In this document: positions 1 to 64,000 of the stretch, piece by piece | Layout of the letters: each line of letters begins with the position of its first letter | How positions within the stretch are numbered: the stretch's first letter is position 1 | From: Aureimonas jatrophae | Lineage (GTDB): Bacteria; Pseudomonadota; Alphaproteobacteria; Rhizobiales; Rhizobiaceae | Reading direction: 5' to 3' | DNA: 64,000 nucleotides | Assembly: GCF_900104035.1 (NCBI RefSeq) | Contig: NZ_FNIT01000004.1 | Location: 248,001-312,000 of the forward strand | The notes under the pieces: generated by a model | Database searches by the model: none | Told to the model about the DNA's origin: nothing | Seen by the model: only the letters and a program-made list of their open reading frames with translations | Made by a program: the position numbers and the translations under genes

Positions 1-1
1 G

Positions 2-463
2 CTTGCGCGATGCAGCGAGAGCGCGCTGGCGAAGATCCTCGCCACGCGAGGCGACGGGGCGGCGCCGAGCGGCGCTCTGCCCGTGGTCGTCACGGCGGCC
101 TCGGTTTCCGAGCGCCTGGACCCTCCGCAGGCCGCGCTGTTGCGCGAGGCGATCCGTCGGCAACGCAAGGTGGCGATTCGTTACGAGGACGCCTCGGGCG
201 TGGCGTCGGAGCGTGTCGTATGGCCGATCGTCATCGTCTACTTCGACGACGTCCGCGTCCTCGCCGCCTGGTGCGAGCGACGATCGGCCTTCCGTCACTT
301 CCGCATCGACCGGCTGCAGGTGCACCAAACTCTGGAGGACCGTTATCCCGGACGCCGTCAATCGATCATGCGGCGCTGGCAGGAGCAGGATCGCGACTGG
401 CGTTCGATCCTGACAGTTTCTGACGCGCCGGCCCCCTATCGCCCGGCCGGCCCGCCCCCTTGA
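2..463 (+). CDS. WYL-domain transcriptional regulator (YafY type), 5' end missing
   Basis: The reading frame is open from the left edge of the window, so only the C-terminal part (about 153 residues) is present. The segment FRHFRIDRLQ, preceded by VRVLAAWCERR, is the typical core of the WYL ligand-sensing domain of YafY-like regulators, which carry an N-terminal HTH outside this window. A GTG at 83 could be read as a start but lies inside the domain, so the gene almost certainly begins upstream. It ends 24 bases before the DUF1330 gene on the same strand. In this family a regulator is often paired with a small enzyme of this kind, so the two may form a unit. The effector is unknown. Confidence 0.8.
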   Translation, partial: LARCSESALAKILATRGDGAAPSGALPVVVTAASVSERLDPPQAALLREAIRRQRKVAIRYEDASGVASERVVWPIVIVYFDDVRVLAAWCERRSAFRHFRIDRLQVHQTLEDRYPGRRQSIMRRWQEQDRDWRSILTVSDAPAPYRPAGPPP

Positions 464-487
464 GGGGTCATGTCGGAGGAACAACAG

Positions 488-859
488 ATGGTCGCATTCT
501 CGCCCGCCGCGTTCGACGCCTTTCTGCTGAACACGGACGATGCCCCGATCGTGATGCTGAACCTCATCCGGTTCCAGCCCGACGGCGGCCGAGAACGGTA
601 TCGGGAGTATCTTCGGATGGCGACGCCGATCCTGGCGAGGTTCGGCGCGCGGATCCTGTTCGGCGGCGATGGGCTACCGACCCTGACGCTCGGGTCCGGC
701 AAGGACTGGGACGCCGTCGTTCTGGTGCGGTATCCTGATCGATCCGCGTTCGGCCGCATGGTCGCCGACCCGGACTACCAGGTCGCGTTCCAGGTCGGCG
801 CATCGGCGATCGCCGACATCCATCTGCAACCGTTGCACGAGAACGACGCGGGCCGTTGA
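488..859 (+). CDS. DUF1330 family protein
   Basis: This is a 123-residue protein with the pattern of DUF1330, a ferredoxin-like alpha/beta barrel family: MLNLIRF near the N-terminus, then a YREY segment and a C-terminal FGRMVADPDYQ segment. No enzymatic role is established for most members. I chose the ATG at 488 because GGAGGA at 475-480 lies seven bases before it; an in-frame ATG at 470 would add six residues but has no ribosome binding site. It follows the WYL regulator closely and converges with the LysR gene, whose stop lies about 50 bases away. A 6-bp hairpin at 901-915 overlaps the LysR stop. Confidence 0.75.
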   Translation: MVAFSPAAFDAFLLNTDDAPIVMLNLIRFQPDGGRERYREYLRMATPILARFGARILFGGDGLPTLTLGSGKDWDAVVLVRYPDRSAFGRMVADPDYQVAFQVGASAIADIHLQPLHENDAGR

Positions 860-908
860 CGAACTGGCCTTGGCTGTCCGGCTGGCTTCGCGGCGCAGGA
901 CGCCTGCA

Positions 909-1820
909 TCAGGCGGACGAGCCGCCGAATTCGCCCGCCAACGCCGCGATGATCGAGCGAAGCCAGCGGTGGGCGGGGTCGTTACGATAGCGCACATGCC
1001 AACCGAGCTCGACCGGGAACGTGCCGAGGTCGACCGGGGCGGGCAGCACCCGCAGTCGCGGGTCGGCCAGGAGCCGACGGCACACGAGAAGCGGCAGCGT
1101 CGCGCAGTGGTCGGTTACCGCGACGATCTCCGGAACGGCCAGGAAGTGCGTGACCGAGACCGCGACCTCGCGCTTGAGGCCCCGCCGCTCCAGCGCCTGG
1201 AACAGGCCTGCCCGCATCCGGCCGGGCGGCAGGACGTTGACGTGCTGGAGGCTCTCGTAGAGGTCCGGCGTGAGCGCGTCGCCGATGCGCGGATGGTCGG
1301 CCCGCACGACGCAGGCCAGTCCGTCGTCCATCAGGTGCTGGACCACAAGATTGTCGGGCGGCTCGACGATCCGTCCCAGCACCATCGCCGTGTTTCCCGA
1401 CACGGCGCCGGTCTCGCCGAGGTCGTTGCCAAACGGCACGAGGCGCAGCCGGAGGCCCGGCGCCACCGTGCCCAGCCTTTCCACGAGCTTCGGCATCAGC
1501 ACGAACTCGACATAGCTGTTCGGTGCGATGGTCACGACCTGATCCGCGGTCGCGGGATCGAAGGCCTGCTGGCTGCGCACGGCGTCGTCGATCGCCGAGA
1601 GCGCGGAGGCGACCACCGGCAGGAGGTCCAGCGCCGCGGGCGTCGGGCGCATGCCGTAGCGCTCGCGAACGAACAAGGGGTCGCCGATCACGCCGCGCAG
1701 GCGGTTCAGCGCGTTCGAGAGCGCGGGCTGCGTCATGCCCAGACGCGTGGCCGCGCGGGTGACGTTGCGCTCCTCCATGAGGACCACGAAGACCGGGAAG
1801 AGGTTGAGGTCGTAGCGCAT
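909..1820 (-). CDS. LysR-family transcriptional regulator (NodD-like)
   Basis: A full-length LysR protein of 303 residues. The winged HTH is clear at residues 1-62 (NVTRAATRLGMTQPALSNAL), followed by a periplasmic-binding-like effector domain. The N-terminal RYDLNLFPVFVVLMEERNVT is typical of the NodD/PcpR/LinR branch. It is divergent from the DJ-1/PfpI gene at 1940 with 119 bases between them, the usual arrangement of a LysR regulator and its target. An inverted repeat at 1842-1861, just upstream of its start, is a candidate binding site. The inducer cannot be read from the sequence. Confidence 0.9.
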   Translation of the reverse strand: MRYDLNLFPVFVVLMEERNVTRAATRLGMTQPALSNALNRLRGVIGDPLFVRERYGMRPTPAALDLLPVVASALSAIDDAVRSQQAFDPATADQVVTIAPNSYVEFVLMPKLVERLGTVAPGLRLRLVPFGNDLGETGAVSGNTAMVLGRIVEPPDNLVVQHLMDDGLACVVRADHPRIGDALTPDLYESLQHVNVLPPGRMRAGLFQALERRGLKREVAVSVTHFLAVPEIVAVTDHCATLPLLVCRRLLADPRLRVLPAPVDLGTFPVELGWHVRYRNDPAHRWLRSIIAALAGEFGGSSA

Positions 1821-1841
1821 GGAGTCATGCTGTTAAACGAA

Positions 1842-1861
1842 TATCTGGCATTGCAAAGATA
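1842..1861. promoter_or_regulatory. Inverted repeat in LysR/DJ-1 intergenic region
   Basis: TATCT and AGATA flank a 10-base spacer, forming a perfect 5-bp dyad between the two divergent starts. It contains T/A half-site ends like those of LysR boxes, although the spacing is not the classical T-N11-A. It is a candidate operator for the adjacent LysR protein, inferred from position only. Confidence 0.4.
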
Positions 1862-1939
1862 AATTGGCCCAATGAGAGGCCAAGCGCAATGTTGGGACAT
1901 CGGCGGCGCAGACGGACCGCCAAGTCACGGAGAACCGAC

Positions 1940-2647
1940 ATGAAGATCCTGATGGTCCTCACCTCGCACGACCGGTTGGGCGACACCGGCCGCAAGACCG
2001 GGTTCTGGCTCGAGGAGCTCGCGGCGCCCTACTACCGCTTCAAGGACGCGGGCGCTTCCATCACGCTGGCCTCGCCGGCCGGCGGCCAGCCGCCGCTCGA
2101 CCCCAAGAGCAACGAGCCCGCCAACCAGACCGACGCCACGCGGCGCTTCGAGGCGGACCGGGACGCGAGCGCCCAGCTCGCCGCGACGCTCGCGCTTTCG
2201 ACGGTGCGCCAGGCGGACTTCGACGCCGTGTTCTATCCCGGCGGTCATGGCCCGCTCTGGGACCTTGCGGAGGACCGGCACTCGATCAGCCTGATCGAGG
2301 CCTTCGTCGGCGCGGGCAAGCCGGTCGCCCTGGTCTGCCATGCGCCGGGCGTCCTGCGCCATGTCCGCACGCCAGCCGGACGCCCGCTCGTCGAGGGCCG
2401 CCGGGTGACGGGCTTTGCCAACAGCGAGGAGGAGGCGGTCGGGCTCACCGCGATCGTCCCGTTCCTGGTCGAGGACGAACTGATCGCCAAGGGCGGACGC
2501 TACGAGAAGGGACCGGACTGGGGCGAGTTCGTTCTCGCCGACGGCCTTCTGATCACCGGCCAGAATCCCGGCTCGTCATCGAAGGCCGCTCGGGACCTTC
2601 TGGATCAGCTGTTGGCCCGCACCGACCGCCCCGCCACGGCGGCTTGA
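1940..2647 (+). CDS. DJ-1/PfpI-family protein (Hsp31-like class I glutamine amidotransferase fold)
   Basis: The 235-residue product begins MKILMVLTSHDRLGDTGRKTGFW, the signature of the YDR533C/Hsp31-like branch of DJ-1/PfpI. The nucleophile elbow is CHAPGVL with Cys133 and His134. Members act as glutathione-independent glyoxalases, deglycase-like or chaperone proteins in the cytoplasm; the true substrate here is not known. I chose the ATG at 1940, preceded by CGGAGAA, rather than an upstream in-frame ATG at 1889 that would add an arginine-rich tail unlike the family. The divergent LysR gene probably regulates it. Confidence 0.85.
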   Translation: MKILMVLTSHDRLGDTGRKTGFWLEELAAPYYRFKDAGASITLASPAGGQPPLDPKSNEPANQTDATRRFEADRDASAQLAATLALSTVRQADFDAVFYPGGHGPLWDLAEDRHSISLIEAFVGAGKPVALVCHAPGVLRHVRTPAGRPLVEGRRVTGFANSEEEAVGLTAIVPFLVEDELIAKGGRYEKGPDWGEFVLADGLLITGQNPGSSSKAARDLLDQLLARTDRPATAA

Positions 2648-2673
2648 CGACCCGGACCCGCCTGGAACCGATT

Positions 2674-2694
2674 GCCCGGCCATGGAGGCCGGGC
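2674..2694. terminator. Hairpin between convergent genes
   Basis: GCCCGGCC and GGCCGGGC form a perfect 8-bp stem around the loop ATGGA, in the 120-base space between the convergent DJ-1 and dehydrogenase genes. There is no T-run, so it may act as a bidirectional transcript end rather than a classical terminator. Confidence 0.45.
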
Positions 2695-2767
2695 GGTCGG
2701 TCGCACTCTGCGCCCGGCGACCGCGTGCCACCCCGGCAACCGTTGTCGGCTCCCCATCCGGAGGCTC

Positions 2768-3682
2768 TCAGCGGCGGACCACCCCGTTTGTTTCGGCGAC
2801 GATGTCCGCCAGCATGGGCACGAAGCTGTCCCCTCGCCCCAACCCTTCCGCCAGGGCGTAGCTGTTCTTGACCGCGCTGGAGACATGGGTCGCGATGCCG
2901 TACGCGTTGGCCAGGTCCACGAGGTAGCGCGTGTCCTTGTGCGCGTTGCGCAGCGTGAACAGGTGCGCGTTCGCGTCCCCGCCCACGACGTACTGCATGA
3001 AGGTCTGGTAGAAGGGGCAGTCCATGCGACCGCCGCCGATCACCTCGTGAAAGGTCTCGGCCGACACGCCGCTTTTCGCGCCGATCGCCAGCGCCTCGGC
3101 ATAAAGGGCGCCGTATCCGAGCGACAGGAAGTTGTTCAGGAGCTTCATCGTGTGGCCGGAACCCGTCGGTCCGGTATGGAGGATGCGGCCGGCGAAGGTC
3201 TCGATCAGCGGGCGCAGCGTCTCGAGATCGGCCGGCTCGGCTCCCACCATGCAGTCCACCGTGCCGGCCCAGGCTTCCTTGGGCGTGCGGCTGAGGGGAG
3301 CGTCGATGAACGTCGCGCCCCGCGCCTTGGCCAGCTCCGCCAGACGGCGTGTCGAGACCGGCTGGCTGGTGGAGCTGTCCAGGATGACCAGGCCCGGCCG
3401 GGCATGGGCGAGGAGCCCATTCTCGCCGGCGACGACCTCCTCGACCTGCGGCGAGCCCGGCAGGCACAGGCAGACGACGTCGCAGCTCTCCGACAGCTCC
3501 AGCGGCGATCCCACCTCCACCGCACCGCGCCGGACCATGTCCTCGGCCGCCTCGCGCCGCCGGTTGGCGAGAAAGCGCAAGGGGTAGCCCGCCTCGCGGA
3601 TGTTCTTGGCCAGCCCGTGGCCCATGTAGCCCAGACCGATGAAGCCGATCGTCTGGTCTCGCTCGCGCGGCTCGGTTGCCAT
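2768..3682 (-). CDS. NAD-binding beta-hydroxyacid dehydrogenase (HIBADH/GarR/LtnD family)
   Basis: The 304-residue protein has the family's Rossmann motif GFIGLGYMG (residues 13-21), a DAPLS substrate-binding segment near 128, and the catalytic lysine K180 in GHTMKLLNN. Members oxidise beta-hydroxyacids or reduce tartronate semialdehyde; LtnD acts on L-threonate. It is the last gene of a minus-strand operon that carries a sugar importer, an SDR and, upstream, denD. A role in four-carbon sugar-acid oxidation is therefore plausible but inferred, since no OtnK/OtnC/OtnI homologues are present nearby. The ATG at 3682 begins 36 bases after the permease stop. Confidence 0.8.
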   Translation of the reverse strand: MATEPRERDQTIGFIGLGYMGHGLAKNIREAGYPLRFLANRRREAAEDMVRRGAVEVGSPLELSESCDVVCLCLPGSPQVEEVVAGENGLLAHARPGLVILDSSTSQPVSTRRLAELAKARGATFIDAPLSRTPKEAWAGTVDCMVGAEPADLETLRPLIETFAGRILHTGPTGSGHTMKLLNNFLSLGYGALYAEALAIGAKSGVSAETFHEVIGGGRMDCPFYQTFMQYVVGGDANAHLFTLRNAHKDTRYLVDLANAYGIATHVSSAVKNSYALAEGLGRGDSFVPMLADIVAETNGVVRR

Positions 3683-3718
3683 GGTGTTCTTTCCTGCGAT
3701 TGGGCCGGTTCGACCGGC

Positions 3719-4621
3719 CTATTCCTTCACCGCGCCGGTCATCGACGAGACGTAGTAGTCCACGAAGAACGAGTAGAGGATCACCACCGGCAGAGAGCCG
3801 AGCAGCGCGCCCGCCATGAGCGATCCCCACTCGTAGACGTCGCCGCGCACGAGTTCGGTGAGCACACCGACCGGCAGGGTCTTGTTCTCGGAGCTCTGGA
3901 TGAAGGTCAGCGCGTAGATGAACTCGTTCCAGGCCAGCGTGAAGGCGAAGATTCCGGCCGAGATCAGCCCCGGCACGGCAAGCGGCAGGATCACGCGCGT
4001 CAGGATCTGCCAGCGCGAGGCGCCGTCCACGAGCGCCGACTCCTCCAGCTCGAACGGGATCGAGCGGAAGTAGCCCATGAGAAGCCAGGTGCAGAACGGG
4101 ATCAGGAAGGTCGGATAGGTCAGGATCAGCGCCAGGCGCGAGTCGAAGATGCCGACCTGGAACACGATGAAGGCGAGCGGGATGAAGAGGATCGAGGGCG
4201 GGATCAGGTAGGCCAGAAACACCAGGAGCCCGGTCACCCGCGCGCCCGTGAAGCGCACGCGCTCGATCGCATAGGCGGCGAACACCGAGGCGGCGAGCGC
4301 GATCACGGTCGAGCAGACCGATACGATCACCGTGTTCCAGAGCCAGTTCGGGTAGCTCGTCTCGAACAGGAGATAGCGGATGTGGTCCAGCGTCGGCCCG
4401 ACCACCCAGAAGGGCGAGTGCGCGGCGTAGTTGGTGAGCTGGTCGTTCGGCTTCACCGCCGTGATCGCCATCCAGTAGAACGGGAACAGCAGCACGAAGA
4501 CGAAGCAGGCGAGCGGCAGGTAGATCACAAGGATCCGCCGGGCGGTGGTGTCGTGGTGGCTCATGCCCACCACGTCGTCGGTGAGCTGGCCGCCGGTGGG
4601 CTCGGTCGCTTGAACGGTCAT
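3719..4621 (-). CDS. Carbohydrate ABC transporter permease (MalG/UgpE type)
   Basis: A 300-residue integral membrane protein with about six hydrophobic segments. The EAA loop (ELEESALVDGASRWQILTRV, near residues 200-220) contacts the ATPase. It is the MalG-like partner of the permease immediately upstream. The start at 4621 is supported by GAGGAG just upstream; the frame remains open further but that sequence belongs to the preceding gene. With the upstream permease, binding protein and ATPase it forms a complete CUT1-type sugar importer. Confidence 0.9.
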   Translation of the reverse strand: MTVQATEPTGGQLTDDVVGMSHHDTTARRILVIYLPLACFVFVLLFPFYWMAITAVKPNDQLTNYAAHSPFWVVGPTLDHIRYLLFETSYPNWLWNTVIVSVCSTVIALAASVFAAYAIERVRFTGARVTGLLVFLAYLIPPSILFIPLAFIVFQVGIFDSRLALILTYPTFLIPFCTWLLMGYFRSIPFELEESALVDGASRWQILTRVILPLAVPGLISAGIFAFTLAWNEFIYALTFIQSSENKTLPVGVLTELVRGDVYEWGSLMAGALLGSLPVVILYSFFVDYYVSSMTGAVKE

Positions 4622-4632
4622 CGGGTCTCTCC

Positions 4633-5577
4633 TCAGTCGCCGCCGCCCTGCTGCCATTTGCGGCGCTGCAGACCGAAGAACGAGAACAGGATGGCGGCGA
4701 GCAGGAAGGGCACCATGGCGACGGCGATCGCCGCGCCCTCGCCGAGCGCGCCGCCCGGAATGCCGCGCTGGAACGACAGCGTCGCCATGAGATGCGTGGC
4801 GTTCACCGGCCCGCCCTTGGTCAGCACGTAGATCAGCTGGAAGTCGGTGAAGGTGAAGAGAACCGAGAAGGTCATCACCACGGCGATGATGGGGGTCAGG
4901 AGCGGCAGCGTGATGCGGCGGAAGCGCTGCCAAGAGGTCGCCCCGTCGAGAGCGGCGGCCTCGTGCAGCGAGGCGGGGATCGTCTGGAGGCCGGCCAGAA
5001 GCGAGATCGCCACGAAGGGAATGCCGCGCCACACGTTGGCGGCCATCACCGACAGGCGCGCGTTCCAGGGATCGCCGAGGAAGTTGATCGGCGCCGAGAT
5101 GAGACCCGCCTGCATCAGGACCCACGAGATGATCGAGAACTGCGAGTCGTAGATCCACCAGAAGGCGAGCGCCGACAGGACGGTCGGCACCACCCAGGGC
5201 AGAAGGATGACCGCCCGGAAGAAGGTCTTGAAGGGCAGATGCTCGTTCAGGATGATCGCGAGCCAGAGGCCGAGCGCGAACTTCAGGACCGAGGCGAGCG
5301 CCGTGTAGAGAACGGTGTTGAAGACCGACAGCCAGAACACGCGGTCGTGCCAGAGATACTCGTAGTTCTCCAGCCCGATGAAGCGCCCGGCGCGTCCGAT
5401 CGAGGCGTCCGTGAAGCCGAGCCACACGCCCAGTCCCAATGGATAGGTGAGGAACAGGAGCAGGAACAGCGCGGCCGGCGCCATGAACAGGAGCCCGAGC
5501 CCGTTGCGGCTCTGGCCGAGCCGCTCGAAGAAGCCGACCGAGCGCCGGCCGGGCGGGGATGCGGTGGAAACGGACAT
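4633..5577 (-). CDS. Carbohydrate ABC transporter permease (MalF/UgpA type)
   Basis: A 314-residue permease with a short cytoplasmic N-terminus, a first hydrophobic helix around residues 28-50 and the EAA motif LHEAAALDGATSWQRFRRI. It pairs with the MalG-type protein 11 bases downstream. The ATG at 5577 is preceded by AAGGGCGAG and gives the normal family length. The substrate is probably the sugar or sugar acid handled by the denD/SDR genes of the same island; this is inference from context. Confidence 0.9.
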   Translation of the reverse strand: MSVSTASPPGRRSVGFFERLGQSRNGLGLLFMAPAALFLLLFLTYPLGLGVWLGFTDASIGRAGRFIGLENYEYLWHDRVFWLSVFNTVLYTALASVLKFALGLWLAIILNEHLPFKTFFRAVILLPWVVPTVLSALAFWWIYDSQFSIISWVLMQAGLISAPINFLGDPWNARLSVMAANVWRGIPFVAISLLAGLQTIPASLHEAAALDGATSWQRFRRITLPLLTPIIAVVMTFSVLFTFTDFQLIYVLTKGGPVNATHLMATLSFQRGIPGGALGEGAAIAVAMVPFLLAAILFSFFGLQRRKWQQGGGD

Positions 5578-5656
5578 GAGCTCGCCCTTCGGCCGCTGGA
5601 AGCGTGTGCTGGAAGGCATGCCCGCCGCGATCCGATCGCGGCGGGCACGGACGGCG

Positions 5657-6976
5657 TCAGACGCGATAGTAGCGGTTGGCGCGGCGCTCGGCGTTGCGGA
5701 TCGCGTCCTCGGGCGAGGACTGCCCGGTGACCGCCTCGGCGAACATGTCGACGAGGACGTAGTCCGCCATGGTGCCGGCGCTGGCCGCACCCAGCGGGCC
5801 GGCATAACCGTTCGGGCGAAGGCTCGCCGAGGCCTTGGCATAGGCCGCGTGGATCGGCTTCGATGTCCAGACCGGGTTGTTCTCGAAGGCGCGCAGCGGC
5901 TGGCAGCAATAGGCGCTGGCCCCTTGGATCCACGCGTTCATGTTTTCGGGGCGATACATGAACTCCAGATAGGCCTTGGCCGCTTCCGGATAGCGCGTGT
6001 GGCGGAAGATCGAGATCGTGGAGGTCTGGTGCAGCTCGACACTCTCGCCGACCGGGCCGATCGGCAGGTTGGTGGAGCGCATGTCGGCGGCCATCTCGGC
6101 CAGCGCCGGGTCCTTCAGGGCGGCGTAGTAGGCCGACACGCCGTTCGCCGTCAGCGAGACCTGCCCCGCCAGGAAGGCGCGGTTGTTGTTGACGTCCTGC
6201 CAGCTCTCGGTGCCCGGGATGAAGGTCTTGTAGAGCTCCATCGCGTAGTTGACGGCGGCCAGGGTCTCCGGGCTGTTGATCGTGACCGTGCCGTTCTCGT
6301 CCACCATCTTGCCGCCGTGGCTCCACAGCAGCCAGTGGGCGTAGTTGTTGCCGTCGCCCACCGCCTTGCCGTGCGGGAAGCCGGCCGGCGTGCCCTTGGC
6401 CTGCATGGCCTTGCACAGCTCCAGGAAACCGGCGGTGTCTTTGGGAAACTCGCTGAAGCCGGCGGCCTTCATGTGGCTGTCGCGATAGATCACCGCGTTG
6501 CCGATGGCGCAGATCGGCAGGGCGATGAAGCTGTCGCCGCGACGGGCATAGGATTCGAGACCCGGATACCAGCCGCCGTTCGCCTGCCCGATCGCGGTGC
6601 CGAGATCGGTCACGTCCACGAGCTTGTCGGGATACTGCTGGGGGTCGTCGAACCAGCTCATCACCATGTCCGGTCCCGAGCCGACATTGGCGGCGACCGC
6701 CGCCTTGGGGCGCACGTCCTCCCAGCTCTCCTTGTCGATGCGCACAGCCACGCCTGTCGCGTCCGTGAACTTCTTGGTGTTGGCGAGCCAGGCCTCTTCT
6801 TCCGCCGGCACGAAGGGCACCCAGCGCAGGAGGCGCAAGCTGGCCCCCTCTTCGGGCTTGTAGCTCGGCATGGCCGCGGCCGCCCCTTGCGCGAAGGCGC
6901 GACCGAAGCGTCCGGCGATCGCGGAAGCCGCAAGAAGACCGGCGGAGCCGGCGAGAAAGTCTCTGCGCTTGATCAA
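5657..6976 (-). CDS. Extracellular solute-binding protein, family 1, Tat-exported
   Basis: The 439-residue protein starts MIKRRDFLAGSAGLLAAS, a twin-arginine signal ending near AFAQG, and continues as a family-1 sugar-binding protein (KFTDATGVAVRIDKESWEDV, then GSGPDMVM). It would deliver substrate in the periplasm to the two permeases encoded 79 bases downstream. Tat export suggests folding before secretion. The C-terminus ends at RYYRV, typical of this type. The ligand is not evident; the neighbouring dehydrogenases suggest a polyol, sugar or aldonic acid. Confidence 0.9.
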   Translation of the reverse strand: MIKRRDFLAGSAGLLAASAIAGRFGRAFAQGAAAAMPSYKPEEGASLRLLRWVPFVPAEEEAWLANTKKFTDATGVAVRIDKESWEDVRPKAAVAANVGSGPDMVMSWFDDPQQYPDKLVDVTDLGTAIGQANGGWYPGLESYARRGDSFIALPICAIGNAVIYRDSHMKAAGFSEFPKDTAGFLELCKAMQAKGTPAGFPHGKAVGDGNNYAHWLLWSHGGKMVDENGTVTINSPETLAAVNYAMELYKTFIPGTESWQDVNNNRAFLAGQVSLTANGVSAYYAALKDPALAEMAADMRSTNLPIGPVGESVELHQTSTISIFRHTRYPEAAKAYLEFMYRPENMNAWIQGASAYCCQPLRAFENNPVWTSKPIHAAYAKASASLRPNGYAGPLGAASAGTMADYVLVDMFAEAVTGQSSPEDAIRNAERRANRYYRV

Positions 6977-7066
6977 GGTGGTGTCCTCCCGAGACAGGTT
7001 GCGAGGCTTGGATCGTGATCGCGACGACCGCCTCGCCAGGCCGCCGCGTTGGCTGTCACGACGCGG

Positions 7067-8125
<1,059 letters not shown>

Positions 8126-8203
8126 GCGGCATCTCCTCCCAGTCTGTCATACGGACCGGCGGGCCTTCGCCTCGTCTCGGTCCCGGTCCGTTCGCGTCCG
8201 GCC

Positions 8204-8968
8204 TTATCCTCGGCCGACGAAGGGCATCTTGGTCGCCATCACCGTCATCGACAGCACGTTGGCCTCCAGCGGCAGCGAGGCCATGTGCACCACCGCCGCC
8301 CCGACATGGGCGGGGTCCATGACGGGCTCGGGCGCCGTGGTTCCGTCCGCCTGGAGCACGCCCTTCGACATGCTCGCGGTCATGTCGCTCGCCGCGTTGC
8401 CGATGTCGATCTGGCCGCAGGCGATGTCGAAGGCGCGACCGTCGAGCGCCGTGGACTTGGTGAGCCCGAGGATCGCGTGCTTGGTGGCGGTGTAGGGCGC
8501 CGAGTTCGGGCGGGGGGTCGTCGCCGAGATCGAGCCGTTGTTGATGATGCGCCCGCCCTGAGGGCGCTGACGCTTCATCAGGCGGAAGGCGCCCTGCGTG
8601 CACAGGAACGCGCCGGTGAGGTTGCTGGCGAGAACCTGCTGCCACTGCGCGAAGGTCAGGTCCTCGATCGGCACCGGGGGCGCGCCGGCCCCCGCGTTGT
8701 TCACGAGAAGATCGAGCCGGCCGTGGCGGCTCTCGATCGCGGCGAACAACGCCTCCACCGAGGCGGGATCGCCGACATCGGCGGTCATGCCTTCTGCCGA
8801 TCCGCCGTTTGCGCGGATCGCCTCGGCGGCCTCCCGGAGGACGGCCTCGCGTCGACCGCAGATCACGACATGCCATCCGGCGCGGGCCAGGCCCTCGGCC
8901 ATGGCCTTGCCGAGACCGGCACCGCCACCGGTCACGAGCGCGATGCGGGATTGGTTCCCGTCTCCCAT
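8204..8968 (-). CDS. Short-chain dehydrogenase/reductase
   Basis: A 254-residue classical SDR with the cofactor motif TGGGAGLG (residues 14-21), NNAG at about 91, and the active-site Ser in NGSIS followed by YTATK. It is the first gene of the importer operon, and a GntR-type inverted repeat lies about 110-130 bases upstream of its start. It may oxidise the imported polyol or sugar acid; the substrate is inferred only from context. Confidence 0.88.
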
Positions 8969-9074
8969 CCGTTCTCCCCCACGGATCGCGGTGCCCCCTG
9001 CACCGGCGAAGCGAGCCGCTTCGTGCGGCCTTCACGTTCTTGTTGGGCGCTGGCGCGAAACCGGCCCGATACAA

Positions 9075-9097
9075 ATTGGTAGTTGTATCAGACCAGT
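9075..9097. promoter_or_regulatory. Candidate GntR operator upstream of the SDR/importer operon
   Basis: ATTGGT and ACCAGT flank an 11-base spacer. The same 6-11-6 design occurs at 10932-10954 before the GntR gene. The half-sites resemble those of FadR-subfamily regulators such as ExuR/UxuR. A second dyad, GATACAA and TTGTATC at 9068-9089, overlaps it. The site lies in the 157-base gap between denD and the SDR gene, implying a separate regulated promoter there. Confidence 0.5.
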
Positions 9098-9125
9098 TCG
9101 TTTCCTCGCTGTCCAGCGTGCGCCG

Positions 9126-10121
9126 TCAACCCGATGCATCGCTCCCCATGGAACCGGTCTCGGCCAGATGGGCGCGGATGATGTCGTCGAAGCTGGCATC
9201 GGCTCGAAACCCGAGCGCGCGGGCGCGGGACGCTTCGACATCCGGCGCCCAGCCCGCGACGATGCCGCGAATCGTTTCGTCGGGCTCGCGCCGAATCAGC
9301 GCGCTCGCCTCGGGTCCGGCCACGCGCTCAAGCGCGGCGATCTCGTCGCCGACCGTCGCAGACAGACCGGGCAGGCTGATGTTGCGGCGCGGGCCCACGC
9401 TCGCGCCGTCGATCGCCGCGGCATGCAAGAAGAACTCCACCGCGGCCGAAGGACTGGCGAAGAAGTGACGAACGTCCTCGGAAACCGGCAGGACGGCCGG
9501 CTCGCCGCGCAGCGGCTCGCGCAGGATGTTGGAGAAGAAGCCCGACGCCGCCTTGTTGGGCCGGCCCGGCCGGATGCAGATCGTGGGCAGCCGCAGGCCG
9601 ATGCCGTCCATGAAGCCGCGCCGCGTGTAGTCCGCCAGCAGGAGCTCGCCGATCGCCTTCTGCGTGCCGTAGCTCGTCAAGGGCGTCAGCGCGAAGTCGT
9701 CCGGAATGCTGGCGGGAAAGGGCGCGCCGAACACCGCGATCGACGAGGCGAAGACAACGCGCGGGACGTGGCCGGAGCGCGCGTTCTCCTCGCGGATCGC
9801 GTCGAACAGGGCGCGCGTGCCGTCGAGGTTGACGCGGTAGCCCTTGGCGAAGTCCGCTTCCGCCTCGCCCGACACGATCGCGGCTAGGTGAAACACGACG
9901 TCGGGCCGCCCCTTCGCGAAGGGCTCGGCCGCGCCCGGCTCGCCGATGTCGAGGACATGGGTCTCGCAGCGGTCATCCCAGCCGTCCGGAACGCTCGGCG
10001 GCACCGCGTCGGCGAGGATCAGGCGCTCCACGTCGCGCCCGTTCAGGCGGCCGTCCGCCGCGATGCGGCGCGCCAGGCGCGCGCCGATCATGCCGGCGGC
10101 TCCGATGATCACGATCTTCAT
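9126..10121 (-). CDS. denD: D-erythronate dehydrogenase-like NAD-dependent epimerase/dehydratase
   Basis: The 331-residue protein starts MKIVIIGAAGMIGARLARR and carries the extended-SDR active site SYGTQKAIGE. The sequence FASSIAVFGAPFP and the long C-terminal part (ICIRPGRPNKAASGFFSNI) match the DenD branch, which oxidises D-erythronate to 2-keto-D-erythronate. It follows the GntR gene by 30 bases on the same strand and is likely cotranscribed with it. The kinase and decarboxylase of the classical pathway (OtnK, OtnC) are not in the window, so the pathway assignment is tentative although the family call is good. Confidence 0.82.
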   Translation of the reverse strand: MKIVIIGAAGMIGARLARRIAADGRLNGRDVERLILADAVPPSVPDGWDDRCETHVLDIGEPGAAEPFAKGRPDVVFHLAAIVSGEAEADFAKGYRVNLDGTRALFDAIREENARSGHVPRVVFASSIAVFGAPFPASIPDDFALTPLTSYGTQKAIGELLLADYTRRGFMDGIGLRLPTICIRPGRPNKAASGFFSNILREPLRGEPAVLPVSEDVRHFFASPSAAVEFFLHAAAIDGASVGPRRNISLPGLSATVGDEIAALERVAGPEASALIRREPDETIRGIVAGWAPDVEASRARALGFRADASFDDIIRAHLAETGSMGSDASG

Positions 10122-10151
10122 GACTTCCCTCCTCCCATGCGCCTTTGGCGC

Positions 10152-10922
10152 TTATCGATCTGATGCGCCGGTCGCTTGCGCCGACTGGACGATGGCCTGG
10201 CGCGTGGTGCGATAGATGCGCTCCAGATGCGCATCCATGGCCTCGACCGCCCGGTCGCGGTCACGCCCCTCCAGCGCGGCGACGATACGCTCGTGATCGG
10301 CGATGCTGCGCTCGATCGCGCCGGGCTCGGCGACCGCCCGGCGGCGAAACTCCACCATGGTGCCGAACAGGTCGATCACGAAGTCGGCGAGCACGGCGTT
10401 GCCGCAGGCGCGGTAGATCGCGGTGTGGAACTCGCGGTCCGAGATCAGGAAGCGCACGGGATCGCCGATCGCGGCGCGCTGGGCCCGCACCGCCTCGCGC
10501 AGGAACAGAAGCGTCTCGTCCGTGATGCGCTCGGCGGCGTCGCCCACCACCGGGCGCTCCACCAGAAGCCGCGCCGCATGGACGTCGTCCAGGCCGTAGG
10601 GATCGCTGCCGCCGGCCTCGCGCGGCAGGCGGAACGGCGTTTGAAGCGCGTCCGACACGACGCGCGTGCGCGCGCCGTGCGCGATCCGCAGGAGGCCCTG
10701 CGCGCCCAGGATCGCGATGCCGGCACGCACCGACTCGCGGCTGACCTGCAGCGCGGCCGCCAGATGCCGCTCACTCGGCAGGTCGTCGCCCACCTTGAGG
10801 GTGCCGGAGGCGATCAGGAGCGCGATCTTGTCGGCCACCCCGTCGCGCACGTTGCGCCGCACCACCGCCTCGCGCAGCTCGGGCGCGTTCTCGAGGACGA
10901 ACCGGGGCAGGGGATTGACCAT
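10152..10922 (-). CDS. FadR/GntR-family regulator with FCD domain
   Basis: A 256-residue regulator. The N-terminal winged HTH is at residues 25-90 (GDDLPSERHLAAALQVSRES) and the FCD ligand-binding domain follows (DREFHTAIYRACGN; DHERIVAALEGRD). FCD domains usually bind organic or sugar acids with a metal ion. It heads the unit with denD. The 5' flank has no ribosome-binding sequence before the ATG, so it may be leaderless, and a 6-11-6 inverted repeat lies 10-32 bases upstream, consistent with autoregulation. It is divergent from the LDH2-type dehydrogenase. Confidence 0.9.
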   Translation of the reverse strand: MVNPLPRFVLENAPELREAVVRRNVRDGVADKIALLIASGTLKVGDDLPSERHLAAALQVSRESVRAGIAILGAQGLLRIAHGARTRVVSDALQTPFRLPREAGGSDPYGLDDVHAARLLVERPVVGDAAERITDETLLFLREAVRAQRAAIGDPVRFLISDREFHTAIYRACGNAVLADFVIDLFGTMVEFRRRAVAEPGAIERSIADHERIVAALEGRDRDRAVEAMDAHLERIYRTTRQAIVQSAQATGASDR

Positions 10923-10931
10923 AGGAGAACA

Positions 10932-10954
10932 ACTGGTCCGATAACCGAACCAGC
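10932..10954. promoter_or_regulatory. Candidate GntR operator before gntR-type gene
   Basis: ACTGGT and ACCAGC flank an 11-base spacer, matching the repeat at 9075-9097 in half-site and spacing. It lies immediately upstream of the GntR start and between it and the divergent LDH2-type gene, so it could control both. Confidence 0.5.
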
Positions 10955-11101
10955 GGACCGTAGCGCCCGCGCTCCCGGCCGGTCAAGCGGATCCGCCGGT
11001 CGACCGGCCAACGGCCCGGTCTTGTTTGCCGGCGGGAAGCAGCCGACAGTCGCGGCCGCATCCAGCGGCGGGCGATCCGTCGCGAACGCTTGGAGAATGC
11101 C

Positions 11102-12133
11102 TTGAACACGATCGTCATCGCAGCCGACCGCTTGCGCCAGGGCCTGGAGGAGGCGCTCGGGCGCACCGGCGCCTCTGCGGAGTCGGTGGCAGCCGCCCGA
11201 CGCGCGATGATGCATGCCTCGCTTCTGGGCGTCGACAGTCACGGGGCGCGGCTCGTCGCCCATTACTGCCAGGTGCTCGCCTCCGGTCGGGTCAACCCGA
11301 CGCCGACGCTGTCGGTCCGACGGACCGGACCCTCCACGGCGATGGTGGACGGCGACAACGGGCTGGGACACCTCGTGGCCTATCGCGCCGTGGAGGTCGC
11401 GGTCGACCTCGCGCGGGAAAGCGGGATCGGCGCGGTCGGCGCCACGCGATCCTCGCACTTCGGGGCGGCCGGCGCCTACGCACGCGTGATCGCCGAAGCC
11501 GGTCTGGTCGGCTTCGCCACCACCAACTCGGACTCGGTGGTCGCCCTGTTCGGCGGCGCCACCCCGTTTCACGGAACCAACCCGCTCGCCTTCGCGGCCC
11601 CGGTCGGGGCGGGGCGCCCATGGCTCCTCGACATGGCGACGTCGTCGATCCCGCTGAACCGCGTCCTTCTGTATCGATCGCTCGGTTCCGACCTGCCGGA
11701 GGGCGTCGCGGCGGATGCGGCCGGCCAACCGACGCGCGAGGCCGAGGCGGCGACGATGCTGCTGCCGCTCGGCGGGCCCGGCTTCGGCTTCAAGGGCGCG
11801 GCGCTGGCGGGCGTCGCCACGCTCTTCGCGGCGCTCCTGACCGGCTCGACGCTGGACCCGGACTTCATTCCCATGGTGGGCACGGCGGACATGTCCACCC
11901 CGCGCGGCATGGGGCACTTCGTTCTGGCGCTGGATCCGGACCGCTTCGGTGGCCGGGACGCGTTCGCGGCCGGCATCGGCGCCTATCTCGCGATGCTGCG
12001 GGCCAGTCCCGCCGCCGACGGGTCCGCGCCGGTGCTGGCGCCGGGCGACCGGGAATGGGCGGTGGAAGCGGAGCGCTTGGCGAACGGCATCCCCCTGGAC
12101 CCGGACACGGCGGCCTTTCTGGGCTTCGGCTGA
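11102..12133 (+). CDS. Malate/L-lactate dehydrogenase (LDH2/MDH2) family oxidoreductase
   Basis: About 343 residues with the family's hallmark catalytic histidine in LLGVDSHGARL and the NAD-contact segment TRSSHFGAAGAYA. Relatives include AllD, YlbC and delta-1-piperideine-2-carboxylate reductase; they interconvert 2-keto and 2-hydroxy (or imino) acids with NAD(P)H. I favour the TTG at 11102, which follows GGAGAA closely; a TTG at 11090 would add four residues. It is divergent from the GntR regulator, with a candidate operator between, so it probably belongs to the same sugar-acid regulon. Confidence 0.82.
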   Translation: MNTIVIAADRLRQGLEEALGRTGASAESVAAARRAMMHASLLGVDSHGARLVAHYCQVLASGRVNPTPTLSVRRTGPSTAMVDGDNGLGHLVAYRAVEVAVDLARESGIGAVGATRSSHFGAAGAYARVIAEAGLVGFATTNSDSVVALFGGATPFHGTNPLAFAAPVGAGRPWLLDMATSSIPLNRVLLYRSLGSDLPEGVAADAAGQPTREAEAATMLLPLGGPGFGFKGAALAGVATLFAALLTGSTLDPDFIPMVGTADMSTPRGMGHFVLALDPDRFGGRDAFAAGIGAYLAMLRASPAADGSAPVLAPGDREWAVEAERLANGIPLDPDTAAFLGFG

Positions 12134-12174
12134 GCGCCCCATAGCCGGCAAAGACGGACGCGGGGCGGCGATGC

Positions 12175-12192
12175 CCGGCCGGACAAGGCCGG
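12175..12192. terminator. Weak hairpin after the LDH2-type gene
   Basis: CCGGCC and GGCCGG are separated by six bases within the 248-base gap that separates the LDH2-type gene from the glycan cluster. No T-run follows. Nothing else stands out in this gap. Confidence 0.2.
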
Positions 12193-12381
12193 TGCCCCAC
12201 GATGCCCCATGCGTCGAGAACCGGATGCTCTTCAGATAGCGGCAACGCAGACCCGCACGGGATCATGGCGGGTCCGCGGTTTCGGTGGGCGTCTCCCGAT
12301 CCTCGACGCGCTTGAACGGATTTCGGCGCTAGATGACGGCGCGCCGAACAACGGCTTTGCGATGGATGGGAAGGCGTTCGG

Positions 12382-13605
12382 ATGGATCTGGGTGAAGCGG
12401 CGGCGCTGGCGGAACATCCCTCGATCGTGGTCGTGGGAGATCTCGTGGAGGGCTGGCCGCCGCACGGCTTCGACGACCGGACCCTGGCCGAGCGCGCAAA
12501 CCAATGGCCGGAGCGGCTGTCGCGCGAGCCGTTCCGGCCCGACGACAGCGGCGAGGGAACGGGCGAACCGGTCCGCGTCGTGGGCGGCTATCTCGAGCGG
12601 TTGCCGCTCGCCTGCATCGCGGCCGGCCTCGTGCGGCACGGGGAGGTCTGGCACCACAGCCGCGCCGCCGACGCGCCGCCGCTGCGACGCGACGGTTCGG
12701 GTCTCGGACGCCGCGTGTTCCGGGTCGACGCGGAGGCGGCTCCCTTCGCCTCGCAGGACATGCTGCGCTTCATTCAGGCCGCGGGCGCACCGCACATTCT
12801 CGTGGTTCTGGGGCTGGGGGTCGACGAGCGGATCCTCGCCGCCTGCCGGAACAGCTTCAAGGTCTACAACTCGATCGACGCGCCGGCGCTGCGCGTCCCG
12901 CCCGAGGTCAGCCGCCACTTCGATCTCGTGCTCACCGGCGCGCCGTGGCAGTCCGACGAGGTCGAGCGGCGTCATCCGGGCCTGCGGACCGCGGTCATGC
13001 CGATCGGGCCGGAGTTCGCCGACGATGCGACCTTTCGTCCGTTGGGCGGCGAGAAGCCCTACGACGTCGTCTATGTCGCAGCCGCGCAACCCTACAAGCG
13101 CCACGACATCCTGTTCGACGCGCTCGCCAGCGCGCCGCGCCCTTTGAGAGCCTTATGCGTCATCGGCTACGGCGAGATGGGCGAGGACCTGCGCCGGCAG
13201 GCCGCCGAGCGCGAGCTGCACGTCGACTTCGTGGGGCCGCCGGGCGTCCCGTTCGCCGAGGTCAACCGGCTGATGAACCTGGCGAAAATCGGCGTCGTCT
13301 GCGGCGTGGACGACGGCGCGCCGGCGATCCTCACCGAGTACATGCTCGCCGGCCTGCCGGTTCTGGCCAACGAGCGGCTTGCCTGCGGCCTTCAGTTCAT
13401 CACCGCGGAGACCGGCCGGACCGCTTCCGCCGAGCGCTTCGGATCCGCGATCATCGAGATGCTGGACGCGCTCCCCCGGTTTCGGCCCCGGGATGTCGCC
13501 ATGGCGCACTGGACCTGGCCTCATACGGTTCGCCATTTTCAGTCGCTGCTACGGGAATTCAACGGCGACCGTCATCGCATCGCGCCGCGACATGTGCTCG
13601 GCTAG
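12382..13605 (+). CDS. Glycosyltransferase family 4-like protein
   Basis: A 407-residue protein with GT-B architecture. The N-terminal half ends with LVLTGAPWQSDEVERRHPG, and the C-terminal half has VYVAAAQPYKRHDILFDAL and the donor-site segment GAPAILTEYMLAGLPVLAN, equivalent to the E-x7-E region of GT4 enzymes. It should transfer a sugar from a nucleotide donor in the cytoplasm. The first ~90 residues are not typical of GT4. It opens the plus-strand glycan cluster and is followed after 29 bases by the GT4-mutase fusion. The donor and acceptor are unknown. Confidence 0.75.
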   Translation: MDLGEAAALAEHPSIVVVGDLVEGWPPHGFDDRTLAERANQWPERLSREPFRPDDSGEGTGEPVRVVGGYLERLPLACIAAGLVRHGEVWHHSRAADAPPLRRDGSGLGRRVFRVDAEAAPFASQDMLRFIQAAGAPHILVVLGLGVDERILAACRNSFKVYNSIDAPALRVPPEVSRHFDLVLTGAPWQSDEVERRHPGLRTAVMPIGPEFADDATFRPLGGEKPYDVVYVAAAQPYKRHDILFDALASAPRPLRALCVIGYGEMGEDLRRQAAERELHVDFVGPPGVPFAEVNRLMNLAKIGVVCGVDDGAPAILTEYMLAGLPVLANERLACGLQFITAETGRTASAERFGSAIIEMLDALPRFRPRDVAMAHWTWPHTVRHFQSLLREFNGDRHRIAPRHVLG

Positions 13606-13634
13606 TCGGGTTGCGATGGTGTAAAGGGACGGGC

Positions 13635-16040
13635 ATGACGCTGGAGTTTCCTGGAGCTGCCGGCGCCCCGGCGGCAAGGTTCGGCGATGCCCTGAAGGCG
13701 CCTCACGACGAGGCGCCGATCATCTGCTTCTCGCACCTGCGCTGGGATTTCGTGACCCAGCGGCCACAGCATCTGATGCGGCGCTTCGCGCGCGACCGGA
13801 AGGTGTTCTTCTTCGAGGAGTTCATCCCCTGCGATCACCCGCTGCCGTTTCTGGAGTTCCACCCCTTCGCGCAGGACGGCGTCATCGCCCTGCGGCCGCG
13901 CCTGCCGCACTGGTGGAGCGTCGAGGAGCGCGAGGCGGGACTGGCGCAGCTTCTGGCCATGCTCGTCGAGACCGCCACCACGGCGGCGCCGGTTCTGTGG
14001 TTCTACACGCCGATGATGTTCGCCTTTGCGGGCGAGGTGGACGCGGCGGCTGTGGTCTACGACTGCATGGACGAGCTCACCGGCTTCCGCTTTGCCGACC
14101 CGCGCCTCGTCGAGCTTGAAACCCGGCTGATCGCCCGGGCCGACGCGGTGTTCACCGGCGGGTGGAGCCTGTTCGAGGCCAAGCGCCACCGCCATGGCAA
14201 CATCCACCCCTTCCCGTCCGCCGTGGACGGCGCTCATTTCGGCGCGGCCCGCGAGCCGGGGCTCGCCGTGCCCGCCGACCAGGCGGGCCTGCCGGGGCCG
14301 GTGCTCGGCTTCTACGGGGTGATCGACGAGCGCCTCGATCTCGATCTCCTGCGCGACGCCGCAGCGCTGCGGCCCGGCTGGAGCTTCGTCCTGCTCGGGC
14401 CGGTCGCCAAGATCGACCCGGCCGAGCTGCCGCGCGCCGCCAACATCCACTGGCTGGGCGCCAAGGGCTACGGCGAGCTTCCCGCCTATCTCGCGGGCTG
14501 GGACGTGGCGCTGATGCCCTTCGCGCTGAACGAGGCGACGCGTTTCATCAGCCCCACCAAGACCCCGGAATACCTCGCCGGCGGGCGACCGGTCGTGTCC
14601 ACCGCGATCACCGACGTGGTGCGCCACTACGGCGCGCTGGACGGCGTGCGGATCGCGCGCGATGCGGCGGGCTTCGTGGAGGCCTGCGAGGCGGCGCTCG
14701 CGCTCGGGCGCACCGGCGCCTGGCTGCAACAGGCCGACGCCCTTCTCGCCGACATCTCCTGGGACACCACCCAGCACCGCATGGCCGCGATCCTCGGCGA
14801 GGCGGTGCTGGCGGCGCGCCTTGCGGCGACGCGGGCGGCCAACGACGAGGCCCCTTCGATGCCCGCGGTCGGCGGCGCGGCGCGGCGCGAGCGCTTCGAT
14901 GCGCTCGTCGTGGGCGCGGGCTTCGCCGGTGCGGTTCTGGCCGAGCGGCTCGCGGCGGAGGCGGGGCAGCGCGTCCTCGTGATCGACCGCCGCGACCACG
15001 TCGCCGGCAACGCCTTCGACCACCACGACGCGGCGGGCGTCCTGGTTCACCGCTACGGCCCGCACATCTTCCACACCAACAGCCAGCGCGTCGTCGACTA
15101 CCTCTCGCGCTTCACCGAATGGCGCCCCTACGAGCACCGCGTCGTGGCGAGCGTCGGCGCGCAGCTCCTGCCGATCCCGATCAACCGCACGACGCTGAAC
15201 ACCCTCTACGGCCTCGACCTCGCCAGCGACGCCGAGGCCGAGCGCTTCCTTGCGCAGCGCGCGGAGCCGGTGGCCGAGATCCGCACGGCGGAGGACGTCG
15301 TGGTTTCGGCGGTCGGGCGCGAACTCTACGAGACCTTCTTTCGCGGCTACACGCGCAAGCAGTGGGGCCTCGATCCCTCGCAGCTCGACCCGTCCGTCAC
15401 GGCGCGCGTGCCCACGCGTACCAACACCGACGACCGCTATTTCCTGGACCGCTTCCAGGCCATGCCCGCGCAGGGCTACACCGCCCTGTTCGAGCGGATG
15501 CTGGCCCATCCGAACATCACCGTGCGGACCGGCATGGACTATCGCGCCGTCCGCGATCGGGTCGAGGTGCGCCACACCGTCTTCACCGGGCCGGTGGACG
15601 AGTTCTTCGACCACCGCTTCGGCCGGCTTCCCTATCGCAGCCTCGCCTTCCGGCACGAGACGCACGAGCGCTCCCAGTTCCAGCCCGTCGCGGTGGTGAA
15701 CTATCCCGACGGCGCGGTGCCCCATACCCGGATCACCGAGTACAAGCACCTGACCGGGCAGCGGCACCCGAAGACCAGCATCTCCTACGAGATCCCGTCC
15801 GACGAGGGCGAGCCCTACTATCCGGTGCCGCGCGAGGAGAGCCGCGCGCTCTACCGGCGCTACGAGGCGCTGGCCAACGCGACGCCGGACGTCAGCTTCG
15901 TCGGTCGTCTGGCGACCTATCGCTACTACAACATGGACCAGGTGGTGGCCCAGGCGCTGACGACGTTCGACCGCATGGGACGTCGCCCGGCCCGGAGCGG
16001 CATCGCCACGTCCGGCGCGGCGGCCGGACCCGCGATTTGA
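13635..16040 (+). CDS. glf: Fusion protein: GT4 glycosyltransferase and UDP-galactopyranose mutase
   Basis: The 801-residue protein has two enzymes. Residues about 30-400 form a GT4-like glycosyltransferase (ICFSHLRWDFVTQRPQHLM; RFISPTKTPEYLAGGRPVV). Residues about 420-790 form a complete flavin-dependent UDP-galactopyranose mutase: FAD site VVGAGFAGAVLAE, RYGPHIFHTN, and the YTRKQWGLDPSQL segment. The mutase makes UDP-galactofuranose, so the attached transferase may use it directly. The ATG at 13635 follows GGGAC weakly, but the FSHLRWDF start is normal for this GT group. The stop overlaps a TTG start of the next gene. Galactofuranose incorporation into a surface glycan is the simplest reading. 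Confidence 0.88.
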   Translation: MTLEFPGAAGAPAARFGDALKAPHDEAPIICFSHLRWDFVTQRPQHLMRRFARDRKVFFFEEFIPCDHPLPFLEFHPFAQDGVIALRPRLPHWWSVEEREAGLAQLLAMLVETATTAAPVLWFYTPMMFAFAGEVDAAAVVYDCMDELTGFRFADPRLVELETRLIARADAVFTGGWSLFEAKRHRHGNIHPFPSAVDGAHFGAAREPGLAVPADQAGLPGPVLGFYGVIDERLDLDLLRDAAALRPGWSFVLLGPVAKIDPAELPRAANIHWLGAKGYGELPAYLAGWDVALMPFALNEATRFISPTKTPEYLAGGRPVVSTAITDVVRHYGALDGVRIARDAAGFVEACEAALALGRTGAWLQQADALLADISWDTTQHRMAAILGEAVLAARLAATRAANDEAPSMPAVGGAARRERFDALVVGAGFAGAVLAERLAAEAGQRVLVIDRRDHVAGNAFDHHDAAGVLVHRYGPHIFHTNSQRVVDYLSRFTEWRPYEHRVVASVGAQLLPIPINRTTLNTLYGLDLASDAEAERFLAQRAEPVAEIRTAEDVVVSAVGRELYETFFRGYTRKQWGLDPSQLDPSVTARVPTRTNTDDRYFLDRFQAMPAQGYTALFERMLAHPNITVRTGMDYRAVRDRVEVRHTVFTGPVDEFFDHRFGRLPYRSLAFRHETHERSQFQPVAVVNYPDGAVPHTRITEYKHLTGQRHPKTSISYEIPSDEGEPYYPVPREESRALYRRYEALANATPDVSFVGRLATYRYYNMDQVVAQALTTFDRMGRRPARSGIATSGAAAGPAI

Positions 16041-19000
16041 GCCGCGCCGGCCGGACCCGACCCCGCCCTCGCCTGCTTCTTGCCACCGACAGCCTCGTGC
16101 CCTCGGGCGTGGGCGCGCACATGCTGACGCTGGCGCGGGCGCTCGCCGTGGACTGGGACGTGGCGATCGCCGCGGACCCGCGCGGTGGATTGGGGCGGCG
16201 CGCGCTGCGCGAGAACCTCGCCGCGATCGACATCGACGCCGACGACCCTTCCTCGATCGAGGCGGCGCTGCGTCGCTGGCGCCCCGACATCCTCCACGTC
16301 CATGCCGGCATCGGCTGGGAGGGGCACGAACTCGCCGCGACCGGCCGGGCGGCCGGCGTCGCCACGGTCCTGCGCACCGAGCATCTGCCCTTCGTTCTGA
16401 CCGACCCTGCCCAGATCGCCGCCCATCGCCAGGCCGTGCGCGACCTCGACGCGCTGGTCTGCGTGTCGCGCACCGCCGCCGACAGCTTCGTTGCGGCAGG
16501 CATCGATCCGGCCCGGATCCACGCGATCGCGAACGGCGTCGATCCGAGCCCGCCGCTCCGCGAGCGCGCCGCCGTCCGGCACGACCTCGGCCTCCCATCG
16601 GACGCGACGGCGCTTCTCGTGGTCGCGCGGATGACCGAGCAGAAGGGTCACGGCGTTCTTCTGGATGCGCTGGCCGGCCTGCGCGAGCGGCATCCGGACC
16701 TCGTCTGCCTGCTGGCGGGCGACGGCCCTCTGCGCGCCACGCTCCAGGATCGGGCAGGCGCGATCGGCCTCGGCCGAACGGTGCGCTTCCTGGGCGAGCG
16801 CGACGACGTCGCGGACCTCATGGCGGCCGCCGACTGCCTGGTCCTGCCCTCGCTCTTCGAGGGGTTGCCGCTCGTGGTGCTGGAGGCGATGGCCGCCGGA
16901 CTGCCGGTGGTCGCGACCCGCATCGGCGGCACGAGCGAGGCGGTCGAGGACAACGGCACCGGCTGGCTGGCGGAACCGGGCGATGCCGCCTCGCTGCGCG
17001 AGACGCTGGCCCTCGCCCTGGCGGACCGCGCGGAACTGGCTCGCGCCGGCCAGGCAGGACGGATCCGCTTCGAGACGACGTTTCGGGCAGCCGACATGGC
17101 GGCGGCGACCGCCGCGCTCTACGGCCGGCTCGCCCCCTTCCCCCAACGCGAAACACGGAACAGCAGCATGAAGACCATCCGGATCGGCTTTGTCGGCGCC
17201 GGCGGCATCGCCCACCGCCACCTCGGCATCTTGGAGGGTTTCGAGGACGTCGCGATCGTCGGCTTCGCGGATCCGGACCGGGGGCGCGCCGAGGACGCCG
17301 CGGCGCGCTTCGGCGCCCGAGCCTTCGACAGCGCCGCCGCCCTGATGGACAGCTGCGAGCTCGATGCCGTCTATATCTGCGTGCCGCCCTTCGCCCATGG
17401 CGGGCCCGAGCGCGAGGCGATCGCGCGGGGGCTGCCCTTCTTCGTGGAGAAGCCGGTCTCGCTCGACATCGCGACCGCCGAAGCGATCGCCGCCGAGGTG
17501 GCGCGCAAGAACCTCGTCACCGCCGTCGGCTACCATTGGCGCTATCTCGACACGGTGGACGAGGCGCGCGCGCTGCTCGCCGACAATCCGCCGCAGCTCC
17601 TGTCGGGCTACTGGCTGGACTCGACGCCGCCGCCGCAATGGTGGTGGCGCGAGGACCAGTCGGGCGGCCAGATGGTGGAGCAGGCGACGCATCTTCTCGA
17701 CCTCGCCCGCTTTCTGGTGGGCGAGGTGAGCGAGGTCTACGGCCGCGCGGCGCACCGCGATCGCGAGGCCTTTCCCGGTCTCGACGTTCCGACCACCTCG
17801 ACCGCCAGCCTGACGTTTGCGAACGGCGTCGTCGCCAACATCGCCTCGACCTGCCTTCTCGGCTGGAACCACCGCGTCGGCCTTCACATCTTCGCCGACC
17901 GGCTGGCGATCGAGCTGACGGACCGCGACATCATGGTGGACGTCGGACGCGGGCGGCCGATGCGCGGCGCCGACGGCGATCCGGTCTGGCGCGAGGATCG
18001 CGACTTCATCGACGCGGTCGCGGGCGGCGAGAACCGCATCCGCTGCCCCTACGCCGACGCGCTCGCGACGCACCGCCTCGCGCTGGCCGTGGTGCAGTCG
18101 GCGCGCACCGGCGAGGTCGTGCATCTCCAGCCCGACACCGCTCCGCGCGCGGCGCCCGCGCCGCTTCGCTTCCCGCCACGGCCGGAGCCGGGGCAGCTGC
18201 CGCCCGGCCATCGGCACGTGCGATCGCTCGGCATCGAGCGGCCGGGCGAGGCCTACCACTTCCAGTACGAGGAGGGACCTCCGGGCGAGGGACAGGTGCG
18301 CCTCGACACGCTGTATTCCGGCTTCTCGGCCGGCACCGAGCTGACCTTCTTCAAGAACACCAACCCTTATCTCCATTCGCGCTGGGACGGCGGGCGGGGC
18401 GTCTTCGTTCCGGGCGAGGCCGGGCAGCACTTTCCGGTGCCGTTCCTTGGATACATGGAGGTGGCGCGCGTCACGGAATCCCGCGCCCCCGGGTACAAGG
18501 CCGGCGAGATCGTCGCCTCGACCTATGCCCACAAGAGCGGCCACACGGCCGACCCGTTCCACGATCTTCTGGTGAAGCTGCCGGAGGGCGTCGATCCGAT
18601 GCTCGGTATCTACGTCGCGCAGATGGGTCCGATCGCCGCCAACGGCATCCTCCATGCCGACGCGGAACTGGCGGGCGGCCATGTCGAACGGCTGGGGCAG
18701 GGGGTCGCCGGGCGTCCGGTGCTAGTCATCGGCGGCGGCGTGGTGGGTCTTCTGACGGCGCTGTTCGCCGCCCGGGCGGGGGCCGGCGAGGTGGTCGTCG
18801 CCGATCCCTCGCCCTTCCGGCGCGCGCGCATCGAGGCGCTCGGTTTTACGGCGATGGGCGAGGACCAGGCCTGGAACCACGCCAAGGCGAACTGGCACCA
18901 CGGGGGCGGCGATCGGGGCGCGGACTTCGTGTTCCAGACGCGCGCGGACGCGCGCAGCCTCCACGCCGCGCTTCGCGCGCTTCGCCCGCAGGGCACCGTC

Positions 19001-19300
19001 ATTGATCTCGCCTTCTACCAGGGCGGGGCGGAGCCGCTGCGCCTGGGCGAGGAGTTCCATCACAACGGACTGGCGATCCGCTGCGCGCAGATCAACCGGG
19101 TGCCGCGAGGTCTCGGCTTCGAATGGAACCGCCGGCGGCTTGCGGCCGAGACGATCGGGCTTCTCCAGGCACGCGGGCGCGACATCGCCGAGCACATGAT
19201 CACCCACGTCGTGGACTTCGAGGACGCGCCGCGCTTCCTGCGTCATCTCGTGGACGAGCGGCCGGACTTCCTGCAGGTCGTGTTCAAGGTCCGCGACTGA
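16037..19300 (+). CDS. Fusion protein: GT4 glycosyltransferase, Gfo/Idh/MocA oxidoreductase and zinc-type (MDR) dehydrogenase
   Basis: The frame is open for 1,087 residues with no stop. Residues 1-375 are a GT4 glycosyltransferase (LLLATDSLVPSGVGAHML; VVARMTEQKGHGVLLDAL; PSLFEGLPLVVLEAMAAG). Residues 378-700 are Gfo/Idh/MocA (IRIGFVGAGGIAHRHLG; VEKPVSLD). Residues about 720-1087 are an MDR dehydrogenase (VLVIGGGVVGLLTALFAA). Bi-domain oxidoreductases with both folds occur in polysaccharide loci, usually with the MDR half first; here the order is reversed. The start is a TTG overlapping the previous stop. An ATG at 17168 resembles a natural Gfo/Idh N-terminus and could also initiate a 710-residue product. 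Likely role: nucleotide-sugar modification coupled to transfer. Confidence 0.78.
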   Translation: MSRAGRTRPRPRLLLATDSLVPSGVGAHMLTLARALAVDWDVAIAADPRGGLGRRALRENLAAIDIDADDPSSIEAALRRWRPDILHVHAGIGWEGHELAATGRAAGVATVLRTEHLPFVLTDPAQIAAHRQAVRDLDALVCVSRTAADSFVAAGIDPARIHAIANGVDPSPPLRERAAVRHDLGLPSDATALLVVARMTEQKGHGVLLDALAGLRERHPDLVCLLAGDGPLRATLQDRAGAIGLGRTVRFLGERDDVADLMAAADCLVLPSLFEGLPLVVLEAMAAGLPVVATRIGGTSEAVEDNGTGWLAEPGDAASLRETLALALADRAELARAGQAGRIRFETTFRAADMAAATAALYGRLAPFPQRETRNSSMKTIRIGFVGAGGIAHRHLGILEGFEDVAIVGFADPDRGRAEDAAARFGARAFDSAAALMDSCELDAVYICVPPFAHGGPEREAIARGLPFFVEKPVSLDIATAEAIAAEVARKNLVTAVGYHWRYLDTVDEARALLADNPPQLLSGYWLDSTPPPQWWWREDQSGGQMVEQATHLLDLARFLVGEVSEVYGRAAHRDREAFPGLDVPTTSTASLTFANGVVANIASTCLLGWNHRVGLHIFADRLAIELTDRDIMVDVGRGRPMRGADGDPVWREDRDFIDAVAGGENRIRCPYADALATHRLALAVVQSARTGEVVHLQPDTAPRAAPAPLRFPPRPEPGQLPPGHRHVRSLGIERPGEAYHFQYEEGPPGEGQVRLDTLYSGFSAGTELTFFKNTNPYLHSRWDGGRGVFVPGEAGQHFPVPFLGYMEVARVTESRAPGYKAGEIVASTYAHKSGHTADPFHDLLVKLPEGVDPMLGIYVAQMGPIAANGILHADAELAGGHVERLGQGVAGRPVLVIGGGVVGLLTALFAARAGAGEVVVADPSPFRRARIEALGFTAMGEDQAWNHAKANWHHGGGDRGADFVFQTRADARSLHAALRALRPQGTVIDLAFYQGGAEPLRLGEEFHHNGLAIRCAQINRVPRGLGFEWNRRRLAAETIGLLQARGRDIAEHMITHVVDFEDAPRFLRHLVDERPDFLQVVFKVRD

Positions 19301-21549
19301 TGGCGAGCGAGGCCGGCCCGGAGCCCGTCCGCATCCTGTTCGTCTTCGCCTGGCTGGTGGTGGGCGGCGAGGAGACCGAGGTGCGCCATCTGGCGCACCA
19401 TCTCGATCCCCGGCGCTATCGCATCGACGTCGTCGCGTGCTTTCGCAAGGAAGGCATGCCCGAGCAGACCCACCAGCAGCTGGAAGCCTTGGGCGTATCG
19501 GTCGACCGCACGCCCTACACGCTCTCCTTCGAGGACACGATTAGCTATCTCGCGGGCAAGCTCGCGGGCTACGACCTCGTGGTCTCCTGCCAGAACGTCG
19601 CCGACATCTACCCCGCGCTGGAGCGGCTGCACCTGCGCCCGCCCCTGATCGAGCACGGCGGGCTCGTGTCCGAAGCGCTCGGCGGCCCCAAGCACTTCAC
19701 CAGCCGCTATGTCGGCGTCTGCCGCTCGATCCGGGATGCCGCCGCCTCGCGCATGCCGGGCCGCGAGACCTGCGCGCTGGAGATCCCGTCGACGGTCGAC
19801 CTCGCGCCCTTCGATCCGGCCGCGCGCGAGCCCACGCGCCGGGCGCTGGGCCTCTCGCCCGAGACGCCGGTGATCGGCTGGCTCGGCCGGCTCGACCCCA
19901 AGAAGCGCGTCGAGGACTTCCTGGAGGCCGCCGCCCTCGTCCGACGCACGCGCCCCGACGCGCGCTTCCTGGTGATCGGCGGTCCCGACGCCTTTCTGCC
20001 CGATTACGCGCAGGCGCTCTACGAGCGCGCCCGCGCGCTCGGGCTCGGTGACGCCGTGCGCTTCCTCGGCGACCGGGCCGACGTGCCCGAGCTTTTGGCC
20101 GCGCTCGACGTCTTCGTCTGGCTGTCGCGCGGCGAGGGGATGCCGCATGTGATCGCGGAAGCGGGCGCGGCGCGCCTGGCCGTGATCGCCACCGCCGACA
20201 ACGGTACGACCGAGCAGATCCAGGACGGCGTCAGCGGCGTCTTCGTGCCGCACGAGGACCCGCCCGCCGTCGCCCGGGCGATGCTGGCTCTGATCGACGA
20301 CCCCGCACGCCGAAGGAACCTCGGTGCCGCGCTCCGGGCCAAGGTCGAGCGCGACTACGCCGTGCCGGTCGTGGTGGCGCAGTGGGAAGCGCTGATCGAG
20401 GAGGTTCTGCGCGAGACCCGGCCCGCGCCGCACCGGCCGCAGCTCTTCCGCTCGTTCCACCAGGGGGGCTTCGAATCCTCCTCGCACCGCCGCGTGCACG
20501 ACCGGCGCCGCGTCGACATGATCGCGGCGAGCTACCACGACCGCTTCGCGCGCGAGGACTACGCCGCGCTCCAAGGCCACGGTATCCGCACCGTGCGCGA
20601 CGGCCTGCGCTGGCACCTCATCGAGCCCGAGCCCGGCCGCTCTGATTGGAGCAGCCTCCAGGCGCAGCTCCGGGCGGCGAAGGAAACCGGCACGCAGGTC
20701 GTCTGGGACATCCTTCACTACGGCTGGCCGGACGATATCGACATCTGGCGCCCCGAATTCGTGGAGCGCTTCACGCGCTTTGCCGCGCAAGCCGCGCGCG
20801 TGATCGGGGCCGAGACCGAGGGCGTGCCCTTCTACGCCCCGGTCAACGAGATTTCCTTCTTTGCCTGGGGCGGGGGCGACGCCGGCTACCTCAACCCCTT
20901 CGCGCACGGACGCGCGCACGAGCTCAAGGTGCAGCTCTCGCGCGCCGCGATTTCAGCGATGGAGGCGATCTGGCGCATCGATCCGCGCGCGCGCTTCGTG
21001 CATGCCGATCCCGTCATCAACGTCATCACCGATCCCTCGCGCCCGCACGAGGCGGCCCATGCCGAGGGGCACCGGCAGGCGCAGTTCCAGGCCTGGGACA
21101 TGCTGGCGGGCCGCGCTTGGCCGCAGATCGGCGGGCACGAGGCGCTGCTCGATATCGTCGGGGTCAACTACTACTTCAACAACCAGTGGATCCACGGCGG
21201 CCCGCCGATCGACATCGGCCATCCCCTCTACAAGCCGTTCCGCGACCTCCTGACGGAAACCTTCGCCCGCTACGGCCGTCCGATCTTCGTCGCCGAAACG
21301 GGCATCGAGGGCGACCGGCGCGCGGAGTGGCTCGCCTATGTCGAGGGCGAGGTGCGCGCCGCCATGCGCCGGGGCGTGCCGGTCGAGGGCCTGTGCCTCT
21401 ACCCCGTTCTCGACCATCCCGGCTGGGACGACGAGCGCTATTGTCCGAACGGGCTGCTGCGCTTCTCGGCCGATGCTCGCGAACGGATCGCCGATCCCGC
21501 GCTCGCCGCCGAGCTGAAGCGTCAGCGCGCGATGGAGTTCGGGGCCTGA
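19300..21549 (+). CDS. Fusion protein: GT4 glycosyltransferase and clan-A glycoside hydrolase-like domain
   Basis: A 749-residue protein. Residues 1-375 are a GT4 glycosyltransferase (VVGGEETEVRHLAHHL; GWLGRLDPKKRVEDFLEAA; SRGEGMPHVIAEAG). Residues about 383-745 are a TIM-barrel domain resembling GH1 and other clan GH-A enzymes. It keeps both carboxylates in the expected places: E517 in PVNEISFF (acid/base) and E666 in VAETGIEG (nucleophile). The ATG at 19300 overlaps the previous stop by one base. The barrel is paralogous to the next gene. No signal peptide is visible, so the hydrolase-like domain would act in the cytoplasm, perhaps in transglycosylation or trimming; this is speculation. Confidence 0.78.
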   Translation: MASEAGPEPVRILFVFAWLVVGGEETEVRHLAHHLDPRRYRIDVVACFRKEGMPEQTHQQLEALGVSVDRTPYTLSFEDTISYLAGKLAGYDLVVSCQNVADIYPALERLHLRPPLIEHGGLVSEALGGPKHFTSRYVGVCRSIRDAAASRMPGRETCALEIPSTVDLAPFDPAAREPTRRALGLSPETPVIGWLGRLDPKKRVEDFLEAAALVRRTRPDARFLVIGGPDAFLPDYAQALYERARALGLGDAVRFLGDRADVPELLAALDVFVWLSRGEGMPHVIAEAGAARLAVIATADNGTTEQIQDGVSGVFVPHEDPPAVARAMLALIDDPARRRNLGAALRAKVERDYAVPVVVAQWEALIEEVLRETRPAPHRPQLFRSFHQGGFESSSHRRVHDRRRVDMIAASYHDRFAREDYAALQGHGIRTVRDGLRWHLIEPEPGRSDWSSLQAQLRAAKETGTQVVWDILHYGWPDDIDIWRPEFVERFTRFAAQAARVIGAETEGVPFYAPVNEISFFAWGGGDAGYLNPFAHGRAHELKVQLSRAAISAMEAIWRIDPRARFVHADPVINVITDPSRPHEAAHAEGHRQAQFQAWDMLAGRAWPQIGGHEALLDIVGVNYYFNNQWIHGGPPIDIGHPLYKPFRDLLTETFARYGRPIFVAETGIEGDRRAEWLAYVEGEVRAAMRRGVPVEGLCLYPVLDHPGWDDERYCPNGLLRFSADARERIADPALAAELKRQRAMEFGA

Positions 21550-21566
21550 CGGGCGCTGCCTCGCCG

Positions 21567-22433
21567 GTGTTTCGATCCTTTCTCCAGGCGGGTTTCGAGT
21601 GCGGCCGCCTGGAATGGCAGGGAAACTTCTGCCTTCTCACCGGTACGCACCACCTGCCCGAAGCGCGCATGGCGGCGCATTACGCCATCCTCCGGGCGCA
21701 CGGAATCCGCACCGCGCGCGACGGCCTGCCGCCCTGGCTGCCGATCGAGCCGCGCCTCCGGGTCGCGCGCGAGGCGGACATGGAGGTGATCTGGGACCTC
21801 AACCACTACTGGCGCCATGCCGACCCCGAGGGTTACGCGCGGCGGGTGGCCGAGGCGGTTCTCGCGGTCGCGCCGGCCGAGACCTTCTGGTGCTGCTTCA
21901 ACGAGACGAGCTTCCATCCGCGCATGGTGCCCGGCGAAAGCACCGCCTTCGTGGTCGAGCAGGCGCGCCGTATCCTCGCGATCCTTCGCGAGCGGCTGCC
22001 CCGCCTGCGTCTCGTCACCTCCGAGCCCGCGCACCGGCCGCACGAGATCGGCGCCCATGCCTTGGCCGACACGGCCGACGTCGTCGGCATCAACGTCTAC
22101 CCGCACGACCTGCGGCGCAGCATCGCCCGCTCGCTGCGCGACGTTGCCGCGCGCTACGGCAAGCCGGTGATGATCGCCGAGACCGGCCTCCACAAGGGCC
22201 ACCCCCGCCGCTGGCGCGGGATCGACGACAAGGGCGACTGGCTGCGCCACGTCCTCGCCGAGGTGGAGCGCTCGCGCGCGCCCGTCGCAGGCGTCTGCCT
22301 CTACCCGATCGTCGACTCGCCGGCCTGGAACGCGCCGCACCGGCACCGCTGGGACCACGGGCTCATCCACGCGGACCTGACGCTCGACCCGAGCCTGTCG
22401 GCCGCCCTTCTGGAGCGCCGGGCGGCGCCGTGA
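21567..22433 (+). CDS. Stand-alone clan-A glycoside hydrolase-like protein
   Basis: A 288-residue protein homologous to the C-terminal barrel of the preceding fusion: both begin FRSF-x-QGGFE/QAGFE and share HGIRT-x-RDGL. The candidate catalytic glutamates are E113 (CFNETSF) and E205 (IAETGLHKG). It is shorter than typical GH1 enzymes (about 450 residues), so it is a minimal barrel. I chose the GTG at 21567, 18 bases after the previous stop. It is the last plus-strand gene of the glycan cluster and converges with the GHL6-like gene. The substrate is unknown. Confidence 0.7.
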   Translation: MFRSFLQAGFECGRLEWQGNFCLLTGTHHLPEARMAAHYAILRAHGIRTARDGLPPWLPIEPRLRVAREADMEVIWDLNHYWRHADPEGYARRVAEAVLAVAPAETFWCCFNETSFHPRMVPGESTAFVVEQARRILAILRERLPRLRLVTSEPAHRPHEIGAHALADTADVVGINVYPHDLRRSIARSLRDVAARYGKPVMIAETGLHKGHPRRWRGIDDKGDWLRHVLAEVERSRAPVAGVCLYPIVDSPAWNAPHRHRWDHGLIHADLTLDPSLSAALLERRAAP

Positions 22434-22493
22434 CCGGGCGCGGGCGCCCATCCGCCCTGTTGCGGCGCCGCCGGGCTCGTCGGCGCCCGTTCG

Positions 22494-24680
22494 TCAATCG
22501 ATCACGACGACCTCGTGGTCGCGCACCGCCGGCACCTCGAAGGTCAGCTGGTCGCCGGAGCGCTCGACCTCGACCCGTGCCCCAGCGACGCGCAGGTCGG
22601 CCGGGCCGGATGCGCCGGCCGGAAGCCCGCGCAGCGCGACGCGGATCGGGCCGATCGCGACGAGCTCGCTCTGACGTCCCGGCACCCTGGCGGTGACGAG
22701 CCGGTTGTTGAGATGCAGGATCCAGCGCTCGCCCTGCCGGAAGAGCGAGGGGGTGACGAAGCCCTGCGCGCCCGCAAGTTCCACGCTCGCGCGGCCGTCC
22801 AGGCACCAGCGCACCGCGTTGGCGAGCAGTCGGGCGTGGTCGGGCGCGCCGTCGCGGGCCAGGCACCGGTCGAGATCGGCGGCGAACCAGACCAGACGGG
22901 CCGCCCCGGCCTCGCGCGCGGTGATCGCCGGAAGCTCGGTGCGCGGCCGGCGCATCCACGACGTTTCCGGCGGAAAGATCGGGAAGTCCGGTACGAAGGT
23001 CGCCAGCACCTGCGTCCCCTCGCCCGCCTCGATCTCGGGCAGGACGCCGCCGAAGGGAAGCGTATCGGCCGCCTCGAACCCGTCGAGGACCGGATGGCGG
23101 GTGCCGTCCGGTGCGGGCGCGGTCGCATCGCGCGGGCCATCAACGCCGGCGCGCAGTTCGGGCGCAAGCCGCAGGTAGGTGTGCCGCTCGCTGTCCTCGA
23201 TGCTCTCGCTGATGGGTCCCGTTCCGCCGTGGCTCGCTGTTCCTCGCCGGCGGATGCCGAACAAGGCGCCGAGCGCGAAGTCGGCGCGCGCATCCCCCTC
23301 GGCCGTGAGCCCGCTCGTCTCGCCGGTCGCGATCACCGATCCGCCGTCGGCTGCGAAGCGTTCGACCGCCGCCACCTGCCGGTCCGACAGGACGCCGAGA
23401 TTGGGCAGGAGAAGCACGCGGAACCGCCCCGCCGCCGCCTCGACGTCCTCGGCATGGACGGGCAGCCAGGCGAGCCCGGCCCGATGGAGCGCCTCCGCCG
23501 CGCCGCGATAGGGATCGAGCGTCCGCTCCTCGGCCTCGGCTCCCCCGTGGAGATCGTGGTTCTCCTGCGACCAGACCACGCCGACATCGGCGACCGGCTG
23601 CCGGTCGACCAGATAGCGTTCGTTCTCGGCATGCCAGCGGAAGATCGGCGCGGCGGTTTGGTACTGACGACGGTCCTCGTGCAGCGCGCCGATGTGGTGC
23701 CACCAGGGCTGGATGCCGCCGGCGAACCCGGCCGACGACCAAAGGCGCACCTCGGCCTCCGGCATCGAGGACAGGCGGAAGGCCGGCTGGCCGAGCTGGT
23801 ATTGCGGCGTCGACTCGGGGATCAGGACGTCCCAGCCCGCGAGCTCGTGGAGGCGCCGTCCCGCCTCGGTATTCTGCTCGAAACCGTCAACGGCGCTGCG
23901 TCGCTGGTGGTCGAGCATCACGATGCGCGAGCGCTGGAGAATGGCGCGCAGATCGATGAAGCGGGCGCCATTGTTGAGGACGTCGCCGCTGATCATGCCG
24001 TTCCAAAGACAGTGCTCGCCGCCGGCCTCGGTGGTGACCCGGTTGTTGTGCTCCCAGAGGCGCGTGCGGCAGCGGTAGTTCCACCTGATCCAGGCGCGAT
24101 AGGTCTCGCTCGCCGGATCGTGCCGCTCGGGCAGCGCGTGGCCGGTCTCGGCGTCGAAGCCGTCGCGGCAGTTTTGGCAGTGGCAGATGTGCCGGCGCGG
24201 GAGGCCGGCCCAGCTGTTGTCGGCAAAGCCGTCGGGCGACGAGCGCTCGACGATCTCGCGCATCACGGCCGGCAGGTGGTCGCGGTAGTAGCCCGAGTTG
24301 ATGCAGGTGACGTACTTGTCACCCTGCCGGTAGGGCTCGCTCGCCGCATCGCGGCAGATCCAGTCGGGATGGGCCTCGAAGAGGTCGGCCGCCACGCGGT
24401 TGGAGTCCATGCGCGCGACCACGGCGAGACCCTCCTCGCGGGCGGCCCGCACGATCTCGCCGTAGAGGTCGCGGGCACCCAGGCGCTCGGCGCGGTGATG
24501 GTGGGGAACGGCGGACGGGTAGTAGGCGACGATCCCGCCCGCGTTCACGATCGCGCCCTGGACACGCGTCCGGCGCCAGTGATTCCTCCACCACTCGGCG
24601 TCGTAGCGCTCCGGGTCGATCTCCACGAGGTTGGTCTGACCCCAGCGCAGGGTCCGTCGGTACCAGGGTCGGTTGTCCAT
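22494..24680 (-). CDS. Putative glycoside hydrolase (GHL6-like barrel with beta-galactosidase-type trimerisation domain)
   Basis: The 728-residue protein begins WYRRTLRWGQTNLVEIDPERYD, as in the hypothetical glycosyl hydrolase 6 group, with a TIM-barrel core (GIVAYYPSAVPHHHRAERLG; DGFADNSWAG followed by CHCQNCRDGF). A GH42-like trimerisation or amidotransferase-like domain follows around 390-600 (RVLLLPNLGVLSDRQVAAVERF; GGSVIATGETSG), and a small beta domain closes it. There is no signal peptide. It lies 128 bases downstream of the Dpp-type ATPase gene on the same strand and may be cotranscribed. Catalytic residues cannot be assigned with certainty. Confidence 0.65.
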   Translation of the reverse strand: MDNRPWYRRTLRWGQTNLVEIDPERYDAEWWRNHWRRTRVQGAIVNAGGIVAYYPSAVPHHHRAERLGARDLYGEIVRAAREEGLAVVARMDSNRVAADLFEAHPDWICRDAASEPYRQGDKYVTCINSGYYRDHLPAVMREIVERSSPDGFADNSWAGLPRRHICHCQNCRDGFDAETGHALPERHDPASETYRAWIRWNYRCRTRLWEHNNRVTTEAGGEHCLWNGMISGDVLNNGARFIDLRAILQRSRIVMLDHQRRSAVDGFEQNTEAGRRLHELAGWDVLIPESTPQYQLGQPAFRLSSMPEAEVRLWSSAGFAGGIQPWWHHIGALHEDRRQYQTAAPIFRWHAENERYLVDRQPVADVGVVWSQENHDLHGGAEAEERTLDPYRGAAEALHRAGLAWLPVHAEDVEAAAGRFRVLLLPNLGVLSDRQVAAVERFAADGGSVIATGETSGLTAEGDARADFALGALFGIRRRGTASHGGTGPISESIEDSERHTYLRLAPELRAGVDGPRDATAPAPDGTRHPVLDGFEAADTLPFGGVLPEIEAGEGTQVLATFVPDFPIFPPETSWMRRPRTELPAITAREAGAARLVWFAADLDRCLARDGAPDHARLLANAVRWCLDGRASVELAGAQGFVTPSLFRQGERWILHLNNRLVTARVPGRQSELVAIGPIRVALRGLPAGASGPADLRVAGARVEVERSGDQLTFEVPAVRDHEVVVID

Positions 24681-24808
24681 GGGTGGGGTGTCCTTCCTCG
24701 CTGCGGCGATCGCAGGCCGCCCCGTCTAGGCGTGCCTCGTTGTTCGCGGCCCGCATCCGGTCCGCGGCATGGGTCGGTTCGGAGCGCCGACGGGCCGGCG
24801 CTGGGGTG

Positions 24809-26683
<1,875 letters not shown>

Positions 26684-26694
26684 GGCTCCCGCCC

Positions 26695-27588
26695 CTATCG
26701 TCCGGTGGAGGGGTCGAGCACGTCGCGCACCGCGTCCCCCAGGAGGTTGAAGGCGAGCACGACGCCGGTGATGGCGAGACCCGCGCCGACGATCGGCCAG
26801 GGCGAGCCGAACAGGTTGTTCAGCCCGTCGCGGATGATGTTGCCCCAGCTGGGGTTGGGCGGCTGCGTGCCGATGCCGAGGAAGCTGAGCGCCGCCTCGA
26901 GCCGGATCGCCGAGGCGACCCAGAGCGTCATCAGGGCGATGATCGGCGCGGTGATGTTGGGCAGGACGTGGCGCACGAGGATGACCGGCGTCGAGACGCC
27001 CATGGAGATCGCGGCCTCGACATACGGCTCCTGGCGCACGGCGAGCGTCTGGGCCCGTGCGACACGCGCAAAGCCGGGAATGAAGGCCACGGTGATCACG
27101 GCGATGATGTTCCAGAAGCCGCCGCCTAGCACCGCCGCGATCAGGATCGCGAGCAGAAGCTCGGGAAAGGCGAGCAGGAGATCGACGACGCGCGAGATCA
27201 GGCGATCGGCGAGCCCGCCGAAATAGCCCGCCGTGATGCCCAGCAGCGTTCCGAAGATCGCCGCAAGGAGCGGCGACAGGAGGCCGAAGATCAGCGAGTT
27301 GCGCGCGCCGTAGATCAAGCGGCTGAAGACGTCGCGGCCGAACTGGTCGGTGCCGAGCCAGTTGGCCGCGCTCGGCAGGCGGTTGATCTGGATGATGCTC
27401 TGGCGCAGCGGATCGTAGGGCGCGATCAGCGGCGCGAAGGCGGCCACCAGCACGAAGAGGACGACGAGCGCGAAGGCGAGCGTCGTCGACACGCGCCCGA
27501 AGAGGATGCGGCGCAGGACGCCGAGCAGTCCCGCCTGCGGGTCGGAAGGGATCAGGACGGGATGGTGATGATCGGTCGCAAGGGTCAT
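26695..27588 (-). CDS. ABC transporter permease (DppC/GsiD type)
   Basis: The 297-residue protein has the N-terminal OppC-type segment (LIAPYDPLRQ; WLGTDQFGRDVFSRLIYGAR) and the permease core with EAAISMGVSTPVILVRHVLPN as the ATPase-contact loop. It partners the DppB-type permease upstream (one base apart) and the double ATPase downstream (11 bases). Confidence 0.92.
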   Translation of the reverse strand: MTLATDHHHPVLIPSDPQAGLLGVLRRILFGRVSTTLAFALVVLFVLVAAFAPLIAPYDPLRQSIIQINRLPSAANWLGTDQFGRDVFSRLIYGARNSLIFGLLSPLLAAIFGTLLGITAGYFGGLADRLISRVVDLLLAFPELLLAILIAAVLGGGFWNIIAVITVAFIPGFARVARAQTLAVRQEPYVEAAISMGVSTPVILVRHVLPNITAPIIALMTLWVASAIRLEAALSFLGIGTQPPNPSWGNIIRDGLNNLFGSPWPIVGAGLAITGVVLAFNLLGDAVRDVLDPSTGR

Positions 27589-27589
27589 G

Positions 27590-28525
27590 TCAGCTCACCC
27601 GGACGCGTGGATCGATGAAGACGTAGACGAGGTCCATCAGGAGGTTGATCAGCACCACGAACAGCGCGAAGACCACGACCCCGCCCTGGATCACGGCGTA
27701 GTCGCGCTCCGCGATCGCGCTGATCAGCAGCTTGCCGATGCCGGGCCGGTTGAACACGAGTTCGATCGCGACCGAGCCCGAGAGGGTGGCAAGCGTCGAC
27801 AGACCGAGGCCGGTCGCGATCGGCAGCAGCGCGTTGCGCAGGCCATGGCGGTAGATCACGCGGTTCTCGCGCGCGCCCTTGGCCCGCGCGGTGCGCACGT
27901 AGTCCCGCGACAGGACTTCGAGCAGCGAGCCGCGCGTCAGGCGGCCGATAAAGGCGGCCTTCACCATGGCGAGCGTGACCGCGGGCAGGACGAGGTGATG
28001 CAGGCGGTCGAGGAACCCCTCGCCGCCGCCGTTGATCGGGAACCAGCCGAGGTTCAGCGAGAAGGCGATCAGGAGCAGCGCGCCGAGATAGAAGTCGGGC
28101 ACGGCGTAGCCGATCAGCGAGAAGCCGCGCACGCCGCTATCGGGCCAGCGGTCGCGATGGGTGGCGGCAAGGACCCCGAGCGGGATGCCGACCACCGTCC
28201 CGAGCAGCATCGCCGCGACCGTCAGCTCGATCGTGTAGGGCAGGTTGTAGAGGATGAGGTCGAGAACCGGCCGGTTGTTCAGGAGCGAGGAGCCGAAGTC
28301 GAGGGTGAGGACGCCCCACACGAAGGTGATGAACTGCATCCACAGCGGCTCGTTCAGGCCCATGCGCTCGCGGAAGCTGGCGAGCTGTTCGGGGGTGGCC
28401 AGTTCGCCGAGCGCGGCGATCGCCGGATCGCCCGGCAGGATGCGCATGGCGAGGAAGACCAGCGCCAGGACGAGAAGAACCGTCGGAATCGCGTCGAGCA
28501 GTCGCGTCAGGATGTATCGCGTCAT
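27590..28525 (-). CDS. ABC transporter permease (DppB/GsiC type)
   Basis: A 311-residue permease starting MTRYILTRLLDAIPTVLLVL, the canonical first helix of DppB proteins, with FGSSLLNNRPV and the EAA-type loop YVRTARAKGARENRVIYRHGLRNAL. It lies 32 bases after the 859-residue hydrolase-like gene, continuing the same operon. Confidence 0.93.
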   Translation of the reverse strand: MTRYILTRLLDAIPTVLLVLALVFLAMRILPGDPAIAALGELATPEQLASFRERMGLNEPLWMQFITFVWGVLTLDFGSSLLNNRPVLDLILYNLPYTIELTVAAMLLGTVVGIPLGVLAATHRDRWPDSGVRGFSLIGYAVPDFYLGALLLIAFSLNLGWFPINGGGEGFLDRLHHLVLPAVTLAMVKAAFIGRLTRGSLLEVLSRDYVRTARAKGARENRVIYRHGLRNALLPIATGLGLSTLATLSGSVAIELVFNRPGIGKLLISAIAERDYAVIQGGVVVFALFVVLINLLMDLVYVFIDPRVRVS

Positions 28526-28557
28526 GGGTCGGGCGCCTCCCCGCGCCGTGCCGTGGT

Positions 28558-31137
28558 TCAGCGTTGCAGGGCCGTCCGGTAGGGTTCGTTGCTGAGGTCC
28601 GCCGCCAGGCCAGGACCGAGCACCGCGACGCCGCCCTGCGAGAGGCTGACGAAGTACTGGAGGTGGAAGGGCGAGCGCGTGTAGTCCCGCGGGATCTCGC
28701 CATGCCAGGCGCCGTTCTCCCGGCGCATGAGCTGGGACTGCCAGCGCTCGGCCTGGTTGACGTGCCGATAGTACAGGACCGGCGGCGCGTCGGCCTCGGC
28801 CTGAAGCGAGACGGCGAAGGGCTCGCCACTCCGAAAATCCGCCTCGCCCGCCGGTCCGTCGAGAAGCGCGCGCGCCGGCTGCCAGGCGTCCAGCGCCGCA
28901 AGGGCCCGTTCGGTCTCCGCCGTCGGCCGGCGCGTTTCGGTGAGCCCGCCGCCGCGCAGCGCTTCGAGGTCCAGAAGCTCGGCCCGGATCTCGGGCAGGC
29001 GCGTGTGCCAGGAGCCGCGCAGCCAGGATTGGGGACCGAAGGTCAGGTCGTCGGCATAGGTTTCACGCGAAACCGCCGCGATCCCCTCCCAGGCCGCGAC
29101 GGCCCGGCGCATGTGAAGGATCGCCGGCTCCAGCAGCGTGGTGACGCGGGTCGCCACGAAGAGCTCGGCATGGACGGCGGCGCGGTGCTTCTCGGCGAAG
29201 TAGCGCGCGATGCCGGCGAGGATCGCGCTGTCGTGCCGGATGCGAAGAGCCGGCGCGCGCGTGCCGTCGCGGCTGGCGTCGATCGCCCGCACGGCGCCCT
29301 CCGCGGTATCGGCCAGCGCGTCCAGCCAAAGCGCGACGTCGAACGGCGTGTAGCGGTGTTCCGCTTCGCCTGCGAGCAGGCGCTCGGCCCATTCGCGGGC
29401 GGTGGCGAAGAGCTCGGAATCGAAGGTCGGCGCGTTTCCGAACCGCATCGGCCCGGTCATGTCGAAGCGGTAGGCGAGCGCGCCCGCGCTCTCGATCAGG
29501 GAGAGGTTCGTGTAGATCTCGGGCCAGTAGTAGTTGTTGGAGGCCGAGGGGCCGTGCGTGAGCGTCACGAGCGGCAGGACGCGGCTCGCCGCCGCGAGCG
29601 CCGTCTCGCAGGCGTCGGCCGCCTCGCCGCACTCGTGGCGCAGCTCGCGCATCCACGTCTCGCGCGGGGCCTCGGGATCGAACAGGAGCCGGCCCCAGAC
29701 GCGATACTGGTAGCGGTACTTCTCCCAGTCGCGGCGCGTCGCCAGCCCCTGGCGCCGGTAGCCGAATCGCCCGCCCGGCATGCCGGTGCCCATGCGCCCC
29801 TTGAACGAGAGCGGCTCGCACCATTCCACTCCGTCGGAGCCCGCGAACATGGAGGAGCGCCCGTAGCCGCCCGCCAGCTTCGGGTCGCCCCAGAGCAGCA
29901 GGCGCTGCGTGCCCGGCCAGATCCGGTAGAGGACCTTGTAGTCCTTGTCCTTGCGCAGAAGGTCGCCGTAGCTGTAGCGCAGGAACTTGCGCGAGCCCTC
30001 GCTGAGCTGTTCGCGCGCCGAGCGCGGCTGTTCGGGCGGGTATTCCTTCTCGCGGATCGCCGACTGGTGGTAGGGCAGGCCCATGTGCTCGGCGAGATAC
30101 TTGGGCGAGGCGGCGAAGGGCATGCCGCTCTGCCGGGCGAGGTCGAGAACCGTTTCGTCGAGACCCTTGCCGTGAAGGTCGATCTCGACCGGCCGGCCGG
30201 CCGCCGCGACGCCCGCGAAGGCCTCGCGCCAGAAGCCGTAGTCCCCTTCCGCGATGCCCCCTTCCACGTGGACCCGGAAGGTCAGGCCCGTGATCTCGGG
30301 AACGGCCCGCAGGAGCTGCGTGATCGCATCGCGGCAGTAGCCGGCATGGTTCTCGCGCGTGATGCCGCGCACCGTGTAGTTGGCGCGCGGAACGTCCGAG
30401 AAATCGTAGCTCTGCGTCCAGAGCGCGAGCTGGAAGTCGAGGCCGCGCCGCGCCGCCTCGCGCCCGATGAAGCGCAGCGCCTCGAGATTCTCCTCGCGCT
30501 CCTCGGTGCGCAGCTCCGCGACGTCCACTCCGTAGCCCGGCACGTCCAGCAGGAACGGATAGGGGAAGTAAAAACTGACGTCCGTGATCCACGGATTATG
30601 GTAGGGATAGTTGTATCCCATGCCGAGCGTCAGCGAGAACCGGTTGAAACGGTGCGTCGCGAGCATGGTGAGGTAGTCGCGCCAGCCCTGACGATCGTGG
30701 AACCACGCATGGTCCTCCTCGGGCGAGCAGTAGAGACGCGCCATGGAGCGGACGCGGGCCGTCGGCGTTTCCTGCCGCGGAAAAGGCCCGTCGAAGAGAT
30801 CCTCGCCGGGCGCCATGCGCACGCGATCGGCCAGTTCCGTCAGGGCATAGACAAGCCCGCGCGTTCCGGCCGCCTCGACCGTGACCGTGCCGCCCTCACG
30901 GCGCAGCGCGAAGCCCTCGCCCGCCTCGCCGGTCTCGCTCGCGGGCTCGATCCGCAGCGTTTCCCCGCCGCCGCGAGACGCGCCGCCAAGCTCTGCGCCA
31001 CCAAGCTCCGCGCCGCGCTCGCCCAGCGCGCGCGCCAGCTCCTCCAGCGCCCAGCGGGCGGGCGCGTTCGGCGGGAGATCGCGCAGGGCGGGTGCGTCGA
31101 GGGCGATCCGGCGGGACGTGTCGAGAAGAGCGCTCAT
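28558..31137 (-). CDS. Putative glycoside hydrolase with GH20/GH67-like N-terminal domain
   Basis: The 859-residue protein starts with a domain like the non-catalytic N-terminus of GH20/GH67 enzymes (WALEELARALGE ... GTRGLVYALTELADRVR, residues 28-110). A barrel follows, with RSMARLYCS, THRFNRFSLTLGMGYN and NYTVRGITRENHAGYC. There is no signal peptide. A short in-frame repeat (GAELGGAELGG, near residue 41) lies in the N-terminal domain. It sits one base from the binding-protein gene and 32 bases from the permease genes. An exo-acting uronidase or hexosaminidase-like role on imported oligosaccharides is conceivable; the family call is weak. Confidence 0.6.
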   Translation of the reverse strand: MSALLDTSRRIALDAPALRDLPPNAPARWALEELARALGERGAELGGAELGGASRGGGETLRIEPASETGEAGEGFALRREGGTVTVEAAGTRGLVYALTELADRVRMAPGEDLFDGPFPRQETPTARVRSMARLYCSPEEDHAWFHDRQGWRDYLTMLATHRFNRFSLTLGMGYNYPYHNPWITDVSFYFPYPFLLDVPGYGVDVAELRTEEREENLEALRFIGREAARRGLDFQLALWTQSYDFSDVPRANYTVRGITRENHAGYCRDAITQLLRAVPEITGLTFRVHVEGGIAEGDYGFWREAFAGVAAAGRPVEIDLHGKGLDETVLDLARQSGMPFAASPKYLAEHMGLPYHQSAIREKEYPPEQPRSAREQLSEGSRKFLRYSYGDLLRKDKDYKVLYRIWPGTQRLLLWGDPKLAGGYGRSSMFAGSDGVEWCEPLSFKGRMGTGMPGGRFGYRRQGLATRRDWEKYRYQYRVWGRLLFDPEAPRETWMRELRHECGEAADACETALAAASRVLPLVTLTHGPSASNNYYWPEIYTNLSLIESAGALAYRFDMTGPMRFGNAPTFDSELFATAREWAERLLAGEAEHRYTPFDVALWLDALADTAEGAVRAIDASRDGTRAPALRIRHDSAILAGIARYFAEKHRAAVHAELFVATRVTTLLEPAILHMRRAVAAWEGIAAVSRETYADDLTFGPQSWLRGSWHTRLPEIRAELLDLEALRGGGLTETRRPTAETERALAALDAWQPARALLDGPAGEADFRSGEPFAVSLQAEADAPPVLYYRHVNQAERWQSQLMRRENGAWHGEIPRDYTRSPFHLQYFVSLSQGGVAVLGPGLAADLSNEPYRTALQR

Positions 31138-32748
31138 CTAGGCGACGATCCTCGCCTTGGTGAGCGGCCAGTTCACGTAGCCGGACTCGACCTTGTATCC
31201 GAGGTCGACGGCGGGCGAGCGCACGATCATGAAGCCGTTGGTGGAGACCGGCAGGATCACCGCATCGCCCAGCGCCTTCGCCTCGATCCGGCGCACGAGG
31301 TCGAGGCGCTTTGCGAGATCGGGCTCGGCGAGAGCGGCCTCCAGCATGTCGTCGATGCCGGGGATCGCGGTGCCGTAGCGGCTGAAGTTCGATCCGCCCT
31401 TCCCGTCGCTCTTCACGGTGGCCGCCGTGGACAGGTAGTTGACGATGGGCTGGGTCGGCACGGGCGGCAGCGCGGCGGAGTGCTGCGAGAGCGTGTTGGT
31501 GCCGGTGTTCTGGTCGGCGTGGAAGGCCGTATGGTCCTTGATGTTCAGCTGCATGTCGATGCCGACGCGCTTCAGCTGGTCCTGGATCATCAGCATGATC
31601 GCCGAGTAGTCCTCGCGCTGCGAGGTGTCGGCGCGAAACGCGAAGCCGTTCGGCACGCCGGCCTCGGCCATGAGCTGGCGGGCGCGGTCGGGATCGTAGC
31701 GGTAGGCCACCTCGGCGGGGATCGTCTCCGCCGTGAAGCCGCCGGGAAAGCTCGGCGGGTTCAGCCCATAGGTGCGCTGGCTGATCGGCGCGATCGCGGT
31801 CGCGATCTCGTCGCGGTCGATGGCATGAAACAGCGCCTGGCGGAGCCTTGGATCGTCGAAGGGCTTCACGGTCAGGTTGGGGTGGATCGTGAAGAAGCTG
31901 CCGGGGCTCACCACGTCGAAGACGAGGTCGGGCTTCTGCGCCCGGATCGAGTCCGCCCAGCCGGGCGAGCGCACGCCCTCCATCATGTGGACGTCGCCCG
32001 ACAGGAGGGCGAGCGTGCGCGCCGTGGTGTCGGCGATATAGAGGCACTGGAGGCGCTCGGTCGCCGGCGGTCCATCGAAATGGTCGGGATTGGCCAGAAG
32101 CGTCACGCCCTGTCCCGGATCCTGGTGGACGGTCTCGAGGCTGTAGGGGCCCGTGCCGATCGGGTCCGTAGCGATGCCCTTCTCGCCCTTCTCCTCCAGC
32201 GCGCGACGCGACATGACGGAGGCGTCGTAGTCGCTGAGGACGCCGAGCAGGAAGAGCGGGTCGGGCTGCTTCAGCCGGAACACGACCGCGGCCGGACCGT
32301 CCACCGAGACGTCCTCGATGTTCTGGAACTTCGGCCGCACGCCGCCCGAGCGCACGGGATCGCGCAGCCGGTCGAAGGTGAACTTGACGTCGTCCGACGT
32401 CATGATCCCGTAGCCCTTGTGGAAGGGCACGCCCTCGCGCAGGCGGATGGTCCAGGTGCGGGCGTCGGCGGAGCGCTCCCAGGAGGTCGCCAGGCGCGGC
32501 ACCGGGTCGGAGCCCTCGGGCGGAAAGCGCCAGGGCGAAAGGTCCACGAGCTTGTCGTGGACGTGGATGATCGCCCAGTTGTCGACGCCCTGGATCGAGG
32601 TCTGCGGGTCCATGGTGCGAAGGCCGCGCGCGGCGAACGCGATGCGCAGCGTTCCCCCCGCCCCTTGAGCCCGCGCCGGGGCGGGTGCGAGTGCCAGACC
32701 TGCCAGGGCGGCGGTGCCGCCGACGAACGTGCGCCGGTTCATGACCAT
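31138..32748 (-). CDS. ABC transporter substrate-binding protein, family 5 (DppA/OppA type)
   Basis: A 536-residue family-5 binding protein. An export signal (MNRRTFVGGTAALAGLALAPAPARAQ) follows a possible initial MV; RRTF resembles a twin-arginine motif. The family block WTIRLREGVPFHKGYGIMTSDDVKFT is present. It would feed the Dpp-type transporter downstream. A second family-5 protein, clearly related (both contain a WT-x6-GVPF/VQFHKGYG block and a TSDDV segment), is encoded at 34790-36391, so this operon carries two receptors for one importer. Confidence 0.9.
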   Translation of the reverse strand: MVMNRRTFVGGTAALAGLALAPAPARAQGAGGTLRIAFAARGLRTMDPQTSIQGVDNWAIIHVHDKLVDLSPWRFPPEGSDPVPRLATSWERSADARTWTIRLREGVPFHKGYGIMTSDDVKFTFDRLRDPVRSGGVRPKFQNIEDVSVDGPAAVVFRLKQPDPLFLLGVLSDYDASVMSRRALEEKGEKGIATDPIGTGPYSLETVHQDPGQGVTLLANPDHFDGPPATERLQCLYIADTTARTLALLSGDVHMMEGVRSPGWADSIRAQKPDLVFDVVSPGSFFTIHPNLTVKPFDDPRLRQALFHAIDRDEIATAIAPISQRTYGLNPPSFPGGFTAETIPAEVAYRYDPDRARQLMAEAGVPNGFAFRADTSQREDYSAIMLMIQDQLKRVGIDMQLNIKDHTAFHADQNTGTNTLSQHSAALPPVPTQPIVNYLSTAATVKSDGKGGSNFSRYGTAIPGIDDMLEAALAEPDLAKRLDLVRRIEAKALGDAVILPVSTNGFMIVRSPAVDLGYKVESGYVNWPLTKARIVA

Positions 32749-32823
32749 GGGCTGTTCCTCCTCGTCGTCCGGCCGCCCGTGCGGCCCGTTGGTTCTGGCG
32801 GGCGTTCGCGCGCCCGGTCGGTC

Positions 32824-33807
32824 TCAGGCGCCGGCGAAGCCGTGCCGGTGCAGGATCTGCTGCGCCACGGCGAGGACGTCCGACGGCAGACTCCGCCCGC
32901 CGTGAAGGCGCGCCGCCCCCCGCTCCCCGAACCGCGCGTGGAGAAGCGCCTTGTTGGCATTCGTGAAGGGGTTGCCGAACGGGAGCATGGCGACGAGCGC
33001 GAAGGCGTCGCCGACCGCGGCGGCGACCCGTCCGGACAGCGCCGTGGCCTCCTCCAGGCGGCCCGCCTCGAGGTCGGCGAGAACGGCGTGCAGCTCGGCC
33101 GGGAAGACGTTGGCGCTCGACAGAAGGAAGCCGCGGTAAGGACCACCGCCCTCCAAGCTCCACGGCACGACGTCGCCCTCCGCGCCGCGCAGAAGCACCA
33201 GACGCTCCGGCGCGCCGCCGAGCGCCAGCGCGTCCTCGCCGCTGCTGTCCTTGAGGCCCGCCACGTTGGGAAAGCGCTCGCTGAGACGCTCGAGGAGCGA
33301 GGCCGGGATGGTGCTGCCGGTGACCTGGGGCAGCTGGTAGAGAAACACCGATCGGCCGGTCTCGAGCACCGGCCGGAAGGCCGCCTCCAGCGCCGCCTCG
33401 TCCATCGGCTCGGCGGCGAGCGGCGCGGCGAGCGTGAAGCCGAGAATGTCGCTCCCCGCGCCCGCGAGATCGGCGGCGGCCCGGGCCAACGACGCGATCT
33501 CGCCCGCGCTCGGCCGCAGGAGCCCGACGAGAACGCGGATGCCGCGCGCCGGCGCCGCCTGCAGCGCGAGGCGCAGGACGTCGAGCGACTCCCGCTCGCT
33601 CATCTGCCAGCCCTCGCCCGTCGATCCGGGCACGAGGATGCCGCCGACATGGGGTGCGAGCCGATCGAGGTGGCGCGCAAAGGCTTCCTCGTCGAGCGAG
33701 CCGTCCTCGGTGTAGAAGGTCAGCGCCGGGCACCACAGACGATGGCGCCCGCCGGCGGCGAAGAAGTCGGCGACCGCGTCGCCGGTCACGGATCCGGGCG
33801 CGTTCAC
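32824..33807 (-). CDS. Dihydrodipicolinate synthase/N-acetylneuraminate lyase family aldolase
   Basis: A 327-residue class I aldolase of the DapA/NAL superfamily. The carboxylate-binding loop is GSTGE (61-65), the catalytic tyrosine is Y157 in FLYQLP, and the Schiff-base lysine is K186 in AGLKDSSG. Because it lies with an enolase-superfamily dehydratase, a 2-keto-3-deoxy sugar acid is a likely substrate, giving pyruvate plus an aldehyde; this is inference. Its start overlaps the stop of the AcuI-like gene by four bases, suggesting translational coupling. Confidence 0.87.
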   Translation of the reverse strand: MNAPGSVTGDAVADFFAAGGRHRLWCPALTFYTEDGSLDEEAFARHLDRLAPHVGGILVPGSTGEGWQMSERESLDVLRLALQAAPARGIRVLVGLLRPSAGEIASLARAAADLAGAGSDILGFTLAAPLAAEPMDEAALEAAFRPVLETGRSVFLYQLPQVTGSTIPASLLERLSERFPNVAGLKDSSGEDALALGGAPERLVLLRGAEGDVVPWSLEGGGPYRGFLLSSANVFPAELHAVLADLEAGRLEEATALSGRVAAAVGDAFALVAMLPFGNPFTNANKALLHARFGERGAARLHGGRSLPSDVLAVAQQILHRHGFAGA

Positions 33808-34790
33808 GGGCGCACCAGAACACGGCCGCGCGTTTCGCCGCGCAGGATGCGAGCCGCCGCCTCCGGGACCGCATCGAGGCCGATCTCGCTGACCAGGGGT
33901 TCGAGGCGCCCGGCATCGAAGGCGCTGGCGATGCGCTGCCAGGAGGCGACGCGTCGCTCGTAAGGGTGCGTCACGCTGTCGATGCCCGCGAGCGTGACGC
34001 CGCGCAGGAGAAAGGGCAGGACGCTTCCCTCAAAACCGATGCCCGACGCGTTGCCGACCGCCGCCACCGCGCCGCCGGGGCTGAGCTGGCGCAGGAGGCG
34101 GCCCAGCGTTTCACCGCCGACATTATCGATGGCGCCCGCCCAGCGGGCCGCTTCCAGGGGCTTGGGCGGCTCGCCGGTGATCTCGTCGCGTCCGGCGACG
34201 CGCGATGCGCCGAGGCGCAGAAGGTCGTCCGCGCCGTCGGTCCGCCCGGTCACCGCGACCGCCCGGAAGCCGGCCGCGGCGAGAAGCAGAAGCGCGAGCG
34301 AGCCGACGCCGCCCGAGGCGCCGGTCACCGCGATCTCGCCGCTGCCGGGCTGGACGCCCAGCGCTTCCAGCCGCTCCACCGCCATCGCCGCGGCGAGCCC
34401 GGCCGTGCCGAAGATCATGGCCTGACGGGTCGAGAGGCCCTCGGGCAGCGGCACGAGCCAGTCGGCCCGCACCCGTGCCCGCTCCGCAAAGCCGCCCCAA
34501 TGCGTTTCGCCGACGCGCCATCCCGTCAGGACGACGCGGTCGCCCACGTGGTAGCGCGGGTCGGCGCTGTCCGTGACGATGCCGGCAAAATCGATGCCGC
34601 CGACATGCGGGAAGGCGCGCACCAGCCGGCCCTTGTCCAGGACGCAGAGCCCGTCCTTGTAGTTGAGGCCGGACCATTCCACGGCGACCGTGACGTCGCC
34701 GGGGGGCAGCCGGTCCTCGTCGAGCGTCTGGACCGAGGACCGGACGGCGCCGTCGGCCGGCTTCTCGGTGAGGAGCGCGCGAAACGCCAT
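33804..34790 (-). CDS. acuI: Quinone oxidoreductase-like MDR protein (AcuI/YhdH acrylyl-CoA reductase family)
   Basis: The 328-residue protein begins MAFRALLTEKPADGAVRSSVQ and has WSGLNYKDGL, GIDFAGIV and the NADPH site VTGASGGVGSLA, all typical of AcuI/YhdH. The characterised activity of AcuI is NADPH-dependent reduction of acrylyl-CoA to propionyl-CoA. Its presence in an operon regulated together with a CoA-transferase and a MaoC-like protein fits an acyl-CoA step, but the true substrate is open. Start at 34790 was chosen to match the family N-terminus; it shares one base with the stop of the upstream gene. Confidence 0.85.
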   Translation of the reverse strand: MAFRALLTEKPADGAVRSSVQTLDEDRLPPGDVTVAVEWSGLNYKDGLCVLDKGRLVRAFPHVGGIDFAGIVTDSADPRYHVGDRVVLTGWRVGETHWGGFAERARVRADWLVPLPEGLSTRQAMIFGTAGLAAAMAVERLEALGVQPGSGEIAVTGASGGVGSLALLLLAAAGFRAVAVTGRTDGADDLLRLGASRVAGRDEITGEPPKPLEAARWAGAIDNVGGETLGRLLRQLSPGGAVAAVGNASGIGFEGSVLPFLLRGVTLAGIDSVTHPYERRVASWQRIASAFDAGRLEPLVSEIGLDAVPEAAARILRGETRGRVLVRP

Positions 34791-36391
34791 CAGGCCGACT
34801 TCGTGGCGCGGTGGAAGCGCCAGCGGGCATAGCCGCTCTTCACGGGGTAGCCGAGATCGACGCGACCGGAACGGGCCGTGGTGAAGGACAGGGTCGACAG
34901 GCCGATCAGCGGCAGGTCGCGCAGAACCTGCAGTTCGATCTGCGAGCAGGCCTTCACGTAGTCGTCGTAGGTCGTGCTGTTGAGCGCCTGCTCCAGGAGG
35001 CCGTCGATGCCGGGCATGGCGGTGCCGTAGTGGCTGTAGTTGCCCCCGCCCGAGCCGTCGCCCTTGACCTCGGACTGCGAGGACAGCTGCTGGAAGTAGA
35101 TCTGCGTCGGGATCGGCGGGTAGCTGGAGGAGTGCATCGCCAGCGTGTTTTTGTCGGACCGGTTGTCGGCATGATAGGCCGTGTGGTCCATCATCCGGAG
35201 GTCCATGTTGAAGCCGGCGAGGCGCAGCTGCTCCTGCACGATCAGCATGGTGGACGCGTAGTCCTCGCGCTGGCTGCACAGCGAGGAGAAGCTGATGCCG
35301 TCGGGAAAGCCGGCTTCGGCTAGCAGCGCGCGGGCTCGCTCGGGATCGTAGGGGTAGCGCAGCTCCTCGGGCAGCTGATCCGTGGAGAAGCCGGCCGGGA
35401 AGTTCGCGGGCTGCAGGCCGGCGAGGACGCCGCCCATGGGCGCCAGCGCCTGCGAGACCGCCTCGCGGTCGATCGCGTGCATCAGGGCCTGGCGCACCTT
35501 GAGCTGGTCGAAGGGGGGACGCGTCAGGTTGACGTGGAGCGTGTTGAACGAGCCCGGCACCGTCATGTCGAAGACGAGCGTCGGGTCGCGCCCCTTCATG
35601 GAATCGACCCAGCCCGGCGCGCGAACGGCCTCCATGATGTCGATATTGCCGGCGAGCAGCGCCAGCGTGCGCGCGGTCGTGTCGGCGATGTAGACGTTCT
35701 CGATGTTGCCGATCTTGGCCTTCTCGCCCCAGTAGCCCTCATGGCGCTTCAGCTTCGTGCCGCTCTCGCTGGCGAAGCTGACGAGCTCGTAGGGTCCCGT
35801 CCCCACGGCGTCGGTCGCGAAGCGCTCGCCCATCTCCTCGGCGGCCTTCTTCGAGACGATCGAGGTGTTGTTGTTGAAGGCGCTGGTGCCCAGGAACAGG
35901 GGGTCGGGCTTGCGGAGCGTCATCGTGACCTCGAGCGGTCCGTTCGCCACGACGTCCTCGATGTTGGACAGGATCGTCCGGTTGGTGCCCTCGTTCATCG
36001 CGCGCTTGAAGGAGTAGACGACGTCGTCCGACGTCATCTCGCCGTAGCCCTTGTGGAACTGGACGCCCGGACGCAGCTGGAAGGTCCAGCCGCGCGCATC
36101 GGGCGTCGAGGTCCAGGACGTCGCGAGCGTCGGCTTGTACTGGTCCGGCGTCACGGCGAAGTCGCCGTCCTCGGGCCGCACGAGCTGCTCGTACATCTGC
36201 TCGGTGGCCCAGTTGTCGGACCCTTGCGTGGTGAGGTTCGGATCGCTGTGGCGGGGACCGCGCGCCGCGATGCCCATGCGCAGCGTGTCGGTGTCGGCCT
36301 GAGCGCGGGCGGGAAGGCCCATCGCGGCCAGGGCGCCGGCCGCGCCGGCGAGTTGAAGGGCCTGCCTGCGTGTGATCGTCATCGTGGCCAC
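34790..36391 (-). CDS. ABC transporter substrate-binding protein, family 5 (second copy)
   Basis: A 533-residue family-5 receptor. The start MATMTITRRQALQLAGAAGALAAM gives a signal with RRQAL, possibly Tat, ending near ARAQA. The family block GWTFQLRPGVQFHKGYG is present. It is a paralogue of the 31138-32748 protein, sharing length, the NWA segment near the N-terminus (SDNWATEQMYE versus VDNWAIIHVHD) and the VDLGY end. It is the second gene of the operon, after the enolase-superfamily gene. Confidence 0.9.
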   Translation of the reverse strand: MATMTITRRQALQLAGAAGALAAMGLPARAQADTDTLRMGIAARGPRHSDPNLTTQGSDNWATEQMYEQLVRPEDGDFAVTPDQYKPTLATSWTSTPDARGWTFQLRPGVQFHKGYGEMTSDDVVYSFKRAMNEGTNRTILSNIEDVVANGPLEVTMTLRKPDPLFLGTSAFNNNTSIVSKKAAEEMGERFATDAVGTGPYELVSFASESGTKLKRHEGYWGEKAKIGNIENVYIADTTARTLALLAGNIDIMEAVRAPGWVDSMKGRDPTLVFDMTVPGSFNTLHVNLTRPPFDQLKVRQALMHAIDREAVSQALAPMGGVLAGLQPANFPAGFSTDQLPEELRYPYDPERARALLAEAGFPDGISFSSLCSQREDYASTMLIVQEQLRLAGFNMDLRMMDHTAYHADNRSDKNTLAMHSSSYPPIPTQIYFQQLSSQSEVKGDGSGGGNYSHYGTAMPGIDGLLEQALNSTTYDDYVKACSQIELQVLRDLPLIGLSTLSFTTARSGRVDLGYPVKSGYARWRFHRATKSA

Positions 36392-36420
36392 CTTCTGCGA
36401 GGTTTCGGTTGGAGGGGTCT

Positions 36421-37527
36421 TCAGCGGTGCGCGCGCAACACGGACTCGTCGACCGCAAGGCCGAGCCCCGGTCCGTCGGGCACCCGGAAGCGCCCGTTCT
36501 CAGGCTTGGGCAGGTCGGGAAAGGCCGCGTCCATGCGTCCCGAGGGATCGGCGTACTCGGCCGGCTTCGTCAGGTGCATGAGGGTCGCCAGAACGTGGAG
36601 GTTGGCGACGTGGGCGATGGTCGGCTGGGTCTGGTGCGGCACGAGCTCAACGCCGTGCGCGTGGCAGATCGCGGCGCAGCGCATGAGGCCGGTGATGCCG
36701 CCCATCTTCACGATGTCGGGCTGCACCATGCGCACGCCGGCCCGGATGATGTCGACGAGCGCCTGCGTCGTATAGGTCTGCTCGGCGGCCGAGACCGTGA
36801 TGTCGAGCCGCTGCGCGACCTCGCCCATGCCCCGCACGTCGTAGTGCTGGACCGGCTCCTCGAACCAGACGTAGCCGAGCTCCTCGAGAGCGCGGCCGAC
36901 GCGGATCGCGCCGCCCACCGAGTAGCCGTTGTTGGCGTCGAAGGCGAGCGGATAGCCCTCGCCCACGAGTTGTCGCACGGCGCGCGCCTTGGCGATGTCG
37001 CCGGGGATGTCGGCGTCCTGCCGCGTTCGGTCGCCGTCCCAGCGGATCTTGATGGCGGCCGGCGTTTCCTGGCGCCAGCGCGCCTCCACGACACGCACCG
37101 TCTCATCGAGCGTGCGCGCCGCATGGCCGCCGATCGAGGCGTAGAACGGCAGCTCCGTGCGCCACGCGCCGCCCAGCAGGCGGTGCACCGGCAGGCCGAG
37201 GGCCTTGCCCTTGATGTCCCAGAGCGCGATGTCGACCGCCGCCAGCGCCCCGGTGAGCGCGCCCTCGGGACCGAGCTTGATGTTGCGGTGAAGAAGCTCG
37301 TCGTGGAGCACCGCCTCCTCGAAGGCATCGCGCCCGACAAGGGCGGGTGCGAGATCCCGCTCCACGATGCCGAGCGAATGAAGACCACCCTGCATCGGCG
37401 AGGCCTCGCCCCAGCCGACGATCCCGTCCTCGGTCTCGATCCGCACGAAGGCGCTTCGGCGGCCCGGCGCGTCGCCGGGCGCCCAGGCGACCTGCATTGC
37501 CTCGACGGACCGGATGCGCGCGCTCAA
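36421..37527 (-). CDS. Mandelate racemase/muconate lactonizing enzyme family (enolase superfamily) dehydratase
   Basis: A 368-residue protein from a TTG start at 37527 that follows CCGGAG by seven bases; an ATG further upstream (37716) would overlap the operator and add an atypical tail. The active site is of the mandelate-racemase type: K160-x-R162 (AIKIRWDG), metal ligands D198, E224 and E249, and the His298-Asp271 dyad (VPHQ; QPDIVKMGG). Such enzymes dehydrate aldonic or aldaric acids to 2-keto-3-deoxy acids. It heads an operon with a DapA-like aldolase, which would be the next step. The exact sugar acid is not readable. Confidence 0.85.
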   Translation of the reverse strand: MSARIRSVEAMQVAWAPGDAPGRRSAFVRIETEDGIVGWGEASPMQGGLHSLGIVERDLAPALVGRDAFEEAVLHDELLHRNIKLGPEGALTGALAAVDIALWDIKGKALGLPVHRLLGGAWRTELPFYASIGGHAARTLDETVRVVEARWRQETPAAIKIRWDGDRTRQDADIPGDIAKARAVRQLVGEGYPLAFDANNGYSVGGAIRVGRALEELGYVWFEEPVQHYDVRGMGEVAQRLDITVSAAEQTYTTQALVDIIRAGVRMVQPDIVKMGGITGLMRCAAICHAHGVELVPHQTQPTIAHVANLHVLATLMHLTKPAEYADPSGRMDAAFPDLPKPENGRFRVPDGPGLGLAVDESVLRAHR

Positions 37528-37700
37528 CGCCGGTCTCCGGCGAGGGATCGTGCCGATAGGACGGAGCGGTCGCGGCGGCGCCAGAACGGTCGCCGAACCG
37601 CGCTCGAGAATCTGCTCAAGGCGAAAACTCCCAGATCGCGTCGCGTGGCGGTCTTGCGTGACCGGCTTCTGCGCGACTGACAAACAACAGCTTAGATGAT

Positions 37701-37716
37701 TTGCATCCGCATGCAA
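37701..37716. promoter_or_regulatory. LacI-type operator before the dehydratase operon
   Basis: TTGCATCCGCATGCAA is a near-perfect 16-bp palindrome with a central CG, the usual form of LacI-family sites. It matches the perfect palindrome at 41094-41109 at 15 of 16 bases. It lies about 175 bases upstream of the chosen dehydratase start, just beyond the MaoC-like gene's stop. Confidence 0.75.
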
Positions 37717-37761
37717 CCGGCATTCACCGCGCCGGGAATTTTACCCGGCGACGGCCAACGG

Positions 37762-38598
37762 TCAGCCGCCGGCGGAGGCGTAGATCTGCACCCGGCGGTA
37801 GCGCGCCGCCGGTACGCCGTCGGCCAGCAGCGTCTCATCGGTCTCGATGTAGTGCCGACCGCGCCGCTCGAAGTCGGCGCTGATGCGCCCCGCGGTCGCG
37901 ATGCGGGCGCCCGGACGTACGGCGGCAAAGTGTCGGGCCTCGACCTCCACCAGGACGGCCGGGGCGGGAAAGCGGAAGGACTCGTTCGCATCGAACATGG
38001 CGAGCCGCATCAGGCAGCCGGGGTGGACGAAGCCCTCGCGCCGGAACAGGGGATGGTGCTCGTCGAAGACCGCGAGCGATTCCAGGACGTCGTCCCCGGT
38101 CAGCACCGCGTCGCGCGAGCCGATCGGGGCACCGATCGGCAGCTGGCCGGCCCCGACGGACGGGCGGGGCTCGGGCAAGGGCCGCACCGCGAGACGGTCC
38201 GCCGGGGCCTCGCCCTCCTCCGGCGGTCCGACCCAGCCCGCGGCGACCTCCTCGCCCGCCGCGTCGCGCAGCGAGATCGTCGCCCGCACGCCGTCCGCCC
38301 CCCGCTCGAGCGGCCCGGCCGCAAGGTCCAGGACGTCGTCCTTGTAGACGGGTCGGCGAAAGCGAGCGCCCATGCGCCCCGCGCGCAGCCAGGGCTCGCC
38401 CCAGGCCTCCACGGCGATGCGCGCCATGTGGCCGTAGATGAAGGCGCCGGGCACCAGCGCGGCGCGAAAGCCCATGCGCCGCGCGACCTCGTCGTCGTGG
38501 ACCGAGCCGCGATAGCGCGGCCGGTCGTCGAGACGGATCGGCAGTCGGCGGTGCGAGGGAAAGAGCGCGCCGGCCGGCGGCGATGGTGTCGCGTGCAT
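37762..38598 (-). CDS. MaoC-like double-hotdog protein
   Basis: The 278-residue protein contains a MaoC-type hotdog in its N-terminal half: the segment DDEVARRMGFRAALVPGAFIYGHM is the usual hydratase region. A second degenerate hotdog follows (HHPLFRREGFVHPGCLMRLA). Relatives are enoyl- or mesaconyl-CoA hydratases and related acyl-CoA binding proteins. It is encoded four bases after the tandem CoA-transferase, so the two presumably act on the same acyl-CoA. The substrate is unknown. Confidence 0.78.
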   Translation of the reverse strand: MHATPSPPAGALFPSHRRLPIRLDDRPRYRGSVHDDEVARRMGFRAALVPGAFIYGHMARIAVEAWGEPWLRAGRMGARFRRPVYKDDVLDLAAGPLERGADGVRATISLRDAAGEEVAAGWVGPPEEGEAPADRLAVRPLPEPRPSVGAGQLPIGAPIGSRDAVLTGDDVLESLAVFDEHHPLFRREGFVHPGCLMRLAMFDANESFRFPAPAVLVEVEARHFAAVRPGARIATAGRISADFERRGRHYIETDETLLADGVPAARYRRVQIYASAGG

Positions 38599-38602
38599 AG
38601 CC

Positions 38603-40984
38603 TCAGGCTCCCGGCAGCGGCGCGTCGGCCATGGCGGGGCTGCGGCGCAGCGCCTCGACCTCCGCGCCGCTCAGCTGCAGGATCGCTTCCAGGACATGGC
38701 GGTTGTGGGCGCCGAAGGCCGGCGCCGCGCGGCGATGCGCGCCGGGCGTGCGGCTGAGCCGGATCGGCAGGCCGGGATGGGCGTGCGCCCCGGCGTCGGG
38801 ATGCTCCAGCCGCGTGAAGAAGCCGCGATGGGCGAGATAGGCGCTTTCCGACAGGTCGCGCGGCGTCTGGACGGGCGCGGCCGGAACGCCGGCCGCCTGA
38901 AGCGCTTCCGCGATCGCGTGCTTGTCGCGCGTCTGCGTCCAGCGGCGCAGGATGGCGTCGATCTCGTCGCGGCGCTCCAGACGGTCGGGCAGGGTCGCAA
39001 AGCGCGGGTCGGCCGCGAGCGCCGGGCCGCCGACGACGCGGGCGAGCGCCTGCCATTCCCGGTCGTCGCGGGCGGCCATCACCACCCACTGGTCCTCGCC
39101 GGCCGCCGGATAGGCCTCGTGCGGAACGGCCGTGGGCACGCGGTTGCCGTCCGGCACGGGGTCCGTGCCGTTCTCGATCGCGGCCAGGATCTGGGGTCCG
39201 ACGACCTGCATGGCCGCCTCGACCTGCGGCACCTCGACATGCTGCCCCTCCCCCGTGCGCGCCCGGTGGTTGAGCGCGACGAGAATGGCGACCGCCGCGT
39301 TGAAGCCGCCGATCGGGTCGAGATAGGAAGGCCCCGTGGTCTCGGGCTGCCCGTCGCGATAGCCGATCATGCCCGACATGCCGGCCGCCATCTCCATCGT
39401 GGGCCCGAGCGCGGCGTAGCGCGACATCGGTCCCTCCAACCCGTAGGCGGGAAGCTCGGCGACGATGATGTCGGGCTTGATCGCGCGCAACGCCTCGTAG
39501 CCGAGGCCGAGACGGTCCAGCGTGCCAGGCCGGAAGTTGCAGATCAGCACATCCGCCTTTTCCACGAGGCGGCGCAGCGTTGCGCGACCACCCTCGTCCT
39601 TGAGGTTCAGGATGCAGGACAGCTTGTCGACGTTCTGCGAGTTGAACAGGAAGGCACGGTCGAAGGGGCGCTCGCCCGGCTCTCCGCCGGGAAAGTTCAC
39701 GGGGTTGGGCACCTCCTTGTTGAGGCGCCACGAGTTCACCCGGTTGGGCGACTCGATATGGATGCTTTCCGCCCCCAGGAAGCCGAGCACGCGTCCTGCC
39801 ATCGGCCCGGCCCAGGCGGTCGTGATCTCCAGAACCCGCAAGCCGGCCAGCGGACGGGACGCGGCGAGCCCCGAGGCGGTCTCCGGCGCCGTCACGAACC
39901 GGGACGCGGGCAGCGCGTCGGCGTCGTTCGCGCCCGGCGCCGGCTCGGGGGCGACCGGACCGCGCGGGGTGCGCGACAAGCGGAAGGGTGCACCGAGGGC
40001 GATCCCGTTCCCGGTGCGCTCCCAGTAGCCGCGCGCGGCCAGGTGGCCGCTTTGCGCCAGCTCGCTCGGGCGATAGGCCTTGGCGGCGATCACCTCCTCG
40101 CGCTGCAGCGCCGCGACCACGGCCTCGGCCTCACGGTCGGCCACGGTGTCCTGGATCAAGGCGAAGAGTTCGGCCCAGTGGCGCCGGCGCTCGAGCGGCT
40201 CGCTGAAGCGCGGATCGGTCTCCAGCGCCCCGAGGCCGAGCGCGCGGCAGACGGCCGCCCAGCGATGGTTGTAGATCCAGATGCAGACCCAGCCGTCGCG
40301 GCACAGGACCTGACCGGCGGGAATGTTGGGATCGAGGCGGCTCTTGACCGTGCCGTTGTAGTTGTACTGAAGCACGTAGGGAAAGCACATCGCGGCGGCC
40401 GTTTCGGCCTCGTCGACGCGCACGCCCTGCCCGAGCCCCGTCGCCCCCCGCGCCAGAAGCGCCGCCAGGACCCCGGCCGCGCCCGCAAGGCCCGCCGCAA
40501 AGGACGCGCGGTTGCCGCAGCCGTAGAGCGGCTCGCGGCCGAAGGCGCCGTTGTTGTGCATCATGCCCGACAGCGCCTGGAGCACGATCTCGGGCCCTTT
40601 CCAGTCCCGCAGCGGACCGTCGGAGCCGAACGGGCTGAGGCGCAGCGCCACGGCCTGCGGGTTGCAGCGCTCCACCTCGTCCTCGCGACCGTCGGCAGGC
40701 AGAACCACGACGTCGGCGCGGCGATACCAGTCCCGCAGCATCGCCTGCCGCGCGTCCGGGTCGGCCGGCAGCCGGCGCGACCGCTTGCCGGTGTTGAGGT
40801 GGCGAAACACCAGCGAAACGCCGTCGCGCGTGCGAAACGGCGCCAGGCGCCGCGTCGCCGAACCGTCCGCCGGCTCCAGAAGCGTCACGTCGGCGCCGAA
40901 GTCGCCCAGAAGGCGGGCGCAGTACTGGCCGGCGATCGCCTCCGACAGGTCGGCGACGACGAGGCCTTGCAAAGCCGATCTCAA
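38603..40984 (-). CDS. Tandem CaiB/BaiF family (class III) CoA-transferase
   Basis: About 793 residues containing two CaiB/BaiF domains in one chain. The first begins LQGLVVADLSEAIAGQYCARLLGDFGAD, and the second begins near residue 380 with LAGLRVLEITTAWAGPMAGRVLGFLGAE. The second half keeps the catalytic aspartate region (SYLDPIGGFNAAVAIL), while the equivalent place in the first half reads NRASFAAGLAG without an aspartate, so only one active site may work. I chose a TTG at 40984 preceded by GGGAGGAG; a TTG at 41035 would add 17 residues. Class III enzymes move CoA between carboxylic acids. It is divergent from the LacI gene with a shared palindrome. Confidence 0.83.
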   Translation of the reverse strand: MRSALQGLVVADLSEAIAGQYCARLLGDFGADVTLLEPADGSATRRLAPFRTRDGVSLVFRHLNTGKRSRRLPADPDARQAMLRDWYRRADVVVLPADGREDEVERCNPQAVALRLSPFGSDGPLRDWKGPEIVLQALSGMMHNNGAFGREPLYGCGNRASFAAGLAGAAGVLAALLARGATGLGQGVRVDEAETAAAMCFPYVLQYNYNGTVKSRLDPNIPAGQVLCRDGWVCIWIYNHRWAAVCRALGLGALETDPRFSEPLERRRHWAELFALIQDTVADREAEAVVAALQREEVIAAKAYRPSELAQSGHLAARGYWERTGNGIALGAPFRLSRTPRGPVAPEPAPGANDADALPASRFVTAPETASGLAASRPLAGLRVLEITTAWAGPMAGRVLGFLGAESIHIESPNRVNSWRLNKEVPNPVNFPGGEPGERPFDRAFLFNSQNVDKLSCILNLKDEGGRATLRRLVEKADVLICNFRPGTLDRLGLGYEALRAIKPDIIVAELPAYGLEGPMSRYAALGPTMEMAAGMSGMIGYRDGQPETTGPSYLDPIGGFNAAVAILVALNHRARTGEGQHVEVPQVEAAMQVVGPQILAAIENGTDPVPDGNRVPTAVPHEAYPAAGEDQWVVMAARDDREWQALARVVGGPALAADPRFATLPDRLERRDEIDAILRRWTQTRDKHAIAEALQAAGVPAAPVQTPRDLSESAYLAHRGFFTRLEHPDAGAHAHPGLPIRLSRTPGAHRRAAPAFGAHNRHVLEAILQLSGAEVEALRRSPAMADAPLPGA

Positions 40985-41093
40985 CTGCTCCTCCCGGGTC
41001 GTGTCTTGGGGAACGGTCCGCGCAGGCCGGGCCAAGCCGCAAGCCGCCGAACGCCGTCGCGCTGGATCGCTCCCTCGATCAGGCTATGCAGGT

Positions 41094-41109
41094 TTGCATC
41101 CGGATGCAA
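41094..41109. promoter_or_regulatory. LacI-type operator shared by CoA-transferase operon and lacI-type gene
   Basis: TTGCATCCGGATGCAA is a perfect 16-bp palindrome in the 205-base gap between the divergent CoA-transferase and LacI-family genes. Its match at 37701-37716 marks the second unit of a probable regulon. Confidence 0.8.
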
Positions 41110-41189
41110 GAAGCGGCATCCGGGATTGGCATGCGGGTCATGAAACGTGTAGCGTCCCGCGCGAAACGATCGAGCGAGATGGAACGGCG

Positions 41190-42194
41190 ATGTCGGTGCG
41201 ACGGGGCGAGGCGATGACCGCGCGGGAGTTGGCGCGCGTCCTGGGCGTCAGCCAGTCCGCCGTGTCGCGCGCCTTCACGCCGGGCGCCTCGATCTCGCCC
41301 GACATGCGCGAGCGCATCCTCGCGGCGGCCGACAAGCACGGCTACCGGCCGAACGTGATCGCCAGCATCCTGTCGACCCGGCGCAGCAACATCGTCGCCA
41401 TCCTGATCTCGGATCTGCAGAACCCGTTCTACTTCGGGCTGATCGAGAAGCTGACACGCGCCCTGCAGGCGGTCGGCCAGCAGAGTCTCCTGTTCAACGT
41501 CACGCCCGGCAGCGACGTCGGGCGCCAGCTCGTGGCGCTGCGGCAGTACCATGTGGACGCCATCATCGTGGTGTCCGCGACGGTCCTGTCGGGCGCGACG
41601 CTCGCCAGGGCCACCGAAGGCCGCCGGGCCGTCCTGGTGAACCGGCTCGACGACGGCGCGGGCCTGACCAGCGTCTGCTGCGACAACGTCGCGGGGGCGC
41701 GCGCCATCGCGGACCATTTCTACGCGCTCGGTCGCCGCCGCGCCGCCTATGTCGCGGGCCTGCCCAACACCAGCACCAACCTCGAGCGCCGCCACAGCTT
41801 CGTCGGGCGACTGGCCGAACTCGGCATGGTGCTGACGCGGGTCGTGGACGGCGGCGCCTACACCTATGACGCGGGACGGCGGGCCGCGCTCGAGATCGCT
41901 CGCGAGACGCAAACCGACGCGATCTTCTTCGCCAACGACATCCTGGCGGCCGGAGGGCTCGATGCGCTGCGCGACGAGGCCGGCCTGTCGGTTCCCGGCG
42001 AGATCGCGGTGGCGGGTTTCGACGACATCGCCATGGCGGACTGGTCGCACTACTCGTTGACCACCTATCGCCAGCCGATCGACGAGATGGTGGCGATCGC
42101 GATCCGGGAGGTCATGGCGCCGGCGGCGGAGCGCGCGACGGTCGCGACCCATCGCCTCGCGGGCGAGCTCGTCGTCCGCCGATCGGCCCGGTGA
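41190..42194 (+). CDS. LacI-family transcriptional regulator
   Basis: A 334-residue regulator with a LacI HTH at residues 9-60 (MTARELARVLGVSQSAVSRAF; KHGYRPNVIAS) followed by a periplasmic-binding-like sensor domain (IVAILISDLQNPFYFGLIEKL; VAGFDDIAMADWSHYSLTT). I chose the ATG at 41190, preceded by GGAACGG; an in-frame ATG at 41214 is possible. It probably represses itself, the CoA-transferase/MaoC unit and the dehydratase operon through the two palindromes. The inducer is likely a product or substrate of the sugar-acid pathway. Confidence 0.9.
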   Translation: MSVRRGEAMTARELARVLGVSQSAVSRAFTPGASISPDMRERILAAADKHGYRPNVIASILSTRRSNIVAILISDLQNPFYFGLIEKLTRALQAVGQQSLLFNVTPGSDVGRQLVALRQYHVDAIIVVSATVLSGATLARATEGRRAVLVNRLDDGAGLTSVCCDNVAGARAIADHFYALGRRRAAYVAGLPNTSTNLERRHSFVGRLAELGMVLTRVVDGGAYTYDAGRRAALEIARETQTDAIFFANDILAAGGLDALRDEAGLSVPGEIAVAGFDDIAMADWSHYSLTTYRQPIDEMVAIAIREVMAPAAERATVATHRLAGELVVRRSAR

Positions 42195-42263
42195 GTTCCA
42201 CGGCCGGACCATCGGTTGCGGATCGGGGTAGCGCGATCCCTTCGTCACCCTTATCAATGCCGG

Positions 42264-42695
42264 ATGACACGATCTTCGATCCCAGCCACCCGGGCGTCCC
42301 GGTCGATCGCGGCCGCGATCGGTCTCGCGGCCCCGCTCCTCGGCACCCCCGCCCTTGCGCTGTCGGCGCGCGAAACGGCGGAGATGCGGCAGCTCGCGCC
42401 GGTCGACCGCATGATCCAGGTCTGCTTTCTCGGGCTGGAAGACCGCATCGCCAAGGAGACCCGCTACAACCGGGTCGACCGCGTCGTGATGGATGCCTTC
42501 TCGCGCGGGCGGATCGCGGAGCGCACGGTCCGGGCCGGCGGCGCCGCGTTTCGCAACAAGGGCGACTGGTTCCGGCTGCGCTTCCGGTGTTCGGTGACCC
42601 CGGACCGTCTCCACGTCGAAACGCTGCGCTACGAGATCGTCTCGCAGACGCCTGTGGCCCGCACGGAATGGGACGCGCACCGGCTCTTCCCGTGA
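42264..42695 (+). CDS. DUF930 domain-containing exported protein
   Basis: A 143-residue protein with a probable signal peptide (RSIAAAIGLAAPLLGTPALAL) and the DUF930 domain, recognised by LAPVDRMIQVCFLGLEDRI, AGGAAFRNKGDWFRLRFRCSV and a final EWDAHRLF. DUF930 proteins occur in rhizobia and relatives; their role is unknown. The conserved pair of cysteines is present. The start at 42264 gives the signal peptide at the N-terminus, though no strong ribosome binding site precedes it. It stands alone between the LacI gene and the flavoprotein. Confidence 0.72.
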   Translation: MTRSSIPATRASRSIAAAIGLAAPLLGTPALALSARETAEMRQLAPVDRMIQVCFLGLEDRIAKETRYNRVDRVVMDAFSRGRIAERTVRAGGAAFRNKGDWFRLRFRCSVTPDRLHVETLRYEIVSQTPVARTEWDAHRLFP

Positions 42696-42732
42696 GGCCC
42701 TCCGCCGCTCATCCGAACCGACGCCAGTCGCC

Positions 42733-42773
42733 GTGCCCCTTGGCACTGGCGACCGCCCAGTGCCAAGGGGCAC
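42733..42773. repeat. Perfect 17-bp inverted repeat (strong hairpin)
   Basis: GTGCCCCTTGGCACTGG pairs without mismatch with its reverse complement at 42757-42773 around a seven-base loop. It lies 38 bases after the DUF930 stop and 30 bases before the small ORF that precedes the flavoprotein gene. No T-run follows, so it could be a terminator of unusual form, a transcript-stability element or a protein-binding site. Confidence 0.75.
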
Positions 42774-42802
42774 CCTTTGCCTCGGATACCGGAGACAACG
42801 CG

Positions 42803-42934
42803 ATGAAGCCCGTTCCGAGCGACGCGACCGCCTCCGCTCCCGCCGTCCGGCGCCGCGACCCGCAGATGCCGCCGCGCGGAGCCCCCTTGGAGGCCGTCCG
42901 GCCTGGCCGCCCGGCACGGAGCCGCGCCGCATGA
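42803..42934 (+). CDS. Small proline/arginine-rich ORF overlapping the flavoprotein start (possible leader peptide)
   Basis: A 43-codon ORF starts at an ATG preceded by GGAG with eight bases between, and its stop TGA overlaps the next gene's ATG (ATGA). The product is rich in proline (9) and arginine, with no recognisable domain. Proper initiation signals and coupling support translation, but in such GC-rich DNA a chance ORF of this length is also common. It follows a strong hairpin. Confidence 0.35.
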   Translation: MKPVPSDATASAPAVRRRDPQMPPRGAPLEAVRPGRPARSRAA

Positions 42935-44187
42935 AGGTCGACGTCGTCGTCCTGGGGGCTGGGATCGTCGGCGTCTGCGCAGCGCTGCATCTCCAGATGC
43001 GCGGCCGCAGCGTCGCGCTCGTGGATCGAGCCGAGCCGGGCGAGGGAACGAGCTACGGCAATGCAGGCCTGATCGAGCGGTCAAGCGTCGTGCCCTATGC
43101 ATTCCCGCGCAGCGTCCCGACGCTCCTGCGCTATGCGCTCAACCGCTCCTCGGACGTGCGCTACGATCCGCGCGACATCCTGGGCACCATCCCGTTCCTG
43201 TTCCGGTATTGGCGCCAGTCCTCGTCGCGGAACCTGGCCATCGCGGCCCGCGCCATGCTGCCGCTGATCGAGGCGAGCGTCGCCGAGCACGACCGGCTGA
43301 TCGAGGCGTCGGCCGCCGGCGATCTGGTCCGTGCGGAGGGCTGGATCGCGGCCTTTCGCAGTCCGCGCCGGTTCGAGGTCGCCTGCGCCAAGGCCGCCGC
43401 GCTCGCCTCGCACGGACTGCGCCTGTCGACGCTGGAGGGTTCGGCCCTCGCTGCGGTCGAGCCCTCGATCCGTACCGGCGACGGCGGCATCTGCGGCGCG
43501 CTGCACTGGCTCGATCCCAAGACCGTCCGCGATCCCGGCGAGTTGACGAAGCGCTATGCGCGCCTCTTCCAAGGGCGTGGAGGCGCGGTTCTGGTCGGCG
43601 ACGCCGGCAGCCTCGAGCCCTCGGGTCGCGGTTGGGCCGTTCGCACGGCGGCGGACGAGGTCGACGCAGCCGAGGCGGTGGTGGCCCTCGGCCCGCAGTC
43701 CGACACCATCCTGCGCCGGCTCGGCTATGCGATCCCGCTTGGCATCAAGCGCGGCTACCACCGGCATTTCACGCTGCGCGAGGGTACGGCGCTGCATCAC
43801 GCGGTGGTGGACGAGGAAGCCGGCTACGTGCTGGCGCCGATGCGCCAGGGCGTCCGGTTGACGACCGGCGTGGAATTCGCCCGGAGCGACCGTCCGGTTG
43901 ATGCGCGGCAGATCGCGCTGGCCGAGCGCCGGGCCCGCGAGATCATCGATCTCGGCACGCCGGTCGAGGCCGCGCCCTGGCTCGGACGACGCCCGTGCCT
44001 TCCGGACATGCGTCCGGTGATCGGTCCGGCCCCCCGCCATCGGGGATTGTGGTTCAGTTTCGGCCATGCCCACCACGGGCTGACGGTCGGCCCCGCGAGC
44101 GGCCGGCTCCTGGCCGAGCTGATGACCGGCGCCGAGCCCTTCGCGGACCCCGCCCCCTATCGCGCCGACCGCTTCGGTTCGCGTTGA
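42931..44187 (+). CDS. FAD-dependent oxidoreductase (DadA-like, DAO family)
   Basis: The 418-residue protein starts MKVDVVVLGAGIVGVCAALHL, an FAD-binding Rossmann motif, followed by SYGNAGLIE and the C-terminal GLWFSFGHAHHGLTVGPASG typical of the DadA/D-amino-acid dehydrogenase and hydroxyproline oxidase group. These enzymes oxidise D- or N-substituted amino acids and pass electrons to quinones. The family N-terminus fixes the start at 42931. It overlaps the small upstream ORF by four bases. The amino-acid substrate is not evident. Confidence 0.87.
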   Translation: MKVDVVVLGAGIVGVCAALHLQMRGRSVALVDRAEPGEGTSYGNAGLIERSSVVPYAFPRSVPTLLRYALNRSSDVRYDPRDILGTIPFLFRYWRQSSSRNLAIAARAMLPLIEASVAEHDRLIEASAAGDLVRAEGWIAAFRSPRRFEVACAKAAALASHGLRLSTLEGSALAAVEPSIRTGDGGICGALHWLDPKTVRDPGELTKRYARLFQGRGGAVLVGDAGSLEPSGRGWAVRTAADEVDAAEAVVALGPQSDTILRRLGYAIPLGIKRGYHRHFTLREGTALHHAVVDEEAGYVLAPMRQGVRLTTGVEFARSDRPVDARQIALAERRAREIIDLGTPVEAAPWLGRRPCLPDMRPVIGPAPRHRGLWFSFGHAHHGLTVGPASGRLLAELMTGAEPFADPAPYRADRFGSR

Positions 44188-44218
44188 GCCGGCGGGGCCG
44201 GACGAACCCGTTGGCGCG

Positions 44219-45061
44219 TCAGGTCGCCGGGGGCGCGCCGGCCGCCGCCAGCAGCGCCGCGATGCGCCGGGCCGTCTCGGGCGAGGCGGGGTTGTAGACG
44301 ATCAACCCGAGGTCCGGTCGGCCCTCCACCGAGAAGGCGGAGAACTCCAGCTCGAGCAGCCCGTGCTCGGGATGGCGCAGGCGCTTCACCCCGTCCGCAT
44401 GCCCGGACACGTCGTTGTCGCGCCAGAGCGAGGCGAACTCGGGGCTGAGAAGCGACAACTCCTCCACCAGCCGTTCGATCTCGGCCCTCGCGCCCGCGCG
44501 CGCCGCCTCGGCCCGGAAGGCCCCCACCACGTAGCGTGCGACGGCGAGCCAGTCGGCCTGCGCCGCCTTGACGCGCGAGTTGGTGAACACGAGGCGGAGG
44601 ATGTTGCGCTGGTCGCGCGGCAGCTGGCTGTAGTCGGTGAGAAGCGTGGCGGCCGCACGGTTCCAGGCCACCACGTCCCAGGTCGCGGTCTTGATGATGG
44701 CGGGGCTCGCCGGAAAGGCGTCGAGGACCCGCTGAAGCCGGGGCGTGACGGCATCGCACGCGCTGTAGGACGCCGCCGCGGGCGGGCGCCCGAGCCCGAG
44801 CACGAAGAGATGCTCGCGTTCGGGCTCCGTCAGCATCAGGCCCTTGGCGATCCGCTCGAGGACGTCCGCCGAGGGCGCGCCGCCCCGTCCCTGTTCGAGC
44901 CAGGTATACCAGGTCGGCGAGATGTTGGCCCGCAGGGCCACCTCCTCGCGGCGCAGCCCCTGCGTGCGACGCCGGCCGCCGAAGCCGAACGAGGCGGGGT
45001 CCATGCGCGTGCGCCGGTTCTTCAAAAACGTGCCGAGCGCGTTGTCGGATGTCTTGGACAT
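44219..45061 (-). CDS. XRE-family regulator with MmyB-like ligand-binding domain
   Basis: A 280-residue regulator. The N-terminal HTH is RRTQGLRREEVALRANISPTWYTWLEQG (residues 30-57), followed by an MmyB-type PAS-like sensor domain (IIKTATWDVVAWNRAA; RLVFTNSRVKAAQADW). MmyB-like domains can bind fatty acids. It is divergent from the SDR at 45159 with 97 bases between them, a common regulator/target pair in this family. Confidence 0.9.
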   Translation of the reverse strand: MSKTSDNALGTFLKNRRTRMDPASFGFGGRRRTQGLRREEVALRANISPTWYTWLEQGRGGAPSADVLERIAKGLMLTEPEREHLFVLGLGRPPAAASYSACDAVTPRLQRVLDAFPASPAIIKTATWDVVAWNRAAATLLTDYSQLPRDQRNILRLVFTNSRVKAAQADWLAVARYVVGAFRAEAARAGARAEIERLVEELSLLSPEFASLWRDNDVSGHADGVKRLRHPEHGLLELEFSAFSVEGRPDLGLIVYNPASPETARRIAALLAAAGAPPAT

Positions 45062-45158
45062 GGTGAACCTGTTGGTTCTTATACCAGGATACGGTCACTA
45101 CTTTAACAGGATCACGGACGGGAGGACAACGCGCCTCGAACCCATTTCGGAGGCATTC

Positions 45159-46064
45159 ATGCGTATCTTCCTGACAGGCGCGACCGGCTTCATCGGCTCG
45201 CGCGTCGCTCCCGAGCTTCTGGCGGCGGGCCACGAGGTTCTGGGACTGACCCGGTCCGAGGCCGGCGCGCGGGCGCTGGCCGCGGCGGGCGTCGAGCCCT
45301 ACCGCGGCACGCTCGAGGATCCCGACGGCCTGCGCGCGGGCGCCGAAAAGGCCGACGCCGTGATTCATACGGCGTTCGACCACGAGTTCAGCCACTTCGT
45401 CGCCAACTGCGAGAAGGACCGTCGCGTCGTCACGGCGATCGGCTCGGCGCTGAAGGGATCCGGCCGCCCGTTCCTGGTCACCTCGGGCGTCAACATCGGC
45501 AGCGCGGGTCCCGGCCAGCCGGCGCTGGAAAGCGTCTTCAGCACGACCCATCCGATTCCCCGGATCGCGACCGAGGAGGCCGCCAACTCGCTGCTCGAAG
45601 CCGGCGTCGACGTGCGCATCGTGCGTCTTCCCCAGGTGCACGACCCGGTGAAGCAGGGCCTCATCACGCCGTTCATCGACACGGCCCGCGAGAAGGGGTT
45701 CGTCGCCCATATCGGCGAGGGCCGAAACCGCTGGGCGGCCGCGCCCGTCGGCGACGTCGCCCGGCTCTACGCACTGGCGCTGGAGCGCGGCCGCAAGGGT
45801 GCGCGCTATCATGCGGTCGCCGAGGAGGGCGTGGCGATGCGCGAGATCGCCGAGACTGTCGGCGCCGGCCTGGGCTTGCCGGTGCGCTCGCTCACGAGGG
45901 AGGAAGCACCGGCCTATTTCGGCTGGATGACGGTCTTCGCGGACCTCGACATGACCGCGTCGAGCGCCTGGACGCGCCAAGAGCTCGGCTGGCATCCCGC
46001 GGGGCCCAGCCTGATCGAGGACCTGCGGGCGATGAACTTCGCCGCGCCCGCCGCCGCGGCCTGA
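45159..46064 (+). CDS. NAD(P)-dependent extended SDR (atypical)
   Basis: A 301-residue protein beginning MRIFLTGATGFIGSRVAPELL, with an NAD(P) site of the TGATGFIG type and VTSGVNIG in place of the usual SDR catalytic serine region. It belongs to the extended/atypical SDRs related to DTDP-dehydrorhamnose reductase-like and YeeZ-like proteins. The ATG at 45159 is preceded by CGGAGG. The divergent XRE gene probably controls it. The substrate is unknown. Confidence 0.82.
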   Translation: MRIFLTGATGFIGSRVAPELLAAGHEVLGLTRSEAGARALAAAGVEPYRGTLEDPDGLRAGAEKADAVIHTAFDHEFSHFVANCEKDRRVVTAIGSALKGSGRPFLVTSGVNIGSAGPGQPALESVFSTTHPIPRIATEEAANSLLEAGVDVRIVRLPQVHDPVKQGLITPFIDTAREKGFVAHIGEGRNRWAAAPVGDVARLYALALERGRKGARYHAVAEEGVAMREIAETVGAGLGLPVRSLTREEAPAYFGWMTVFADLDMTASSAWTRQELGWHPAGPSLIEDLRAMNFAAPAAAA

Positions 46065-46079
46065 CCGGGTTCCCGGCCG

Positions 46080-48395
46080 CTACCGCCGCTTGCGGGCGGC
46101 GGCGGCCAGCGCCGCCGCCAGGGCGCCCTCGCCGCGCGACGGCTCGCCGCGTCCGGCTGCGGCGGTAGGGCGCGGCGTGTCCGGCGAGCTTCCCCGGTTC
46201 GCCGGCCGCGCTCCCGCTTCCGGCATCTCGCTGCGCATGGTCAGCGAGATGCGCTTGCGCTTCACGTCGACCTCCACCACCCGCACGCGCACGACCTGTC
46301 CCGCGCGCACCACCTCGGCAGGATCGCGCACGAAGCGGTCGGCGAGCTGCGAGACATGCACCAGCCCGTCCTGGTGGACGCCGATGTCCACAAAGGCACC
46401 GAAGGCCGCGACGTTGGTGACCGTACCCTCCAGGCTCATGCCGGGCTTCAGGTCGGTGATCTCGTGGACACCGTCCGCGAAGGCCGCGGTGCGGAAGGCG
46501 GGACGCGGATCGCGGCCGGGCTTTTCCAGCTCGGCGATGATGTCGCGCACGGTCGGCACGCCGAACCCTTCGCCGACGAAGCGCTCCGGCTCCAGCGTGC
46601 GCAGCGCGGCGGGATCGCGCATCACCGCCGCGACGTCCTTGCCCACGGCCGCGACGATGCGCCGGGCCACGGGATAGGCTTCCGGATGGACCGCCGAGGC
46701 GTCGAGCGGCTCCGCACCGCCCTGGATGCGCAGGAAACCGGCGCATTGCTCGAAGGCTTTGGGACCGAGGCGCGGCACCTCGAGCAGCTTGCGGCGCGAG
46801 GGAAAGGGTCCCCTGGCGTCGCGATGGGCGACGATCGCCTCGGCGAGCGAGGGGCCGAGCCCCGCGACGCGCGCGAGAAGCGCGGCGGAGGCCGTGTTCA
46901 GATCGACGCCCACCGCGTTCACCGCATCCTCGACCACCGCGTCGAGGGCCCGGGACAGGCGGCCCTGGTCGACGTCGTGCTGGTACTGGCCGACGCCGAT
47001 CGCCTTGGGGTCGACCTTGATGAGCTCGGAGAGCGGGTCCTGCAGGCGGCGCGCGATCGACACGGCACCGCGGATCGTCACGTCGACGCCCGGCATCTCG
47101 CGGGCGGCGAGCTCCGAGGCGGAGTAGACCGAGGCGCCGGCCTCCGACACCACGACCTTCACGGGCTTGTGGCCCGGCAGCGCCCTGATGACGCTCTCGG
47201 CCAGCTGCTCGGTCTCGCGGCTCGCCGTGCCGTTGCCGATGGCGACGAGTTCCACCGCATGCCGGTTGATCAGTTCGGCGAGCCGGGCGGAAGCGCCGGC
47301 CACGTCGTTGCGCGGCTGGAACGGATAGATCGTCGCGCTGTCGACGAGGCGGCCCGTCGCGTCCACCACGGCGACCTTGACGCCGGTGCGGATGCCGGGA
47401 TCGAGGCCCATCGTCGCCTTGGCACCGGCGGGGGCGGCGAGCAGCAGATCCTTCAGGTTGCGCGAGAAGACGCGGATCGCCTCGCCGTCGGCGCCCTCCT
47501 TCAGCGTCGCCATCATTTCGGTGTCGAGGCCGGGGCGCAGCTTCTGCCGCCAGGCCCAGCGCGCGACCGAGAGAAGCCAAGCGTCGGCCGCCCCGCCGCC
47601 CTGCGGGCGCACGTTGCTGTGGCGCGCGATCATCGCCTCGACCGGCTTCACGGGGCTCGTGTCGTCGGCGTCGACCTCGACATCCACCGTGACGACGCCC
47701 TCGCGCTCGGCGCGCAGGAGGGCGAGCACGCGGTGGCTCGGTGCGCCGGCCCACTTTTCGCTATGGTCGAAATAGTCCGAGAACTTGGCGCCCGCCTCCT
47801 CCCGGCCGGGCACGACGCGGGCGCGGAGCTGCGCCTTGGCGACGAGATGGCGACGGATCTCGCCGACCAGCGCGGGATTCTCCGCCATGCCCTCGGCCAC
47901 GATATCGCGCGCCCCCTCCAGCGCGGCCTTCGCATCCGGCACCTCCGCCGACAGGAAGCTCGCGGCCAGCGCAGCCGGGTCGACGGTGCGATCGGCCAGG
48001 ATGCGTTCGGCCAGCGGCCCCAGGCCCCGCTCGCGCGCGGCGGTGGCGCGGTTGCGACGCTTCGGGCGGTAGGGAAGGTAAACGTCCTCCAGCTCCACGC
48101 GCGTCGCCGCGCGCCGGATCGCGGCCTCCAGCTCGGGGGTCAGCTTGTCCTGTTCGCGCACCGAGCGCAGCACGGCCAGGCGCCGCGCCTCGAGATCGCG
48201 CAAGGCCCCCAGCCGCGCTTCCAGCGTGCGCAGCTGCGTGTCGTCGAGGCCGCCCGTCGCTTCCTTGCGGTAGCGCGCGACAAAGGGAACCGTCGCACCG
48301 CCGTCGAGGAGTTCCACGGCGGCCGCGACCTGCCGGGGCGTCGCCCCGATCTCGCGGGCGATCGTCGTCTCGATGGTGGGGCTGGCCGTGCTCAT
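46080..48395 (-). CDS. tex: Tex-family RNA-binding transcription accessory protein
   Basis: The 771-residue protein has all Tex parts: an N-terminal Tex domain (IARE-x-GATPRQVAAAVELL; PFVARYRKEATGGLDD), a YqgF-like nuclease fold (GLDPGIRTGVKVAVVD), a helix-hairpin-helix region (LNTASAALLARVAGLGPSLAEAIVAHR) and an S1 RNA-binding domain near residue 640 (GTVTNVAAFGAFVDIGVHQDG). Tex associates with RNA polymerase and transcripts. The C-terminal tail after S1 is low in complexity and basic. It converges with the SDR gene. Confidence 0.97.
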   Translation of the reverse strand: MSTASPTIETTIAREIGATPRQVAAAVELLDGGATVPFVARYRKEATGGLDDTQLRTLEARLGALRDLEARRLAVLRSVREQDKLTPELEAAIRRAATRVELEDVYLPYRPKRRNRATAARERGLGPLAERILADRTVDPAALAASFLSAEVPDAKAALEGARDIVAEGMAENPALVGEIRRHLVAKAQLRARVVPGREEAGAKFSDYFDHSEKWAGAPSHRVLALLRAEREGVVTVDVEVDADDTSPVKPVEAMIARHSNVRPQGGGAADAWLLSVARWAWRQKLRPGLDTEMMATLKEGADGEAIRVFSRNLKDLLLAAPAGAKATMGLDPGIRTGVKVAVVDATGRLVDSATIYPFQPRNDVAGASARLAELINRHAVELVAIGNGTASRETEQLAESVIRALPGHKPVKVVVSEAGASVYSASELAAREMPGVDVTIRGAVSIARRLQDPLSELIKVDPKAIGVGQYQHDVDQGRLSRALDAVVEDAVNAVGVDLNTASAALLARVAGLGPSLAEAIVAHRDARGPFPSRRKLLEVPRLGPKAFEQCAGFLRIQGGAEPLDASAVHPEAYPVARRIVAAVGKDVAAVMRDPAALRTLEPERFVGEGFGVPTVRDIIAELEKPGRDPRPAFRTAAFADGVHEITDLKPGMSLEGTVTNVAAFGAFVDIGVHQDGLVHVSQLADRFVRDPAEVVRAGQVVRVRVVEVDVKRKRISLTMRSEMPEAGARPANRGSSPDTPRPTAAAGRGEPSRGEGALAAALAAAARKRR

Positions 48396-48481
48396 GGGGA
48401 TCCTTCGCGCTGGGAAGACGGGCTGTCGCCTTCCCCCTCACCAGATGCAAGCGGCAAGTTGAGGGCGCCGGCAGCTCCCCG

Positions 48482-49432
48482 TCAGCCGAGGTTGCGGTTG
48501 GCGGCGAGCGTCGCGGCGACCGCTTCGCGCAGCGGCGTGCGCGGCTCGGCGCCGAGCCGCGCCACGAGGCGCGCGTTGCTGAGGCGTACCGGCTGCCGCC
48601 AGAGATAGCGCATTTCCAGAAGCTCGCGCACCGTCCGGTTGAAGGGAGCCGCCAGGCGCAGCGCCCACCAGGGAAGCGGGCGCACCGGAACACGCGGGGA
48701 GCCGAGCGCGTCGGCGATCGCCTGCGGCATCCGCGTGCCGTCGCTGTCCCAATGACCGTCCATGTGGAAGCGCTCGAAGCGGCCGAGCCCGTCCGTTTCC
48801 GCGAGCCGCACCATGGTCTCGGCCACGTCGGGCAGGTAGGCCCACTGGTGGCCGACGCCCCGCGCGGCCGGGTTGCGGATGGCGGCGGGACGCCGGCCCG
48901 CGGGCACGAGCCCCTGCGCGAACCAGTTGTTGCCGGCACCCGGACCAAAGAAGTCGCCCGCACGCACCACAAGCACCGGTGCCTCGCCGCTCTGCGCCGC
49001 CTCGTGGAGCCGCCGCTCCATCTCGACGCGGATCCGCCCCTTGCGCGTCGCAGGGTTCTGCGGCGCGTCCTCGCCGATCAGGGGAAAGGCATCGGGGCCG
49101 TAGTTGTAGACCGTACCGGGCAAAAGAATGCGCGCGCCGTTCGCCCGTGCCGCCGCGACGGTGTTGTCCAGCATCGGCAGGACAAGACGGTCCCAGTCGC
49201 GATAGCCCGGCGGATTTACTGCGTGGACCACCAGCACCGCCCCGTCCGCCGCTTGTCGCACGGCGCGGGCGTCCATCGCATCGCCCGCCATCGCCTCGAC
49301 GCCGGCCGGCAACCGACCCAGGCTGTCCGCACGCGCCAGCGCACGCACCGTCCATCCCGATTCGAGAAGCCGCCGCGCAACGGCGCCGCCGATTCCGCCG
49401 CTCGCGCCCAACACCAGTGCCGCCCGTTCCAT
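48482..49432 (-). CDS. NAD-dependent epimerase/dehydratase family protein
   Basis: A 316-residue extended SDR with the cofactor motif LGASGGIGGAVARRL and a downstream YNYGPDAF segment in the usual active-site area. It is divergent from the LysR regulator at 49523 with 90 bases between and is probably its target. The substrate is unknown. Confidence 0.85.
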   Translation of the reverse strand: MERAALVLGASGGIGGAVARRLLESGWTVRALARADSLGRLPAGVEAMAGDAMDARAVRQAADGAVLVVHAVNPPGYRDWDRLVLPMLDNTVAAARANGARILLPGTVYNYGPDAFPLIGEDAPQNPATRKGRIRVEMERRLHEAAQSGEAPVLVVRAGDFFGPGAGNNWFAQGLVPAGRRPAAIRNPAARGVGHQWAYLPDVAETMVRLAETDGLGRFERFHMDGHWDSDGTRMPQAIADALGSPRVPVRPLPWWALRLAAPFNRTVRELLEMRYLWRQPVRLSNARLVARLGAEPRTPLREAVAATLAANRNLG

Positions 49433-49481
49433 CGCTGCCTCCTTCTGTCGTGAAGGGGACCATGCGCGGGATCAGGGCTCA

Positions 49482-49501
49482 CCGAAATTGACGATTTTCG
49501 G
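49482..49501. promoter_or_regulatory. Inverted repeat in SDR/LysR intergenic region
   Basis: CCGAAA and TTTCGG flank an eight-base spacer in the 90-base gap between the divergent genes. It is a plausible binding site for the adjacent LysR protein, inferred from position and symmetry. Confidence 0.45.
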
Positions 49502-49522
49502 CGGACCTTTATAGAGAAATCG

Positions 49523-50407
49523 ATGAACTCCGAGCCGAGTTGGGACCTCTACCGCAGCTTTGCCGCGGTGATCGACGAAGGGTCGCTTTCGGCGGCCGCG
49601 CGGCGTCTCGGCCTCACGCAGCCGAGCGTGTCGCGCCACGTCGAGCTCCTGGAACAGGCGGTCGGCGGGACGCTCTTCGTACGCTCGCAGCGCGGCCTGT
49701 CACCCACCGACCGGGCGCTCGCGCTCGCGCCCCATGCGCGCGAGATGCTGGCCATCGCGGCCGCGTTGCGGCGCACCGCGTCGGCGGATCCGGGCGCGGT
49801 CGAGGGTACGGTGCGCATCACGGCCAGCGAGGTCATGGCGCTGGAGCGGCTGCCGCCGGTGCTGGCGGATCTCCGACGGCGCCATCCCGGTCTCGCCATC
49901 GAGCTCGTTTCCAGCAACGCGCTGGACGACCTTCTCCAGCGCCGGGCCGATATCGCGCTACGCATGGTGGAGCCGGTGCAGAAGGCGCTCCTGGCCCGTC
50001 GCCTCGGCAACGTCGCGCTCGGCCTCCATGCCCGGCGCGACTACCTCGAGCATCGCGGAACGCCCCGCACCCTCGCCGACCTCGCCGGACACGACCTGAT
50101 CGGTCCCGACACCGACGCGCCGGGCACGCGGGCGATGCTGGACCTCCTGCCGGGCCTGCGGCGCGAGAACTTCGCGCTGCGCACCGACAGCCACGTCGCG
50201 CATCTCGCCGCGATCCGCGCGGGCTTCGGCATCGGCGTGTGCCAGGTCGCGCTGGCCGCGCCGCATCCCGACCTCGTGCGCGTCCTGCCGGACGCCTTCG
50301 CGCCGGCGCTGCCGCTGTGGCTCGCGATGCACGAGGACCTGCGGGGCGTCAGCCGCTGCCGCGCGGTCTTCGATGCGCTGGCCGCCGCCTTCACCAGCCG
50401 TAGCTGA
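49523..50407 (+). CDS. LysR-family transcriptional regulator
   Basis: A 294-residue LysR protein: HTH at residues 7-60 (EGSLSAAARRLGLTQPSVSRHV), then the effector domain (GTVRITASEVMALERLPPVL; IGVCQVALAAPHPDLVRVLP). It overlaps the 3' end of the curlin gene on the opposite strand by 17 bases. Its target is probably the divergent SDR. Confidence 0.92.
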   Translation: MNSEPSWDLYRSFAAVIDEGSLSAAARRLGLTQPSVSRHVELLEQAVGGTLFVRSQRGLSPTDRALALAPHAREMLAIAAALRRTASADPGAVEGTVRITASEVMALERLPPVLADLRRRHPGLAIELVSSNALDDLLQRRADIALRMVEPVQKALLARRLGNVALGLHARRDYLEHRGTPRTLADLAGHDLIGPDTDAPGTRAMLDLLPGLRRENFALRTDSHVAHLAAIRAGFGIGVCQVALAAPHPDLVRVLPDAFAPALPLWLAMHEDLRGVSRCRAVFDALAAAFTSRS

Positions 50408-50804
50408 CGGTCGCGCCGCTTCCGCCGCCGTTCTGGACCACATGGTCCTCGGCACCGCGGCCGAACTGAAAAAGCCCATAGGCGTTGCGGTCGCCGCGCT
50501 GCGCCAGCGTGGCCGCGTGTCCGTCGCCGCGCTGCTCCACGAGGCCGAGGTTGCCCTGCCCGCGCTGCGCCAGCCCGGCGCTATTGTTGCGACCGCGCTG
50601 GCGGATCGTGCCGTCGCGAAGGTCATGGGACAGGGCGTAGAGGCGAAGCCCCGCATCCAGCAGACCCGACGCCTCGCGGCTGGAGGGCGCATAGGTCCAA
50701 GAGACCTGCCCGCCGGCCAGGGCCGGCGCGGGCATCGCCGTCCCGGCGACAAGAAGCGCGAGAAGCGCGGCGCCCGGGGCGCGAAGCGATGTTGCGGATA
50801 TCAT
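50391..50804 (-). CDS. Curlin-repeat protein (minor curlin, CsgB-like candidate)
   Basis: A 137-residue exported protein: signal peptide to about residue 30 (AGTAMPAPALAGG), a non-repeat spacer, then curlin-type units of exactly 11 residues with QxGxxN (QRGRNNSAGLA, QRGQGNLGLVE, QRGDGHAATLA, QRGDRNAYGLF, QFGRG...). Curlin repeats stack into amyloid fibres at the cell surface. With five to six units and a longer leader it may be the nucleator. It is the last gene of the curli unit. Confidence 0.8.
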   Translation of the reverse strand: MISATSLRAPGAALLALLVAGTAMPAPALAGGQVSWTYAPSSREASGLLDAGLRLYALSHDLRDGTIRQRGRNNSAGLAQRGQGNLGLVEQRGDGHAATLAQRGDRNAYGLFQFGRGAEDHVVQNGGGSGATVSYGW

Positions 50805-50890
50805 GGAAGCGTACCTTTCCTGCCCCGATCGGAGCCTTGCGTCGAGCCGATGGGCCGGGCCCGTCCGGGGCCCGGCGAAGGACGTGTGGG

Positions 50891-51274
50891 TCAGATCCCG
50901 CCCGGAACCCGCCTCGTGCAGGACTGGGTGCGGCCGCCGAGATCCACCTCCAACCGCGCGTCGAAGCCGCCGCCGCCCGCCGTCAGGCCGACGGTCCCCA
51001 GCGTCGCCGTTCCGTCCGGTCCGATCCGGAACGGCCCGTTCTGCCGGATCGAGGTGCCGGGGCCGGTGACGCTCAAGGCATAATGGCCCGCGGCGTCCTC
51101 GCCGGCCCGGGCCAGCGCCGTCAGCGTCAGCGCGTTGCCCCGCGAGGCCAGTCGCAGCTCGCAACCCGGCCGGTCGACACCGCCCCCGGCCTGACTGCCG
51201 GCCGCAAGGACGGCGGGCGCGGCCGAGCCGAGAGCCAACGCGGCGAGCGCGAGGGGAAACAGGATCCTTGGCAT
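50891..51274 (-). CDS. csgH: Curli assembly chaperone, CsgH-like
   Basis: A 127-residue exported protein with a signal peptide (PLALAALALGSAAPAVLAAG) and an immunoglobulin-like beta domain bounded by two cysteines: CELRLASRGN and GGRTQSC. This is the pattern of alphaproteobacterial CsgH, the counterpart of CsgC, which holds curlins soluble in the periplasm. Its position between two curlin genes strongly supports the call. Confidence 0.8.
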   Translation of the reverse strand: MPRILFPLALAALALGSAAPAVLAAGSQAGGGVDRPGCELRLASRGNALTLTALARAGEDAAGHYALSVTGPGTSIRQNGPFRIGPDGTATLGTVGLTAGGGGFDARLEVDLGGRTQSCTRRVPGGI

Positions 51275-51308
51275 GACATCGCTCCTTCGAACCGGACTGG
51301 GTCGCGGA

Positions 51309-51743
51309 TCAGTCGCAGGCCTGGACGAAGGCCGCGACGTTGCCGCTGCCCCCTTGCGCGACGTCGGCCGCGCAGCCGCGCCCGACCTGGACCCCGGCCG
51401 CGATGTTGCCGTTGCCGTCCTGCGTGAGGATCGTCGTGTGGTTGGAGCCGAACTGGCCGATACCCGCCACGTTGCGGTTGCCGGTCTGGTAGGTCGCACC
51501 GGTGTTGTCGGCACCCTGCTGGCCGACGGCCGACAGGTTCCGGTCGCCGCGCTGGTGCCCGACCAGACGGTTGCCCCGCCCGTCCTGCTGGACGCGGATG
51601 CGGTTGCGGTAGCCGTTCTGCGCGCCGCCGGCCGAGTTGCCCCAGCCGTACTGGTCGATGCGCACGTCGTTGGCGGAGGCCGGCGCGGCGGAGGCGAGGC
51701 CGGCCAGGGCGATCAGGGCGGCGGCAAGGGGCATGCGGACCAT
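51309..51743 (-). CDS. Curlin-repeat protein (major curlin, CsgA-like candidate)
   Basis: A 144-residue protein with a signal peptide (LAAALIALAGLASAAPASA) and then ten consecutive units of exactly 11 residues, each starting QxG and mostly QxGxxN (QYGWGNSAGGA, QNGYRNRIRVQ, QDGRGNRLVGH and so on to QGGSGNVAAFV), ending QACD. A curlin amyloid core is expected. Two cysteines near the end (QVGRGC, QACD) are unusual for curlins. It heads the three-gene unit, preceded by GGAG eight bases before the ATG. No csgD, csgE, csgF or csgG homologue lies in the window. Confidence 0.85.
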   Translation of the reverse strand: MVRMPLAAALIALAGLASAAPASANDVRIDQYGWGNSAGGAQNGYRNRIRVQQDGRGNRLVGHQRGDRNLSAVGQQGADNTGATYQTGNRNVAGIGQFGSNHTTILTQDGNGNIAAGVQVGRGCAADVAQGGSGNVAAFVQACD

Positions 51744-51915
51744 GGGAGCGTCTCCGGCGGGAGCCATGCGGCTCGGGTTGAACGCACCCTTTGTGGGCCC
51801 CGGCGCCGGAACCTGCGCTGAAGGGGCCGTTCAGTCGTCGTTCACGCGCCCGGCCGCACCGCGAGGCACCCAAATCGCGCGCCGCGCGTTCCCCGTCCTC
51901 TCAACGGAGGCGGAC

Positions 51916-52125
51916 ATGAACGAGACCAAGATCACGGATGGACTGAACGACCGGTCGCGCGACGCCCCGATCGGCCAGACGGCGGGCGGGCTGCCCGACG
52001 ACACGAGCCGGCCGGTCGAGGTGGACGAGGCGGAGGTCGCGCGCGTGCGCGACAAGCTCATGGGCGACAAGCTCGGGGGCGACGACACGAAGGCCGAGGC
52101 CGAGGTCGAGGCGCATCCGTCCTGA
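51916..52125 (+). CDS. Small acidic hypothetical protein
   Basis: A 69-residue protein rich in aspartate and glutamate (about 17 acidic against 9 basic residues) and without hydrophobic segments, so soluble and probably partly disordered. GGAGG lies five bases before the ATG, which supports translation. I recognise no family. It lies alone between the curli unit and the SDR/ROK operon. Confidence 0.6.
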   Translation: MNETKITDGLNDRSRDAPIGQTAGGLPDDTSRPVEVDEAEVARVRDKLMGDKLGGDDTKAEAEVEAHPS

Positions 52126-52172
52126 ACGGGAACGCGGCGCGGGCGACCGGAAGCGCCCGCGCCGCCGGAGGG

Positions 52173-52901
52173 TCAGACCGCGGTGAAGCCGCCGTCGATC
52201 GGAAGCGACACGCCCGAGATCATCGAGGCGCCGTCCGACAGGAGAAAGACGATCGGCGCGGCGATCTCGTCCTCGGACGCCCAACGGCCGAGCGGCATGG
52301 TCTTGAGGAACGGCTCCTCGATCTCCGGGCGGCCCCAGTAGAAGGCCGACATCTCGGTCATCACGACGGTCGGGTTCACGCTGTTGACGCGGATGCCGTA
52401 GCGCCCGAGCTCCAGCGCCGAGACGCGCGTGATGTTGTCGAGCGCGGCCTTGGACGAGCCGTAGGAGATGTGGCCGGACAGCGCGACCAGCGAGGCCTGG
52501 CTCGACACGTTGACGATCGCGCCGCCCTTGCCCAGCCGGATCATCGACTGCGAGGCGTACTTGGTGACGAGCAGCGCGCCGCGCGCGTTGATCGAGATGA
52601 CCTTGTCGAAGACCGCGATGTCGGTGTCCATCGGGGTGGCGATCTCGCCGCCGAAGCCGCCGCAGTTCACGACGCCCCAGAGATCGAAGCCCTCCAGCGC
52701 GCCGCGCACCTCGTCCTCCGAGGTGAGGTCGAAGGGCAGCGTCCGGCAGCCGGTCTCGGCGCTGAGCGTCTCCAGCGCCTCGTTGTTGCGCCCGCTCGCG
52801 ACGACGTCGGCATTGGCGGCCACGAGCTGGCGCACCGTGGCCCCGCCGATGCCCCCGCTCGCCCCGGTCACCAGAATCGTGCGTCGGTTGAAGTCCGTCA
52901 T
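52173..52901 (-). CDS. Short-chain dehydrogenase (L-xylulose reductase/DCXR-like)
   Basis: A 242-residue SDR with TGASGGIG, the catalytic Ser in NVSSQASL and YGSSK, and the RVNSVNPTVVMTEM segment that is characteristic of dicarbonyl/L-xylulose reductases. It would interconvert a ketose and a polyol with NAD(P)H. Its start overlaps the stop of the ROK-fusion gene by four bases, so it is translationally coupled and belongs to the same operon as the aldolase. Confidence 0.85.
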   Translation of the reverse strand: MTDFNRRTILVTGASGGIGGATVRQLVAANADVVASGRNNEALETLSAETGCRTLPFDLTSEDEVRGALEGFDLWGVVNCGGFGGEIATPMDTDIAVFDKVISINARGALLVTKYASQSMIRLGKGGAIVNVSSQASLVALSGHISYGSSKAALDNITRVSALELGRYGIRVNSVNPTVVMTEMSAFYWGRPEIEEPFLKTMPLGRWASEDEIAAPIVFLLSDGASMISGVSLPIDGGFTAV

Positions 52902-54358
52902 GGGCTTGATGCCTCCTCCCCTTGATGCTGATGGTGTCGGACGGGCGCGGTCCAGCGGTCGGCGACCTCGCGCCAGAGCGCGTCCGGGTCCGCCGGGGCG
53001 CGCGTGTCCACCTCCACGACCGGCCCGAAGCGGAGCGGCTCGGCCCTTCGGGCGAGCGCGACGAGCTCGGGCACGTACTCCGCGCCGGGATGGGCCGCCG
53101 AGCGGCTGCCGACGCGCGCGAGATAGCGCTCGCCGATCACCTCCGGGGGCGCCGTGCACCAGACCTCGGCGAATTCATCCGCCCCCGACAGGGCCAGGAG
53201 CTCGGCGGTGAAGGCGTGCGGCTGGAAGCCGAACCAGGCGTCGATCACGACGCCCGTCCCGGCCGGCGCCTCGCGCACGAGCTCGAACAGGGCGCGCAGG
53301 CTGGCACGGCCGAGCCGGCGGTTGAAGGGCCGGTCGACGCCCTCGATCTCGTCCAGGAACGGCGTCTTCACGGTGTCGAGCGACAGGAGCGGCCAGCCGG
53401 CGGCCTGCGAGATCGCCTGCGCCACCGTGCTCTTGCCGCTGGCGGGCACGCCGTTCACGAGGACGACGCGCTTCTTCCCGCCGTTTCGGGTGCCCGGCGG
53501 CAGGAGCAGCGCCGCGCCGATCACGCCCGCGTCGTCGCCGAGCTGCGCGGGCACGACGGGGCTGTGGTACCACGAGGCCGGCACCTCGATCCCGTCGAGC
53601 GCAGCCGCCGCCGCCGCACCGAGCCCGCCGCCGAGAACCACCACCTCCGGGTCGTGCACCGCGACGAGGCTGTCGATCGCGAGCCGCAGGGGTCCCGCCC
53701 AGCTCATCAGAACGGCGCGCGCCTTCGCGTCGCCGTCGGCGCGCCGCCCGAGAAGCTCGGCCGCCGTCGTCTCGGGGGGCAGGCCCGCCTCGCGGATATG
53801 GACCCCGAGCGCCGTGCCGGATGAGACCGTCTCGACGCAGCCGCGGCGCCCGCACAGGCAGGGCCTTCCTGCGGGATCGACCCCGACATGGCCGAGCTGG
53901 CCGGCCGCGCCGCGTCCGCGCACGATGCGACCCTCGTCCATCACCGCGCCGCCGATGCCGGTGCCGATCGTCAGCATCACGGCCGAGTGGCGGCCACGGG
54001 CCGCGCCCACCGCGCTCTCGGCGACGAGCGCCATGGAGCAGTCGTTGTCGACCACGACCGGGCGCCCGAAGCGCGCCTCGAGCAGGCCGCGAAGGTCCGT
54101 GCCGGAGAGATCGACATAGCCGCCCGACAGGACGCGGCCGCTTGCGAAGTCGACGCGCCCCGGCACGCCGATGCCGATGCGCACGACGCCGGGCTGGTCG
54201 ACCGCCTCGATCAGGTGCGCGATGCGCTCCACGACCACGGCCGGATCGCGGTCGCTCGACGCCCGCGCCCGTGCCTCGATCGCGCCATCGGGCGCGACGC
54301 GCGCGGCGCGCAGGTGCGTGCCGCCGATATCGATGCCGATCGCGCTGTCTTGGCGCAT
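52898..54358 (-). CDS. Fusion protein: ROK-family sugar kinase and P-loop kinase domain
   Basis: A 486-residue protein. Residues 1-290 are a complete ROK kinase: ATP site IGIDIGGTHLRAARV, the catalytic DND at 104-106, and the zinc motif CLCGRRGCVE with Cys167, Cys169 and Cys174. Residues 298-480 are a P-loop phosphotransferase with Walker A GVPASGKST (303-311), resembling AAA_33 or chloramphenicol-phosphotransferase-type kinases. Two kinases in one chain suggest either sequential phosphorylation or regulation. It lies between the aldolase and the SDR and probably phosphorylates the sugar that the aldolase cleaves; this is inference. Confidence 0.83.
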   Translation of the reverse strand: MRQDSAIGIDIGGTHLRAARVAPDGAIEARARASSDRDPAVVVERIAHLIEAVDQPGVVRIGIGVPGRVDFASGRVLSGGYVDLSGTDLRGLLEARFGRPVVVDNDCSMALVAESAVGAARGRHSAVMLTIGTGIGGAVMDEGRIVRGRGAAGQLGHVGVDPAGRPCLCGRRGCVETVSSGTALGVHIREAGLPPETTAAELLGRRADGDAKARAVLMSWAGPLRLAIDSLVAVHDPEVVVLGGGLGAAAAAALDGIEVPASWYHSPVVPAQLGDDAGVIGAALLLPPGTRNGGKKRVVLVNGVPASGKSTVAQAISQAAGWPLLSLDTVKTPFLDEIEGVDRPFNRRLGRASLRALFELVREAPAGTGVVIDAWFGFQPHAFTAELLALSGADEFAEVWCTAPPEVIGERYLARVGSRSAAHPGAEYVPELVALARRAEPLRFGPVVEVDTRAPADPDALWREVADRWTAPVRHHQHQGEEASSP

Positions 54359-54364
54359 CGGGCG

Positions 54365-55279
54365 TCAGGCGACCTTGGCGGTGTCGGCGCGGTGGCGGCG
54401 GATCACGGCCTGGATCTCGCGCAGGCGCGGCACCGCCACCGTCTCGAGCCGGCGCCGCGTTTCGGCGCGGTCGAGCGAGATGCAGTCCTTCCAGAGCGAG
54501 CGCCCCGCGATCACGCCGGACGCGCCGTTGCGCATCGCGCTCTCGACCTGGCCGAGGAAGGTCGCGTGGTCGACGCCCGCCGAGAGCACCGCCCAGGGCA
54601 CGTCGCCGCACAGCCGCGTGACGGCGGCGCAGCTCTCGTCGGAGCCGGGATAGGGGATCTTCAGCACCTTGGAGCCGAGCTCCAGGCAGATGCCCGAGCC
54701 GCCCTGGATGAGCTCCGGGATCTTCGCCTTGTAGGCGTCGGGCGCCTCGCCCTCGAGCGCGTAGGTCAGGAACTCCACGACGAGCAGCAGATCCTCGCGC
54801 CCGAAGTCGGCGATGACGTCCTCGAGGATGCGGATGTTGTGCGTGTTGGCGGCCGGCGTGTCGGAGCGCAGGTAGACCATGATCTTGCCGCCCGTGCCGC
54901 CGAGCTCGCGCACGCGCCGCGCGTCGATGCCCTCGACGAGCTTGGACAGGCGGTAGCCCTCCGGCGAGGTGTCCCAGCCCGACGCGTCGAGCCCGATCAG
55001 AAGCGCGGTGTCGCGCGGCAGGACCGCGTCGTCGACGAGCTGGGGCACGGCGCAGATCGGATCCACCAGCACGCAGCCCGCCTGCGCGGCGAGATAGCGG
55101 GTGATGTCGGCCTTGGTCTGGCCGAGCGTGTCGTTGCCGATCGCGGCCTGCGCGGCCGGGTCGCTCGCCAGAAGCGTGCGCATGCCGCCGCGCTGGTCGC
55201 AGGCGATCACCATCATCGCCCCCTCGGGTCCGCAGATCTGGTGATAGCCTCGCCGCTCGGCCGTGGTCATTTGCGTCAT
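54365..55279 (-). CDS. Class I aldolase of the tagatose-1,6-bisphosphate aldolase (LacD/YihT) family
   Basis: A 304-residue protein with the LacD-family layout: MMVIACDQRGGMR near the N-terminus, LVDPICAVP, LLIGLDASGWD, and the candidate Schiff-base lysine K207 in GSKVLKIPYPG. LacD cleaves tagatose-1,6-bisphosphate; YihT cleaves sulfofructose-1-phosphate; the substrate here is open. It is the first gene of the minus-strand operon, divergent from the SorC regulator, and six bases before the ROK fusion gene. Confidence 0.83.
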   Translation of the reverse strand: MTQMTTAERRGYHQICGPEGAMMVIACDQRGGMRTLLASDPAAQAAIGNDTLGQTKADITRYLAAQAGCVLVDPICAVPQLVDDAVLPRDTALLIGLDASGWDTSPEGYRLSKLVEGIDARRVRELGGTGGKIMVYLRSDTPAANTHNIRILEDVIADFGREDLLLVVEFLTYALEGEAPDAYKAKIPELIQGGSGICLELGSKVLKIPYPGSDESCAAVTRLCGDVPWAVLSAGVDHATFLGQVESAMRNGASGVIAGRSLWKDCISLDRAETRRRLETVAVPRLREIQAVIRRHRADTAKVA

Positions 55280-55380
55280 GGATGGTCCTCCCGCCGGCCC
55301 GAGGCGTCTCGTACGCTCCGGTTGCCTTAACAGTCGCGCTCGCGGCGATTGTCTGCTAGACGTATGTGTAACGTGTTTCA

Positions 55381-55394
55381 GAAAGGAATTGCAA
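55381..55394. promoter_or_regulatory. Candidate SorC operator half (GAAAGGAATTGCAA)
   Basis: This 14-base element near the SorC gene matches the 56355-56368 element at 11 of 14 positions. Both share AAGGAATT. It also overlaps the AAAGGA sequence that could serve as ribosome binding site for a CTG start at 55396. The match could be chance. Confidence 0.3.
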
Positions 55395-55440
55395 GCTGCC
55401 TCCCGTCGAACCCAAGGCGTCCCGCACGCTGCTTCACACG

Positions 55441-56325
55441 GTGGCCAAGCTCCACTACGAGGGCGAACTCAGCCAGGTGGACATCGCCAAGCGGCTCGGC
55501 CTGTCGGCGGCGACGATCTCGCGCCTCCTGCAGCGGGCGCGGGCGGAGGGCATCGTGCGCATCGAGGTGCGCGACCTCGCGGCGCCCGAAGACCTGGCGC
55601 GCGACCTGTGCGAGAAGCTCGGCCTCAAGGCCGCCGCGGTGACCGAGACGCCGTCGGCCGGGGGCGCCGAGGCGCTGGCCGCGCCCGTCGCCGATCTCCT
55701 TCGCGGGGCGGGGCTCCGGGCGGGCTCGGTTCTCGCGATCGGCTGGGGGCGCGCCGTGCGGGCGGTGGTCGAGGCGGGACTGCCGGAGATGTCCGGCATC
55801 CTTACCGTGCCGGCGACCGGCGGCATGCAGCAGCACGCGTCCCATTTCCAGGTGAACGAGTTCGTGCGCCTGGCGGCGCGCTCCACGGGCGGCGACCCGC
55901 ACTTCATCCACGCCCCCTACCTGCCCTCGGCCGAGTCGCGCGGGGCGTTCCTGTCCGATCCCGCGATCCGGGAGGGGGTCGCGCTGTGGAGCCGAGCCGA
56001 CGCCGCGCTGGTCGGCATCGGCCTGCCGCGCCTGCCGGGTTCGCCCTATGCCGGCGCCTCGACGCCCCACGAGCGGGCGCTCGGCGAGGCGGCCGGCGAC
56101 GTCATCCGCCACTACTTCGACGCCGACGGGTCGCCGGTCCCCTGGGAAGGCGAAGGACGCATGATCGCCATGTCGCGCGAGGAGCTGGGGCGCACGCCGC
56201 TCGTGATCGGCGTGGCGAGCGGCGAAGCCAAGGCGGCAGCCATTCGCGGGGCGGCCCGAGCGGGGCTGATCTCGGCGCTCGCCACCGACACGCATACTGC
56301 CGACGCGTTGCTCGACCTCGCCTGA
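55441..56325 (+). CDS. Sugar-binding transcriptional regulator, SorC/DeoR-like
   Basis: The 294-residue protein has an HTH at residues 1-55 (LSQVDIAKRLGLSAATISRLLQRA) and a SorC sugar-phosphate-binding domain (SVLAIGWGRAVRAVVEA; VGIGLPRLPGSPYAG). It is listed from the GTG at 55441, which has no ribosome binding site and starts abruptly at the HTH. A CTG at 55396, eight bases after AAAGGA, would add 15 residues and give a more usual N-terminus. It lies between the aldolase operon and the importer/uxuA operon and probably controls both. Confidence 0.85.
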   Translation: MAKLHYEGELSQVDIAKRLGLSAATISRLLQRARAEGIVRIEVRDLAAPEDLARDLCEKLGLKAAAVTETPSAGGAEALAAPVADLLRGAGLRAGSVLAIGWGRAVRAVVEAGLPEMSGILTVPATGGMQQHASHFQVNEFVRLAARSTGGDPHFIHAPYLPSAESRGAFLSDPAIREGVALWSRADAALVGIGLPRLPGSPYAGASTPHERALGEAAGDVIRHYFDADGSPVPWEGEGRMIAMSREELGRTPLVIGVASGEAKAAAIRGAARAGLISALATDTHTADALLDLA

Positions 56326-56354
56326 GCGGACGTCCACTTGCGGAAATCCTCGTT

Positions 56355-56368
56355 GGAAGGAATTCCAG
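56355..56368. promoter_or_regulatory. Candidate SorC operator upstream of the importer operon
   Basis: GGAAGGAATTCCAG contains the dyad TGGAA-N4-TTCCA (56354-56367) and matches the element at 55381-55394. A TTGACG hexamer at 56382-56387 follows and could be a -35 box, though no clear -10 is visible. The site is inferred from position. Confidence 0.35.
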
Positions 56369-56510
56369 CAACATTTTTCGCTTGACGCTACGGCCACCGC
56401 CGGACGAGCATGCGGACGTTGGGCGAGAACGAATCCCGGTCGGGATCCGCTCCGGCGGGACATGCGTGGGAGCGCATGCCGGGGCCGCCCGTCTCTGGGA
56501 GGAGAAACCG

Positions 56511-57515
56511 ATGCTGCGCCGTTCGATTCTGAAGACCGTGGCCATGCTCGCGCTGGGAAGCGCGATCGGCCTGACCGCCGTCGTGGCCCCCGGCCACGCG
56601 CAGGACAAGAAGCGCTACACGGTGGCGCTCATCCCGGGCCTGACCACGGACGCCTTCTACATCACCATGCGCAAGGGCGCGCAGGCCGCAGCCGACGCGC
56701 TCGGCGTCGACCTCGTCTTCCAGGGCGCGCCGGAGTTCAACCCGGTCGTGCAGGTGCCCGTCCTCGACGCCACGATCGCCCGCAAGCCCGACGCGATCCT
56801 GATCGCGCCCACCGACAAGACCCAGCTCGTTGAGCCGCTGCGCAAGGCCCAGGATGCCGGCATCGCGGTGATCACGGTCGACACGTTCATCGGCAGCGGC
56901 CAGTACCAGACGGGTGCGGGCGACGCCGACTTCCCGCTCGCCTACATCGCCTCCGACAACGTCCTCGGCGGCCGCATGGCGGCGCGCGCGCTCGCCAAGG
57001 CCATCGGCGAGGGCGGCGGCAAGGTCTACGTCTCCAACGTCAAGCCCGGCATCTCGACCACAGACCAGCGCGAGCAGGGCTTCAAGGACGAGATGCGCGA
57101 GAACTTCCCCGCCATCACCGTTCTCGACACCCAGTTCAACGAGAACGACGCCAACCGCGCGGCGAGCCAGCTCCAGGCGGTCTACGCCCGCAACTCCGAC
57201 CTCAAGGGCGTGTTCGGCGCCAACCTCTTCTCGGCCATCGGCGCGGGCAACGGCGTCCAGCAGGCGGGCCAGACCGGCAACGTGAAGGTCATCGCCTTCG
57301 ACGCGCCGGGCTCGATCGTCGACAACATCCAGTCCGGCCTCGTCGACGCCGCGATCGCCCAGCACCCCGCCGAGATCGGCTACTACGGCGTGGTCTCGGC
57401 CTATGCCCACCTCACGGGCCAGTCGATCCCGGTCGCGATCGGCACCGGCTTCACCGTGATCGACAAGAGCAACGTCACCAATCCCGACGTCGCCAAGTAC
57501 GTCTACTCGGACTGA
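56511..57515 (+). CDS. Sugar ABC transporter substrate-binding protein (RbsB type)
   Basis: A 334-residue periplasmic binding protein of family 4. The signal peptide (LRRSILKTVAMLALGSAIGL ... GHAQD) is followed by TVALIPGLTTDAFYITMRKGAQ and GVFGANLFSAIGAGNGVQQ. GGGAGGAG lies six bases before the ATG at 56511. It is the first gene of the importer operon. With mannonate dehydratase downstream, a hexuronate or related sugar acid is a possible ligand, though ribose-type receptors usually bind neutral sugars. Confidence 0.92.
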   Translation: MLRRSILKTVAMLALGSAIGLTAVVAPGHAQDKKRYTVALIPGLTTDAFYITMRKGAQAAADALGVDLVFQGAPEFNPVVQVPVLDATIARKPDAILIAPTDKTQLVEPLRKAQDAGIAVITVDTFIGSGQYQTGAGDADFPLAYIASDNVLGGRMAARALAKAIGEGGGKVYVSNVKPGISTTDQREQGFKDEMRENFPAITVLDTQFNENDANRAASQLQAVYARNSDLKGVFGANLFSAIGAGNGVQQAGQTGNVKVIAFDAPGSIVDNIQSGLVDAAIAQHPAEIGYYGVVSAYAHLTGQSIPVAIGTGFTVIDKSNVTNPDVAKYVYSD

Positions 57516-57530
57516 GCGTAGAGGCGACCT

Positions 57531-57555
57531 GCTTCCGGCGGCTCACGCCGGAAGC
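57531..57555. terminator. Hairpin between binding-protein and permease genes
   Basis: GCTTCCGGCG and CGCCGGAAGC pair perfectly over 10 bp with a five-base loop, 15 bases after the binding-protein stop. Such intercistronic hairpins often reduce downstream expression so that the receptor is made in excess over the membrane parts. A weak T-rich stretch follows (57572-57574). Confidence 0.6.
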
Positions 57556-57720
57556 CGGCTCACTTGAGCTTTCCCCTACGAAGGCCGACGCCGCCTTCGG
57601 GCGGGCAATGGCACCCAGATCCAGAGCGCTCGAGGCGAACTCGCGTTCGCCGCGATCCGCGCAAGCCTTCCTTATCCTTCGATCCACGGGACGCGGCCGC
57701 CGAGCCGTGCGGGTATCCTC

Positions 57721-58794
57721 ATGACCAACAGTGCGAGCGGGGCGCAGGCCGCTGCAGCGGCACCGGTGAACGGGCGGCCCGAAGCCGACCATGCCGACCG
57801 CAGCAAGACTTGGCTGCAGCGGGTCGCGGACCTGCGCGCCTGGCTGTTCCTGGCGGCCCTCGTGCTCGGCTTCGAGGCCTGGGCGCGCGCCGAGTTCGGC
57901 GGCACCTTCATCCTGAACTCGTTCAACATCCAGTCGATCCTGATCTTCGCGGTGGCGCCGCTCCTTCTCGCCACCGGCCAGACCTTCGTGATCATCTCGG
58001 GCGGCATCGACCTGTCGATGGGCTTCATCATGGGCCTGGCGGCGGTGGTGGCGGCGCATGCGATCAACTGGGCGACGCCCGCGCTCGGCCTGCCGCTCGG
58101 CGTCCTGTTCGGCGCGCTGGTCGCGGTGCTGGTCGCCACCGTCCCCGGCACGATCAACGGCCTCCTCGTGTCGCGGCTGCGCATTCCCCCCTTCATCGGC
58201 ACGCTCGGCATGTTCGGCGTGGCGCGCGGCGTCGCCTTCCTGCTCGCCGGCGGCACGACGGTCCCGGTCAGCAACTCCTTCTTCGCCCAGATCGGTAACG
58301 GACGCATCCTGAACGTGCCGATCCTCGTGATCGTGACGGCGATCTTCGTGCTCGCGATGCACTACCTTCTCAGCCAGACGCGCTTCGGGCAGCACAACTA
58401 CGCGATCGGCGCCAACGTCCAGGCGGCGCGCCGCTCGGGCATCGACATCAAGTGGCACCTGCTGCGCCTCTACATCCTGTCGGCGGCCTGCGCCGGCCTG
58501 GCGGGCGTCCTCTACTCCGCGCGCTTCAACGCGGGCGCGGCCCAAGCCGGCGAGCCGCTGCTGCTCGACTCGGTCGCGGCCGTCGTGATTGGCGGCGCGA
58601 GCCTCTTCGGCGGCTCGGGCACGATCCTCGGCACGGTGGCCGGCGCGCTCGTCATCGCGGTGATCCAGTACGGCCTCGTCTTCGTCAACGTCGAGCCCTT
58701 CTGGCAGTTCATATCGGTCGGCGTCGTGATCATCATCTCGGTCCTGATCGACCAGGCGCAGCGCCAGTTCAGCGGAGGACGCGTCGATGAGTAA
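57721..58794 (+). CDS. Sugar ABC transporter permease (RbsC type)
   Basis: A 357-residue membrane protein with an extended hydrophilic N-terminus of about 40 residues and then about ten hydrophobic segments (FVIISGGIDLSMGFIMGLAA; GTINGLLVSRLRIPPFIGTLG). The GGIDLS segment is diagnostic of the RbsC/LivH-like group. It overlaps the ATPase gene by eight bases. Confidence 0.93.
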   Translation: MTNSASGAQAAAAAPVNGRPEADHADRSKTWLQRVADLRAWLFLAALVLGFEAWARAEFGGTFILNSFNIQSILIFAVAPLLLATGQTFVIISGGIDLSMGFIMGLAAVVAAHAINWATPALGLPLGVLFGALVAVLVATVPGTINGLLVSRLRIPPFIGTLGMFGVARGVAFLLAGGTTVPVSNSFFAQIGNGRILNVPILVIVTAIFVLAMHYLLSQTRFGQHNYAIGANVQAARRSGIDIKWHLLRLYILSAACAGLAGVLYSARFNAGAAQAGEPLLLDSVAAVVIGGASLFGGSGTILGTVAGALVIAVIQYGLVFVNVEPFWQFISVGVVIIISVLIDQAQRQFSGGRVDE

Positions 58795-59575
58795 CGCAGC
58801 CACCATCGCGGCCCCGGGCCGTCCCCAGACCGGAACGGGCGTGCCGATCCTTGAGGTCACCAACCTGTCCAAGCACTTCGGCGCGATCCGCGCGCTGAAC
58901 GACTTCTCCCTGAAGATCCATCCGGGCGAGGTCGTGGCTCTGGCGGGCGACAACGGGGCCGGCAAGACCACTTTCATCAAGTCGATCTCGGGCGTCTTCC
59001 GCCCGACGGCGGGCGAGATCCGCCTGGAGGGCAAGCCCGTCTCGTTCTCGACGCCCCAGGAGGCGCGCGCCAGCGGCATCGAGACGATCTACCAGGACCT
59101 GGCACTGGCCGATAACCTGTCGATCGGCGCCAACATCTTTCTCGGCCGCGAGCCGATGCGCAAGCGCTTCGGCTTCCTGCCGGTGCTGGACCGCCGCAAG
59201 ATGGCGGAGGCCGCACGCGACACCATGGCGCTTCTCGACTTCCACGTCTCGCGCATGGACGCGCCGGTCTCGAACTTCTCGGGCGGCCAGCGCCAGGCGG
59301 TGGCGATCGGGCGCGCGGTCTACTGGAACGCGCGGCTCCTGATCATGGACGAGCCGACCGCCGCGCTCGGCGTTCCCGAGCAGCGCAAGGTCATCTCGCT
59401 GATCCACCAGCTGAAGGCCCAGGGTCGCGGCGTGATCTTCATCTCGCACAACCTCCAGGACATCTTCGCCGTGTCGGACCGCATCGTGGTCATGCGGCGC
59501 GGGGTCATGGCCGGCGAGCGCCGCATCAGCGACACGACCCATGACGAGGTGGTCAAGCTGATGGTAGGAGGCTGA
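58787..59575 (+). CDS. Sugar ABC transporter ATP-binding protein (single-domain RbsA-like)
   Basis: The 262-residue ATPase has Walker A GDNGAGKTTF, signature FSGGQRQAVAIGRAV, and Walker B LLIMDEPTAALG. Classical RbsA has two such domains; this single-domain form corresponds to half and should act as a homodimer. The first 20 residues are a low-complexity extension. It pairs with the RbsC-type permease, whose gene it overlaps. Confidence 0.93.
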   Translation: MSNAATIAAPGRPQTGTGVPILEVTNLSKHFGAIRALNDFSLKIHPGEVVALAGDNGAGKTTFIKSISGVFRPTAGEIRLEGKPVSFSTPQEARASGIETIYQDLALADNLSIGANIFLGREPMRKRFGFLPVLDRRKMAEAARDTMALLDFHVSRMDAPVSNFSGGQRQAVAIGRAVYWNARLLIMDEPTAALGVPEQRKVISLIHQLKAQGRGVIFISHNLQDIFAVSDRIVVMRRGVMAGERRISDTTHDEVVKLMVGG

Positions 59576-59602
59576 AGGACGCGCGTGGGGAGGCGCTAGG
59601 GC

Positions 59603-60376
59603 ATGGGCGAGTTCACGGGCAAGATCGCCCTCGTCACCGGCACCACCGGCATCGCCCGCGCCACGGCGCTGCACCTCGCGCGCGAGGGCGCCGAGGTCAC
59701 GTGTCTCGGCATCGACGAGACGGCCAACGCCGCGCTGCGTGAGGCCGATCAGCGACTTCACGTGCGCCGGACCGATGTTGCCGCGCCGAGCGAGGTCGAG
59801 GCCGCCTTTGCGGAACTCGAGGCGCGCTCCGGCGGGCTCGACGTGATCGTCAACTCGGCGGCCGTCCATCCCTACGGTGATGCCGTCTCGACCGACCACG
59901 AGACCTTCATGCGGTGCCTGGCGGTCAATGTCGGCTCGATCCACTTGACCGCGCGCTCAGGCGTGCCGCTCATGCGGCGGCGCGGCGGCGGGGCGATCGT
60001 CAACCTGTCCAGCGTGCAAGGCTCGGCCTGCCAGCCGAACGTCGCGGCCTATGTCGCCTCCAAGGGCGCGATCCACGCGCTGACGCGCGCCATGGCGCTC
60101 GATTTCGCGCCCGATCGCATCCGCGTCGTGTCGGTCAGCCCCGGCTCGGTGCGCACGCCCATCCTGGAGCTCGCCGCCCGCACCTTCGACGGGCCGGACA
60201 CCGACGTCGAGGCCGTGTTCCGCCGCTTCGGCGAGGCCCATCCGATCGGGCGCATCGGCGAGCCCGAGGAGATCGCGGCGCTGGTCGCCTTTCTCGCCTC
60301 CGAGCGCGCCGGCTTCATCACGGGCTCCGACCACCGCATCGACGGCGGGCTGCTCGCCGGCATCGGCGTGCGCTGA
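59603..60376 (+). CDS. Short-chain dehydrogenase, possible fructuronate reductase
   Basis: A 257-residue SDR. The cofactor motif reads VTGTTGIARATA (a variant of TGxxxGxG), with NSAAVHP, catalytic Ser in NLSSVQG and YVASK. Because mannonate dehydratase is the next gene, this SDR may serve as the D-mannonate oxidoreductase (in place of UxuB) and supply D-mannonate; SDR-type versions are known. This is inferred from context. Confidence 0.8.
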   Translation: MGEFTGKIALVTGTTGIARATALHLAREGAEVTCLGIDETANAALREADQRLHVRRTDVAAPSEVEAAFAELEARSGGLDVIVNSAAVHPYGDAVSTDHETFMRCLAVNVGSIHLTARSGVPLMRRRGGGAIVNLSSVQGSACQPNVAAYVASKGAIHALTRAMALDFAPDRIRVVSVSPGSVRTPILELAARTFDGPDTDVEAVFRRFGEAHPIGRIGEPEEIAALVAFLASERAGFITGSDHRIDGGLLAGIGVR

Positions 60377-60403
60377 ACGCCACCAACCCAAGGAACACGT
60401 GAG

Positions 60404-61585
60404 ATGCTGCAGAGCTGGCGCTGGTTCGGCCCCGAGGATCCCGTGACGCTCGACCATGTCCGGCAGGCCGGGGCGTCCGGCATCGTCACGGCGCTGCACC
60501 ACATCTACGACGGCCGCGCCTGGACCGCGGACGACGTCGCCGAGCGGCGGGCGCTCATCGAGCGCGCGGGGCTGACCTGGTCGGTCTGCGAGTCGATCCC
60601 GGTCCACACCTCGATCAAGCTGCGCTCGGGGCCGTGGCGGCGGTATCTCGACAACTGGATCGAGAGCCTGCGCCAGCTCGGGCGCGGCGGCGTGCCCACC
60701 GTCTGCTACAACTTCATGCCCGTCGTGGACTGGACGCGCACCGACCTTCTCCACAAGCTGCCGACCACGGGCTACGCGCTGCGCTTCGACATGGTGGAGT
60801 TCGCGGCCTACGACGCATTCGTGCTGCGGCGCCCGAACGCGGAGGAGAGCTACGACGAGGCGACGCTCCAGCGGGCGCGCGAGCGGCTCGGGGGCATGAG
60901 CGAGGGCGAGATCGCGACGCTCGAGCGCAACATCATCGCCGGTCTGCCGGGCGGCGAGGACACCTACGACCGCGCCGGCATCGCACGCCGCATCGCCGAG
61001 TTCGACGGCGTCGGGGCCGAGGGCATGCGCGAGAATCTCGTTGCGTTCCTGCGCGAGGTGGCCCCGGTCGCGGACGAAGCGGGCGTGCGGCTCGGCATCC
61101 ATCCCGACGATCCGCCCTTCTCGCTGTTCGGCCTGCCGCGCGTCGTCTCCACGGCCGACGACCTTCGCGCCGTGCTCGCCGCCACACCGTCGAGCAGTAA
61201 CGGCCTCACCTTCTGCACGGGATCGCTCGGCTCGCGACGCGACAACGACGTGGTCGCCATGGCCGCCGAGTTCGCCCCGCGCATCCACTTCACGCACCTG
61301 CGCAACGTCGCGGTGGAGGACGACCGGTCCTTCGACGAGAGCGAGCACCTCGGCGGCGACGTCGACATGGTGTCGGTGATCTCGACGCTGCGCGCGGAGG
61401 AGCGGCGGCGCGAGCGCGAGGGACTGGCCGGCGCCGAGATCCCGATGCGGCCCGACCACGGTCATCTCCTGGCCGACGACATCGAGAAGCGGACCAATCC
61501 CGGCTACTCGCTGATCGGGCGCCTGAAGGGCCTGGCCGAGCTGCGCGGCGTGATCGCGGCCGTGGACCGCTTCCAGTCCGCCTGA
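60404..61585 (+). CDS. uxuA: D-mannonate dehydratase
   Basis: A 393-residue protein with clear UxuA signatures: [85 protein letters not shown] and [12 protein letters not shown]. It dehydrates D-mannonate to 2-keto-3-deoxy-D-gluconate with a divalent metal ion. It ends the importer operon, 27 bases after the SDR. KDG kinase and KDPG aldolase are not in the window. Confidence 0.96.
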
Positions 61586-61594
61586 CGGAAAAGG

Positions 61595-62809
61595 CTACGC
61601 CGGCTCCCCGCGCGGGGCGTCGGCGGCCGCGGGGACGCGGCGGAAGGCCAGAAGCCCGATCGCGGCGGCCAGCGTGCCGCACAGCGCGATCGCCGCTACC
61701 ATGGGCAGCGGCGTGTTGTCGAAGAAGGGCGCCATCAGCGTCACCACGAGGCTGCCCGTCACCATCTGGATCGTGCCGGCGAGCGAGGAGGCGAGACCCG
61801 CGATCTCGCCGTGCTCCTCGATCGCCATCACGAAGGCGACCGGCATCACGAGACCGAGCGCGGCGTTGGCGCAGAACAAAAGCGCCATGATCACCGGGAG
61901 CGAGCCGAGCCCCGCTGCGACGAGGGCCAGGAGCAGCAGCGTGACAACGGCAAACGCCACCAGCGGCCATCGCACCATGGCCATGACGCCGAAGCGCTGC
62001 GTGGCGGCGGCCGAGAGCTGGCTCGCCGCGAAGAAGCCGAGCGCGTTCACCGCAAAGGCCAGCGAAAAGCCCGTCTGCGACAGGCCGAAATGGGTGGTGT
62101 AGACGAAGGCCGCCGCCGCGATGAACACGAAGAAGCTGGCGAAGCCGAAGGCGCTGACGAAGCTGAGGCTCATGAACACCGGGTCCGCCAGAAGCACGCG
62201 GCAGCCCGCCGCCATGGAGCGCAGGTTCACCGGCACCCGGTCGCGCACGCCCAGCGTCTCGGGCAGCGCGAGCACGGTGACGAGAAGGCTCATGATGCCG
62301 ACCGCGACGAGCAGCGCGAAGATCAGCCGCCAGCTGCCGGACAGGAGCGCGACCGAGCCCGCGAGCGGCGCCAGCATCGGCGAGACGGCGATCACCAGCA
62401 TCATCATGGCGAGGAGCTTCGTCGCCTCGACGCCGGTGAAGCGGTCGCGCGCCACCGCGCGCGGCACGACGCCGACCGATGCCGCCCCGATCCCTTGCAC
62501 CACGCGGCCCGCCAGCAGCCAGTCGAGGTCGGTCGCGAAGGCGCAGCCGACGCTGCCGACGATGAACAGGAGAATGCCCGCCACCAGCGGCGGCTTGCGC
62601 CCGAAGGCGTCGGCGAGCGGCCCCCACAGGAACTGGCTGACGCCGAAGGCCAGGAGATACAACGTGATCGTCAGCTGCACGGCGGTCTCGGAAGCCCCGA
62701 GCGAGGCGCCGATCTCGGGCATGGCCGGCAGGTACATGTCGATCGAGAAGGGTCCGATCGCCGACAGGAGGCCGAGAACCAGCGCCGAGCGGAACAAGGT
62801 GGCGTGCAT
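61595..62809 (-). CDS. MFS drug-resistance transporter, Bcr/CflA family
   Basis: A 404-residue protein with twelve predicted hydrophobic segments and the family-specific GPFSIDMYLPAMPEIG in the first helix, plus the MFS A-motif GPLADAFGRKPPL. It should export small toxic molecules in exchange for protons. The ATG at 62809 is preceded by GAGGAGA; the frame extends upstream but without a usual start. It converges with uxuA nine bases away, so it is an independent transcript. Confidence 0.93.
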   Translation of the reverse strand: MHATLFRSALVLGLLSAIGPFSIDMYLPAMPEIGASLGASETAVQLTITLYLLAFGVSQFLWGPLADAFGRKPPLVAGILLFIVGSVGCAFATDLDWLLAGRVVQGIGAASVGVVPRAVARDRFTGVEATKLLAMMMLVIAVSPMLAPLAGSVALLSGSWRLIFALLVAVGIMSLLVTVLALPETLGVRDRVPVNLRSMAAGCRVLLADPVFMSLSFVSAFGFASFFVFIAAAAFVYTTHFGLSQTGFSLAFAVNALGFFAASQLSAAATQRFGVMAMVRWPLVAFAVVTLLLLALVAAGLGSLPVIMALLFCANAALGLVMPVAFVMAIEEHGEIAGLASSLAGTIQMVTGSLVVTLMAPFFDNTPLPMVAAIALCGTLAAAIGLLAFRRVPAAADAPRGEPA

Positions 62810-63067
62810 CGTGGGATCTCCTCGGAGCTCGGCAGGCACCGGCCGAACCGCCTGTGACCTTCTTAAGACGGGACGGCCCGCCGATGGCAAGGGCGACGCC
62901 GCCACGGCCTGCGAGGCAGACCGTCGATAGACCGCTGATAGTCAGCCGCCCCCATAATCGTCGCGGTGGACCCTTCAAACGCGCTGGTTTGCTCGATTTG
63001 TCGCGGATCCGCGCCCTGAGCCGTTAACGCTCGCCTTGTATCACGTCAGTCGGAAGGGGCGCTCCGC

Positions 63068-64000
63068 ATGACCGTGATTCTGACCTGCCTCGGCGTTCTG
63101 AACGACCCGACCCTGCTGGCGCTGGCGGCGTTCGTGTGCACGCTCGGGGTCTACGGATCCTTCTCGGTCGCCCGCCATGCGGGACGCTGCGAGGGCCGGG
63201 CGCGGCGCCAATGGGCCGTCCTGTCGCTGGTGACGGCCGGCAGCACGGCCTGGGCGACCCACATGGTGGCGCTGCTCGCCTTCCGCCCGGGGATGCCGTC
63301 CGGCTTCGAGCCCTTCACGACGGCGCTGTCGCTCGTTCTGGCGATCTGCGGCATCGGCCTCGGCCTCCTTCTGACGCTCGGGCGGCGCGAGCGCTGGCGG
63401 CGTTTTGCGGGCGGCGTCGTGATCGGGCTCGGCGTCACGGTGCTGCACTATGTCGGGCAGGCGGCCTACGTGGTGCGCGGGCATGTGGTCTGGGATCACG
63501 GGCTCGTCGCCGCGACGATCCTTCTCAGCCTGCCGCTGTTCGGCCTCGCGACCCTGGCCTCGGTCGAGCGACGGCGCGCGGTCAACCTGACCGGCGCGCC
63601 GCTTCTGGTTCTGGCGATCGGCCTTCTGCACCTCGGCGGCATGGCGGCGCTGCAGCTGGAATTCGACCCGCGCGTCGCCCTGCCGAGCTGGACCGTGCCC
63701 CCCGAACACCTGGCGCCGGTGGTCGCGGCCGTCTCGTTCGGCCTGGTTCTGGTGGCGATGACCGGCCTGCGCCTGACGCTCAGCGCGCGGCGCAAGCTGC
63801 GCACGGAGCGCCAGCGCCTCGGCGAGCTTGCCAACCTCGCGTTGGAGGGCCTCGCGATCTGCGAGGGCGACCGCATCGTCTCGGCCAACGACAGCCTCGC
63901 GCGCCTGTCGGGCTTCCCGCGCGAGACCCTGGCCACGATGACGCTTCGCGACCTCGTGCCCAAGCTCGACCTGTCGGCCCTGCCCGAGCGCGAGGAGGCC
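63068..64000 (+). CDS. MHYT-domain membrane sensor with PAS domain, 3' end missing
   Basis: The frame is open to the right edge of the window, giving at least 311 residues. Hydrophobic helices carry three MHYT-type motifs: WATHMVALLAF, VLHYVGQAAY and LLHLGGMAAL. They are followed by a coiled linker (ARRKLRTERQRLGELANLA) and the beginning of a PAS domain (LEGLAICEGDRIVSANDSLARLSG). MHYT proteins are proposed to bind a metal and sense a diatomic gas; GGDEF and EAL domains often follow, so a cyclic-di-GMP enzyme is likely, but it is outside the window. The ATG is preceded by GGAAGG. Confidence 0.85.
   Translation, partial: MTVILTCLGVLNDPTLLALAAFVCTLGVYGSFSVARHAGRCEGRARRQWAVLSLVTAGSTAWATHMVALLAFRPGMPSGFEPFTTALSLVLAICGIGLGLLLTLGRRERWRRFAGGVVIGLGVTVLHYVGQAAYVVRGHVVWDHGLVAATILLSLPLFGLATLASVERRRAVNLTGAPLLVLAIGLLHLGGMAALQLEFDPRVALPSWTVPPEHLAPVVAAVSFGLVLVAMTGLRLTLSARRKLRTERQRLGELANLALEGLAICEGDRIVSANDSLARLSGFPRETLATMTLRDLVPKLDLSALPEREEA

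Follow-up and report, generated by a model that had tools for sequence, protein, structure and literature searches.

Putative galactofuranose-dependent pathway encoded by a cluster of GT4 glycosyltransferases fused to three different partners in Aureimonas jatrophae

The galactan locus pamABCDE of Kingella (PMC12269835) and the mycobacterial enzymes GlfT1 and GlfT2 (PMC10951656) are reported to combine a UDP-galactopyranose mutase (UGM) that provides the furanose donor with glycosyltransferases. The cluster described here resembles both in this respect. Unlike those pathways as reported, it has UGM fused to a GT4 glycosyltransferase and a GH1-like barrel as a constant partner, many of its alphaproteobacterial members have an EcfG motif, and its fused form lacks a dedicated exporter. 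The literature matches listed, which exclude subscription journals and supplements, contained nothing recognisable as a GT4~UGM fusion or as this cluster.

The window, which is the whole stretch of 64,000 nucleotides that was analysed, carries five genes between positions 12382 and 22433, all on the forward strand. Gene g1 (12382..13605) encodes a stand-alone GT4-type glycosyltransferase of 407 aa (PF00534, 1.6e-11; PF13692, 1.6e-9). Gene g2 (13635..16040; 801 aa) encodes a GT4 domain (about aa 1-400) fused to a UGM domain (TIGR00031), and this GT4 domain is termed TuaH-like with the TuaH model scoring 78.6 bits, far under its cut-off of 550. Gene g3 (16037..19300; 1087 aa, TTG start) encodes a triple fusion of GT4, Gfo/Idh/MocA, and MDR (zinc-ADH-like) domains with matches to PF00534 (2e-41), PF01408 (1.4e-22), PF22725 (5.4e-15), and PF00107 (5.3e-11). 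Gene g4 (19300..21549; 749 aa) encodes a GT4 domain (PF00534, 2.6e-32) fused to a GH1-like (clan GH-A type) C-terminal barrel (about 20431-21546), and gene g5 (about 21567..22433; 288 aa, GTG start) encodes a second, divergent GH1-like barrel. The products of g1 to g4 each pass the cut-off for the GT4 C-terminal nucleotide-sugar domain (PF00534 and/or PF13692). The start codons of all five genes are the analyst's choice. Gaps of 29 nt and 17 nt separate g1 from g2 and g4 from g5, g2 and g3 overlap by 4 nt (the TTG start of g3 lies over the stop of g2), and g3 and g4 have 1 nt in common (TGATG). The five genes likely form a putative single transcript. The first-pass annotation had described four genes in this region; the four GT4 genes are indeed present, but g5, which lies within the same end coordinate, had been left undescribed.

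The 42 other proteins of the window, which were taken from a simple codon-composition ORF picker that may miss genes, mostly serve catabolism, transport, or regulation (Opp-type transporter, GHL6, Ldh_2, GntR, UxuA, and LysR). They were scanned, and no ground was found for including flanking genes in the system. As the first-pass annotation had stated, no export genes are evident: no glycan flippase, polymerase, or exporter family was found among these proteins. The ABC transporter parts among them are importer types. The window differs from Wzx/Wzy or ABC-dependent (Wzm/Wzt) loci, having neither a flippase/polymerase nor an exporter pair among these 42 proteins. Hydropathy gives the products of g1 to g5 no evident hydrophobic stretch at the N-terminus; the highest 19-residue mean (2.15) lies in the MDR part of g3.

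GH1 enzymes carry the motifs NEP and TENG, and their C-terminal part binds pyranose O4/O6. The predicted model of the g4 barrel (pLDDT 93.7) has GH1 enzymes as its best PDB matches. The 50 Foldseek matches listed, all presumably of GH1 type, have TM-scores on the query of 0.71-0.80 and identities of 14-21% (best E 8e-19). The best match in a profile search (2e-17) is a family 1 glycosidase according to its title. N139-E140 and E289 are invariant in 17 and in 44 sequences. As in GH1 and clan GH-A, the barrel fold places catalytic-type glutamates on strands 4 and 7, where the NE and the E of AETG end the strands (134-138 and 285-290 in the model). Unlike GH1, the barrel has NEI for NEP, AETG for TENG, and GWDD in the part equivalent to the O4/O6-binding one of GH1. 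The predicted model gives the barrel a retaining-glycosidase fold of the GH1-like kind, and both glutamates of catalytic type are present. Pfam at E 0.001, including the GH1 signature PF00232, assigned no family to the g4 barrel or g5, and both are therefore classified as GH1-like and not as GH1; NCBIfam gave only GH35 for the g4 barrel (23.6 bits against a cut-off of 500). The barrel of g5 is 28% identical to that of g4 (E 8e-27) and has the NE and ETG motifs. Relatives of g5 adjoin the cluster in locus L026 and Devosia locus L092, and others occur on plasmids of Paracoccus, Aureimonas, Rhizobium, and Roseomonas with no cluster alongside. The first-pass annotation had suggested that each fused partner makes or alters the sugar of its transferase; the barrel, with the fold of a glycosidase, would not make a sugar donor.

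Relatives of the barrel are encoded in at least 585 genome stretches. The best 80 of these were compared, and near relatives are over-represented because only the best were taken. The complete set of g1, GT~UGM, GT~Gfo~MDR, and GT~GH was found in 15 of these 80 loci, and also on a Rhizobium plasmid and in R. leguminosarum WSM1325. A g1 homologue is present in 46 of the best 80, GT~UGM is fused in 41, GT~barrel is fused in 50, and the g3 type is a full triple fusion in 24 and GT~Gfo only in 17. The g2-type GT is present in 74 and UGM in 65 of the same 80 loci. At one end of the homologue series the genes are linked but separate, at the other they are fully fused. In Devosia, Oryzicola, and Tianweitania the three parts of g3 are encoded by individual genes in unchanged order, and unfused GT, UGM, and barrel genes adjoin each other in many genomes. 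Separate and unlinked domains, which had been named as a refuting observation, are not the rule; the exceptions are the Deinococcus plasmid loci L043, L049, and L050, where the barrel has no matching GT or UGM. The unfused core of GT4, UGM, and barrel is linked in Alpha-, Beta-, and Gammaproteobacteria, Deinococcota, Cyanobacteria, Acidobacteriota, and Bacteroidota, and lies on plasmids of Deinococcus sp. QL22, Chryseobacterium, Azospirillum, Mesorhizobium, and Skermanella. A single Pantoea protein of 1242 aa unites the barrel, the g2-type GT, and a flavoprotein. The fusion state of g3 changed at least seven times on the tree; as the tree is unrooted, the direction of change between fused and unfused states is presumptive. 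The tree excludes L028, L030, and L032 (same genomes as L056, L057, and L095), L131, and rows with fewer than 300 aligned residues or less than 200 bits.

We consider it somewhat probable that the operon is an expanded, fused form of a conserved galactofuranose-dependent glycoconjugate pathway that in many Alphaproteobacteria is part of the general stress response. We infer the catalytic steps, their order, the product, and the acceptor as follows. In the cytoplasm UGM would turn UDP-galactopyranose into UDP-galactofuranose, which the GT4 fused to UGM would spend as its donor. The stand-alone transferase g1, together with the GT4 parts of g3 and g4, would attach further sugars, one of which the Gfo/Idh-MDR pair would oxidise or reduce; the cytoplasmic GH1-like barrel may trim, edit, or re-transfer a sugar of the product as it grows. 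An MsbA-like ABC exporter would move the product over the membrane in the unfused form; the fused form would have lost this exporter, and its product would take another route or be kept inside. If this is right, a large family, that of the 585 stretches with a barrel relative, gains a functional proposal as the source of an unstudied and often stress-wired glycan, and the constant GH1-like partner would be a glycosidase fold at work inside a biosynthetic pathway. A wider proposal is put forward tentatively. The cluster may represent an unrecognised, horizontally spread stress pathway of at least seven bacterial groups whose galactofuranose glycolipid or glycoside acts against drying, radiation, or oxidation. 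The GH1-like enzyme would have passed from a degradative role to one in synthesis or proof-reading, and the transferases, repeatedly fused to partner enzymes, would form a natural stage series of a multi-enzyme assembly line. Such a graded series would allow the reasons for the fusion of pathway enzymes to be tested within a single system. The hosts are presumably plant-associated, airborne, radiation-resistant, and soil-crust bacteria.

The stress assignment draws on the promoter regions. The sequence GGAAC-N16-18-GTT, which fits the EcfG motifs given in two published reports (PMC3892343, PMC6599016), was found within 300 bp of 30 of the 73 alphaproteobacterial clusters, against 62 of the 919 further ORFs in those loci and 0 of 24 clusters outside this class. 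The spacers peak at N17 (20 clusters) and N18 (8 clusters). The 800 bp upstream of the window's own operon contain no such motif even with one mismatch allowed, the eight Aureimonas loci have a perfect motif in L057 only, and the 12 Sphingomonas-type loci among the best 80 of 585 are absent from the 30. Stress induction in the window strain would be putative. DUF892 is encoded near the cluster in 16 and a long catalase in eight of the best 80 loci (counted by clustering, with one representative of each confirmed by Pfam), and Ku/LigD lies beside the cluster in one Paracoccus. Counts of DUF892 in 20 genomes, selected in part for having DUF892 near their clusters, and of catalase in six genomes are left aside here. 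In the motif with its matching spacing and in these neighbours, the alphaproteobacterial clusters that have them resemble the EcfG/RpoE2 general stress regulon. The word galactopyranose is absent from the main text, supplements aside, of the EcfG regulon reports that were searched. One report describes an EcfG-dependent run of overlapping glycosyltransferase genes, Sphingomonas melonis 3505-3509, which may or may not be the same cluster.

The route of export had been left open by the first-pass annotation, which had proposed comparing genome neighbourhoods for gene order and linked export genes. Besides recovering the fused set described above, this comparison found an MsbA-type ABC exporter in 25 of the 45 loci whose barrel stands unfused, against 0 of 59 whose barrel is fused. 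The unfused form therefore seems to send its product across the membrane, and many of its members carry a single MsbA-type half-transporter and not a flippase/polymerase or an exporter pair. Export of the fused form through a homologue elsewhere in the genome was considered and rejected, as no close homologue of the linked exporter was found in the 15 fused-cluster genomes checked (one at 48%, 12 at 36-41%, and two with none at E 1e-90) against 64-69% identity in three exporter-bearing control genomes. The best match in the window's genome is 41% identical.

The lack of an own exporter in the fused clade also suits an accessory locus of the ordinary kind, for a surface polysaccharide or an LPS side chain, in which four GTs would build a short galactofuranose branch, the usual export of the cell would be used, and the fusions would be a by-product of tight packing. 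GT4s, UGM, and Gfo/Idh enzymes are common in such loci, and the at least seven changes in g3 are expected if fusion is easy. We regard this explanation as unlikely because neither an initiating transferase nor a Wzx, Wzy, or Wzm/Wzt family occurs among the 42 other window proteins, a constant member has the fold of a retaining glycosidase and shows no evident export signal, and the promoter motif and some neighbours indicate stress. A soluble intracellular glycoside, a compatible-solute-like protectant that stays cytoplasmic and is recycled by the barrel after stress, appears slightly more unlikely. It agrees with the exporter-free fused loci and genomes, the EcfG motif, and the hydropathy of the five proteins, but not with the MsbA-type exporters near more than half of the unfused loci.

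The dependence of the proposed galactofuranose pathway on UGM was examined in the g2 domain and across genomes. The domain scores 378 bits against the TIGR00031 cut-off of 304 (equivalog level). Its best solved relative is 3hdq (545 bits; next best 307), presumably the UGM of Deinococcus radiodurans, and the active-site region, with residue roles as we assume them, is conserved in this alignment. The stand-alone enzyme 3hdq differs from its g2 counterpart, which is the C-terminal domain of a GT4 fusion. Deinococcus radiodurans is named among the sources of solved UGMs in a published account (PMC7662398). A UGM is encoded in 14 of 14 genomes whose barrel match is strong (at least 398 bits; the window's own genome included), against 16 of 137 without (Fisher 7e-12). 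Where the cluster has no UGM, exactly one other UGM lies elsewhere in nine of nine counted genomes (12 loci entered), whereas only one of 39 genomes with a UGM-keeping cluster has a second UGM (Fisher 6e-9); both Fisher values ignore the relatedness of the genomes. This pattern corresponds to six tree changes with only three independent pairs that are well supported; almost always all of these run the expected way, and they are too few for a sign test. The comparison excludes the Devosia MAGs L100 and L106 (also matching UGM, one partly), L054 (a plasmid record without UGM, uninformative as to its genome), G164 (contig ends truncate the cluster), and G161 (duplicate of G010). The UGMs encoded elsewhere were considered as moved copies of the fused domain and rejected, being 41-49% identical to it (nine of nine). 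The UGMs of unfused clusters are 63-69% identical to the fused domain in nine of ten compared (Chryseobacterium, 47%). This tight link to UGM gives genetic support to the galactofuranose-type glycan that had been proposed. UGM relatives in a phage collection are all below 60% identity.

The flavoprotein could instead act on another sugar nucleotide or compound, so that the pathway would not concern galactofuranose. An amine-oxidase-type flavoprotein takes the place of UGM in Pantoea and Methylomagnum, and in two of the three Deinococcus plasmid loci an acyl-CoA dehydrogenase-like domain is joined to the barrel. UGM being replaced in the former and not near the barrel in the latter, not every member need make galactofuranose. 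As an explanation of the pathway this is nevertheless improbable, given the equivalog-level score and conserved active-site region of the UGM domain, the other UGM in genomes whose clusters have none, and the neighbouring galT (near the core in Microcoleus) or galT and galK (Methylomagnum). Family assignment, in which the GT4 domains are generic, identified no galactofuranosyltransferase. That the fusions are sequence errors, chance ORFs, or non-functional read-through is very improbable: an in-frame ATG at 17168, where the GT and Gfo parts of g3 meet, could give a separate Gfo-MDR product and in a few loci (L061, L069, L087, and L092) the domains are spread over separate or broken frames, but the domains of all three GT4 fusions, as first described, are in frame and stop-free, the identical architecture recurs in the 15 of the best 80 loci, g4 homologues in six other genomes of the genus are 80-94% identical over nearly their full length, and the full-length g4 model is confident (pLDDT 87.9, pTM 0.83).

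The operon consists of five plus-strand genes (g1 to g5) at 12382-22433 of the window, and neighbouring genes overlap or are at most 29 nt apart. Based on Pfam and NCBIfam, g1 encodes a type 4 glycosyltransferase (GT4), g2 a GT4 fused to UDP-galactopyranose mutase (UGM), and g3 a GT4 fused to Gfo/Idh and MDR domains. The g4 product is a GT4 (identified by Pfam) fused to a barrel, and g5 encodes a second barrel that is shorter and 28% identical to that of g4. The UGM domain of g2 is the only UGM match in the 4.59 Mb host genome (G000). The enzymes are predicted to be cytoplasmic since no N-terminal hydrophobic stretch stands out in the hydropathy of the g1-g5 products.

No Pfam family was matched by the g4 barrel or g5, and NCBIfam gave the barrel a single weak GH35 match, far under its cut-off. 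The profile built from 17 barrel relatives matched GH1-type beta-glucosidases in the PDB (best 2e-17). The AlphaFold2 model of the barrel (44-sequence input; pLDDT 93.7, pTM 0.92) also retrieved GH1-type enzymes with Foldseek (best E 8e-19 among the matches listed), with TM on the query of 0.71-0.80 and identity of 14-21% over the 50 matches listed. N139-E140 and E289 are invariant among the 44 aligned sequences, as are R56, H96, Y248, and W332. In the model, N139-E140 follows strand 4 and E289 is within strand 7. We take these residues to be the set expected in a retaining glycosidase of clan GH-A, and the barrel would thus match the expectation for a working enzyme of that kind. The motifs of GH1 are NEP and TENG, whereas the barrel has NEI and AETG. 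Relatives of g5 without the cluster are also found on plasmids of Paracoccus yeei (L022), Aureimonas AU20 (L023), and Roseomonas (L025), where the records name them GH53, hypothetical protein or arabinogalactan galactosidase; those in L022 and L023 have Ku/LigD or a Crp-type regulator close by.

The g4 barrel matched 142 plasmid records, and at least 585 stretches that encode a barrel relative were found in the species-genome scan. Among the best 80 of these at least 585 loci, the g2-type GT is present in 74 and UGM in 65, and 10 have the GT without UGM. The six loci that lack the GT (L076, L109, L112, L116, L123, and L131) are mostly short or cut. The GT, UGM, and barrel occur as an unfused trio in Pseudomonas/Stutzerimonas, Azospirillaceae, Mesorhizobium, a Burkholderiales MAG, an Acidobacteria MAG, Microcoleus, Deinococcus sp. 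QL22, and Chryseobacterium. A plasmid of Pantoea eucrina (L046:8992-12720) encodes the barrel, the g2-type GT, and an amine-oxidase-type flavoprotein as a single protein of 1242 aa. The GT-amine oxidase fusion of Methylomagnum (L048:2395-5019) resembles the GT-flavoprotein part of it, and this locus further holds GH2, galT, and galK. GH1-like domains fused to RmlD-type reductases adjoin UGM and GT in Caballeronia (L052:8896-11121) and lie near them in Microcoleus vaginatus (L121:16903-19155), where GH2 and galT are additionally present; both represent a second glycosidase-fold fusion at the same kind of locus. No matching GT or UGM was found beside the barrel in three Deinococcus plasmid loci. 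On two Deinococcus plasmids (L043:9887-12136 and L049:8920-11292), the fusion partner of the barrel is a domain resembling acyl-CoA dehydrogenase, and a PIG-L deacetylase and a SAM methyltransferase are encoded close by. The partners here are different, with UGM not in view.

Co-occurrence of the barrel and UGM was assessed in 151 genomes including the host. All 14 genomes in which the barrel match was strong (at least 398 bits) hold UGM, as do 16 of the 137 without such a match (Fisher 7e-12, relatedness not corrected). Where the cluster has the GT but has lost the UGM domain, all nine genomes counted hold exactly one UGM outside the cluster, and this is a different UGM since it is only 41-49% identical to the fused domain. 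A second UGM is present in one of 39 genomes whose cluster keeps the domain (Fisher 6e-9 for the contrast). On the tree, this pattern amounts to only six changes and three well-supported independent pairs, which nearly always all point in the same direction and are too few for a sign test.

The tree of 104 barrels (quick LG+G4) is unrooted and some long branches were flagged by the program. All 59 barrels fused to GT4 are inside one clade of 63 (SH-aLRT 97). The remaining four, from two Phyllobacterium and two Devosia MAGs, are unfused, giving at least three changes; the g3 fusion state changed at least seven times and the GT/UGM fusion state at least 11 times. GT, Gfo/Idh, and MDR are adjacent separate genes in Devosia, Oryzicola, and Tianweitania. 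GT is fused to Gfo beside a separate MDR in Sphingomonas-type loci, two of four Paracoccus, and Kaistia. All three are fused in most Rhizobium, Sinorhizobium, and Agrobacterium loci and in all Aureimonas loci examined. Since the root is not known, gain or loss of fusions can only be inferred. In Rhizobium sp. CFBP 8762 (L059), a single open frame of 1223 codons spans g1, GT, and UGM and may represent an even larger fusion. In L061, L069, L087, and L092, a domain or the junction between domains is split across separate frames, possibly through decay, assembly error or true separation.

Of the 45 loci whose barrel is unfused, 25 carry an ABC exporter, compared with none of the 59 with the GT-barrel fusion; exporters were called by 570-601 aligned residues at 56-100% identity to either of two queries. 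Among the matches listed, it is nearest to MsbA-type models, below every cut-off. No exporter match above 48% was found in 15 whole genomes with fused clusters, compared with 64-69% in three control genomes. On this basis, the product of the unfused pathway probably crosses the inner membrane through this exporter; in the fused pathway, the export step appears to be altered.

Our analysis shows only which parts are present, their linkage, their co-occurrence with UGM, the enrichment of the promoter motif described below, and the difference in exporters between the two forms; we infer the chemistry, step order, product, and acceptor of the pathway. UGM would supply UDP-galactofuranose to its attached GT4, the other GT4s and the Gfo/Idh-MDR pair would extend and modify the product, the barrel may edit or transfer sugars, and the ABC transporter of the unfused form would perform export.

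The motif of the alphaproteobacterial general stress response (EcfG) was published as GGAAC-N16-CGTT in PMC3892343 and as GGAAC-N17-20-GTT in PMC6599016. Of 73 alphaproteobacterial clusters, 30 have GGAAC-N16-18-GTT upstream of their first gene (N17 in 20, N18 in eight, and N16 in two), compared with none of 24 clusters from other phyla and classes. Other spacers from 6 to 30 gave zero to two alphaproteobacterial clusters each, and the motif precedes 62 of the 919 remaining ORFs at the alphaproteobacterial loci (Fisher 1e-14). A broader pattern was found in 32 of 100 clusters; in 200 shuffled sets it averaged 3 and never exceeded 8. Among the best 80 of the at least 585 loci, a DUF892 cluster is near 16 and a long catalase near eight. 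Paracoccus AK26 has Ku/LigD neighbours, and R. leguminosarum WSM1325 has ImuA/Y-family polymerase, DUF2231, and ferritin-like genes. Counting against a stress context, the motif was not found within 800 bp upstream of the window operon, its perfect form is absent from seven of eight Aureimonas loci, none of the 12 Sphingomonas-type loci is among the 30 clusters with GGAAC-N16-18-GTT, and the neighbours of the window operon are catabolic rather than stress genes. Overlapping EcfG-dependent glycosyltransferase genes with a reporter-tested promoter are described for Sphingomonas melonis Fr1 (transcripts 3505-3509) in PMC6599016, and this run might be a relative of the cluster.

The individual elements are of known kinds: galactofuranose pathways, GT4s, GH1 folds, and the EcfG response. 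No open-access paper listed in the literature searches was recognised as covering their combination, the constant GH1-like partner, the fusion series or the stress motif.

Elsewhere in the window, minus-strand genes encode a 728-aa protein whose GHL6 domain is a putative glycosyl hydrolase (22494-24680), adjoined by an Opp-type ABC transporter, and an 810-aa protein in which a single chain contains two stretches of CoA-transferase family III (38603-41035). The 152-aa protein encoded at 51309-51767 (minus strand) has a curlin-associated repeat and is possibly an amyloid fibre subunit.
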